Origin: Puniceicoccaceae bacterium K14
Lineage (GTDB): Bacteria > Verrucomicrobiota > Verrucomicrobiia > Opitutales > Opitutaceae
Direction: 5' to 3'
DNA: 41,042 nt
Assembly: GCA_022538095.1 (NCBI GenBank)
Contig: JAKYXN010000047.1
Location: 1-41,042 of the forward strand
In this document: in pieces, positions 1-41,042 of the stretch
Position numbering within the stretch: the first letter of the stretch is position 1
Layout: every line of letters begins with the position of its first letter
The notes under the pieces: model-generated
The model's input: the letters and a program-made list of their open reading frames with translations, nothing else
Told to the model about the DNA's origin: nothing
Database searches by the model: none
Made by a program: the position numbers and the translations under genes

Positions 1-140
1 ATCCATGCTTAACGGTTTCATGGAAGAGGCACCCTAACTGCTTTTTGAGAAAAAGCGCTATTAAAATGCGACTATTTTAAAGAAAGTTGCTCTAAAACAT
101 AACTCTATCAGAAAATTCAAATTCTCATTCTAAACAGGCA

Positions 141-175
141 ACAAAAAGCCAACTCTCTAAGATATGAGAGTTGGC
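141..175 (-). terminator. Intrinsic terminator of the CHAT/CHASE2 operon
   Basis: A perfect 10-bp inverted repeat (arms 148-157 and 166-175, 8-nt loop) is followed, when read on the minus strand, by a run of five T residues (the A run at 143-147). It lies about 80 bases past the last minus-strand gene. This is the classic form of a rho-independent terminator and sets the downstream end of the operon. Bases 1-140 beyond it show no gene I can support. Confidence 0.85.
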
Positions 176-254
176 CGGCGTCGACTGGAATGATATTTTA
201 AATACAAAAAACTGAAACGGATAAAGCGTTCCCTAATGTTCTGAGGCGGTGGTG

Positions 255-494
255 CTATTTATCGCTCTTTTGGTTTATTCGACTTAACAATTCTTGGAGT
301 AGTTGTGGGTTATTACGAATCATAGTGAAAAAAGTATTTTTTTCATCCTCACTCTTAATTTCGCCTAAAACAAATCGTTCTATTTGCTTGATGCTCTCGT
401 CTGACTCAGCTTCCGAGTAGAGCTGAACTTCTAGGTCTTGGGCTTCGAGAAATTGGAAGAATTTTGCGAAGTCGTTTTCGATATTGGCCGTCAT
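255..494 (-). CDS. 79-residue putative cytoplasmic anti-sigma-like protein
   Basis: A short acidic protein that starts three bases after the sigma-factor gene ends and is the last gene of the operon before the terminator. It has no signal peptide or membrane helix. Its second half has the pattern FVLGEI..ED...F...I..NPQLLQEL. This resembles the N-terminal anti-sigma helices of many ECF anti-sigma factors, where a 'YVLGEL..EE' motif is followed by 'DPEL...'. I infer that it binds the adjacent sigma factor. If so it is unusually short, lacking the membrane span and zinc site of typical anti-sigmas. The homology is a judgement by eye; the protein could also be an unrelated small partner. Confidence 0.6.
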   Translation of the reverse strand: MTANIENDFAKFFQFLEAQDLEVQLYSEAESDESIKQIERFVLGEIKSEDEKNTFFTMIRNNPQLLQELLSRINQKSDK

Positions 495-497
495 AAG

Positions 498-1232
498 TTA
501 TCGGTTTTTCGTTGGATTTTCTTCTAGGTCAAGATTGTAACTTTCTTGGTTCTCAGAGTTCGCTTCAATTTCAGTACGCTCATTCAAAAAATTAGTTGCG
601 ATTTTAGAGAGGTCTTCCCATGTGAAATGAAAATGAGGGTCGACTGTTTTTATATATGCTAACGTTTCGGTTTTCAGTTTTTGCAGACACGCAGCAATTT
701 TTCTGGAAACTTTGGCGTTGCTGTATCCAAGGATCGTTGCGACGTGACCTTGTTTGATCCCGTGACAGACGAGGGTTGCTAAAACGTAGTCTTCTGCAGG
801 CACGGATTGTCGAGCATGCCGTAAGGCATCTGCCAGAATCTCGCTATCATCACCAAGGCTGGGAGGTGATGTTGCTACTAGTGAGTTGGTTGGATCGTTT
901 GTGGGGAGTTGTTCGTCAAGGGGTTGCTGGCGAGATTGTTTTCGAACGAAATCTCGAAAGTAGTTTTTAGCGGATCGACGGAGCCAAGCCAGAAGTGGAG
1001 CTTGGGGGGACCATTTTAATAGACGCGGTTCCCTACTTCCATTGTGGTAAACGCATTCCGTTAGAAAATTTGCTATGAGTTCTCGAGCGTCGCTTTTCTC
1101 CGCGCCTGAATTTATGAGGAAGTCAATAAGAGACTGGTTGTATACTTGGTGAAAGCTTTCTTGTGCTTCAGTCTCGCCAGAGAGGCAGCGACTTACTAGA
1201 GTCTGCTCTTCAATTCGGTTTTTAGGTTCCAT
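498..1232 (-). CDS. ECF-like sigma-70 family RNA polymerase sigma factor
   Basis: The 244-residue product has the two-domain layout of ECF sigma factors. A region-2-like part (about residues 10-100) ends in WLRRSAKNYFRDFVRKQSR, matching the DNA-melting/-10 recognition helix. A region-4 part (about 130-190) has a helix-turn-helix around KQGHVATILGYSNAKVSRKI. A tail of about 50 residues after region 4 is longer than usual. The linker between domains is rich in Ser, Thr and Pro. It follows the cyclase gene after a 118-base gap and is followed three bases later by a putative anti-sigma gene. I infer that it drives transcription of its own operon or a linked regulon in response to the upstream sensor genes. 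No target promoter can be read from the window. Confidence 0.85.
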   Translation of the reverse strand: MEPKNRIEEQTLVSRCLSGETEAQESFHQVYNQSLIDFLINSGAEKSDARELIANFLTECVYHNGSREPRLLKWSPQAPLLAWLRRSAKNYFRDFVRKQSRQQPLDEQLPTNDPTNSLVATSPPSLGDDSEILADALRHARQSVPAEDYVLATLVCHGIKQGHVATILGYSNAKVSRKIAACLQKLKTETLAYIKTVDPHFHFTWEDLSKIATNFLNERTEIEANSENQESYNLDLEENPTKNR

Positions 1233-1350
1233 TGCAGCGTGTGGGAAGAGTTGGTTGAGGTTGCTGTAGATGACTTAGTTCGTAATTCCTGTCGAAATAC
1301 AAAGGGTGAAGCTACGCTGCGTCAAGCATGGGGAGCTTTGGAGGAATATA

Positions 1351-3351
1351 TTACAATTTGCGTTTGAGGGCTTTTGATGGGCCGTCACCTTGCAAGCAGG
1401 ATACTTCTAGTCCACTCCGTGCTTCATCGAGTTCACCTTTTTGGAAATGAGCCAGGCACCTCTCGTAATGTTTGGCTCGAAGTTCAAAGCCATCATGGTT
1501 TCGGACCGTTTTAATTTCGAATATTTCAACCGGATTTGATTGCCCGCGTAAAGTGACGCGATCAATGAGCCTGTAAGGTGGGGGGGAGGACATTTCCTTT
1601 AAGAAGCTACTCGTTACAAGTGTATCCACACTGTAGAATTTGGTGAGAGATTCGAGGCGCGCAGTTGTATTTACAATATCTCCTAGGAGTCCGTAGTTCA
1701 TGCGGCCTGTAGTCCCTTTGTTCCCTACCAGCCCTACGCCGCTATTAAGGGCGAAGCCTATGCCGAAGAGTCCGCGAAACGATTTATCCCAGTTCTTATC
1801 ATATTGATCGATTGCTAAAAGAATCTCGTTGAGAGCTGCGTAGGCATGGTCGGCTGGAGTATCGATGGGGTTGGGCTCTCCCCAGTATGCGAGGAACTGA
1901 TCCCCCACAAGATTTTCGAGATTACCGCGTTTTGTGAGACATGCTTCGGATTGAATTTCGAATAGGCTGGATACGTTGCGAAACACGATTTTTGAGTCTA
2001 TGCTTTCGCAGATCTGGGTAAAGTTTCGCAAATCGGAAAGAAGAAGTGTCAATTTAGTTTCTCTAGGTTCTAGTGCCCCTGGCCTTTGCAGGATGTCTTG
2101 ATATACTTTGGGCGAGAAATAAGCGCCTAAAGTATCGTCCAATCGTTTGCGAACAAAGGTTTCTTTGAGGAGGTTTTTGCAGAAATTAACGAGGACTAGA
2201 GTAGAGGAGAGTGCGATTAGAAAAGTATTTTGTAGATAAATTTCCACTACAAAAAAAACCATAGCGAAGCACAAATTGACGATCCCGAGCCAAATGACAG
2301 AAACGTAGGAATATCTTTCTGCGAGCGGTATTATTAGAGTAAATGAAAACACAATAAATCCGATGGCCATGATATTCGAAAGCTTTGTTGCGAGTTCTAT
2401 TCGGTTTCCGCTCAAAAGGTCATTAACGGCGTTTAAGTGCAGATTAACTAGCGGTTGGCTTACTCCAAGTGGAGTCGTTCCGAGATCTGCACCATCCTCT
2501 CGAAAAGAAATGATGACCATTCGACCCGCCAAAATATTTTTTTCCGATTCACTGGCGTTGCGTAATTCTTCTAGATTGAAACTAGCGATCATGGGAAAGA
2601 TTCCTAATGGGCGAGGTGAATCATCAAACGATTCTAGCCTCTCAAGAGTGCTGAAATCGTTTGATAAGCGAAACAATACGAGTTCTCCATCTATTGGCTC
2701 TATTTTCAAGTTGCGGTGTTTAGCATAGCACTGGAGCGCGAGGCTTGGAAGTAGAAATTCTGAAAGAGGTTGTGTGTAGTTGTATTGACGATATATTCCG
2801 TCTGTTTCTGGGGATATATTTATTAGTCCAGAGTTAAATTCGGATTCCAGGGTTGGAAGAGAGCGTCGATGTATCTTGCTTTGATCGGCTGGACTTCTTG
2901 CTATATAACCAGCCAGTACGATATTGAATCCAGATCGTTTGCTAAGTTCTTTGAGGGAGTTGTGAAATGATGTATTGAGCTCTTTAATTTCGCTTCCTAA
3001 AAATACGTCAATTCCTATTGTACTAGCTCCTAATTGATCACATAATCTCACTGCATCAATAAGTGCATTGTAAAAAGTTTGGGAAGAATGTTCTTCAGCT
3101 GTTACTATGTCTTTTTCTATCGATAGGTGAGCGATTTCAGAGGATGTAGTAGGTTGTTCAATCCTGGCCTTGGCTTTGTATAACGAATCATAGTACACCC
3201 ATTCCCAATTACCTAGTGGCTGTTGGTTCGTTAGTATTCCCAATGTACCTACAGCAAGCAGAATGCCTGGCATAAGGAGACGCGACCTTAGAAGCAATGG
3301 GAGTGAGCTTTCCAGGAAGCTTAAGACATTTTCGTTTTTAGACTTACTCAT
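1351..3351 (-). CDS. CHASE2 sensor linked to a class III adenylate/guanylate cyclase
   Basis: A 666-residue inner-membrane receptor. One helix (about residues 25-41) leads into a CHASE2 extracytoplasmic sensor (about 45-315, with the typical 'IGIDVFL' strand and 'GR.V.I....DG.DLGTTPLG' end). Three helices follow (about 325-392), then a cytoplasmic class III cyclase domain (about 433-585) and a short TPR-like tail. The cyclase keeps both metal-binding aspartates (D440 in LSDLRNFT, D484 in VGDQFLAYWG) and the GDIVN...RLES segment with N561 and R565. At the position of the purine-specifying lysine of adenylate cyclases there is N480, so nucleotide specificity is uncertain. The start overlaps the stop of the preceding gene (ATGA type). 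It probably makes a cyclic nucleotide in response to a periplasmic signal, possibly from the exported CHAT protein or its small partner. Confidence 0.92.
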   Translation of the reverse strand: MSKSKNENVLSFLESSLPLLLRSRLLMPGILLAVGTLGILTNQQPLGNWEWVYYDSLYKAKARIEQPTTSSEIAHLSIEKDIVTAEEHSSQTFYNALIDAVRLCDQLGASTIGIDVFLGSEIKELNTSFHNSLKELSKRSGFNIVLAGYIARSPADQSKIHRRSLPTLESEFNSGLINISPETDGIYRQYNYTQPLSEFLLPSLALQCYAKHRNLKIEPIDGELVLFRLSNDFSTLERLESFDDSPRPLGIFPMIASFNLEELRNASESEKNILAGRMVIISFREDGADLGTTPLGVSQPLVNLHLNAVNDLLSGNRIELATKLSNIMAIGFIVFSFTLIIPLAERYSYVSVIWLGIVNLCFAMVFFVVEIYLQNTFLIALSSTLVLVNFCKNLLKETFVRKRLDDTLGAYFSPKVYQDILQRPGALEPRETKLTLLLSDLRNFTQICESIDSKIVFRNVSSLFEIQSEACLTKRGNLENLVGDQFLAYWGEPNPIDTPADHAYAALNEILLAIDQYDKNWDKSFRGLFGIGFALNSGVGLVGNKGTTGRMNYGLLGDIVNTTARLESLTKFYSVDTLVTSSFLKEMSSPPPYRLIDRVTLRGQSNPVEIFEIKTVRNHDGFELRAKHYERCLAHFQKGELDEARSGLEVSCLQGDGPSKALKRKL

Positions 3352-4007
3352 TCACTGCTCTTAGGGAGCTTAATAGTGGCAAACCCGCGTTTAGTTGGGT
3401 CAAGTGGTATGAAGCCTGATATTGTATATTCTTGGATGGGTGATTCCTCGGAAAGGGCTTCGGAGTCTTCTCCTCTGATTATCAATCCACCGACTGTCAC
3501 CTGCTGCCTTTCCAGATTATTTGTCTTTATTTCGAGTGTTTTGCTCCGAAATACCCAAGGGTTTGTTCTCCGTGCGAATTCAGAATGAAGCATTTCTAAA
3601 TGATCAATTTCTCCTTCGTTATTTCTGATTATGGAATATAAGTTTTTAACTTCATTTAGGCCATTGTCGCTTGGGTCTGCTAGAAAGATCCTAATAGACA
3701 TTGGAGGCATGTCTAGAAGGTTGGCTTCAAAAGTTATGAGAAAGGCCTTCTTTCTTTCTCCCCTGTCTAGCGACAGTGTTTTTAGTGGAATGTGATAGAG
3801 GGGATTTCTCTCTTCGCTATTTTCGTATAACACAAAACCATCTAAGTGAGTCGGAGATTCAATAGTGAGCCAGATATTCAATTTTTGGTTTATTGATTCT
3901 AGGAAGACTTCGTATTCAATCTCATTTTCCCTCGCTTGCGCGTTTAGAGCTAAAAGCGTTGAAAGCCCGAGCATAGTATACAGTAAGTGAATAAGGGTTA
4001 CGTACAT
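3348..4007 (-). CDS. Exported protein of unknown function in the CHAT operon
   Basis: I chose the ATG at 4007 rather than the upstream one at 4064. It gives a clean signal peptide (MYVTLIHLLYTMLGLSTLLALNAQA) and begins just after the CHAT gene ends, whereas the longer form would overlap that gene by 56 bases and put about 19 extra residues ahead of the signal. The mature part (about 195 residues) has no motif I recognise. It alternates hydrophobic and polar residues in a way that suggests beta-sandwich structure, and has no cysteine or catalytic signature. It is translationally coupled to the CHASE2 cyclase downstream. A small exported partner between a CHAT protein and a CHASE2 receptor may be an adaptor, but this is inference from position only. 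Confidence 0.75.
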   Translation of the reverse strand: MYVTLIHLLYTMLGLSTLLALNAQARENEIEYEVFLESINQKLNIWLTIESPTHLDGFVLYENSEERNPLYHIPLKTLSLDRGERKKAFLITFEANLLDMPPMSIRIFLADPSDNGLNEVKNLYSIIRNNEGEIDHLEMLHSEFARRTNPWVFRSKTLEIKTNNLERQQVTVGGLIIRGEDSEALSEESPIQEYTISGFIPLDPTKRGFATIKLPKSSE

Positions 4008-4008
4008 T

Positions 4009-6825
4009 CTAAAGTTGATTGTAAATAATGAAAGACGCCCAGAAATAGGGATGTGCGAAGGCATTTTTTTGATCTGGCGGTTCCAAAGAAAATTCAGGAA
4101 ATTGAGTGTGCGAACGCAAAGTGGATAGAGTGCCCCTTTGGGGTTCCTTTAACATTTCTTTCTGAGCATACTGAACTGCCGAGGCGTAGTCTTGTCCATT
4201 TTGAAGCTCTTGGTAAAATGCGTTCATAAAAAAGGCAGCTCCTTGGTCCGCAATGGGCCAGAGTGAGGCGATTACTGTGTTGACTCCACGGTTTTGTAAA
4301 AGTGTTGCCATGCCTTCACCTTCGGAGCCTGAACGAGCGGCAAAGTCTCCTAGTCCGGTTTCGCAAGCCGACAGGACTACAAGTTCCTTATTTTCCAAAT
4401 TGAAATCTGAGAAGTCTGAAAGCGATAAGTGCTGCCCATCGCCAAGAAGTAAAAACGATTGGCTCATATTCCCAGGTTTTAGGGCAAAGTGGCTGGCGAA
4501 ATGAAGCATCGAAAAATCTGATTCGATGGCTCTTTCTACCTCGGAACGGTTGAAGTCTTTGTTTAACCAAACTTTACCAGGAAAAAAACCGAGTTTGTCG
4601 TGCTCTCCTTCTTTGACGATCGTATCGAGTTCTCGTTCTACGTTTGGTATTGGAAAAAAACCTGAATGACCCGAACTTGAGCCAAAGCCTGATACTTTTT
4701 TGTTTTTTTTGCTCTTAATTTGGGTGGCCGATCCTATTTGATTTAGGTTGATTAATTTGTACTTTTCAAACAAGTACATATTGTTTTTATGGTCTCTCAA
4801 CGCACTAAATGTTACGTACTGCAGAGACTTGTCGAGAGATAGAAATAAAGTATCAATTTTGGCAGATTGGAGAAATTTTTCGGCAGGAGATATTAGCTGC
4901 TTGTAAAGCTCGGAGCAAAAATCCAGTGGATCAGAGCGGTGATCACGGAGCAATTGCACAGTGTCGAAGATTAGCTTATTGAGACTTGTAGGCTCAAGTT
5001 CGATATTAAAGGATGTTTGGGTATTCTTTGTTGTTATGATAACCTTAACGTGATTCTCCCCGAATACAGCTTGGTAAATGGCGGCGTTAGGGTGACGCAG
5101 AGATAGAGTCTCTGACCAATCACTTTTTAGTGTAGTAGTGTTTCGAACTGATGGATACGCCTTTTTCCAATCGTCTACTTTATTGAGAAATTGATTTCTC
5201 GAGGTTGAGAAAACGGTTTCGTCCGAGTGTATTGTGCGATTATTGTTTGCGTCTAAAAGTTTATTTCCGAGTTCTTGAATGTATTGCTCAAACAGCCGTT
5301 CGAGAGCTCTCTCGCTTTTATTTAAAGGAATATTTGAGCGCTCTATGGAGGCCGTTCCAGGTGCGAAATTAACATACTCTTCCTCTTTCAACATTTTGAG
5401 AACGGTTTGGGCTTCTGGAAGTCGTCCGGATTCGATCAATAATACCGAAAGGTAGCGTAAGGTTGGGCTTATCTTTTGAAGAAAAGCGCTACGTAGGGCG
5501 AGGGGTTGTCGTGCTATGTCTGAACGGGCGCTCTGAATGCTGTTGATCGCTCGCTTACCGATGAGAATAGCGACATCGGGGCTATCGATATTTTTGTAAC
5601 TGGATGCAAGGTTGATTTGAAAAAGCGCCCTATAAAATGGGGTACTAGCTTTAGTAAGGGTTTGGATATAGTATGCTTCTTCGTAATGGTTGGTCGCTTC
5701 CTCCTGGCGCCCAAGTTCTATTAAAGCCTGACCGATATTGAATAGGTTTATTGAAATTTCCGATAAGCTCTTTTCGGGAGCCTCGTCGTAAATTTGCTGG
5801 GAAGAGAGGAATAGGTCGAGTGCTTGTTGGGGGAGGTTTGTTTCTAGATAATGCGTTGCAAGGTTACTTTGAACGGTGGCCAATAGAGGGTGATCTTTAC
5901 CGAAATAGCTTTTGGTTAAAGTGTAGGTTTCTAAGTATGCCTCGAAGGCTTTTCTCGTTTGTCCAGAGTCGGAGTAGGCACAAGCCAAGTTGTTGAGTGA
6001 TAGTATAGTCGCTTGGTTTGTTTGTGGAAGTATGGAACTATTAGTATCGTATGCTAGAATACGTAATTCCAGAGCGTCGTCGTAGCTCCCTATTCCTTGA
6101 TAAACATTTCCTAGATTAGTCAATACGTTAGCGTAGGTGGGTGTGGGGTACCCGATGTAGTCGTCGTGCAGTTGCTTGCATTGTTTCAATTGATTGATAC
6201 TATCGTTGTGCTTGCCTAATTTCTCGAGAAGTCCCCCATACCCAGCAAGGAGTTCGATATAAAATGGATGCCCAGCAGAGAGGTTTTGGGAGCTAACTGC
6301 AGCTTTGCAAATATCAATCGCACCTATGTAGTCAGCCTCAGCCTCTGAGAATAATCCCAATCGCATTTTGCAAGTTCCTAGGTTCATTAGGCTAAGGGCT
6401 CGGCTAAAAAGATTGGTTGGTTGCAAAATATCAAGAATGTCGATACAGCGTTCGAAGGTTGTAATCGCTTCCTGGTATTGTGCGGTTTCACTCAAAGCGA
6501 CACCTAAGAGATAGAGGCAGCCTTCGAAGGGTTGAAGAAATTGTGGGTCGCTAGGTGTGTCGCGCTTGGCAATTGGCCTGAGTAGGCGAATGGTGCGTTG
6601 GTATTCGCGTGTCTGATTGTTCAGCTTGCTCCCGGTGCTAAATGCGCTTTGAAGCATTCGAAGATCGAGTTGAGGAGCTTCTTCTAATTGCTGTATGAGG
6701 TTGTCTTCTTTGTACCCGGAAACCGATTGCTGCTTAGTTTTTTTTAAGGAGGCGTGCGTTGGGCTTTGAAACAAAAAAATGCTAACCAGAATTGTGACGC
6801 CAAATTTGAAAGGAAAGTGTATCAT
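4009..6825 (-). CDS. Exported TPR-CHAT domain protein (caspase-like peptidase fold)
   Basis: A 938-residue protein. An N-terminal signal peptide (about residues 1-25, ending in THAS) is followed by many tetratricopeptide repeats (about 75-480, with repeated 'A...LGN.Y...G.YD.AL' patterns). A linker leads to a C-terminal CHAT domain (about 590-938). CHAT is the caspase/separase-related peptidase clan. The catalytic pair is present: His in LHFASHF (H779) and Cys in LVVLSACETG (C821), followed by the usual 'GVNTVIASLWPI.D' and 'YASAV..A...ML' segments. The protein is therefore probably an active cysteine peptidase whose TPR array recognises partners. The signal peptide puts it outside the cytoplasm, where it could meet the CHASE2 sensor domain. 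Its start overlaps the stop of the subtilase gene. Confidence 0.93.
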   Translation of the reverse strand: MIHFPFKFGVTILVSIFLFQSPTHASLKKTKQQSVSGYKEDNLIQQLEEAPQLDLRMLQSAFSTGSKLNNQTREYQRTIRLLRPIAKRDTPSDPQFLQPFEGCLYLLGVALSETAQYQEAITTFERCIDILDILQPTNLFSRALSLMNLGTCKMRLGLFSEAEADYIGAIDICKAAVSSQNLSAGHPFYIELLAGYGGLLEKLGKHNDSINQLKQCKQLHDDYIGYPTPTYANVLTNLGNVYQGIGSYDDALELRILAYDTNSSILPQTNQATILSLNNLACAYSDSGQTRKAFEAYLETYTLTKSYFGKDHPLLATVQSNLATHYLETNLPQQALDLFLSSQQIYDEAPEKSLSEISINLFNIGQALIELGRQEEATNHYEEAYYIQTLTKASTPFYRALFQINLASSYKNIDSPDVAILIGKRAINSIQSARSDIARQPLALRSAFLQKISPTLRYLSVLLIESGRLPEAQTVLKMLKEEEYVNFAPGTASIERSNIPLNKSERALERLFEQYIQELGNKLLDANNNRTIHSDETVFSTSRNQFLNKVDDWKKAYPSVRNTTTLKSDWSETLSLRHPNAAIYQAVFGENHVKVIITTKNTQTSFNIELEPTSLNKLIFDTVQLLRDHRSDPLDFCSELYKQLISPAEKFLQSAKIDTLFLSLDKSLQYVTFSALRDHKNNMYLFEKYKLINLNQIGSATQIKSKKNKKVSGFGSSSGHSGFFPIPNVERELDTIVKEGEHDKLGFFPGKVWLNKDFNRSEVERAIESDFSMLHFASHFALKPGNMSQSFLLLGDGQHLSLSDFSDFNLENKELVVLSACETGLGDFAARSGSEGEGMATLLQNRGVNTVIASLWPIADQGAAFFMNAFYQELQNGQDYASAVQYAQKEMLKEPQRGTLSTLRSHTQFPEFSLEPPDQKNAFAHPYFWASFIIYNQL

Positions 6826-7631
6826 TAGCGCTTTTGGGCTAAGTGAATTAGAATAGACTTAGCTTCTAGAGGATGAAGATTTGGAGCAGTAGATAAGATA
6901 CGAGCTAATATACCTGAAAGTCGAGGAGCGGCATAACTGGTTCCACTAGTAGCCTTAAATCCGCCATTTATCCAGGGAAGGCGGAGATTGGTCCCATTGG
7001 CATAGAATTCCACCATACGTTTTCGGTTGTATCCAAAATTTAATCTACTTAAAGCTGGTGCAGTGTCTGAAGCAGTGACGCTAGAGAAGTAAGCGGGCCA
7101 GACCTGTTTTCCGATATTGCTGTTATTGCCAGCTGCGATTATGTGTACTCCGTTTAGGTAAGCAAAATCGACCCATTTTTTGAAGATAGGCAAAAGGCTG
7201 GGCTGCTCACAACCAAAGCTGCAGTTGATTATTTGGTAGCCTTTTCGAATGGCCTCCATAGCCGCTTCGTAAATCATTTCGGACTTTGAGCTTCGCTCTG
7301 TGCCGAAAACTCGAAAGCTTCCGATTTCTGCCATTGGTGCGGTATCCCAAACTAGGCTAGCAACAGCTGTTCCATGACCGAATATATCTAGACCATTGTT
7401 GGGGGATATTATGCGTTTTCGAGCTTTAGCGTTGCCGATGCGTTCAGTGGTGATCTGAAGGTCGTCCTTGAGCCGTTTCCCGGAGAATACTGGATGATCT
7501 ATCTCTATTCCCGAATCTATAATAGCTACCTTAACTCCTTTTCCGTCACCATCTTCAATCAACGAAGAGATGAACTGAGGTTCGTGCCATTTCGTGAGGG
7601 GGCTTGTTTTTACTCTCTCTTGCCGAGACAT
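6825..7631 (-). CDS. Compact S8 subtilisin-family serine protease, cytoplasmic
   Basis: 268 residues, about the size of a bare subtilase catalytic domain. The full triad is visible: Asp39 in VAIIDSGIEIDH, His86 in FGHGTAVASLV and Ser232 in TSGTSYAAPRLSG. The oxyanion asparagine is N169 in IIAAGNN. There is no signal peptide, propeptide or membrane helix, so it should act in the cytoplasm, unlike the CHAT protein encoded immediately after it. The gene overlaps the GAF gene by 22 bases and the CHAT gene at its stop, indicating coupled translation. Without an inhibitory prodomain, its activity may be held in check by the GAF protein or another operon partner. The target is unknown; the 79-residue putative anti-sigma is one possibility. 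Confidence 0.92.
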   Translation of the reverse strand: MSRQERVKTSPLTKWHEPQFISSLIEDGDGKGVKVAIIDSGIEIDHPVFSGKRLKDDLQITTERIGNAKARKRIISPNNGLDIFGHGTAVASLVWDTAPMAEIGSFRVFGTERSSKSEMIYEAAMEAIRKGYQIINCSFGCEQPSLLPIFKKWVDFAYLNGVHIIAAGNNSNIGKQVWPAYFSSVTASDTAPALSRLNFGYNRKRMVEFYANGTNLRLPWINGGFKATSGTSYAAPRLSGILARILSTAPNLHPLEAKSILIHLAQKR

Positions 7632-8209
7632 ATTTCTCTCATTTCGCTATCGATTAATTTTCCAATGACTGCCGAGCTTGATTGTAATGTATTCAAAATG
7701 TGGTGCTCGTAATCGTTTTTGCTTTTTTCTGGCTGTACGGAATCAGGCGAGAAGTTGATAGCAGAAATTACACCTCGTATAGCCCCTGCGTAGAATAAGG
7801 GGACGATCGCCATAGATTCGGTTTTAAGTTTGAGCATTTTATCCAGGCTGTCATCGTGCTTTCTGTTGTTTTCGATGTCCTTTTCTAGGAAGGGCATTTC
7901 CGTAGCAAATACCATGCTAATGATTCCCTGATAGATTGGCTGTTTGAATTTTAGAACGAAATTATCCGAATGTATACCAGAGTTGTAGATGGGTACTAGG
8001 TTTTTACCTAGTTCATCGACAATCCAAATCGACCCTTCGAGAGCGTTTATGTCCTGAAAGCAGCTCAAGAGATATCGCCCGGAGACGAATTCGACAAGGG
8101 ATGCCATTTCAGCGGGGCTCGCTGTTTCTGCAAGCGATTGGAGTGCATTGTCGAGTCTGCTTGCAAATCCTACTATTTCGGGATCTGGAATATAATTAAA
8201 GGATGTCAT
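7610..8209 (-). CDS. GAF domain sensor protein
   Basis: The 199-residue soluble protein is the first gene of the operon. Residues about 30-185 have the GAF pattern: an N-terminal helix, 'EGSIWIVDELGKNLVPIYN', 'IYQGIISMVFATEMPFLEKDI' and 'SMAIVPLFYAGAIRGVISAINF'. These match the ligand-pocket strands of GAF domains seen in phosphodiesterases and kinases. No output domain is attached. I infer that it binds a small molecule, possibly the cyclic nucleotide made by the CHASE2 cyclase of the same operon, and controls the adjacent protease through direct contact. The GAF assignment is firm; the ligand and partner are speculation. Confidence 0.82.
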   Translation of the reverse strand: MTSFNYIPDPEIVGFASRLDNALQSLAETASPAEMASLVEFVSGRYLLSCFQDINALEGSIWIVDELGKNLVPIYNSGIHSDNFVLKFKQPIYQGIISMVFATEMPFLEKDIENNRKHDDSLDKMLKLKTESMAIVPLFYAGAIRGVISAINFSPDSVQPEKSKNDYEHHILNTLQSSSAVIGKLIDSEMREICLGKRE

Positions 8210-8534
8210 GATGAATATTTTGTGCCAAGTGTGTCCATCGCGTGTGCCTCTTGCTCCTATTGATTGGCTCCTGAAGTCTTTTCAAGCGCGATCCGGTTAG
8301 TCGTTCAATCTTTTTCATGTGGCTTCTGACCTTGCTTCATCGATTCGATAGAAGCCCTGAAAAGGTATTGCTATGAGAGAGGATTGGGTCGCTTAGGCAG
8401 TTGGGTTGGTTTCTCCAATAATTGTCGACCTGATCTTTTTCTGGTCAGATCACTTCGGGTTGTGTCATTCAGGCTGTTTGTGATAGCTTTCGTTTGCTAT
8501 TACTGGGTGAAATTCGCTTTTATTGTATTTAGTA
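8210..8534. other. Intergenic region upstream of the CHAT operon
   Basis: 325 bases with no supported gene. It must carry the promoter of the operon starting at 8209 (minus strand), but I see no convincing -35/-10 or -24/-12 pair. A 6-bp inverted repeat (TGATCT/AGATCA, near 8429-8450) is the only clear small structure. Confidence 0.5.
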
Positions 8535-8960
8535 TTAGGTGACTCTTTTTTTATAGGCGAAATAGATTTTTAAGCCTATGAGTAGCGCAAAAATCCAGAA
8601 CGAATACCCCCAAATATAGTCGAATAATCCAATCGAGTAGTGAGGCATCGGATCGGAGAACAAGCCTTTATCTTGGTTTTCTTTGATGAGTTCCTCAGAG
8701 AGAGGATAATAGGTTCCGATTGGGTCGCTTGATTTCGTAAGGACGTATCCTTGATCAATTGTATACAGAGGAAAAACAAAAGAATAGCTAGCTGTTTTGT
8801 ACTTTAAAAAGTAACTTTCACCATTGGATTCTTCTGTGTCCAATCTTTGGACTGTGTGAAGACTCTCGCTCGATCCGAAGGAGAGTGGTAGTTTGCGAGC
8901 TTCTGCTTGGGAGGTAAAAAGAAAGCTGAATATAGCTGTAAGTAGGAATATCTTTTTCAT
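8535..8960 (-). CDS. Small membrane protein with signal peptide and C-terminal helix
   Basis: The 141-residue product has a signal peptide (about residues 1-21, ending in SQAEA), an extracytoplasmic part of about 90 residues and one C-terminal membrane helix (about 114-135) followed by a basic end (YKKRVT). This type I topology would display the middle part outside the inner membrane. No domain is recognised. The gene stands alone between two intergenic gaps and shares its strand with the CHAT operon, but lies more than 300 bases upstream of it, so co-regulation is not shown. Confidence 0.75.
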   Translation of the reverse strand: MKKIFLLTAIFSFLFTSQAEARKLPLSFGSSESLHTVQRLDTEESNGESYFLKYKTASYSFVFPLYTIDQGYVLTKSSDPIGTYYPLSEELIKENQDKGLFSDPMPHYSIGLFDYIWGYSFWIFALLIGLKIYFAYKKRVT

Positions 8961-9136
8961 GATAAAATTTTTGAATTAAGTTTTCCGCATAACGTTTCGA
9001 TTTTTTGTTTTTGTGCTTTGGGGAACAAGTATACTTTAGGTGAGGAAAGGTGCGTTTTGATAGAGACTGGGCCCGTTTTCCCCGGCGTGTTGAAATGGTC
9101 TCTGTTTCCGAACCGGATGGTAGATCTGTCTGCTAC

Positions 9137-10237
9137 TTATAGGCTCGTTTGTAGTTTTTGAGAAATGAGGCGGTTCTCAACGTAGTTGGCAACATGGCTG
9201 GCATTCACCCTTCTAATGGTTTTATCGCTTAGCATTTTGACACCACCATTTCGCGTAATTTCGAAACGAGCCTCTACGAGACAGTCGCCGTAAATTAGCA
9301 TAGCATCAGCGTTCCACGTTCCGTCGGGGCGACGCTGAATTGAAATGGGATTTGCATTCAGGATTTTTCTCTGGAAAGTTGTGAGAAACGAGGAGTGAGG
9401 GTCGATGATTTGAAAGACGCCTTGTTCACTTGCGATTGAAGATGCGAAGAACTTCAAGTACTCACGGACTTGATCAGAGTTGGATAGGACGAGATCGATT
9501 TGATCATTAAAAGAGTGGATTGGCTCGCCTCCGTCTCCTAAAAGCTCAACAATTGATTCTCCGGTTACAGCGATGAAAAAGTATGAGCCTGGTGAGTACA
9601 TTGACTTGGCCTCAGCGAGAACGACTTCTCGTCCAGGACTTGAGTAGAATGGAAGCGTTTTGGTACGGACGCTGTCGATGGCTACGCTATGTCCAGTCTT
9701 CGACTTTAGTTTCTTGCTTGCCCAATTAACCCAATTTTCGCCCTGATTCGACCAATGGCCGTTCACTGTTGGTTCTGTAGGTAAAGCTCCGAGTTGATTT
9801 GGGTCGGCTTTTTCAATTAGTTTAGAGCGTACAGGTTTGTCGGGTTTTCTGGTTGAAACCATGGGTTTTGTATGGGTCGATTGCCGTTGCTTTGGACCCA
9901 TTGTGGCCTTTTCGAAGCCATCTGGATCAAATAATGCCCAGAGTGCTCCAGCAACGAGGGCTGTTCCAACTACGGTCTCTGTTATGTCAGCGTCGCGAGA
10001 CTTTGTCTTTGTGAGGAGTCTGCTTGGGTTGACCCAGTCGATTCCACCCGTGTCGTACTGGACTTTTACCATTCCTCGTGCGGTGTCGATTCTCTTTACG
10101 AGTACAAGATCGTTATCTGAGAAAACGTTGTTCATAAAATAGGTATCTCCAATATCAACTTGATTCAGTGGTACGGCTTGAACTGAAAAGGAGAATAATG
10201 AGATTACGGCAGAGATCTTACATAGGGTCTTGTTCAT
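9137..10237 (-). CDS. Exported protein of unknown function
   Basis: The 366-residue product has a signal peptide (about 1-21, cleavage near SVQA). A short segment (about 24-78, NQVDIGDTYF..NDLVLVKRID...VKVQYDTGGIDWV) resembles a small SH3/Tudor-like barrel that reads a chain through aromatic residues. A hydrophobic stretch follows (about 88-105, TVVGTALVAGALWALF), then a basic Pro/Lys linker and a C-terminal domain of about 200 residues without recognisable motif. The hydrophobic stretch could anchor it in the membrane. It is monocistronic as far as can be seen, with 176 bases before the next gene and a long gap upstream. Confidence 0.72.
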   Translation of the reverse strand: MNKTLCKISAVISLFSFSVQAVPLNQVDIGDTYFMNNVFSDNDLVLVKRIDTARGMVKVQYDTGGIDWVNPSRLLTKTKSRDADITETVVGTALVAGALWALFDPDGFEKATMGPKQRQSTHTKPMVSTRKPDKPVRSKLIEKADPNQLGALPTEPTVNGHWSNQGENWVNWASKKLKSKTGHSVAIDSVRTKTLPFYSSPGREVVLAEAKSMYSPGSYFFIAVTGESIVELLGDGGEPIHSFNDQIDLVLSNSDQVREYLKFFASSIASEQGVFQIIDPHSSFLTTFQRKILNANPISIQRRPDGTWNADAMLIYGDCLVEARFEITRNGGVKMLSDKTIRRVNASHVANYVENRLISQKLQTSL

Positions 10238-10843
10238 TTTTGGACGATCTTTTGATGATTGTATGAAATGTGTTCGTAGCCTAACGATTGAGGATTGTCG
10301 CTTTTGCGCTCTTTTTTTAATAGCATTAGCTGTTTATGGTTATTTGGTTTGTATCATTATGTTGATGTTCAAGCACTAGTAATGAATGGGTTGCCCTGTT
10401 TGTATTAAGATAGTTAAACTAATACTATTTTGCCCTCTTGGAATATGTTTCCGGATTGTTCGGGAATGACGGATTTTTGAGGTTGATATTATGTAGTTAT
10501 TATATTACTACTGTTTTTTGAAAAAGTCTAAAATGTTCAGGTCCATCGTTCTGAATTAATGGTAGACCTCGTTTTGCGATTCTAAAACTTATGCCTTGTC
10601 GGAGTTTTTTTTTGAAATTGCGCAAAATCAATAATTCCGTCCGTTAGCTTTCGTGTCGGCGAGTTCAACGGCAATACCAGTCCCTCGAAACGCGAAGAAT
10701 TTTAGAAGAAGTTTAAGTAATATGACCTGTAGCTTCAGCGATTCTAAAGAGCTGTTTAGTGAGACTTGTTAGCGTATCTAATAAATGGATCTATTTGGAG
10801 ATTTCGTCGAATTAGAGAAAACAACAAAACAATCTTGATTCAA
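10238..10843. other. Gene-poor AT-rich stretch between divergent genes
   Basis: About 600 bases between divergent genes. It should contain the promoters of both. I find no supported ORF, RNA gene or strong hairpin. The longer upstream start for the next gene (10766) adds 26 residues without family support and is not preferred. Confidence 0.5.
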
Positions 10844-11284
10844 ATGAATAGAGAAAATACTCAGAACAAAAACACTCTTCATCCCATTTCTTACTTTTTC
10901 GTAGCCAGTGGAGGAGGTGTCGTTGGAACCGACTACGCTAGTTGGGTAAATGTCAATCCACTGGTTGGCGCAATTATCGGAGGAATTATTAGTTTAGTGA
11001 TCCTTGGAGTCGCTAATAGTATGATATCTGAAAAAGAACAAATCCAAGATTTCTTCAGTGGCATCGGTTCCTTTATTGGTTTAATCGTTGGTGCTGTGAT
11101 TGCACAAAACAATTCCGACGTTGGCTATGCTTGGGTTATCGGTGGTTTTTTTGGAGCAGGAATAGGATATGGTATTGGGCAAATGATTGCAGGATTATTG
11201 GTTTTTGTAGCTTTTGCTGTATTGTTACTTAGCCAAGGCCCTATTGGGCTCGCTTTTCGCACATTCATTATGAATTTGAATTAA
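10844..11284 (+). CDS. Small glycine-rich polytopic membrane protein
   Basis: I chose the ATG at 10844 (146 residues) over an upstream start at 10766, because the extra N-terminus is basic and unlike a membrane protein start. The product has about four hydrophobic segments rich in Gly, Ala and Ile (for example VNPLVGAIIGGIISLVILGV, IGSFIGLIVGAVIA and FFGAGIGYGIGQMIAG). Several have GxxxG spacing typical of tightly packed helices, as in glycine-zipper proteins. It ends with a hydrophobic helix and a short tail. No family can be named. It is an isolated gene with long non-coding flanks. Confidence 0.7.
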   Translation: MNRENTQNKNTLHPISYFFVASGGGVVGTDYASWVNVNPLVGAIIGGIISLVILGVANSMISEKEQIQDFFSGIGSFIGLIVGAVIAQNNSDVGYAWVIGGFFGAGIGYGIGQMIAGLLVFVAFAVLLLSQGPIGLAFRTFIMNLN

Positions 11285-11809
11285 CAGAGCACGTTGTTTC
11301 GAGAGATTCCCGATTTTTGTATGTGAAAATAAAATACATAATTGCTTGGTTGCTCCGTTTTTGCAACGGAGCGACTTTGTTGCAGAAACTCCATCATCCC
11401 CCATCCCGTTCCATGAAGAAAGAATGTGATTCGTTTTATTTAAATGCCAACTTCGGTGCAAAAATTGCTTTTTCGAGCGTTAAGCTTGTGAACACTCGAT
11501 TATAATTCGTTAACAATTAGCACTATGAAATTGGTTTTCGTTCCTTTGTAGGAATGGTTCGTGCTGCTGAACTTCTTTGTTGAGCGTAAAAAATTACGCC
11601 GTTTCATTACATAGAAATTTAGCTAAATTTTAGCAAAATTCCTATTTTTAGATTGCAACTATTACTTATTAGATAATTACATTTACTTAATGCCTGATTC
11701 GGCATCCTCCTGAACTTTGCTTTAACTCATAGGCTGTTAGATCCCTAGATAAGTGCAGTAAAAGAGTTTACTAACGCTTAGAGATTGGCCTTAGCGAGAC
11801 CTCCAATTA
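11285..11809. other. Intergenic region before the twelve-gene operon, with one hairpin
   Basis: 525 bases without a supported gene. A perfect 8-bp stem with a 5-nt loop (arms 11352-11359 and 11365-11372, GCTCCGTT/AACGGAGC) lies about 70 bases after the membrane-protein stop and may be its terminator, though no long T run follows. The second half is very AT-rich (11580-11700) and probably holds the operon promoter; I cannot assign -35 and -10 boxes with confidence. Confidence 0.5.
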
Positions 11810-12508
11810 ATGAAGAATCACCATCTTAATAGCTTTCCCTATAATGGACATTTGCTCCTCTTGGCTCTCTTAATCCTTTCTCAAAATTTTCTTTCAATAA
11901 TGGGTGGAGAAACAGGAACTTCAGACCTGCCTAAAGCTACTGAAAATCGGCAATTGGAAGACCATCAGAATGGGAACGAGTCGGCTGCAGACGAAGAGTT
12001 GAACAGTGAAGGTAAAGCTTCAACGGCTAGCCATAATAAGGCTAAGCCAGTTCCGAGTCTCCAAGAAATCGAGAAGGAGCTATTCGGTGAAATTCAGCGT
12101 CTCCGTTGGAAGATCGGTGCTAATTCGAAAATGCTCGACTCTCTGAAGTCGGGACGTGAGGAAGGCGCTGTCAACGAATCAGGCATAGTGATTCAAATGG
12201 AGCGTGAGAAAGCGCTTTTCGAGGGGCTTAAGCGCGATGAAGAACTCCTTTTGAGTTTGGAAAAAGAGCATGCGAAGCTCTTGAAACGTACGAAAGCAGC
12301 GTCATCTCAAGAGAAAATTGTACAGAAACTGAAGAAGACTGTTGTGGATGCTGATATAATCGAAGGCCCTCAATTTGAAGAAGAGAAAAGAGTCCGTGGT
12401 TCCGCTGCACTTCTTTTTGACTCGATTACTACTTCAGCACCGATTGAAGGAAAGACCTCCACCGATTTGCTCGAGAAGACTGTTAAAGAAATTAGTACAG
12501 AGCAATAG
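11810..12508 (+). CDS. Exported coiled-coil protein, first gene of the envelope-machine operon
   Basis: The 232-residue product has a hydrophobic N-terminal export signal or anchor (about residues 14-34). A polar low-complexity stretch rich in Glu, Asn, Ser and Ala (about 35-80) comes next. A coiled-coil region with heptad spacing (about 85-170, e.g. LQEIEKELFGEIQRLRWKI and KALFEGLKRDEELLLSLEKE) follows. No catalytic motif is visible. It is the first of a run of plus-strand genes up to 26744, with 69 bases to the next. A structural or scaffold role in the envelope is inferred from composition. Confidence 0.75.
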   Translation: MKNHHLNSFPYNGHLLLLALLILSQNFLSIMGGETGTSDLPKATENRQLEDHQNGNESAADEELNSEGKASTASHNKAKPVPSLQEIEKELFGEIQRLRWKIGANSKMLDSLKSGREEGAVNESGIVIQMEREKALFEGLKRDEELLLSLEKEHAKLLKRTKAASSQEKIVQKLKKTVVDADIIEGPQFEEEKRVRGSAALLFDSITTSAPIEGKTSTDLLEKTVKEISTEQ

Positions 12509-12577
12509 AGGATAGAATTCATCTGAACTATACAGACTCTAATAACCCACCCTTTTAACTCACAACTTTTAACTATT

Positions 12578-14047
12578 ATGAATTTGAGAATTCCAATGCG
12601 TATCCTTAGCGGCATTTTTGTCGCTTTGAGTTTTTCTCTTGTAGTTCCGCAAACGACAGAAGCGGCTTATCGACTCACGGTCGGAGTGGCTCCGTTCAGC
12701 CATGACGTTTCAACGTTGAAAGAGGAGGAATCCGAAACCACATCTGTTCCGCCGGAAGATGACGAAGCGATAGTTATTCCTGGCCTTGATGGGATGGAAA
12801 TAGAGATCGAAGAAGCTGAGAAAACTGAAGAAGAGGTGGCGGAGGAAGCTGCCGCATTATCTGCGGCTATTATTCAACCTGAATTTGAACGAGCCAGTTT
12901 AGAGATTCGAAACGCAGAAGCCTTAGCTCTACAAAATTATCTTAGAATAATGTTGGATAAAAAAGGAGGCGAACTTTTTGATAAAGTCATTAATGCGCCT
13001 GCGGGAGTAAATAGTTCTAGTTCTTTGGCGGCATCTGTAGACTTATGGGTGGAAGTTACAGTAGAAGCGGCGAATGCTGAAAAATTTGCTATTAGAGTGA
13101 ACGCTTCTACGAGCGCCGGTGAATCTATTTTGAAAAACAAGAAATTCAGTCAAGCGATTGCGAAAGACGTTTTTGTCAACAGCAAGAATCAGCTTAAAGA
13201 GGGCTACCATGAAACCTTAAGCAAAGTTTCTGAAGCTATTGTATCTGGCCTTAAGGCAAAGAATTTAAAGGGTGACTACGATCGTTACGAAGACTTCACC
13301 AACCTGAAATTCGCTGTTTACATGGCACCTGAGGTTTTTAACAGGGACAATTACCTCAACCGCCGCGGAAGTAAGATTAAGTCGCTCCCCTCGGAGGATG
13401 ACAGTTATTATCGAGAGGCTCTAGAAGCGCGGTTGGCCACGGTAGAAATTTACCAGAATTTCGATAGCAATGTTGTCGAGACAGGGCGCAGTAAATCCTA
13501 TTCGAGCTACGCGGTTTGGCGTTATAGAAGTTTTCTTGCAGCAAATGAATATCTTGAAGCTCGAAAGGAAATAAAGGCCTTACAAGGTAAAATTGCTAAA
13601 GCAGTCGCTCTGAAGCTACTCGGGCCGATCGTTATCAACGAATTTCTCAAAAATAATAACGTCGCTCAGGAGCTTGGTTTGGGGGAAGATTTTGACAAGA
13701 TACAGGACGCCGCTGTTATTATCCTTACTCTTAAGTCGCTCTCGGATATTTTCATGATCCAAGGTGGTCGCATTCAATTCAACGAAGAGAAGTTACGCCA
13801 GAGTGACTCTAATTTCGGTAAGAAGTTCACTGAACGCCGTGAGAAGATTGGAGAGCTTTCTGTGGATTCTAACGTTCACGCTGAAAAGCTGATCGAGTTG
13901 CAAAAATCTTTTACGCATGATCTTGCCCCAATTGATATCGAATACCGAGGTCGTTCCTTTACGTTAACCGGACAAATTGAAGATAAGGTGGCCGCTTTGC
14001 AGCGAATCTTGAGAGAAGATTACAAACAAAGTGTCTCTCAGGCTTGA
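12578..14047 (+). CDS. Exported protein with CsgG/TolB-like N-terminal strand and acidic insert
   Basis: The 489-residue product has a signal peptide (about 1-30, ending in TTEAA). The mature N-terminus YRLTVGVAPFSHD resembles the first strand of CsgG/TolB-N-like proteins, which open with 'ItVapF'. A highly acidic insert (about 48-95, with repeated EE, EIEIEEAEK and EEEVAEEAA) separates this strand from a segment that again looks CsgG-like: 'ALALQNYLRIMLDKKGG' then 'AASVDLWVEVTVEAANAE'. The C-terminal half is helical and charged with no motif I know. The likeness is weak and by eye. If right, it may be a periplasmic or outer-membrane assembly factor that works with the convergent CsgG-family gene at 26785-27747. 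Confidence 0.7.
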   Translation: MNLRIPMRILSGIFVALSFSLVVPQTTEAAYRLTVGVAPFSHDVSTLKEEESETTSVPPEDDEAIVIPGLDGMEIEIEEAEKTEEEVAEEAAALSAAIIQPEFERASLEIRNAEALALQNYLRIMLDKKGGELFDKVINAPAGVNSSSSLAASVDLWVEVTVEAANAEKFAIRVNASTSAGESILKNKKFSQAIAKDVFVNSKNQLKEGYHETLSKVSEAIVSGLKAKNLKGDYDRYEDFTNLKFAVYMAPEVFNRDNYLNRRGSKIKSLPSEDDSYYREALEARLATVEIYQNFDSNVVETGRSKSYSSYAVWRYRSFLAANEYLEARKEIKALQGKIAKAVALKLLGPIVINEFLKNNNVAQELGLGEDFDKIQDAAVIILTLKSLSDIFMIQGGRIQFNEEKLRQSDSNFGKKFTERREKIGELSVDSNVHAEKLIELQKSFTHDLAPIDIEYRGRSFTLTGQIEDKVAALQRILREDYKQSVSQA

Positions 14048-14077
14048 AGCCAAGCAGGTAGTCTCTCGCCTTCATCA

Positions 14078-15724
14078 TTGAAATTTAGACCTGTGATTCC
14101 TCTCTCACTCAGCAATCGTATTGGACGCATTTATACAGCTTTATTTGTATTGGCGGCAGGAGTAGTTTTTCACAATCCGAGTTTGTTAGCTCAGGAAATT
14201 GGAACTGACGAGGCTCTCAATGGAGATGCTCAGGCCGTCAAGAAAAGCTATGATGCATTACATGAAAAGTATAGCAAAAAGCTTGAGTCCATGTCGAATG
14301 ATGATTTTAAAAATAAGTTCTTTCTTGAAATAATGGAGGATGTTTCGAGTGGAGATGATCGTATCCAAGAATTGGAACAATTAGGGGACGCTGCGGGGCT
14401 TGTGATAGCATATAACGCTCAGGCAAAACTTATTGAACAGTTTTTGGAAATGATTGAGACGTCGGATTCGTTGGGGAGCCGACGTCACGGAGTGCTAGCG
14501 GAGCTCGATCGTTTGGAGAAAGATGGAGCAAGTCGACACGAAGAAACGCAAAACCGCTATTCTGCATTGAGAAAGGTGTTTGCCGATATCGAATCCTCAA
14601 CTATCAAGGAAGGGGATTTTGAACTGGCCCAAGAGCAGTTAGAGGAATTGTCGCTTCGTTGTTCTTTGTTGCAGTCGGACATTGATCGATTGTTTGAGCT
14701 ACAATGGCGTGCTGCTCAGGAAGCGTTTCGAGTAGCTTCTGATTCGATGGATACTGAACTGCTGGCTGTGCGCAAATTACGCCCAAGTTTTTCTGCTGCT
14801 CAGTCTCTTCATCAGAGGGTGAAAAAGCGGTATAGAATAGTGCCTTTGTTGAAAGCTGCCCAAGCGGATGAGCGAGACAAAAACCATGCTCAAGCGATTA
14901 GTTTATATGAATCGATTTTGGAACTCGATCCGATGACAGAAGAGGCCCAAGGCAAAGTTCAAGAAATCGAAGCACTTGCTAGCGAGCAAATCATTAAGGA
15001 GTCTTTGCGAGAGGCTTTGGAATTGATTACCGATGGGAAACCGAACATGGCCCTTGTCCCTGCCAAGCGTGCTCTCAAGCTTTCGCAAGTCTACGGTTTT
15101 GACGTTACTTCGGCTCAGTCACTTGTCGATAGAGCGAAAAGGGACGATAGAAGTGAAAAAGTCAGGTTTGGGACCCAACAAATTCGAATCGCATTGGATA
15201 ACAAGGATTGGGGAAATGTGATCACGGTAGCGGATTCGGTTCTCAACATCCAACCAGGCGACCATTTTGCGAGCACTGCTCGGGAGAAGGCTGTTGAGCA
15301 ACGAAGGCAAATTGCCAGTATGGTGGAAGTCATCGCTCAAGGGAACTTTCATTTAGACAAGGCAAGTCAAGAAATGGATCGTCCGCTTGTCGAGTACGTC
15401 GTCAATTTGCTTGATGAGTCGAGGGCTAAGTATCCGGATGCTGTTGATGAAAATTTCGTAGTATTAGAGAAACGATCGAAGGAACTCCTTGCGAGTTTTG
15501 ATAGTACGATCGATGTGGAGTTTGTCTCGAATCGGCGAACGGAGATCGAACTGCGCGGATATGGAAAATTAGGAAAGTTTAGTCGTAAAACGGTGGCATT
15601 GAAACCTGGGAAATACAAAGCTCGCTGTACGCAGAAAGGGTATCGCGATAGGTTGATAGAAATAGAAATTAGACCAGGCGAGAATCGGGAGCCAATTTTG
15701 TTGGAGGCGGGAAAAAAGTTTTGA
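14078..15724 (+). CDS. Exported TPR protein with C-terminal PEGA-like domain
   Basis: A TTG start at 14078 is accepted because the signal peptide begins right there (MKFRPVIPLS...HNPSLLAQE, about 39 residues) and no ATG lies near. The 548-residue product is largely helical. A tetratricopeptide-like region spans about 260-410, with 'AQADERDKNHAQAISLYESIL' and 'ALDNKDWGNVITVADSVLNI' as helix pairs. The last 75 residues (IDVEFVSNRRTEIELRGYGK...LKPGKYKARCTQKGY) have the pattern of a PEGA domain, a small surface-protein beta domain. PEGA modules recur in the next gene, so the two products may contact the same envelope ligand or each other. The stop abuts the next reading frame. Confidence 0.78.
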   Translation: MKFRPVIPLSLSNRIGRIYTALFVLAAGVVFHNPSLLAQEIGTDEALNGDAQAVKKSYDALHEKYSKKLESMSNDDFKNKFFLEIMEDVSSGDDRIQELEQLGDAAGLVIAYNAQAKLIEQFLEMIETSDSLGSRRHGVLAELDRLEKDGASRHEETQNRYSALRKVFADIESSTIKEGDFELAQEQLEELSLRCSLLQSDIDRLFELQWRAAQEAFRVASDSMDTELLAVRKLRPSFSAAQSLHQRVKKRYRIVPLLKAAQADERDKNHAQAISLYESILELDPMTEEAQGKVQEIEALASEQIIKESLREALELITDGKPNMALVPAKRALKLSQVYGFDVTSAQSLVDRAKRDDRSEKVRFGTQQIRIALDNKDWGNVITVADSVLNIQPGDHFASTAREKAVEQRRQIASMVEVIAQGNFHLDKASQEMDRPLVEYVVNLLDESRAKYPDAVDENFVVLEKRSKELLASFDSTIDVEFVSNRRTEIELRGYGKLGKFSRKTVALKPGKYKARCTQKGYRDRLIEIEIRPGENREPILLEAGKKF

Positions 15725-15739
15725 TTGAGGTATGATTAC

Positions 15740-17863
15740 ATGAGCAAGGAGAAACGTTTAATGGAAAACCGTACTGGTGGAGTGGGTATGATGGTAATCC
15801 TCGCGATTATGCTTGGTGCTTTGGTGATCGGAAGCATTATTGTTTTCCGTGCTATGATGTTAGCTCCAGTGCTCTTTCAGTTTGAGGTGGAGCCAGAGAA
15901 TGTGGAATACGCACTCCAGATAAATGCGACGCAAACTGTTAAGGGACAAGGAGCAAGTATGGTGGAGCTAAAAGAGGGAGTTAATCGGGTAGAGATAGTT
16001 GCTCCCGGCTATGAGAAGTATGTGAGCGAATTTATGGTAGATTCCGAGGGCGATAAAGCGTTGGCTATCAAGTTGAGACCTTTGCCCGGCTATTTGATGA
16101 TTGAGACCAAAGATGCGGAGACAGGTCGTGTTGTGGAAGGTATCGTAATCAAGATTGATGGCGAGGAAATCGGGACGACGCCCATGAGCTCCTATCGAAT
16201 AGACCCTGGAGTTTACAAGATTACTCTTGGTGACACAGGAAGCTATGTCGGGGTTCGTGGGGAAACTGAAGTCACGGTAAAAGGTGGAGGTATAGATCAA
16301 ACTGAAACCATCGAGTTGATACAGAATACCGCGGAGGTCACCTTTAGGGTGCAGCCGCGTGGGGCGAGTATTTTGGATCTTAACCGAGGTGGACTTTCAT
16401 TGGGGGTTGTCGCAACGGGAGAGAAAACGATCTCTTTTGATCTAAACCAGAATAGAAATCCGAGCATCGCTTTCGAACTCGACAACCATGAGACTTATAA
16501 TTGGAGCACTCCATTGATGCCTGGACAATCACGAACGATTGACATTAAAATGGAACCAAAGCCAGCGGTTATCAAATTTAGTAGCGAACCTAGTGGAGCA
16601 AACATCTATCTTGATGGCGAATTTGTGGGTAAAACACCGATAGAAAAAATCGAAATTCCACCCAAAACAGACCTACAAGTTGTGATATCTAAATCCGGAT
16701 ACGAGGACAAAAGTCGGACCCTCGGGGGCATGATGCCGAATACATCACGGTTCATCAATGTGAAGCTTGTATCCAAAACCGGTAAGCTTGAGATTAAAAG
16801 CGATATTGAGGCGGCGGTTATAATCGACGGCGAGTTTGCTGGGTTCACGCCAGTTGATGGCGAGTTTCTTGCGGGAATTCGTCAAGTAACATTGCGAGCT
16901 CCTGGATACGAGGAAGAGCAATTTACGGTTGAATTGATTGCGGGAGATACATACCCATTGCATCACGATTTTAAGGAGCCTGTGGCTGAAGTTGAGGTCG
17001 AGGAGGAGCGGGAAATCAAGTTGCCAAACAAATTGGAACTAGTCGAAGGCCTCGAATTTATTCTTATTGGAGCAGGGGTTTTCGAATTCGGGGAGCCTGG
17101 AGATTCGAAGGAAATCACTATTTCTGAGCCATTCTACGTTAGTACGACAGAGGTACCAAGTTTCGTTTATGAGTCGATATCAGGCAACAGACGCGGTGAA
17201 TTAGACAAGAACGGTTTCAATCTTAATAAGAGTGATTTTCCGGCAGTTAGGGTTAGTTGGAACGACGTCGCTTTCTTTTGCAATGAATTCAATACAACTC
17301 TCGGTTTCGGGGAAGTTTACCGTCAAGTCGGCTCTAGCTATACAACTACCGAGGAAGCCGTTGGGCGGGGAATTCGCATGCCAACCGAGGCAGAGTATGA
17401 GTATTTGATGCGAATAGACGATGGCAGCTTTCCACGTGTTTTTGGTTGGGGCGATGAGTGGCCACCTCCAAAATTTACAGATAATTTTGCTGATAAGACG
17501 GGTGCTCGTAATGACGTAGAAAATCCGATTAATGGATATGATGATGGGAATGCATTTTCCTCTCAAGTAGCTTCTTTCCGTTCGCACCCGGATGGCGTAT
17601 ACAATCTAGCAGGAAACGTTAGAGAATGGTGCCACGATGGGTTTGAACGTTCTTTCTGGCGTTATGCAAACTCGGTAGACCCGTTCAATTTTGCTGATGT
17701 TAGTTTACGCGTTGTAAAAGGAGGGAGTTACAATACGGGACAGAAGCGCGAGTTGATGGTCTCTTACCGAGATGGAAAGTCTAGAGAATCGAAAGCAGAT
17801 GACCTAGGGTTTCGTGTCGTCCTGCCATCAGAAGCTTATATAACCCTGCTGAAGTCAAAATGA
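15740..17863 (+). CDS. Membrane-anchored PEGA-repeat protein with C-terminal FGE-like domain
   Basis: I start at ATG 15740, which has GAGG nine bases upstream; an in-frame TTG at 15725 would add five residues. The 707-residue product has one helix near the N-terminus (about 15-40) and then several PEGA-type beta modules. The clearest are 'KFSSEPSGANIYLDGEFVGKTP' and 'EIKSDIEAAVIIDGEFAGFTP'. A formylglycine-generating-enzyme-like domain occupies about residues 435-700, with 'IGAGVFEFG', 'FPAVRVSWNDVAFFCNEFN', 'RMPTEAEYEYLMR', 'GVYNLAGNVREWCHDGF' and 'RVVKGGSYN...LGFRVV'. The catalytic cysteine pair of true sulfatase activators near the KGGSY segment is absent, so it is probably a binding or structural domain as in DUF323 proteins. 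It overlaps the next gene by four bases. Confidence 0.88.
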   Translation: MSKEKRLMENRTGGVGMMVILAIMLGALVIGSIIVFRAMMLAPVLFQFEVEPENVEYALQINATQTVKGQGASMVELKEGVNRVEIVAPGYEKYVSEFMVDSEGDKALAIKLRPLPGYLMIETKDAETGRVVEGIVIKIDGEEIGTTPMSSYRIDPGVYKITLGDTGSYVGVRGETEVTVKGGGIDQTETIELIQNTAEVTFRVQPRGASILDLNRGGLSLGVVATGEKTISFDLNQNRNPSIAFELDNHETYNWSTPLMPGQSRTIDIKMEPKPAVIKFSSEPSGANIYLDGEFVGKTPIEKIEIPPKTDLQVVISKSGYEDKSRTLGGMMPNTSRFINVKLVSKTGKLEIKSDIEAAVIIDGEFAGFTPVDGEFLAGIRQVTLRAPGYEEEQFTVELIAGDTYPLHHDFKEPVAEVEVEEEREIKLPNKLELVEGLEFILIGAGVFEFGEPGDSKEITISEPFYVSTTEVPSFVYESISGNRRGELDKNGFNLNKSDFPAVRVSWNDVAFFCNEFNTTLGFGEVYRQVGSSYTTTEEAVGRGIRMPTEAEYEYLMRIDDGSFPRVFGWGDEWPPPKFTDNFADKTGARNDVENPINGYDDGNAFSSQVASFRSHPDGVYNLAGNVREWCHDGFERSFWRYANSVDPFNFADVSLRVVKGGSYNTGQKRELMVSYRDGKSRESKADDLGFRVVLPSEAYITLLKSK

Positions 17864-18126
17864 ATAGGTCAATCGTATTTCGAACGCTAAAAACGTATAT
17901 CGCATTCGCTTTCTTAGGATCGCCAGTGGCAGTGTTTTCGCAAGTTAACAGCGGGCCTCAAGCTCCGAAGGGATCTTCGATGCAAATGACGAGGAAATCA
18001 CAGCCGAAGATAGATAAGGTCGCACGACGAAAAGCGGCTCGTGAAAAGGCAGATAAAATCATGCAAAAAGGAAAGCCATCCCGGTATCCTTACCGGTCTT
18101 CGGTAGAAATGCCTTCAGACGTCTAA
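17860..18126 (+). CDS. Small basic exported protein
   Basis: The 88-residue product begins within the stop of the PEGA/FGE gene (ATGA overlap) and ends with the next gene's start (TAATG), so all three are translationally coupled. It has a signal peptide (about 1-28, VFSQ). The mature part is short, strongly basic and probably disordered (PKIDKVARRKAAREKADKIM). The next gene product is very acidic, so a charge-based interaction is possible; that is inference only. No family is recognised. Confidence 0.7.
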   Translation: MNRSIVFRTLKTYIAFAFLGSPVAVFSQVNSGPQAPKGSSMQMTRKSQPKIDKVARRKAAREKADKIMQKGKPSRYPYRSSVEMPSDV

Positions 18127-20366
18127 TGAAACGATCAACTACAAGGTTTATTTGCTGGAGCGTTTTATTTGTGGTAACTCCTCTTGGCAGCTTCGGCCAG
18201 CGCGGTCCTTATGATATTGAAGATCGCGAAGTTGATGCGAAGGGAAGCGCGGGTGATGGGCATGAAGCTGGTGCTAAGGACGATTCGGAACCGCAAACGC
18301 AAAGCGGGGAGTCTTCCCAATCTCAATCACCTAGCGAGGACACTACGCCTCCTGATTCCCCGTCAGAGAGCAAAGAATCGGCTGAGAGCCGTGCTGCGAA
18401 GCAAATCGAAATTCAAGCAAAAGCTCTAGAGGCTTCGCTAGAAAAACTTGATTCGAAGAGCAAAGAAGCTGAAGCGGATTCAAGCGATGAAGCGAAAGCT
18501 GTATCGGCTGCGGAAGCCGCAGAAGAGGTCGCTGAAAATGCGGAGAAAATGGGGGCTGGTGCTGCTTCCGAGAGCAAAGAGGAACTTGAAGAGGCGTTAG
18601 AGAGTGCGGGTGCTGCCGCTCAAGAGGCGATGACCGAGAAGGTTGAGGAACTTGAGAAGATGGTCAACGAAGCATTGCAGGATCCGGAGGGAAAAGGCCT
18701 CACCGAAAAGCAAAAAAAGCAGCTTGAAGAGACCGCTGAGGGACTCGAATCGCTGCAGGCGGAGTTGGAAAATCAGCAAGGAGAACCAACCAGCCCTCAA
18801 AAAGCGGCCGAACAGGCTGAAGAATTAAGCGAGCTTGCTAAAGCAAGCTCTGAAGCGCTCGACAAAAAGAGTGCCGAAGAAAAAGCGAGAAATTCTGAAA
18901 AGGAATTCTCTTCTATGGAGAGTAGTTTACACGAGCTGCAGAAAGCGATGGATGAAAGTCAAAGTGGGTCGGCCGGAGCGGAGCAGAAGCTAAAAAGGGC
19001 GTCTCAACAGCTGCAGAAGCAAGCGGAGCAGATGTCAGGTGATCCTGAATCCGATTCTGATCCCAGTGATTCGGCTGAGTCTCAGGCTGAAAAAGCAGCG
19101 GAGGCTGCTTCTAAAGCAATGGAGAAAGAGCTTGAAGCATTGGAGAAAGCGATCGATGGCCATACTGGAGAACGAGAGGAACAAGATCCGAAAACGAAAA
19201 AAGCTTTGGAGGAATTAAAGAAGGAGGTTTCTGATTTAAAGAAAGAGGTTTCTCAGACTCCGCCATCTGCAGAGAATGCTGAGACGCTTCAAAAGCAAGC
19301 GGAGACAGCGAAGGACTTGGCCGATAAGGTTCAAAAAGCCATGACGGGGCAGACATCGTCCGAAGAGATGGAGCAAGCGGAATCCGAAGCGATCGAATCG
19401 GAGCAGGCCGAAGAGAATTCAGAAGTTTCCGACTTAGCGGAAATGATGGAGGAGATGAAGAATTCTAAGAGCGAGTTAATGAAGGAGCGGATGGCGGAGA
19501 AAGCTATGCAGCAGGCAAGTGAAATGATGAACAAGCCAATGCCTTCTAATTTCGATCAACAATCGACCGAGCAACAGATGCAGCAGGCGGCAGAGGCATC
19601 CTCTGAAGCCATGCAGCAGTCGATGCAGAATATGCAATCGCAGCTGCAACAACAACAGCAACAGATGCAACAGCAATCGGAGACTTTACAGGAGATGGAA
19701 CAGTCATCCGAAACGCAGGAAATGGTACAGCAAGCTAACGAGACGTTACAGGAGCAGTCTCAAAAAATGCAGAACCTGCAGCAACAGGCTCAAGAGCTTA
19801 AGGCACAGATGCAGCAGACCCCGCCGACCTCAGAAAATATGGAGCAAATTGCTAAGCAAGCCCAGCAAGCGAGCAGGATTTCGGAGCAAGCTCAGGCCGC
19901 TCAGCAGCAAGCTCAGCAGGAGATGTCTCAGATGTCGCAGGAGATGGCTCAAGAAGCGCAAAACCAACTTGAGGAAATGGAAGAGGCTTTGGAGCAGCAT
20001 GCTCAGGAGATTGAAAATCGTCCCAATGCGACGTCGAGTGCTCGTGAGGAGACTGCTGCTATGCAGGAAAAAGTAGAGCAATTGAAACAGGAGGCAGCGA
20101 CCATGCAGCCATCGAGCTCAAATATTTCTGAAGTTGCGGAGCATGCTCGTAAAGTCAGTCAACTTGCTCTCCAGGTACCGAATATCAGTTCGCATCGATT
20201 AAAGACTGCCGCTATCTATCAGATTGAAACTGAAAAAACTAAGACGACTGCACGCTCAGAAGTTTATCAGGGACAAAATCTACTTGATTGGGAAGTGTCC
20301 GATTCTGAGCTGTTGGGCGAAACCCCCGAGGGCTTAATCGAAGAGGAAGAAGTGGAGGAATGGTGA
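18126..20366 (+). CDS. Very large Gln/Glu/Met-rich exported coiled-coil protein
   Basis: The 746-residue product has a signal peptide (about 1-24, GSFGQ), a disordered Ser/Glu/Gln stretch (about 30-95), and then some 560 residues of almost pure helix-forming sequence. Early coils are rich in Glu, Ala and Lys. The part at about 455-660 is rich in Gln and Met (for example MQQSMQNMQSQLQQQQQQ). Heptad hydrophobic spacing suggests a long parallel fibre of several hundred angstroms, long enough to span a periplasm. The C-terminus has a short non-coiled part and a very acidic end (EEEEVEEW). Codon use is biased by repeats, so similarity searches will give low-complexity hits. It sits just upstream of the channel gene. 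Confidence 0.8.
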   Translation: MKRSTTRFICWSVLFVVTPLGSFGQRGPYDIEDREVDAKGSAGDGHEAGAKDDSEPQTQSGESSQSQSPSEDTTPPDSPSESKESAESRAAKQIEIQAKALEASLEKLDSKSKEAEADSSDEAKAVSAAEAAEEVAENAEKMGAGAASESKEELEEALESAGAAAQEAMTEKVEELEKMVNEALQDPEGKGLTEKQKKQLEETAEGLESLQAELENQQGEPTSPQKAAEQAEELSELAKASSEALDKKSAEEKARNSEKEFSSMESSLHELQKAMDESQSGSAGAEQKLKRASQQLQKQAEQMSGDPESDSDPSDSAESQAEKAAEAASKAMEKELEALEKAIDGHTGEREEQDPKTKKALEELKKEVSDLKKEVSQTPPSAENAETLQKQAETAKDLADKVQKAMTGQTSSEEMEQAESEAIESEQAEENSEVSDLAEMMEEMKNSKSELMKERMAEKAMQQASEMMNKPMPSNFDQQSTEQQMQQAAEASSEAMQQSMQNMQSQLQQQQQQMQQQSETLQEMEQSSETQEMVQQANETLQEQSQKMQNLQQQAQELKAQMQQTPPTSENMEQIAKQAQQASRISEQAQAAQQQAQQEMSQMSQEMAQEAQNQLEEMEEALEQHAQEIENRPNATSSAREETAAMQEKVEQLKQEAATMQPSSSNISEVAEHARKVSQLALQVPNISSHRLKTAAIYQIETEKTKTTARSEVYQGQNLLDWEVSDSELLGETPEGLIEEEEVEEW

Positions 20367-20370
20367 GAAG

Positions 20371-21387
20371 ATGAAGGTTTTATTTAAGATATTTGATTTT
20401 CAAATACGATTCTTGGAACTATTTTGTTTGATAGTAGGGGGTGTTTTCGCATTGGATCTTCGTGCAGATGATTTGGTGAATGTGAGTGCCATTGCTAAAC
20501 GTCTTAGTCTTGCTGACACAAAGAGCGAAGGAGCGTGGATGGAGCCTATGGCTCAGATATCTGATGGTTCTGAAGGTTCGATGACATGGCGTATGGGTGA
20601 CATCGATAATTTTGGTCAAACCTGGCGGATTGCTCATAATCCATTTAGTGGAGAGATAGCATCTCGCCTCGAAAAAGGTGTGATTCCAGAAGCGGCCTTA
20701 GAAAAACTCCCAAAAGGTGTGGACGAGGAGTCTTATATTCTAGGGCTGGCGGTTAGTGGCGGAGAACTCGACGGCGTAACAGATTCTGTTTTCAATCAGA
20801 GCTTAGCTGAGACTAGCCCTTCGAGTTTCGAGCTCCAACTGCCGCTGGATGGATTTTCTCGAACTGTGGAGAGGCTTGTCTTACAGTTCTACCTAGTAAG
20901 CTCTGGTCAGAGTGAGGACCAGAATGAATGGGCCGTATCAGTAAACGGCAAATCTCTCCCCGAGCTTGGACGTCTCATCAGCCTCACTAAAATGAGGCCG
21001 CGGCAGGGGTACCTCTTTTCCTACCAGATCGATGCGAACCACATTGACCCTGATAACCCGATTATTTCCATTCAGTTGGGGTTCGACGATAGGCGTTCAC
21101 ACACGGAGTTCGCTTTGGACTTCATCAAAGTCATCGCTGATTGCGATACCCCGAATTTCGACGGGGTTGTTCACGGAATCGTTCGTTCTAGTGGAAGTGC
21201 TCGTCCGGTGCCGAGTGTTTTGGTGAGTTGCCAAGGAAAAACGATCCGAACAGATGAAGGTGGCACTTTTCGATTCGATAGCATCTCCGCTGGCCAAGCC
21301 TACGTTTGTGTCGATGGAGACCTGGATAATTTCAAGACCATCAGCGTTTTTGATGGTGATACTCTAAAATTATACTTCGCAAAATAA
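20371..21387 (+). CDS. Exported protein with carboxypeptidase-regulatory-like domain
   Basis: 338 residues with an N-terminal signal (about 1-29, through a hydrophobic LFCLIVGGVFALDL segment). The central part (about 60-265) is rich in beta strands and resembles carbohydrate-binding jelly-roll modules in texture ('WRIAHNPFSG', 'LVLQFYLVSSGQ', 'YQIDANHIDPDNPIISIQLG'), but I cannot name a family. Residues about 267-338 fit a carboxypeptidase-regulatory-like fold: 'GVVHGIVRSSGSARPVPSVLVSCQGKTIRTDEGGTFRFDSI'. Such folds are common in surface and outer-membrane proteins. It starts four bases after the preceding stop region with a weak GAGAAG ribosome site. Confidence 0.78.
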   Translation: MKVLFKIFDFQIRFLELFCLIVGGVFALDLRADDLVNVSAIAKRLSLADTKSEGAWMEPMAQISDGSEGSMTWRMGDIDNFGQTWRIAHNPFSGEIASRLEKGVIPEAALEKLPKGVDEESYILGLAVSGGELDGVTDSVFNQSLAETSPSSFELQLPLDGFSRTVERLVLQFYLVSSGQSEDQNEWAVSVNGKSLPELGRLISLTKMRPRQGYLFSYQIDANHIDPDNPIISIQLGFDDRRSHTEFALDFIKVIADCDTPNFDGVVHGIVRSSGSARPVPSVLVSCQGKTIRTDEGGTFRFDSISAGQAYVCVDGDLDNFKTISVFDGDTLKLYFAK

Positions 21388-21392
21388 GACCA

Positions 21393-22268
21393 ATGACAGC
21401 AAACTCCTCTAGCAGGCCTACTCGCAAGAAGTTCCCATTTTCTTTCGAGAATTTTTTAACCATCTTTGCCTTCATCTTTGCATATGGGCTGATCGAAGCT
21501 ATTTACCGGTTTATCGTGAATCCGCGGGTAGAGTTGTTTTATGCAAAAGACAGCAGTCCGGGAGCGACTTCGACTTGGATAATACTTGATGGCTACGAGC
21601 AGCAGTTGACCTTGGTGCTGTTTTTCTTGTCCTTGTCTATTTTGTTCTATAAATTCATACTCGTTTTTAGAGAACGAAATATGCTTACGGTTGACGTAAT
21701 TGGCCTAGGTAAAGGCAGTTTAATTCACCGTGAGGAGGCCAGCGTATTTGCCCTTGGAATGGAGGAAAATTTGCCAGCGGATATGCCGCCTCCCTTGTCA
21801 TTCGCGTTTCCAAGCCTGAAAAACTCTCTAGTGTTTCGAGCCTTTCGCAAAGGTTTGGATCGTTTTAACGATACTCGAGAAAGAGAGACAAATGAGGATA
21901 AAGATGACCTAGGCGATGTTCGAGAGGAAATTTCTCAAACGATTAGTAATGTTTGTGAAAGCGAGCTTAGCAAGCTGGAGTCGCAACTTGCGATGATTAA
22001 CTATATCGCATGGGCCATTCCCTCGGTAGGCTTTATAGGAACGGTTCGCGGTATCGGTGCTGCTCTTGCCAAAGCGGATATGGTCGGGCAAGAAGGTGGA
22101 TTGGGCGAAGTGACAGGAGCCTTGGGATTAGCGTTTAATTCTACTCTTGTTTCGTTGCTCGTCAGTATGGTCCTGATGTTTCTCATCTATGTTCTGAAAC
22201 GTATGCAGGAAGGCTTGGTTATGGAGTCTGAAGAATACTGCCAGGAACGTCTGCTAAGCCACATCTAA
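21393..22268 (+). CDS. MotA/TolQ/ExbB-family proton channel protein
   Basis: The 291-residue inner-membrane protein has four helices: about 20-42, 71-92, 204-225 and 240-267. A cytoplasmic domain of about 110 residues lies between helices two and three, larger than the matching loop of simple ExbB. The diagnostic segment is AIPSVGFIGTVRGIGAALA followed by LGEVTGALGLAFNSTLVSLLVSMV. This matches the ExbB/TolQ/MotA signature (GLLGTV.G...AF and L..AL..T..GL..A). These proteins form proton- or sodium-driven motors with a single-helix ExbD/MotB-type partner carrying a membrane Asp. No classic ExbD lies in the window. The two downstream von Willebrand proteins, each with one helix and a conserved Asp at its start, are the obvious candidates. 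Confidence 0.92.
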   Translation: MTANSSSRPTRKKFPFSFENFLTIFAFIFAYGLIEAIYRFIVNPRVELFYAKDSSPGATSTWIILDGYEQQLTLVLFFLSLSILFYKFILVFRERNMLTVDVIGLGKGSLIHREEASVFALGMEENLPADMPPPLSFAFPSLKNSLVFRAFRKGLDRFNDTRERETNEDKDDLGDVREEISQTISNVCESELSKLESQLAMINYIAWAIPSVGFIGTVRGIGAALAKADMVGQEGGLGEVTGALGLAFNSTLVSLLVSMVLMFLIYVLKRMQEGLVMESEEYCQERLLSHI

Positions 22269-22276
22269 CATCCTGT

Positions 22277-23776
22277 ATGAAGTATTTGGGGATAGATTTG
22301 AGTGATGCTAATGTATCTCTCGCCTTATGGGATCGTGCAGCTGCTTCACAATTTGAAGTGCGGACTCAACCGCCGTTGCGGCCTATTGTAACTGCGGTTA
22401 AAAAAAATAGTCCTATTACAGGGAAATCTGCATTTGAACTGATTGCTAGCAAACCTAAGTCTGTTTGTTTACAAATTCTATCGGGTAAGCCCAATGAGTC
22501 GGTTGAAGAAGGAGACGAGGTCAAAGGCAGCAAGGCAGACCAATTGGCGATATTTTTACAGATGCTATTCAAGCAAGAGAAGATCTTGCTTCAGGATTTT
22601 AAGTCTGTCGGAGTTGTGGTGGATGATTGGCTCGATCCAGTGTGGTTGCCTGTCATTTCTGACATACTCGAACGGGCGGGCGTAGATGAGAGCGTATTCT
22701 TTTCTCGGCAAGCTCTAGCCGCGACAATTCATTTGCAACACACAGGAGAAAATGAAAAGGATGTTTGTTCTCTGGATACTGGTTTTATGGGTGCAGTATC
22801 GCGACGATTCAAAGCTGATGGGGAAAAGGTTGGTCCTGTAGATGACGCAGAGGTTATTACATGGAATCTGGTGGCGGAGTATTCTGGGCTACTCAAGAAT
22901 GTACTAGCTGCGATTCGAAAGCATTTTCGTTTGGATTTGCGACGAGCGGATCCAGATGCCGTCATAGGTTTGCTTGATGACCTTTCTTTGGCCCTTCTAG
23001 ACTCTTTGGGCTCCTTCAACGTCCGGAAATTTGTTGCCGATTCTGATTCTGAACTTATCCAACTTAAAACGCTTTTGTTGGAATCTGCATTGGGAAATCA
23101 GCTTATGAAAATGCAGAGCTTTACGAAAGATGATTCGGACGAGTTTGTCGTGACTGGTCTCAGTGGAGCAGTCGCACTTACAGTGAATCTCGGAGGGAAT
23201 GAGCCGTCGTTTGTGTCTGGAGCGGATTTGGCTAGGAATGCATCAGTAGCGGCCTCTTGGATTGTTGATCAAAAATTAGGCTGTAGCGATCGATTGGAGA
23301 CAATACCATTCGCAGCACTAAGGCCACGTGCCCAAAAGAATAGTATTATGCCGGAGCCATTGGTAGAGCCCGAAGCCTTGGTAAATACAGCGAAAGTGCA
23401 AGGCAACCCACGTAGTTTTGGCGAAGTGTTTACTTCTGAATCAAAGTGGGTTTGTCCCGAAGCGGCTAGCAAAGTATTATTTCAAGGATGGCTTTTTGAT
23501 TTTTCGACCTCGAGTTTTAGGGTCCGCTCTGGGAGTGATGCTGTAGTTGGAGAACTTGTGATTGGCTCAGAGTTTGTCGATTACGAAGGAGAGCTACTTA
23601 GCTTTTCTTACCAAAATGGAAAATCGTATTTGGAGCCTTTGACGAATCGGCTCCGGTTTCTGCGAAATTTGAAGAGAGTGAATACGAAGGTCGAGGTGTT
23701 CGTAGGGGACATCGTGGAGATCGAGAATACGCGTGTATTGTTTATGTTAACTCAGGATACATTTTTAAACCGTTAA
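22277..23776 (+). CDS. Degenerate Hsp70/actin-fold protein with C-terminal FHA-like domain
   Basis: 499 residues, no signal peptide, cytoplasmic. The start MKYLGIDLSDANVSLALWD mirrors the phosphate-1 motif of Hsp70 (GIDLGTTNS.VA). Further matches in order are ITGKSAFELIASKP, VVVDDWLDPVWLPVISDILERAGV (Hsp70: '..VPA.F.D.QR.AT.DA...AGL'), ALAATIHLQ...CSLDTGF (phosphate-2 area) and DEFVVTGLSGAV (adenosine motif). Key glycines of phosphate-1 and phosphate-2 are changed, so ATP use is doubtful. The last 100 residues (ELVIGSE...LLSFSYQNGKSYLEP...VEVFVGDIVEIENTRVLFML) have the strand order of an FHA-like beta sandwich. I infer a cytoplasmic regulator or assembly chaperone of the adjacent channel. The assignment is by motif order, not computed. 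Confidence 0.7.
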   Translation: MKYLGIDLSDANVSLALWDRAAASQFEVRTQPPLRPIVTAVKKNSPITGKSAFELIASKPKSVCLQILSGKPNESVEEGDEVKGSKADQLAIFLQMLFKQEKILLQDFKSVGVVVDDWLDPVWLPVISDILERAGVDESVFFSRQALAATIHLQHTGENEKDVCSLDTGFMGAVSRRFKADGEKVGPVDDAEVITWNLVAEYSGLLKNVLAAIRKHFRLDLRRADPDAVIGLLDDLSLALLDSLGSFNVRKFVADSDSELIQLKTLLLESALGNQLMKMQSFTKDDSDEFVVTGLSGAVALTVNLGGNEPSFVSGADLARNASVAASWIVDQKLGCSDRLETIPFAALRPRAQKNSIMPEPLVEPEALVNTAKVQGNPRSFGEVFTSESKWVCPEAASKVLFQGWLFDFSTSSFRVRSGSDAVVGELVIGSEFVDYEGELLSFSYQNGKSYLEPLTNRLRFLRNLKRVNTKVEVFVGDIVEIENTRVLFMLTQDTFLNR

Positions 23777-23803
23777 TACATAGTTTGCTGAAATAAATAA
23801 TTT

Positions 23804-24919
23804 ATGAAAGCTAGGAAAAAAGAAGAAGGCGACATATTTGGTCTTTCATTTATGGACTGCATTTGCTGCGGTTTTGGAGCGGTGATATTAATGTTTATTC
23901 TCACTACAGGCGAGAATTCAGAAGAAGTGAGTGAGGCTAAGGACAGGTTGAATGTCGCAATTCAAGGAACTCAAAACAAACTCAAAAGCGAAGAGGAGTC
24001 ATTGGCGAAGATCGAAGCAGAGATTGCTTCTCTTGAGGGAGATCTAGGAGAAATTCAGTCAGCCCTAGAAAATGCTGACAAAGAAAAGATAGAAGCTGAA
24101 GAAGAATTAGCTGCTGCAATAGAGACGAAGAGTAAGCAATCGGAGGAACTTAAGGAGTTGTTGGAAAAGGAGCAAGGGATGTCAAAAGAGATTGCTGCAA
24201 TTAAGCAGGAGATTGCTAGTATGTCTGATGGTGCAACTGGATCTACCGGTAAAGCGGTTTCTCCCTTTCAGGGAGACGGACGCCGCCACTACTTGACTGG
24301 TATGAAAGTCGATGGCGAGAGGGTTGCTATTTTAGTGGATACCTCCTCTAGCATGTTGAGCGAGTCGATTAGCGGGGTTGCTCAATTTCGTGGAGTAACT
24401 GATCCCAGTAAGATTTCATCGCGTAAATGGACTCGAGTTTTGGATACAGTTGATTGGTTGATGGCTACCAATGAATCCAAGTATTATCAAGTAGTGACTT
24501 ACAATCAAAATGCTCAGTTTCTTTTGCCGAAATCTGCAGGGGATTGGATTCCGACTAACGATCCTCCTATCGCGGAGGATGTTTCCGAAGCAATGTGGGG
24601 AACCTTGCCTGAGGGTGGCTCGAATCTAGAGGAAGCAATACGCTTGGTCTCAGAGCTCTCACCCAAGCCGGATAACGTTTTTGTGATCACCGATAGTTTG
24701 CCTACACATTCTAGTGGAGTAACTGGACTGAAAGTAAGTGCTGTTGAACGAGTCTCACATTTTCAAGGAGCCTATAGAAAAGCTGTGACGAATAGTTTTC
24801 CGATGAACATCATTTTGTTTCCACTTGATGGAGACTTTAATGCTCCTGGATTGTATTGGAAATTAGCGGATGCGACTCAAGGTTCGCTTTTTACGCCTTC
24901 TCCAAACTGGCCCAATTAA
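23804..24919 (+). CDS. Membrane-anchored von Willebrand factor A protein 1, possible ExbD-like stator
   Basis: The 371-residue product has a short basic/acidic cytoplasmic start and one membrane helix (about 13-34) with the motif LSFMDCICCGFGAVIL, including Asp18 and a CICC cluster. A coiled coil follows (about 38-141), then a von Willebrand A domain (about 160-371) with a metal site DTSSS (Asp179) and a downstream VFVITDS strand. The layout (one N-terminal helix with Asp near the start, then a periplasmic domain) copies ExbD/TolR/MotB. The channel gene lies two genes upstream. I infer that it is the rotating or stator partner, with the von Willebrand domain replacing the usual peptidoglycan- or receptor-binding domain. 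It is a paralogue of the next gene. Confidence 0.87.
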   Translation: MKARKKEEGDIFGLSFMDCICCGFGAVILMFILTTGENSEEVSEAKDRLNVAIQGTQNKLKSEEESLAKIEAEIASLEGDLGEIQSALENADKEKIEAEEELAAAIETKSKQSEELKELLEKEQGMSKEIAAIKQEIASMSDGATGSTGKAVSPFQGDGRRHYLTGMKVDGERVAILVDTSSSMLSESISGVAQFRGVTDPSKISSRKWTRVLDTVDWLMATNESKYYQVVTYNQNAQFLLPKSAGDWIPTNDPPIAEDVSEAMWGTLPEGGSNLEEAIRLVSELSPKPDNVFVITDSLPTHSSGVTGLKVSAVERVSHFQGAYRKAVTNSFPMNIILFPLDGDFNAPGLYWKLADATQGSLFTPSPNWPN

Positions 24920-24925
24920 TACACG

Positions 24926-26035
24926 ATGAAAACAAGAGCGAAGAAGCAACTTAATATCTTTAGCCTGTCTTTCATGGACTGTATCTGCTGCGGTTTCGGT
25001 GCTGTTATTCTCCTTTTCGTACTTAACGAGGGATCTACCATTGGTGCAATGGGGGAGGTTTACGAGACTAGTCAGGAGGAGGAGGACGCTATGAATGAAA
25101 AGCGAGCAGAAATAATGATTAATACGCTCAAAGCCAAGATGAAGCGCGATCTTATCAAGCAGGAAATTGCGAAAACGAAAAAAAAACTTCAGGCTGTTGA
25201 CCAGGAAGTCGCTACATTGTACAATGGTGCTTCAGAAGTAATGAATAGGGTTCCCGATCTATCCCAAGCTGCAACTTCTGTTGAGGGGATGAGTAAGCAA
25301 CTTCACGAAGCGAAGCAAGAGCTGGAGAAGAAGCGGTCTATTCCGAAAGCGTGGAATGCCGACCTCGTCGGCGGAATCCCTGCTGATAGTAAATATGTTA
25401 TTTTCATTATCGATACGTCAGGAAGTATGACAGCTGCTGAGTATCGGATGCTGGATACTATTAAGGACAAATTGCGTGACGTCCTGGCTATGTATCCAGA
25501 AGCTGAGGGGTTTCAGATTTTAAGCTCAGACGGAGCTTATATGTTGGATAAAAGAATGGCTTCCAATCGAAGGCAGGCATATAACAATCAAGCGTGGGGG
25601 AGTCTCTTGTTTGGTGGACAACCATCGATTCCTCCTGTTCGCGGAAAAAGTCAGTTCGCCGGTAAGTGGGTCACGCCGAATCAAAAAGGGCGTCAGTTAA
25701 TTTTTGATACATTCATCGAATACGTACAAATGGGAGTCCCTTGTCAAAGCAGCCCTCGTCGCGGATTGGAGGAGGCCTTTAGCTCTTACTCTAGCGGAGG
25801 GGAAGAGATCTCGATCTTTGTTTTTGGGGATGACTGGGGTGATGACATCGACCAGATGGTCAAACTGATTGACGGATATAATACAAAAGGAAATTTTCGT
25901 ATACATGGCGTCGGTTTTCCTTCGATTCTGACTCGGAGTAACAAACTTGACAGCAACGGCTCTTTTCAGTTCGCGAACGCTTTACGCTGGTTGTCTGAAG
26001 AAAATGGAGGAGCCTTCATTGGCACTTCTCGCTAA
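24926..26035 (+). CDS. Membrane-anchored von Willebrand factor A protein 2, paralogue of the previous gene
   Basis: 369 residues with the same architecture: a helix at about 13-34 containing the identical 16-residue motif LSFMDCICCGFGAVIL with Asp18, a coiled coil (about 48-140) and a von Willebrand A domain (about 150-369). The metal-ion-dependent adhesion site is DTSGS (Asp163). Outside the anchor and the metal site the two proteins are clearly different, so they diverged long ago and probably form a heteromeric pair. An alternative reading is that the helices only anchor a surface adhesin. It starts six bases after the previous stop. Confidence 0.87.
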   Translation: MKTRAKKQLNIFSLSFMDCICCGFGAVILLFVLNEGSTIGAMGEVYETSQEEEDAMNEKRAEIMINTLKAKMKRDLIKQEIAKTKKKLQAVDQEVATLYNGASEVMNRVPDLSQAATSVEGMSKQLHEAKQELEKKRSIPKAWNADLVGGIPADSKYVIFIIDTSGSMTAAEYRMLDTIKDKLRDVLAMYPEAEGFQILSSDGAYMLDKRMASNRRQAYNNQAWGSLLFGGQPSIPPVRGKSQFAGKWVTPNQKGRQLIFDTFIEYVQMGVPCQSSPRRGLEEAFSSYSSGGEEISIFVFGDDWGDDIDQMVKLIDGYNTKGNFRIHGVGFPSILTRSNKLDSNGSFQFANALRWLSEENGGAFIGTSR

Positions 26036-26054
26036 CTTTGCAATAAAGGTATAA

Positions 26055-26744
26055 ATGGAGAGAGCGGATAAAGAAAAACAGTTTTGGACTTTGTCGAACC
26101 ATTATCAAACGTCTTTTAGGCGGCTGAGAGCTTTGCGTCAGGAAGTACTGCTTGAAACCGAGATTACGCGTTCGTCGGCTCCAAACAAAGTGAGCAAAGG
26201 AGGTGTGAATTTGCTCCACTGGATTGTTTTTCTTTTTGTTGCTGCGTCCGTTGCAGGTGGAGGCTATTTTGCATATTATAATTTTATGGGTGAGGGAGCC
26301 GTCTCTCGAAAATCAGCGACACTTCCAACGCTGCCACAATTTCAAGGTAATCGTATAGATGGAGACACCGGATTAGAAACTCCGTTTTATTCCTCGACCC
26401 TTACAGGTCGAACCGTGGCGCTATTGTTTTGGGGAAGTGATAGCAAATCGATAGACTGGTTAAAGGCTATGCGAAATCATTCTGACAGTGGGGTGCTTTC
26501 TGGCTCCAATGCTGTGATTGTTTGCGTATTTGTCGGTCAGGATCGCGACCAGGCAATGAAGCTTGTTCGGCGATATGGAAGCGATAAGCTCATAGTTCTT
26601 GATGATAGCGACGCAGAAAACGTAAGTAGAGCATTCGGTGAACCAAGTATACCAGCATTATTTGCTTATGATGCTTTTGGTCGCCAAGTAGGAGACGAAC
26701 TTTTTCCGGAGCAGGTTGAGATGGCTTTCTCGCTTAGCCAGTAA
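26055..26744 (+). CDS. Membrane-anchored thioredoxin-fold protein lacking the CxxC motif
   Basis: 229 residues: a cytoplasmic N-terminus of about 52 residues, one helix (about 53-77) and an extracytoplasmic thioredoxin-like domain (about 95-229). The fold is recognised from TGRTVALLFWGSDSKSIDWL (the 'vlv.FWA.WC..C' strand and helix), then VIVCVFVGQD and the cis-proline strand PSIPALFAYD (Pro200). In place of CxxC stands GSDSKS, so it cannot act as a disulfide oxidoreductase; a binding or scaffolding role is more likely. It is the last gene of the operon, 20 bases after the second von Willebrand gene and convergent with the CsgG-family gene. Confidence 0.8.
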   Translation: MERADKEKQFWTLSNHYQTSFRRLRALRQEVLLETEITRSSAPNKVSKGGVNLLHWIVFLFVAASVAGGGYFAYYNFMGEGAVSRKSATLPTLPQFQGNRIDGDTGLETPFYSSTLTGRTVALLFWGSDSKSIDWLKAMRNHSDSGVLSGSNAVIVCVFVGQDRDQAMKLVRRYGSDKLIVLDDSDAENVSRAFGEPSIPALFAYDAFGRQVGDELFPEQVEMAFSLSQ

Positions 26745-26784
26745 TCAGCTTATCTTATTTAACGAAGAAGTTGAGAGCTGCGTT

Positions 26785-27747
26785 TCACCAGTTGCTTGTT
26801 GCTGGTTTAAAAACGACGCTGTCACCCCTGGTAGGAGCAACGCCTTCAATTAACTTGCAATAAGCCACTTTGTCAGAGGTGCGGGTAACTTCGATGGATC
26901 CGATAGCAGTTTCTTCCGGTAGGTCGAGAACCTCGCTTGTATTCGGCCCACCTACTTTGCGGACTTCGAAAATGGTTCCAGCTGAAACGCCGTAGATCTC
27001 TCCTCTATTGATGACGATCATTTCGTCGGACTTTATCATTACGACGTTTGCCGCTAAATCATAGTCTTTCATTTCTAGGACAATAAAATCGGTAGTCGCC
27101 GAGATACAGTCTTGAGCCGCTTGGCCAAGGGGTGTTTTTGCGAAACTATCCAACCTTCCTGGTACTCCATTTTTGTAGAATCCGGTTTGAATTTTTGAAC
27201 GACCTGCGACTCCGACGATATGTTTACTCGCTACTACTTCGTTTGTTGTTGTGTCGACTACGTTAATGATGACCTCAATTTCTGCTCTGTCACTATTACC
27301 GTTGCTTCGAATATTTTTTGAGCTACCTCCGTCATTGCTAACTGTTTTATTTTCTAGCCGTGTTATGCTTCCGGCTACAATATACTTGGTGCTGGATATT
27401 AGCCCTGTTGGGGCAAAGGCTTTTGCCTGAGTGGCGCGACCACTTTTTTGGAGATTTCTTTCAATTGGGATGTTCGAAAGTTCTTCGCGATCCGCAATTA
27501 CGAATCGCCCAGTTTCAAAGAGAGCTTCTTCTAGCATTACAGCGAGGTTGCTGGAAAGATCGTTGTCATAATTTCGCTCATTAGCTGTCTCGAAATTAGT
27601 AACGCCAATTGCATGTTTAATCCCGGTATAATCTGTATTAGTCAAATCAGACTTCAGGTCTGCTGCTTGACTTTGCTTAACAGCGAAGGTAAGCGTGGCG
27701 AGGATGGCCAAAGAGGCAACTGTAAGTAAAATCTTGTAGGTTAACAT
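26785..27747 (-). CDS. CsgG/HfaB-family curli-assembly-like outer-membrane protein
   Basis: 320 residues with a signal peptide (about 1-28, SQAA) and no lipobox cysteine. The CsgG pattern is clear: IGVTNFETANERNYDNDLSSNLAVMLEEALFETGRFVIADREEL, then KYIVAGSITRLENKTVSN and 'AEIEVIINVVDTTTNEVVASKHIVGVAG'. This family forms secretion pores or holdfast-anchor rings in the outer membrane. A C-terminal extension (about 235-320, VMIKSDEMIVINRGEIYGVSAGTIFEVRK) resembles the FlgT-C-like barrel found in some CsgG proteins. Convergent with the twelve-gene operon and only 40 bases from its end, it may supply an outer-membrane ring for that machine; this is inferred from proximity. Confidence 0.87.
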   Translation of the reverse strand: MLTYKILLTVASLAILATLTFAVKQSQAADLKSDLTNTDYTGIKHAIGVTNFETANERNYDNDLSSNLAVMLEEALFETGRFVIADREELSNIPIERNLQKSGRATQAKAFAPTGLISSTKYIVAGSITRLENKTVSNDGGSSKNIRSNGNSDRAEIEVIINVVDTTTNEVVASKHIVGVAGRSKIQTGFYKNGVPGRLDSFAKTPLGQAAQDCISATTDFIVLEMKDYDLAANVVMIKSDEMIVINRGEIYGVSAGTIFEVRKVGGPNTSEVLDLPEETAIGSIEVTRTSDKVAYCKLIEGVAPTRGDSVVFKPATSNW

Positions 27748-27905
27748 ACTTCGAAGGTATAGTTGAATGGCTCGGACAAGCGATCAATTTAAGTGATATT
27801 ACATACCTCACTAAACCACGTGGGTCAATGTGAAGGTATTATAATACGATAAGCTCTGATTATTGCTTCATCTGAATAAATTACTTGGAATCGAGGAGGC
27901 TCTAT

Positions 27906-29123
27906 TTGAAGATGCTTAATCTCGGCGAAACCATCCATTCAATGACTCCTCAATTTCTATCTCGTCGCCAGTTTTTAGGCAAAGCAAGTGCTGCTGCTAT
28001 TTTGACTAAGCAGCTCTCTCTGTCGAAGCTAACAGGCGAAAGTAACGCAGGGGAAAACGGTGACAGCAAAGGAACCGATGAAAAGCTAATTGAGGAAAAA
28101 TCAATTTGGGGTCATGGCGATTTTAAGTATCGAGCAGTCAAGGATTGGGGGAAGTTAGACCCTAAAGAAACCCCGGTGATGAATTGCCATGAGATGGTGA
28201 TCGATTCGAAAGGGCGGATTCTCATGCTAACCGATGATGTTCATAATAACATTATCGTGTATTCGAAAGATGGGACGCTCTTGGAGACGTGGGGTTCGCG
28301 TTGGCCAGGTGGGCATGGATTAAGCCTGTCCAAAGAAGGCGATGAGGAATTCCTGTTTATCGTCGATTGCGGTTGGTATTTTGGAAAGGACGGCAAAGAG
28401 GTGTGGAACCGTCAGTCTGGGACGGTGACTAAAACGACTCTCGATGGCGAGGTTGTTTTCACAATTGGGCATCCGCAAACGATTGGAATTTACGATGAAG
28501 GGCAAACCTTCATGCCAACCGAAGTCGCGGTCGCTCCCAATGGCGATTTCTACGTGGCAGATGGATACGGTTCAGATTTTGTGCTGCAGTACGATAGGCG
28601 CGGACGGTACATTCGAAAATTTGGAGGACATGATAACTCGGACAAGAAGCATAACCTGCACAATGCTCATGGTATAGCTACCGATTTGCGCGACCCTGAG
28701 AACCCCGTGCTGATTTGTACGTCGCGCAACGAGAATTGTTTTAAGCGTTTTACCATGGATGGAAGATATTTGGATACAATTCCATTGCCGGGTGCATATC
28801 CTTGCCGCCCGGTGATCGCGGGCGAGAATTTGTATGCAGCGATTTCATGGAGCAATGAAGAAGGTGTGGGGCCTCGCCTCGACGATTCTGGGTTTGTTGT
28901 CGTCTTAGACAAAGAGAATCGTGTTGTGTCAGCTCCGGGCGGAATCGAGCCAGTTTATGAAAATGATGAATTAAAGCCTCTTTATCAAGATGGAGATTTA
29001 TTCAGGCATTGCCATGATGTGTGTGTAGATGACGATGAAAACCTTTACGTGTGCCAGTGGAATTCAGGGAAAACGTATCCAATAAAATTGGAACGTATAA
29101 AACCGAAAGTCGAAGAAAGCTGA
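27906..29123 (+). CDS. Tat-exported NHL-repeat beta-propeller protein
   Basis: A strong GAGGAGG ribosome site at 27893-27899 decides the start: TTG at 27906 is six bases away, while ATG at 27912 is also possible. The roughly 405-residue product has a twin-arginine signal (SRRQFLGKASAAAIL). A six-bladed NHL-type propeller follows, with repeats such as NCHEMVIDSKGRILMLTDDVHNNIIVYSKDG, PTEVAVAPNGDFYVADGYG and CHDVCVDDDENLYVCQWNSG. It resembles peptidylglycine alpha-amidating-lyase-like propellers that are common in Planctomycetota and Verrucomicrobiota, but catalytic residues cannot be confirmed by eye. Tat export implies that it folds with a cofactor or metal before export. It is monocistronic. 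Confidence 0.83.
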   Translation: MKMLNLGETIHSMTPQFLSRRQFLGKASAAAILTKQLSLSKLTGESNAGENGDSKGTDEKLIEEKSIWGHGDFKYRAVKDWGKLDPKETPVMNCHEMVIDSKGRILMLTDDVHNNIIVYSKDGTLLETWGSRWPGGHGLSLSKEGDEEFLFIVDCGWYFGKDGKEVWNRQSGTVTKTTLDGEVVFTIGHPQTIGIYDEGQTFMPTEVAVAPNGDFYVADGYGSDFVLQYDRRGRYIRKFGGHDNSDKKHNLHNAHGIATDLRDPENPVLICTSRNENCFKRFTMDGRYLDTIPLPGAYPCRPVIAGENLYAAISWSNEEGVGPRLDDSGFVVVLDKENRVVSAPGGIEPVYENDELKPLYQDGDLFRHCHDVCVDDDENLYVCQWNSGKTYPIKLERIKPKVEES

Positions 29124-29130
29124 GCCCGCT

Positions 29131-29679
29131 TTAGAGTTTGGTTTTTCGGACCATTCTAAGAACGCTTTCTTCATCGGTCACATTGGCTATAGCGCTTGAT
29201 ATAAACCACTGTAAATCTTGAGATTCCTCCGAGATAGCGATTTTCGATTTGTCACTCGTTTTTAGGAGGAAGCGAACATCGTAATGATAATGGGCTGGAA
29301 ATCCATTTTTCTCAGGAAATAAGTGGCGATCGATGTCGAAAATTTCCTCGGAGACAAATTTTAGATCAGTCAAACCTGATTCTTCAGTCGCTTCGCGAAA
29401 GGAAGCATCTTGGGCTTTTGTTTCGCCTTCGCAATGGCCGCCCACTTGGAACCAACGGTCAAGCTTACCGTGATGCGTTAGGAGAGCAAACGCACCGGTT
29501 TCGTCCTGAATCCAAGCAGAGCCAGTTATATGTCCTTCTTGGAGATCGCGCGAAAAGCAATCGACGTTTCGCTTTACGAAATCGATGAAAAGCTCTACTG
29601 TATCCGATTCTTGAGGATATTTTCTCGAATAGCGTTCGAGGTCTGCGATCAAGTTAGATTGGTGCTCTGCCAGTTCCAT
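29131..29679 (-). CDS. NUDIX hydrolase
   Basis: 182 residues, soluble. The Nudix box is at about 80-103 (GGHCEGETKAQDASFREATEESG) with the conserved REATEESG catalytic helix that binds metal. The first Glu of the classic motif is Thr here. The WFQVGGHCEGET form is typical of a subfamily with 'GGH..GD/ET' used by bacterial nucleoside-diphosphate-X hydrolases of unknown substrate. It presumably removes or recycles a nucleotide derivative, but the substrate cannot be read from sequence. The gene is convergent with the propeller gene, only seven bases apart, and 52 bases before the PilB gene end. Confidence 0.9.
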   Translation of the reverse strand: MELAEHQSNLIADLERYSRKYPQESDTVELFIDFVKRNVDCFSRDLQEGHITGSAWIQDETGAFALLTHHGKLDRWFQVGGHCEGETKAQDASFREATEESGLTDLKFVSEEIFDIDRHLFPEKNGFPAHYHYDVRFLLKTSDKSKIAISEESQDLQWFISSAIANVTDEESVLRMVRKTKL

Positions 29680-29731
29680 CGAGGCAGAGCATTCGGATCA
29701 TAAATTGCGAGGCAACGATTTTATTACCGTT

Positions 29732-31433
<1,702 letters not shown>

Positions 31434-31447
<14 letters not shown>

Positions 31448-31652
31448 GGAGATCGAGCTTCTTTTGCTTTAAATTGAAGTGTAGACTGATGTCGTTTTGG
31501 CTCACGAGCTCTTGCGAATAGACTCCGGCGTCGAATTCGTTTTGGAGTTCGTCAATCATCCCTTTCATATCGTACTTGAGGATTTGATCCTCTAAGCTTT
31601 TAGGAGCGTTTGAGTCTTTGGGAGACTCATTATCTGAGGGTTGATTATTCAT
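31434..31652 (-). CDS. Small acidic protein overlapping the PilB gene start
   Basis: A 72-residue soluble protein, probably disordered at its N-terminus (Asn, Ser, Pro, Asp-rich). It overlaps the start of the PilB-family gene by 14 bases and the end of the response-regulator gene by eight, so it is inside a translationally coupled operon. It has no motif that I recognise. The position between a regulator and an assembly ATPase suggests a link protein, but nothing in the sequence proves it. Confidence 0.68.
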
Positions 31653-32067
31653 CGTTCGCCGCTTTGATCTCAGCTTCGGGGTTGGATTCGGTGAAGAATG
31701 TGTCGATTACATCGCCTAATTGCTCCTTAATCACTTCTGGCGTTTGAGTTTTCAAAACGTAATACGCTGCTCCTTTTCGACTACACATTTGCACGGCTTC
31801 GCGAGTCGACACGGCTGTCATCATCACCACCACAGCATTTGGATTCTTTTCCAGAATTAGTTCCAAGGCATCCAAGCCGTTCATCTTGTTCATATTGATG
31901 TCCAAGAGAACGAGGTCAGGGTTGTACTCGTTATAGGCTTCGACGGCATCCATGCCGTTTTGCATCAAATAAATTTTGCTGACGCCTAGGTCCATTAAGA
32001 CAAGCTTCATGAAGGTTCTCATGTGAGCTTCGTCGTCTGCGATGAGGGCTGTGAGTTCTTTGCGCAT
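31645..32067 (-). CDS. Single-domain CheY-type response regulator
   Basis: I use ATG at 32067, not the upstream 32169, because the receiver domain begins at once (MRKELTALIADDEAHMRTF) and the kinase stop codon overlaps it (TAATG). The 140-residue product is a lone receiver domain with the acidic pair (D11, D12), phosphoacceptor Asp56 in LVLLDINM, the TAVST switch threonine/serine and the conserved Lys in YYVLKT. No DNA-binding output is attached, so it should act by protein contact. It is encoded between a hybrid kinase and the PilB-family gene, so the pilus or secretion ATPase is a plausible target. Confidence 0.92.
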   Translation of the reverse strand: MRKELTALIADDEAHMRTFMKLVLMDLGVSKIYLMQNGMDAVEAYNEYNPDLVLLDINMNKMNGLDALELILEKNPNAVVVMMTAVSTREAVQMCSRKGAAYYVLKTQTPEVIKEQLGDVIDTFFTESNPEAEIKAANDE

Positions 32068-33233
32068 TAAGTTGATTGGCGATTGAAATTGATAATGAAT
32101 CGAGCCCCACCTTCGGGGCGGTTTTCCACCGAAATAGAGCCCTTGTGGGAGCTCACGATTTGCTTGCAAACATAGAGCCCGATTCCACTGGAGGATTCCC
32201 CAGCTGTAGGTAAATTCGACGTTCGGCTAAATTCCTTAAAAAGTTTATCGAATTCGTCTGGAGGAATTCCGGGGCCTTCATCTTGTACAATGAGCTGCAG
32301 GTTTTCGCCATGGTTTTGGACGACGACTTCGACGCATGTTCCCGGAGGGGAAAATTTGACGGCGTTGGAGACGAGGTTGTCGATTACGCGAGCGACCAAC
32401 GTCTTGTCTAGAGAGGCAACAGCGTCCTCCGTGTTAATCTGAGGTACGAGGCTAATATCTTTGCGTTCTGAGCTGGCGGAGTGAAGAGTAACGCGGGTTT
32501 TGATTATCTCAGCCAAGTCTTCGTTTTTGAGGCTGACCTTTATTTGGCCTGACTCGAACTTGGATACGTCCAACAAGTCTTCGACGAGGGAAAGCATTGT
32601 CTCCGAAGCTTGGGTAATTGTCTGCGTTAGTTCTTTTTGGCTATCGTTGAGCTCGCCAAATCGTTCGGACTCTAGGTACTGAGAAATGCCTCGGATAGAA
32701 ACCAATGGGTTGCGAAGATCGTGGGAAGCGACGCCAAGGAATTTGGTCTTCGACTTATTAGCCTTATCGAGTTTGGAGATTTTTTGCTTATCGGCCTGTT
32801 TGCGAAAATGCTCTTCGAGGTGTCGCTTAGCGCGACTAATCACTTCTGCTTGTCGCAGAGGTTTGACCACATAGTCGTTTGCTCCTGCCTCAAATGCCTT
32901 GTTGAGCGTTTCGGAATCGGACAAGCCTGTGAAGAAGATGACGGGGACCTCTTTAAAGTCACTCAATGTGCGTAGCTTTTCGCAAAATTCAATACCGTCC
33001 ATTTCAGGCATGACGATATCACTGAGGATGAGGTCGATTGGATTGGATTTGAGGAACTCGAGAGCTTCGCTTGCAGAAAAAACACTATGATACTGCAAAT
33101 TGCTGCGTTTGAGGAATTTGCCAACGATTCCGTGAACAATGCGGTCGTCGTCTACAATCAGGATACGAGCGTCTTCGCACGTACGTGGGGCGTCCAGTAA
33201 AGTGGTGGTTTCTGAGCTAGGGTTATCAAGCAT
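32067..33233 (-). CDS. Receiver-domain histidine kinase (hybrid, soluble)
   Basis: 388 residues with an N-terminal receiver domain (about 21-140). It has the acidic triad at 28-30, phosphoacceptor Asp72 in LILSDIVMPEMDG and Lys124 in YVVKPL. A short coiled linker leads to a HisKA dimerisation domain with phosphorylated His171 in ASHDLRNPL, and to an ATP-binding domain with N-box VIDNLVSNAVKFSP, G1 QDEGPGIPP and G2 SSGIGLYVCKQIV. There is no membrane segment, so it senses internal signals or is driven by phosphotransfer from another kinase. Its receiver stands before the kinase, as in phosphorelay hubs. It probably phosphorylates the overlapping downstream single-domain receiver. Confidence 0.93.
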   Translation of the reverse strand: MLDNPSSETTTLLDAPRTCEDARILIVDDDRIVHGIVGKFLKRSNLQYHSVFSASEALEFLKSNPIDLILSDIVMPEMDGIEFCEKLRTLSDFKEVPVIFFTGLSDSETLNKAFEAGANDYVVKPLRQAEVISRAKRHLEEHFRKQADKQKISKLDKANKSKTKFLGVASHDLRNPLVSIRGISQYLESERFGELNDSQKELTQTITQASETMLSLVEDLLDVSKFESGQIKVSLKNEDLAEIIKTRVTLHSASSERKDISLVPQINTEDAVASLDKTLVARVIDNLVSNAVKFSPPGTCVEVVVQNHGENLQLIVQDEGPGIPPDEFDKLFKEFSRTSNLPTAGESSSGIGLYVCKQIVSSHKGSISVENRPEGGARFIINFNRQST

Positions 33234-33370
33234 AGTGCCGTCCTCAAATGATTGGAAATGAGCACTTTTGTTATCGGCTTGATTGTGGACGAGTTAAGGA
33301 AGTGACACTAGGGCGTTCGATAACGCGGGCGATGCACGCGGCAGCAAGAGAGTTTTACGAAAAATTAGCG

Positions 33371-34072
33371 TTATCGACGGCGATTCCATTCCTCGGAATC
33401 GAATTGGTCGACGAGTTTTTCGATTTCGTAGTCGACCCAATCTGGCCATCCCACGGTTTCGATTTCGGCTTCCATGATTCTGGCAATCTGGTCGGCAAAC
33501 GTTTGGTAGAATTTGTCCCAATCTACGTTCGGTGCGGTAGGTTTCCAGATAGATCCCTGGAGCAACATGCCTGCTTTGGTTCGCTTTTGAGCAGCCCCGG
33601 CGATTTTCGTCGGAAGATTGTTTAGGACAACATCGAAGACCTCTGCTTTGTTGAAGCAAACGCTGGGTGTTTTGCTGTTTGGCGGAGACGTGTTCAAAAT
33701 GGCATCCACACCTTCGATTTGAAGAGCATCGGCGATCGCCTGGTGGACCGCTTTATACGCGTCTATTGGCTGGGCTTTGTACAGAGGGTGGTTTGCTGGA
33801 ATGACAATTGAATAAGTCCAATCTTCCAAGTGGCTCACAACTCCACCGCCAGTTGGGCGTCGACAAAGTTCTGCAGAGTGATCTTTGATTTCGGAATCGA
33901 CGTAGGAAATCTTTTGGCTGAGGCCAAAGGTGTATGCGTTTTGGTTCCAGTCGTAATGTCTCATGCGGATTGCATCCGGCTCAGGGTACCGTTGAAGCAG
34001 CAAGAAGTCGTAAGCCATATTTTCGGAGGCATTGCCGCTTCTGTTTGGTAGTATTTGTAGCGTATGAGACAT
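33371..34072 (-). CDS. Lipoate-protein ligase A / octanoyltransferase-family protein
   Basis: 233 residues with the LplA-type fold: ENMAYDFLLLQRY, then RRPTGGGVVSH (71-81, the lipoyl-AMP loop motif), 'SVCFNKAEVFDVV' and the invariant lysine in KIAGAAQKR (Lys156) with 'GMLLQGSIW'. A cysteine (C139 in SVCF) stands where LipM-type octanoyltransferases carry a catalytic cysteine, so LplA and LipM activities are both possible. It attaches lipoyl or octanoyl groups to the E2 and GcvH proteins of oxo-acid dehydrogenases. The family is usually about 240-330 residues; this copy is short and lacks the LplA C-terminal accessory domain. The gene stands between the kinase operon and the sugar-reductase gene on the same strand. 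Confidence 0.85.
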   Translation of the reverse strand: MSHTLQILPNRSGNASENMAYDFLLLQRYPEPDAIRMRHYDWNQNAYTFGLSQKISYVDSEIKDHSAELCRRPTGGGVVSHLEDWTYSIVIPANHPLYKAQPIDAYKAVHQAIADALQIEGVDAILNTSPPNSKTPSVCFNKAEVFDVVLNNLPTKIAGAAQKRTKAGMLLQGSIWKPTAPNVDWDKFYQTFADQIARIMEAEIETVGWPDWVDYEIEKLVDQFDSEEWNRRR

Positions 34073-34115
34073 TATGTGCCGGAGAGCGTCGGTAAATCCA
34101 GGCTCGGAGTAAAGA

Positions 34116-35033
34116 CTAGAGTGCGTTGTACCAAGCTCTTACGGGCTTCGGGACGATGAGCGAATCGAGTTGCTCGACAAACGTTTGCGGGTTGGTTTTC
34201 AGTTTTCCATCGAGTGGTTGAAGATCGAGGGCGAGATTGGCTTGCCGATTGGCGAAGCGTGGATCATCCCCACGCTGGGATTTCACGATAAAGTCTTCAG
34301 GTAAGCCAAAGTGTTTGATAAGCTGTTCGCCCATCTCATAACGGCTGATTGGGCGAGCTCCTGCCCAATGGTAAATACCTTTCAGGTCTTGGCGTTCGCA
34401 CAGCTCGACCATTACTTGAGCGAGGTTGTCTGCGAGACACGGTTGGCGGATCTCGTCCTCAAAAAGTGGAGTCGCTTTACCTTGAGCCCAGTTTGCCATC
34501 AATATTTCGTGTAGGCTACGATTCCCGCTTAGGCTATTGCCGTTGAGAAGGGGGATGCGAAGTGTGGTAGCAAATTCCTCGCATGCGTGGTGCACCCGTT
34601 TTTCTGACTCAGCTTTCTGTTCAGCGTATTTATTTATTGGGGAAACGCTATCGGAAATTTGATAGGGAGCATTTTTCCCATCAAAGACTTGTTCGCTCGA
34701 AATATGAATGAAGGTAGCGAAGAGGTGGCGAGCGAGTCGAGCCAGCTTTTCCGGAAGGAGTGTATTCAAATAATAAGACTCTTCGGGGTTCTCAACGCAT
34801 TGCCACGGTTGAGACATTGCGGCACAATTCACGATCGCATCGGGGAACAGCTCAAGAATCACCCGCTCGGTTTCCGCTTCATCTCGGAGATCGATCTTTA
34901 TTTGCTCGTCCAGGTGAGGAACCTTTTCGGAGTAGTTGCCTACAAACCCGATGGTCTCATGCTTTCGCCGTTTAGCTGCTGCGCTAAAGGCGGACCCAAG
35001 CAGCCCCGATGCTCCTATTATAAGTATCTTCAT
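34116..35033 (-). CDS. RmlD-like NAD(P)-dependent sugar reductase
   Basis: 305 residues, extended short-chain dehydrogenase. The nucleotide-binding motif GASGLLG is at 7-13. The catalytic Ser is in HISSEQVFDG (about 112-113) and the YxxxK pair is Tyr136/Lys140 (INKYAEQK). The 'NCAAMSQPWQCVENPEESYYLN' segment matches RmlD, dTDP-4-dehydrorhamnose reductase, which makes dTDP-L-rhamnose. Without RmlA, RmlB or RmlC nearby the exact substrate is open; many relatives act in other deoxysugar or methionine-adenosyltransferase-beta contexts. It lies 43 bases downstream of nothing on its own strand and is followed by the lipoate ligase-family gene, so the two may be co-transcribed. Confidence 0.85.
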   Translation of the reverse strand: MKILIIGASGLLGSAFSAAAKRRKHETIGFVGNYSEKVPHLDEQIKIDLRDEAETERVILELFPDAIVNCAAMSQPWQCVENPEESYYLNTLLPEKLARLARHLFATFIHISSEQVFDGKNAPYQISDSVSPINKYAEQKAESEKRVHHACEEFATTLRIPLLNGNSLSGNRSLHEILMANWAQGKATPLFEDEIRQPCLADNLAQVMVELCERQDLKGIYHWAGARPISRYEMGEQLIKHFGLPEDFIVKSQRGDDPRFANRQANLALDLQPLDGKLKTNPQTFVEQLDSLIVPKPVRAWYNAL

Positions 35034-35092
35034 TTATACTTTTCGTTCGAAAGACCACTGATGATGAATTTTATTAGTGTGGTTTTTTTCTT

Positions 35093-35168
35093 CCCACGAA
35101 GGACACGAAGAAAACACGAAGAGCTTCTTTAGATTATAAACTTTGTGCTTCTTCGTGTCATTATTGGG
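35093..35168. repeat. Imperfect palindromic repeat (CACGAAG type)
   Basis: Inverted arms at 35093-35112 (CCCACGAAGGACACGAAGAA) and 35149-35168. They share an uninterrupted 11-bp match (GACACGAAGAA) plus the outer CCCA. The left arm also contains a direct repeat of ACACGAAG. It occupies the gap between the sugar-reductase and SixA genes. Such CACGAAG palindromes are a recurrent type of small interspersed repeat in many bacterial genomes. It may also serve as a hairpin in the transcript. Confidence 0.75.
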
Positions 35169-35176
35169 AAAATACA

Positions 35177-35665
35177 TCACGATTTGAAAAGCTTGTGCCA
35201 TACGTGCCACTGGATTTCCCACTTAGTCTTCTGGTCGCCGGCTCGGAGGCGGCTGAGAGCGAGGATTGAGGCTTTGTTGAATACAATTTTTTGTTCGTCG
35301 ATTTTGCCAGAGACGAGCAATGAATAGAGAGCAGAAAGGTTGGGCTCGTGACCGACGATTAGGATGCTGTTCGAGGTGCTATCGATCGCTTCTACGACGC
35401 TGCTTGGATTGTCGAATGGACTCAGGTTTTCCACCGTTTTTGTTGGGGCGTCTAGGACGAGGCCATCGTGAAGGCATTGGGCCGTTTCGGTAGCGCGTAC
35501 CAGTCCACTCTGCCAAATTTCGTCTACCTTAACCATATCGTTGTTCGCGAGGTATTTGCACAAGCGCCCCATTTGCTTGAAGCCTTTGCTGCTGAGTGTG
35601 CGCGATTCGTCGGGGCTTCCTTCTTCAGCGTGAGCGTGTCTGGCGATGTAGATTCTTTGTTCCAT
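35177..35665 (-). CDS. sixA: SixA-type phosphohistidine phosphatase
   Basis: 162 residues, with the size and motifs of SixA. The phosphate-accepting histidine is in IARHAHAE (His10) and the second histidine in IVGHEPNL (His106), with 'SGLVRATETA' in between. SixA removes phosphate from histidine residues of phosphotransfer domains or PtsO-type proteins. A soluble hybrid kinase is encoded about 2 kb away on the same strand, but SixA is found widely without such linkage. It lies 24 bases downstream of the OleD-like gene and is probably co-transcribed with it. Confidence 0.88.
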   Translation of the reverse strand: MEQRIYIARHAHAEEGSPDESRTLSSKGFKQMGRLCKYLANNDMVKVDEIWQSGLVRATETAQCLHDGLVLDAPTKTVENLSPFDNPSSVVEAIDSTSNSILIVGHEPNLSALYSLLVSGKIDEQKIVFNKASILALSRLRAGDQKTKWEIQWHVWHKLFKS

Positions 35666-35689
35666 GTATGGTGTATGAGGCTTTTGGAG

Positions 35690-36772
35690 TTATCGTTGGT
35701 TGTTAGCTGCCAATAGACGTTCCAAGCCTTCATCCATACTCACATGTGGGAAATAGTCGAGGTCGCGTTTTGCTGCAGTTTGGTCGAACCAATGATCCTT
35801 AGCGAGTTCCGAGGCAACGAAACGAGTCATCGGCGGTTCGCCTTTGAGGTTTAGCGCTTGCCAGATAACTTCTAGGACGAAGCCGATTCGAAGGGCCCGT
35901 TTCAAGCTGATCGATTTTTTGATGGGAGCGATTTGGTGGCGTTCGAGGAGTTGGTTGATCCAAGGCCAGAGATCGATGGGCTCGTCGTTGGAAATGAAAT
36001 AGGCTTTGCCGCCGGGATTGTTCTCGCTCTTGTCCAAGGCGGATTCGGCGGCAAGGTGGGCAGACACCACATTGTCCACATGAGTCATGTCCACTTTGTT
36101 TTGCCCGGAGCCGACTATGCGGAGCTTGCCTTTGCTCGCACGGTCGAGAACCCGTGGGATCAAGTTTGGGTCGCCATTTCCCCAGATAAGGTGAGGGCGG
36201 AGAGCGACTGTTTTTAGATTTCCTGGTGGAATCCCGTGGGCGGCGAGGACGGCTTTTTCTGCGATGGCTTTGGTCTTCGGGTAGTGGCAAGGGATGTCGC
36301 TTCCATAGGGAAGAGACTCGTTGGCATTGGATAGGTCCTTGCCGTTGAAGACTACGCTGGGCGTGCTGGTGTAGACAAGTTTTTCGACTTCGAAATCGCG
36401 ACACCCATTGATAATCGCCTGGGTTCCCTGAACGTTGGTTGCGTGAAAGTCCTCGTACTTGCCCCAGATGCCTACCTTGGCGGCGACGTGGAAAACGGTT
36501 TGCATGCCCTCGCAAGCAGCTCGGGCAGCTGCGGAATCGGAGAGATCCGCATTGACGATTTCGATGCCTTGGGCCTGTAGCTCCGGTTGCCGGCTGCGGC
36601 AAAGGCCGCGCACTTGGTAGCCCTTCGCCAAGAGAGAGAGTGCGAGATTTTTTCCCAGAAAACCGCTCACGCCGGTTACCAGCGCCTTACGGGGCGAATT
36701 TTCAGTATGGATCTGTGCGTCTGATGCTCCTGGCATTTCTGCCGAATTTCGCAAACCTGAGCTCTGTGTCAA
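35690..36772 (-). CDS. OleD-like 3-beta-hydroxysteroid dehydrogenase-family NAD(P)H oxidoreductase
   Basis: 360 residues, extended short-chain dehydrogenase with TGVSGFLG (33-40) and catalytic Tyr164/Lys168 (CHYPKTK). The segments 'VFHVAAKVGIWGKYEDFHATNVQGTQ', 'YTSTPSVVFNGKD' and 'LRPHLIWGNGDP' are very like OleD, the 2-alkyl-3-ketoalkanoate reductase of long-chain olefin synthesis. The 'GEPPMTRFVASELAKDHWFD' segment near the C-terminus is too. The oleA, oleB and oleC genes are not in this window, so the pathway is unproved; the first about 27 residues before the fold are probably disordered and an internal ATG (codon 13) is an alternative start. It sits upstream of sixA on the same strand. 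Confidence 0.83.
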   Translation of the reverse strand: MTQSSGLRNSAEMPGASDAQIHTENSPRKALVTGVSGFLGKNLALSLLAKGYQVRGLCRSRQPELQAQGIEIVNADLSDSAAARAACEGMQTVFHVAAKVGIWGKYEDFHATNVQGTQAIINGCRDFEVEKLVYTSTPSVVFNGKDLSNANESLPYGSDIPCHYPKTKAIAEKAVLAAHGIPPGNLKTVALRPHLIWGNGDPNLIPRVLDRASKGKLRIVGSGQNKVDMTHVDNVVSAHLAAESALDKSENNPGGKAYFISNDEPIDLWPWINQLLERHQIAPIKKSISLKRALRIGFVLEVIWQALNLKGEPPMTRFVASELAKDHWFDQTAAKRDLDYFPHVSMDEGLERLLAANNQR

Positions 36773-36802
36773 GGGTGTGTATGAGGTTAGGCTTATAGGT
36801 AG

Positions 36803-36848
36803 ATAGGCTGTAGGCGTTTAGGTTGATAGGTCGTAGGTGTTTAGCTTG
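36803..36848. repeat. Two degenerate 23-bp tandem units
   Basis: Adjacent units 36803-36825 and 36826-36848 (ATAGGCTGTAGGCGTTTAGG.. and ATAGGTCGTAGGTGTTTAGC..) match at 19 of 23 positions. Weaker related sequence extends a little upstream (GGTTAGGCTTATAGGTAG). It lies in the gap between divergent genes. It is too short and without spacers, so it is not a CRISPR array. Confidence 0.7.
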
Positions 36849-36930
36849 TCGCTACTGACTAAAAAGCTACCGACTAACAGACTCTTTCGTTGCCATGGCC
36901 TCTTAATCTCGTTCGTTTGTTGGTTTCTCT

Positions 36931-37638
36931 ATGAGCAGCGCTAGCAACGATGAACCGTCTATGATTCGCAAAATAAGTTTTGTGGGCGAATTCAGTGGAC
37001 AGGTGAAGCGACTGCCAGGCTTCGATAAATCGTTCCATACGGTACCAAAGTTTGCCAGCGACCGAGCTCAGCAATTCTTAGCCAAGATCTGTCATGGTGA
37101 GTTGGAGGAGTGGGGCGAGTCGATTTTTGCCGACACCCGCGCGGCCATGGAGTATCGGCGAAAAGACATCTCGCTCGACTGCGAAGCAGGACTGGCTCGT
37201 CTCGAAGCCAAAGACTTTATTTTGCAACGCTGCTATACTCTGATTGAAGATACTCCCAGTAGTTACTTGGTGGAGACGGAATTGTTGGATCTCGGCAGCA
37301 GCGAGCTTTTGATGTACGAACCCTTCAATAATTGCATCGGTCCCCTGTTCGATAGGATGCGTTGTCGATTCTCAACTAGGTTATCAGTCGAAGGCCTGAT
37401 CGATGGTGTGGAAGATTCTGACGATTCAGGATTGGTAGCGGACTACCCATCCGACTGCGAACACTGCGACGTGCGTTTGGCGAACTGCGATGCTGTCTTT
37501 CATTTTGATTCCGCTAGTCTCGAAGTCCGTTTCGCAACCTTCGGCACGCCAGCTCAATTGGCTCAAGCGTATCAACAAGTTGCGGACGCATTCAGTTCCA
37601 ACGAAGAGCTCGCTCAGCTACTCCCTCTGCCAAAGTAG
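36931..37638 (+). CDS. Conserved-looking soluble protein of unknown function
   Basis: 235 residues, no signal or membrane helix. Sequence is of ordinary globular type (mixed charge, aromatic residues, several cysteines, CEHCDVRLANC near residue 178). I recognise no family. Texture such as 'GQVKRLPGFDKSFHTVPKFASD' and 'LQRCYTLIEDTPSSYLVETELLDL' suggests a single alpha/beta domain. The CxxC...C cluster could bind metal but has only three cysteines close together. ATG 36961 is an alternative start giving 225 residues. The gene is divergent from the OleD-like gene and followed by the palindromic repeat region. Confidence 0.72.
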   Translation: MSSASNDEPSMIRKISFVGEFSGQVKRLPGFDKSFHTVPKFASDRAQQFLAKICHGELEEWGESIFADTRAAMEYRRKDISLDCEAGLARLEAKDFILQRCYTLIEDTPSSYLVETELLDLGSSELLMYEPFNNCIGPLFDRMRCRFSTRLSVEGLIDGVEDSDDSGLVADYPSDCEHCDVRLANCDAVFHFDSASLEVRFATFGTPAQLAQAYQQVADAFSSNEELAQLLPLPK

Positions 37639-38072
37639 CCAAGCTTTAATTGTAGGCCCTGTCGTTGACTGGGTATTTGTTCTGTCCTGTCAGTTAATAG
37701 GAACCGCTAATGGACGCGAAGACACACGAATAGCTTTGATTAAGAACTTATTCTTTAGCTTCTTGTGCGGCAACGTCGATTCTTAGATTCGCGTAAATTA
37801 GCGTCCATTCGCGGTTCCAATAAATTGCTACGTGCATCAATTAGACATCGCTCGCGACGCTCTCTTGATCCGCTTTGCGGCGAGGTGATCGTGGAACAAG
37901 AATCTAAAACTAGTTAGCATACCGGATTGGTATGATTAGTGATTGAGAATAGGTATTTAGACTTAATTCAAACTTGAGTTTTCATAATTGATAGGAACGA
38001 TATGTGATACCGAGCCCAAGGGGCGACAGCGAAGCGAAAAACAATCATAGAATAACTTGTTAGAAGTAAATT
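37639..38072. other. Intergenic region with palindromic repeat
   Basis: 434 bases without a supported gene. It contains the long inverted repeat described separately at 37700-37818 and, near 38005-38035, a GC-rich purine stretch (GAGCCCAAGGGGCGACAGCGAAGCG) in otherwise AT-rich DNA. The promoter of the lipoprotein gene must lie near its 3' end; none is clear. Confidence 0.5.
37700..37818. repeat. MITE-like long inverted repeat
   Basis: Left arm 37700-37717 (GGAACCGCTAATGGACGC) and right arm 37801-37818 are reverse complements with one mismatch in 18 positions. They are about 83 bases apart. The right side repeats the theme (TTCGCG...ATTAGCGTCC). It has the form of a small non-autonomous interspersed element or large hairpin. 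No terminal target duplication is obvious. Confidence 0.82.
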
Positions 38073-38468
38073 ATGAAAAACCGAATATTCAATTCTGTAT
38101 CCCTAATAACAGTGCTATTCTTATTAGGATGTGCAGGAACAGGTTCTATTATTACTACGGGCACTAAAAGGCCAGCTACGAACCCTGATGATGTCGTCGT
38201 TTACATAGAGGCTCCTGAAAACTACGAGGTTTTAGGCATTGTAGAAACGACAGGCTATCTTGGGTGGACTGATCAGGGAAGAACGAATAGCGCTTTAAAG
38301 GTTATGAAAAAGAAAGCTGCACGAATCGGGGCCAACGGAATTCTATTAGAATCTACTGGAAATACAAAAGGTGCATCAGTTGGATCGATAAACAACGGTG
38401 TTTTCATGACTACAAGTGCCAGGCATAAAACTGCGTCTGGAAAAGCAATTTGGGTATTAAAAGAGTAA
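38073..38468 (+). CDS. Small outer-membrane or surface lipoprotein
   Basis: 131 residues. The N-terminal signal ends in a lipobox (LFLLGCAG, Cys20) for lipid attachment. The mature part contains 'DDVVVYIEAPENYEVLGIVETTGY' and 'VMKKKAARIGANGILLEST', a pattern of repeated 'A...GAN.I' helices seen in small heavy-metal-binding YbjQ-like or RcsF-like proteins and in uncharacterised lipoproteins. No function can be fixed. It is the first of a series of plus-strand orphan genes and is followed directly by an attC-like stem. Confidence 0.8.
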   Translation: MKNRIFNSVSLITVLFLLGCAGTGSIITTGTKRPATNPDDVVVYIEAPENYEVLGIVETTGYLGWTDQGRTNSALKVMKKKAARIGANGILLESTGNTKGASVGSINNGVFMTTSARHKTASGKAIWVLKE

Positions 38469-38540
38469 GTCGAACCAGCCGATGGAGACCAATTCGTACT
38501 CGCTGCGCGAGTCCTCTTACCTCGTCGATACGTTGGCAGA
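38469..38540 (+). other. attC-like stem-loop between two orphan genes (tentative)
   Basis: It begins at the lipoprotein stop. GTCGAAC (38469-38475) resembles the left core box of integron attC sites, and CGTTGGC (38531-38537) resembles the right box. Between them a perfect 6-bp hairpin with a 3-nt loop (38498-38512, ACTCGC/GCGAGT) forms the tip. Inner boxes are only partly complementary. No integrase gene is in view. The likeness is suggestive only. Confidence 0.35.
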
Positions 38541-38542
38541 AA

Positions 38543-39148
38543 ATGAACTGGGCAATAAACAGCTTTGAACAACCGGTAGCTCTAGTCCCCCAAGCAAAGG
38601 CTCTTTGTGCGATATGCAAAGCAAACTTACGAGCCCATTGCGGCGATGTCCTAACCTGGCATTGGCATCATGAAGGCAAAGATTGTGATCCATGGAGTGA
38701 GCCAGAAACGAAATGGCACCAAGAATGGAAATCTAAATTCCCAGAAGCTTTCACAGAAAAAGTTAAGGGAAGCCATAGAGCCGATATACTGACGGCAAAC
38801 GGTCTTGCGATTGAATTTCAGCATTCCTCGATTTCTTTCGCAGAGATTCAAGAAAGAGAAAATTTCTGGGGAGGTATTGTTTGGGTCTTCGATGCGAGAG
38901 ACTGGTTCGATAACTTTGATTTAAGATTACGACCCCAAGACTTCTCTTTTAGATGGAAGCATCCCAGACAGTCGATGTTCGCGATTGAGCGTCCCCTGTT
39001 TTTAGATGCGGGATCTGAAATTTTCCAAATTACGTTTTTGGGAAGAGGTATACCGTGCGGTGGTGTTGGACGATTTATTCCCTATCCATACTTTGTACGT
39101 TCTATGATGACCTCAAAACCAGAAAAGGCAAAAGTTGCAAAAATATGA
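38543..39148 (+). CDS. CoiA-like nuclease-fold protein
   Basis: I use ATG 38543 (201 residues) because the longer frame from 38450 would translate the stem-loop region and part of the previous gene. The order of motifs follows competence protein CoiA. A treble-clef-like CAIC (C22, C25) with HWHHEGKDC comes first, then an 'ES..H' type segment (SEPETKWHQEWK). A PD-(D/E)xK nuclease core HRADIL...LAIEFQHSSI (Asp81, Glu91, Gln93) and 'EIQERENFW..IVWVFD' follow. CoiA proteins are linked with natural transformation, but many relatives lie on mobile cassettes and act in unknown DNA processing. Its neighbours are small orphan genes, favouring the second view. Confidence 0.8.
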   Translation: MNWAINSFEQPVALVPQAKALCAICKANLRAHCGDVLTWHWHHEGKDCDPWSEPETKWHQEWKSKFPEAFTEKVKGSHRADILTANGLAIEFQHSSISFAEIQERENFWGGIVWVFDARDWFDNFDLRLRPQDFSFRWKHPRQSMFAIERPLFLDAGSEIFQITFLGRGIPCGGVGRFIPYPYFVRSMMTSKPEKAKVAKI

Positions 39149-39211
39149 AAACAATAAAAACTAACAAATCTTGTCAGGCCTTCGTCGCCTTTGCTTAACG
39201 CGAAAAAATTA

Positions 39212-39607
39212 ATGACTCATCAGCAAACCAAAAATCAAGCTGAACGTATTCATCAGGACGCCTTGAAAATGACAAACGAAGAGCTCGTGGAGCAGATGTT
39301 TCATGAAAGCCAGAAGTCATATTTTCGCGAATCCATGAATGTATCGGTTCCGCTATCCCATTTTTCTGTACTAATTTCACGATATTCTGAGCAAGCAAAG
39401 AAATCTTCAGAAATAAACGAGAAATTACAGAAATCAACTTTGTGGCTAACGATTGTCATCGTTGTTTTGACCATTGCTCTGCTGCTTACGATTCCTCAAA
39501 TAAACGATTTCGTCTTTGGCTATTTCGACGACATATCACAACAAAGTCAAAACGATGGCACTAACAATATTCCACCGGACTATATAAATTCTCCTGTTGT
39601 AAAATAG
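39212..39607 (+). CDS. Small single-helix membrane protein
   Basis: ATG 39212 is preferred to TTG 39191. The 131-residue product has a charged, largely helical N-terminal part (about 1-80, cytoplasmic) and one hydrophobic helix (about 84-105, TLWLTIVIVVLTIALLLTI), with a short polar C-terminus. This is the plan of many membrane-tethered helix proteins coded beside mobile or defence genes. No family is recognised. The region 39608-39808 after it is non-coding and AT-rich. Confidence 0.65.
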   Translation: MTHQQTKNQAERIHQDALKMTNEELVEQMFHESQKSYFRESMNVSVPLSHFSVLISRYSEQAKKSSEINEKLQKSTLWLTIVIVVLTIALLLTIPQINDFVFGYFDDISQQSQNDGTNNIPPDYINSPVVK

Positions 39608-39808
39608 AATATAATAAATTATTGGATACAAAACCGAAAGCCACTGGGTCACATGTCAAAATTGATTACAGAGTCGTTGTGTTCTTCGTCATGCTTTCGA
39701 TAATGTAAAATTGCCAAGAAGTATGTCGATTTTGATTTTTAATTGTTTGATCGATTCTATCGGTAGGAGTTTCCCAAACTTAATCTTACGAAGTTAATTG
39801 AATACAAT

Positions 39809-40063
39809 ATGGAATTAGTCGGATCATTGTTTCTGCTCGCAGCTATTCTCGTGTCGTTGTTTTACGGCATATGTCTTCTGGTGAAGGCTTTTCAGACTCA
39901 CATCCTCTGGGGGTCGGGTTACCTTTTTATCCCTCTGGTTTCGCTAGTATTTGTCATAGCACACTGGGATAGTACAAAGGGACCTTTCTTGAAGGGGCTT
40001 TTAGCAATACCTCTATTTGTTGTTGGTGTCATTCTGGTTCCAGATACTTACTCCGGATTTTAA
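39809..40063 (+). CDS. Small three-helix membrane protein
   Basis: 84 residues, almost all hydrophobic: about three helices (4-25, 33-52, 60-78) with short polar joins. No motif. Its stop codon lies where the prolyl-oligopeptidase remnant begins, so the end of the protein may have been altered by that joining event. It could be a real small membrane protein or a product of recent rearrangement. Confidence 0.55.
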   Translation: MELVGSLFLLAAILVSLFYGICLLVKAFQTHILWGSGYLFIPLVSLVFVIAHWDSTKGPFLKGLLAIPLFVVGVILVPDTYSGF

Positions 40064-40289
40064 ATACAATGAGCTAGATGATCGGCTTATGAACGAGCGC
40101 GAGTACTCTCCTTACCAAAATTTAAAGCAGAATGGCGAGTATCCGGAGGCGCTCTTTTACACTTCAACGAGAGATGATAGGGTGCATCCTGGCCACGCGC
40201 GGAAAATGATGGCTCTGATGCGACATTAGGGACATCCAGCGGTCTTTTATGAGGTTGGGATCTGCGGCGTGCCCGGCGGTCTCGCCCTA
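40061..40289 (+). pseudogene. Remnant of a prolyl oligopeptidase (S9) gene, C-terminal part
   Basis: In the frame that opens near 40061 the translation has YSPYQNLKQNGEYPEALFYT, STRDDRVHPGHARKMMALM, then a TAG stop at 40227-40229. The same frame continues GHPAVFYE. This is the end of the S9 prolyl oligopeptidase catalytic domain, including the Asp of the triad (TRDDRVHPGHA). The stop falls where a leucine or methionine is expected, and the final 'ENTEGGHGG' catalytic His region is replaced by a degraded GICGVPGG. No upstream catalytic Ser region exists, so only about 75 codons of a gene normally near 700 remain. Confidence 0.85.
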
Positions 40290-40555
40290 CCAATTTTAGA
40301 ATGGGTAAATAGTGAAGAATCTATCGAAAATACTTTCTAGTAATGATAAAACCTATACAGAAATAAAATCTTTCCGACTTAGTTCCGCTTTTTGATCGGT
40401 ACATGGCGTTTTCTTTTTTTAGAGTAAGTGAGTCGCGATCACATCGATTTTGAAACTTCTGTGGTGCAACTCTAGGATTGCGTATAGAATTTGAAAATAC
40501 CCACTGAAAAGTACAAGGGGAACGAGTCATTGAATTTTTCAAATTGAGAAATCAA
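40290..40555. other. Non-coding stretch before the sigma-54 promoter
   Basis: About 270 bases, part of a 420-base gene-free stretch up to 40710. I see no supported ORF. The strand-minus frames here are short and lack any family likeness. Its left end is probably more decayed peptidase sequence. Confidence 0.45.
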
Positions 40556-40574
40556 TCGTCTCAGTCTGAGACGA
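40556..40574. promoter_or_regulatory. Perfect 9-bp palindrome, putative enhancer-binding-protein site
   Basis: TCGTCTCAG-T-CTGAGACGA is a perfect inverted repeat with a single central base. It lies 85 bases upstream of the -24 box of a consensus sigma-54 promoter. This is the usual distance for the upstream site bound by a sigma-54 activator dimer, so I infer that role. Confidence 0.6.
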
Positions 40575-40658
40575 GTTAGGCTGGATGGCATCAACTGCTA
40601 ATTGCTTAGAGATTTTATGTTTCTACCAATCAGTGGCTTATGTATTTTTTGGTTGTCG

Positions 40659-40676
40659 CTGGCACATCTCTTGCAA
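40659..40676 (+). promoter_or_regulatory. Sigma-54 (RpoN) -24/-12 promoter
   Basis: CTGGCACATCTCTTGCAA matches the sigma-54 consensus (TGGCAC, five bases, TTGCA) without a mismatch in the invariant GG and GC. Transcription would start near 40686, about 25 bases before the ATG of the 72-residue gene. Confidence 0.82.
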
Positions 40677-40710
40677 ATGTGATGTGAAGATAGTAACCCC
40701 AGAATAACGA

Positions 40711-40929
40711 ATGAAAAGTAACTTACCTCCTTGCTTAATTTTTTGCGCAGTCTCAGCTGCTTTATTTTGGGGCATGGCTAATGCCAATCCTCTGAACGAA
40801 TCGAATCGGTTAGATGTTGCTGCTAAGCAATCAGATGCTGCGTGCCAACAGTCGGAAGCGAACGGTTATGCATTCGTCGAATGCTCGTGTTCGATCCGCC
40901 CATCCTTTCAGACTCATCAATCAATTTAA
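40711..40929 (+). CDS. 72-residue exported cysteine-containing peptide under sigma-54 control
   Basis: The product has a signal peptide (about 1-25, GMANA) and a mature peptide of about 47 residues with four cysteines near its end (ACQQ...VECSCS). The gene is preceded by a textbook sigma-54 promoter and an upstream palindrome, which argues that it is a real regulated gene. No PEP-CTERM motif is visible and no family is recognised. The stop is followed by AT-rich DNA and then the inverted-strand transposase end, so the possibility that insertion shortened the original protein should be kept open. Confidence 0.65.
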   Translation: MKSNLPPCLIFCAVSAALFWGMANANPLNESNRLDVAAKQSDAACQQSEANGYAFVECSCSIRPSFQTHQSI

Positions 40930-40965
40930 TAAGTAAATAAGATGAAATTAGGCCGTACGGACAAA

Positions 40966-41042
40966 TTACATTTTCACCCAATCGCTTATTGCAGCGATAG
41001 TTACAAATCCTAGGTAAGTTTCCGGCAATTTTTCGTATCTAG
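40966..41042 (-). CDS. IS5-family transposase, C-terminal fragment at window edge
   Basis: The reverse strand from the window end encodes RYEKLPETYLGFVTIAAISDW followed by three residues and a stop at 40966-40968. The 'RYEKL.ETYLGFV..A' segment is the conserved C-terminal end of IS5-type transposases. Only about 25 codons are inside the window; the gene continues to the right. The insertion sequence end should lie between 40930 and 40965, but I cannot mark the terminal repeat with one end only. Confidence 0.85.
   Translation of the reverse strand, partial: RYEKLPETYLGFVTIAAISDWVKM

Follow-up and report, generated by a model that had tools for sequence, protein, structure and literature searches.

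Motors of the MotA/TolQ/ExbB kind drive motility, import and envelope upkeep, and an Asp in a single pore helix, together with threonines in the channel pore, is the signature of 5:2 ion motors. Zorya, a further system considered here, consists of ZorA with ZorB and ZorC/D or ZorE. In 2025, TolQ motors were predicted in which heterologous vWA proteins work in pairs, each with a pore helix like that of TolR/ExbD (Mol Biol Evol, PMC12204202), and the main text of that paper reports such TPH-vWA motors from Verrucomicrobia and Proteobacteria. We analyzed a locus in a 41,042-nucleotide stretch of Puniceicoccaceae bacterium K14 (contig JAKYXN010000047.1, hereafter the window), which had been annotated initially as an undescribed ion-driven envelope machine. 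Since PMC12204202 already predicts TolQ motors with vWA pairs, the word "undescribed" has to be withdrawn for the core.

The locus resembles the TPH-vWA motors of PMC12204202 in two respects: (i) a TolQ-like gene lies beside two different vWA genes, as found in the window; and (ii) a pore-helix Asp is present in both vWA proteins, with no ExbD/TolR. It should be noted that this likeness to the motors of that paper, whose reference is from Idiomarina, is one by description. There is also a difference, in that the main text of PMC12204202 contains no Hsp70, DnaK, FGE or relevant actin or FHA, and its section 8 no PEGA. Beyond the predicted core, our searches of the open PMC literature (preprints being outside the search) gave no mention of the Hsp70-fold partner, the two clades or the surrounding PEGA/FGE operon.

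The twelve-gene run and its exported products

The plus strand between positions 11810 and 26744 carries twelve ORFs (W01-W12) with intergenic gaps of -4 to +69 nt, so that the twelve plus-strand genes with short gaps or overlaps of the initial annotation are all present. The products are listed below, with identities to Pelagicoccus mobilis where available.

11810..12508, +, W01: exported coiled-coil protein, 232 aa (coil by reading; 56% over 167 aa to P. mobilis; no Pfam match)
12578..14047, +, W02: exported protein of unknown fold, 489 aa (67% to P. mobilis)
14078..15724, +, W03: exported, C-terminal part TPR-like and PEGA-like, 548 aa (hhalign; Pfam TPR in relatives)
15725..17863, +, W04: PEGA repeats and FGE-sulfatase-like domain, membrane-anchored, 712 aa (Pfam)
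17860..18126, +, W05: small exported protein, 88 aa (42% to P. mobilis)
18126..20366, +, W06: exported coiled-coil protein, Q/E/S-rich, 746 aa (coil by reading; 52% over 470 aa to P. mobilis; no Pfam match)
20371..21387, +, W07: exported, weak carboxypeptidase-regulatory-like C-terminus, 338 aa (Pfam CarboxypepD_reg 2.5e-4, below cut-off; 60% to P. mobilis)
21393..22268, +, W08: TolQ/ExbB/MotA-like channel subunit, 291 aa (Pfam MotA_ExbB 5.9e-15)
22277..23776, +, W09: presumably cytoplasmic, Hsp70-NBD-like; phosphate loops eroded, C-terminal domain FHA-like, 499 aa (profile, AF2 model)
23804..24919, +, W10 (VWA1): N-terminal pore helix with Asp18, coiled coil, VWA domain with DxSxS (Pfam VWA_2 4.2e-8, alignment)
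24926..26035, +, W11 (VWA2): N-terminal pore helix with Asp18, coiled coil, VWA domain with DTSGS (AF2 model, alignment)
26055..26744, +, W12: single-helix protein, possible thioredoxin-like domain without CxxC (47% to P. mobilis)

The gene order is beyond chance because it recurs in relatives. Promoter and terminator scans remained at chance level; therefore, a single transcript is suggested by gene spacing and by nothing else. Scans with Rfam (gathering threshold) and for tRNAs gave no match.

The seven exported proteins that had been annotated each possess an N-terminal hydrophobic segment; that of W04 looks like a membrane anchor, not a cleaved signal. Pfam confirmed both domains of the annotated PEGA/FGE part in W04 (PEGA 3.3e-28, FGE 6.9e-27), which has only two cysteines, 519 and 636, and a homologue of which precedes the core in locus L075 (hhalign 3.9e-33). 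W03 has no Pfam match itself; it aligns with L075_13 (hhalign 1.7e-12), relatives carry Pfam TPR, and relatives are present in 11 other loci. The alignment of W02 with L075_10 is weak (E 8e-4, probability 25%), and W02 was found in 1 of the 223 order genomes sampled, namely this one. Of the thioredoxin-fold membrane protein claimed for W12, the single helix stands; the fold is weak, with no Pfam match, and the one Cys of the protein means that there is no CxxC. Its likely counterpart in the same place of another locus, L029_62, aligns at hhalign E 7e-4 with a probability of only 27% and matches Thioredoxin_8 at 0.013, under the cut-off.

The probable motor core and the Hsp70-like protein

The core consists of four genes in fixed order: the TolQ-like channel, the Hsp70-like gene, VWA1 and VWA2. 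The channel claimed in the initial annotation was recovered as W08 by the Pfam match given above; TolQ is its best curated match (NCBIfam tolQ 1.6e-9, below cut-off). Hydropathy gives three hydrophobic segments above the cut in W08, and a fourth (about 199-220) was recognized by reading. Of the motifs with the pore threonines, GTVRG is present in 34 of 34 channels and NST in 33, the remaining channel being truncated. The pore-helix Asp is found in all 65 VWA proteins examined, i.e., in 33/33 VWA1 (a pattern search gave 32, and L084_37 was recognized by eye) and in 32/32 VWA2. No ExbD, TolR or MotB was matched by Pfam among the eleven products other than W05, and the two VWA proteins occupy the ExbD place, in agreement with the ExbD-like topology ascribed to them. 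The proposal of an ion-driven envelope machine is supported, and so are the ExbD place of the VWA proteins, with their pore Asp, and the retention of the core in relatives.

Compared to TolQ-TolR and ExbB-ExbD, the channel family and the single helix with Asp are shared, whereas here the periplasmic part comprises a coiled coil and a VWA domain and there are two different partners; by reading, W08 also shows what looks like an additional N-terminal helix. The Pfam VWA match of W11 is only 0.0048, below cut-off; its predicted structure, nevertheless, contains a VWA domain, recognized at a best Z of 15.6 (160 aligned, 2.4 A). The AF2 model places 93 helical residues in the stalk of W11, and its pore helix is of low confidence (block means 38-52), even being modelled as a strand. 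The MIDAS Asp is retained in 32/32 VWA2 but in only 10/33 VWA1, which argues for two distinct roles.

W09 alone had no Pfam match. A 21-row profile of the W09 family reached DnaK at 8.1e-15, and the AF2 model of W09 (pLDDT 72.7) aligned with the Hsp70 NBD 6nhk_A at Z 23.4 (319 aligned, 4.0 A; predicted model), which bears out the annotated Hsp70/actin fold of this presumably cytoplasmic protein. In the model, the NBD fold, the feature shared with Hsp70/DnaK, would span about residues 1-334. PilM, FtsA and MreB do not appear among the best 50 structural matches of the model listed (VIA-align). The family differs from Hsp70/DnaK in having no canonical loops (phosphate loops of the GTT/GGGT type in 0/21 members, aligned columns) and in an FHA-like tail that replaces the substrate domain. 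The second phosphate loop region of W09 retains D-x-G, so nucleotide binding is possible; ATP hydrolysis has probably been lost, judging from the loops. The FHA Pfam was found at the curated cut-off in 2 of the 21 members (L034: 21.4 bits vs 20.7) and not in W09 itself, and the tail profile reached FHA proteins in the PDB only at E 0.18, under unrelated short matches (0.12-0.13). It should be noted that searches of individual proteins with Pfam and NCBIfam failed to detect the Hsp70 fold and, for the most part, the FHA tail. W09 is 45% identical to the P. mobilis protein and 10-16% to the other 19 family members; as a BLAST query it matched only its own genome among the 236 class genomes sampled, because it is very divergent.

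Distribution of the module

The genome searches were centred on the phylum of the window, and many genomes are incomplete; the best 5 candidates per genome were scored in the phylum, the best 8 in the family, and the best 10 for the Hsp70-like gene. Under these settings, VWA1 was detected in at least 92/252 family genomes and at least 23/387 phylum genomes, mostly as one module per genome (best 8 candidates) with recurring neighbours; no match of VWA1 was found in plasmids. Among 33 VWA1 loci, the channel is present in 31 and VWA2 in 32. The profiles for this count were built partly from loci among those 33 (the VWA2 of L031 being left out of the VWA2 profile); therefore, the fairer count comes from the 20 loci that were selected on VWA1 only (L073-L092). 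In these, the channel lies upstream in 18/20, VWA2 is next in 19/20, and the Hsp70-like gene lies between channel and VWA1 in 15/20, five of these 15 genes matching only at E 3e-5 to 9e-12. In one locus (L079) no channel was found next to the VWA pair, another (L076) has no VWA2 there, and L026 has the channel and the Hsp70-like gene with no VWA pair.

In 52 of 55 Hsp70-like loci the gene adjoins VWA1, i.e., it lies on the same strand and no more than 700 nt from the matched part, counted against 93 VWA1 places in 91 genomes, excluding the fragments G819:C170, G816 and G889:C547. In two of the three exceptions VWA1 lies on a different contig, and the third comes from a 75% complete genome; by genome, VWA1 accompanies the Hsp70-like gene in 52 of 53 (best 10 candidates per genome). 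The motor also occurs without it, in L082-L085 (family f11) and L027; therefore, the Hsp70-like protein is not essential to the motor.

Trees of the four core proteins are parallel (distance correlation 0.89-0.93, with no control family), which is partly due to shared descent. They contain two clades, both present in this genome, and the window copy groups apart from the copies of its own family. The full twelve-gene set, in turn, was seen only here and in P. mobilis among 38 stretches examined; the larger operon, which includes PEGA/FGE and TPR-like proteins, is complete in two genomes and partial in another class. Thus, the expectation that the genes are kept together in relatives holds for the four-gene core and not for the twelve-gene set, of which W03 and W04 recur partly. 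We rejected the idea that all twelve genes form one widely conserved machine, because the exported set is absent beside most cores and W02 occurs in one of the 223 order genomes sampled. The ExbB loci L039 and L040, whose two ExbD-like partners reach the VWA profiles at only 20-28 bits, were put aside as a different arrangement.

Proposed mechanism, alternatives and meaning

We consider it probable that the core is a TolQ-like 5:2 motor driven by protons or sodium, with two different VWA proteins in the position of the ExbD/TolR pair and W09 as a cytoplasmic anchor or gate. Five copies of W08 would enclose two helices, one from W10 and one from W11; ions, presumably protons or sodium, would load on Asp18 and turn the W10/W11 pair. 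The turn could be carried up a coiled-coil stalk of approximately 14 nm (93 residues x 0.15 nm) to two VWA heads. At the outer membrane or wall, these heads may grip or pull the exported partners W03/W04 (PEGA, FGE-like). W09, on the cytoplasmic side, would most likely anchor or gate the motor, perhaps via its FHA-like domain. A bolder and more tentative possibility is that a dead Hsp70 was recruited as a fixed motor subunit which, with the FHA-like tail, acts as a phosphorylation-controlled stator anchor or clutch, the asymmetric VWA heterodimer being the turning stalk. We know of no other Hsp70-fold part of a 5:2 motor.

In one alternative, the complex does not produce force but is an ion channel or sensor: binding of a metal or ligand by the VWA heads would open the channel, and in the cytoplasm the Hsp70/FHA protein would read this as a signal. 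The FHA-like tail, the altered Hsp70 loops and the invariant metal-site Asp of VWA2 would suit such a role; however, the pore threonines and the helix Asp are a motor signature, and the long helical stalk predicted for W11 suits force transfer, so that this reading appears unlikely. That the motor serves secretion, gliding or adhesion to surfaces, its outward-facing part being the FGE/PEGA protein or the VWA heads, is rated as rather unlikely. The idea draws on the PEGA/FGE and exported parts of the operon and on the gliding-like role that the main text of PMC12204202 suggests for related vWA transducers. An envelope operon that encodes both a motor and an FGE-like domain recalls type IX GldK/PorK; however, the GldK match covers the FGE domain only (61.5 bits vs a cut-off of 350), GldL, GldM and GldN had no match among ten window products scanned, and the exported set is missing beside most cores. 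The association of the module with FliG is also not significant (Fisher p 0.24; no FliG in 39 of 92 module genomes of the family), and a flagellar accessory was rejected on this ground; compared to the flagellar stator MotAB, a VWA domain stands here in place of the OmpA-type wall-binding domain of MotB.

A substitute for Tol-Pal that ties the outer membrane to the wall seems distinctly unlikely, even with TolQ as the best curated match of the channel and in a family nearly without TolB (TolB_N in only 2/252 genomes, not in this one; TolB, TolA and Pal without a match among the window products scanned). Neither TolB_N nor the module was detected in 159/252 family genomes (best 8 VWA1 candidates per genome); therefore, the module cannot be a general Tol-Pal substitute and was rejected in that general role. 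Most improbable is a Zorya-like anti-phage motor: the channel matches ZorA weakly (20.4 bits), but ZorB, ZorC and ZorD had no match among nine window proteins (all except W01, W05 and W06) and one relative, and the module is mostly single in its genome, among recurring neighbours. By the tests made, the module is not a flagellar stator, nor a part of Tol-Pal, Zorya or type IX, as the initial annotation had held: their defining partners were not found among the products scanned.

The 5:2 motor reading would place the locus in a lineage of MotA/TolQ/ExbB motors that uses two different VWA proteins as its turning pair, with a degenerate Hsp70 travelling along. To our knowledge, a cytoplasmic part of this sort is known from no other motor of the MotA/TolQ/ExbB kind. 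The culturable Pelagicoccus and its relatives offer a defined gene set for asking what such motors drive.

Probable motor core and operon of the window

In the window, we find a four-gene core, a TolQ-like channel (W08), an Hsp70-like protein (W09) and two VWA-domain proteins, VWA1 (W10) and VWA2 (W11), that would form a 5:2 ion motor, i.e., five channel subunits round two helices, with a heterodimeric VWA stalk. The core lies within the first of the following features:

11810-26744, plus strand: operon of twelve ORFs (W01 to W12), with intergenic gaps of -4 to +69 nt
26785-27747, minus strand: gene of the CsgG family, in convergent orientation to the end of the operon
498-8209, minus strand: gene run of CHASE2-cyclase, TPR-CHAT and S8 peptidase

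No match to the CsgG-family gene adjoins the operon copy of P. mobilis within the DNA examined there. The 498-8209 run, which also includes a weak GAF match (below the cut-off) and, by reading only, a sigma-like gene, may constitute an island for signalling or conflict.

The MotA/TolQ/ExbB channel proposed in the initial annotation is confirmed: W08 is such a subunit (Pfam, 5.9e-15), and both PDB rows below 0.001 are TolQ. The two single-helix VWA proteins are borne out as well, W10 and W11 each having a single N-terminal hydrophobic helix followed by a coiled coil and a VWA domain. The Pfam VWA match of W11 is weak (0.0048); the C-terminal part of its AF2 model (mean pLDDT 73.2 overall; 79-94 over most of this part, lower at 331-350) has a VWA fold in the predicted structure (best Z 15.6, 160 aligned, 2.4 A). 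The model gives the pore helix low confidence (38-52) and shows it as a strand; thus, the evidence for a helix comes from hydropathy and alignment. In W04, Pfam matches both PEGA repeats and an FGE-like domain, in agreement with the exported PEGA/FGE part described earlier; its cysteines total two, apparently unlike the FGE active-site pair.

The pore-helix Asp is present in 33/33 VWA1 and 32/32 VWA2 proteins, and the channel motifs GTVRG and NST in 34/34 and 33/34, respectively. The metal-site Asp is retained in all 32 VWA2 proteins; the corresponding VWA1 residue (n=33) is Asp in 10, Glu in 15 and Arg in 8. A Cys-rich run (DCICCGFGA type), to our knowledge unusual among ExbD-like helices, is conserved after the Asp in the pore helices of VWA1 and VWA2 (window 23804-23905 and 24926-25025).

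The Hsp70-like protein

As a single protein, W09 was left unnamed by every library searched, Pfam and NCBIfam included. A profile of 21 W09 relatives matched DnaK over residues 1-330 (8.1e-15), and the W09 AF2 model (pLDDT 72.7) matched Hsp70 nucleotide-binding domains (Z 23.4, 319 aligned, 4.0 A), which supports the initial assignment as Hsp70-like. Canonical phosphate loops occur in none of the 21 family members: SD, CD or similar takes the place of GTT, and LLLHAT, HLHST and similar that of GGGT. Judging by these altered loops, W09 is unlikely to hydrolyze ATP; its own second phosphate loop retains D-T-G, so nucleotide binding may persist. The last 100 residues look FHA-like, with Pfam FHA matched in 2/21 family members (W09 not among them), one at 21.4 bits (cut-off 20.7). 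In a PDB search, the profile of this tail reached FHA proteins at E 0.18, ranked behind unrelated short matches at 0.12-0.13.

Conservation in relatives

The host is close to Pelagicoccus, and P. mobilis has all twelve genes in the same order (42-85% identity over aligned parts). Counting the host's own genome, VWA1 profile positives number 92/252 in the family and 23/387 in the phylum, and channel BLAST positives 15/38 relatives; in the class of genome G156, one of 197 genomes is VWA1-positive. The host carries a second core on another contig (L009, G000:C312):

L009 12577-17105: second four-gene core, of a clade other than the window copy's, with the VWA1 metal-site Asp changed to Glu
L009 10941-12325 and matching places in other loci: lipoprotein genes in divergent orientation to the family-type core, resembling DUF4136 and glycine-zipper proteins (both matches under the Pfam cut-off)

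The neighborhood comparison proposed earlier found the core kept together. Among 20 loci chosen by VWA1 alone (L073-L092), 18 have an upstream channel, 19 an adjoining VWA2 and 15 an Hsp70-like gene between; across the full 33 VWA1 loci, these counts are 31, 32 and 27. Five of the 15 Hsp70-like matches are weak, and most of the five are shorter (L073, L074, L076-L078; E 3e-5 to 9e-12). No channel was found beside the VWA pair of L079 and no VWA2 at L076, L081 is cut by a contig end, and L027 and L082-L085 have the core without the Hsp70-like gene. In a survey of 150 family genomes (threshold E up to 1e-50), the Hsp70-like gene was present in 53, of which 52 have VWA1, and VWA1 adjoins it on the same strand in 52/55 loci.

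L026 has no VWA pair; at 5118-9581 (G032), a channel and an Hsp70-like gene are followed, by reading, by PIN-like, VSR-like and DNA methylase-like genes. Related channels at L039 10008-13160 and L040 10906-13921 (G025) each have two different ExbD-like partners, which score only 20-28 bits against the VWA profiles.

The wide operon was compared in 38 stretches, which cover some of the 92 positive genomes. L075 (G156, another class) has W03 and W04 homologues ahead of the core in the same order (hhalign 1.7e-12 and 3.9e-33). Weak, well-placed matches of W02 to L075 (8e-4, probability only 25%) and of W12 to L029 (7e-4, only 27%) come next in the ranking of the 96 compared pairs. W02 was found in 1/223 order genomes sampled, and several family-type loci have a W03-like gene on the opposite strand, downstream of the core. 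Two lipoprotein-like gene clusters cover 18 and 22 loci, divergent and upstream among the matches listed (first 14 each). The W03-like protein of L075 (5107-7296) has a long extra N-terminal region resembling, by reading, a protein kinase; its sole kinase match is Kdo kinase (0.087).

Probable function and possible co-inheritance

The four-gene core is real and conserved. The core can no longer be called undescribed, as it was initially: section 8 of PMC12204202 proposed such a motor in 2025 for TolQ with heterologous TPH-vWA pairs, supported by AF3 models. Searched by term, the main text of that paper returned no Hsp70, DnaK or FGE and nothing relevant for actin or FHA, and the Hsp70-fold partner and the wide operon have no published mention in the literature searched.

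A flagellar role was rejected, FliG not being found in 39/92 module genomes (Fisher p 0.24). TolB_N is nearly absent from the family (2/252 genomes), and in 159 of these genomes neither this domain nor the module was found; therefore, the module is not a general replacement of TolB/Tol-Pal. Most likely, the module works as an ion motor of 5:2 make-up whose stalk is a VWA heterodimer.

Midpoint-rooted trees were built for VWA1 and the channel, with L076 and L079 absent. Of the ten VWA1s with a metal-site Asp, the eight included (window, P. mobilis, L029, L073-L075, L077, L078) cluster as a single group in both trees. Distance correlations, which shared descent raises, were 0.89-0.92 among channel, VWA1 and VWA2 (30 loci) and 0.89-0.93 with the Hsp70-like protein (19 loci). 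In both trees the window copy groups with L029, from the host's order, and with loci outside the class, apart from its own family's copies; on this grouping, the core genes seem to travel together.
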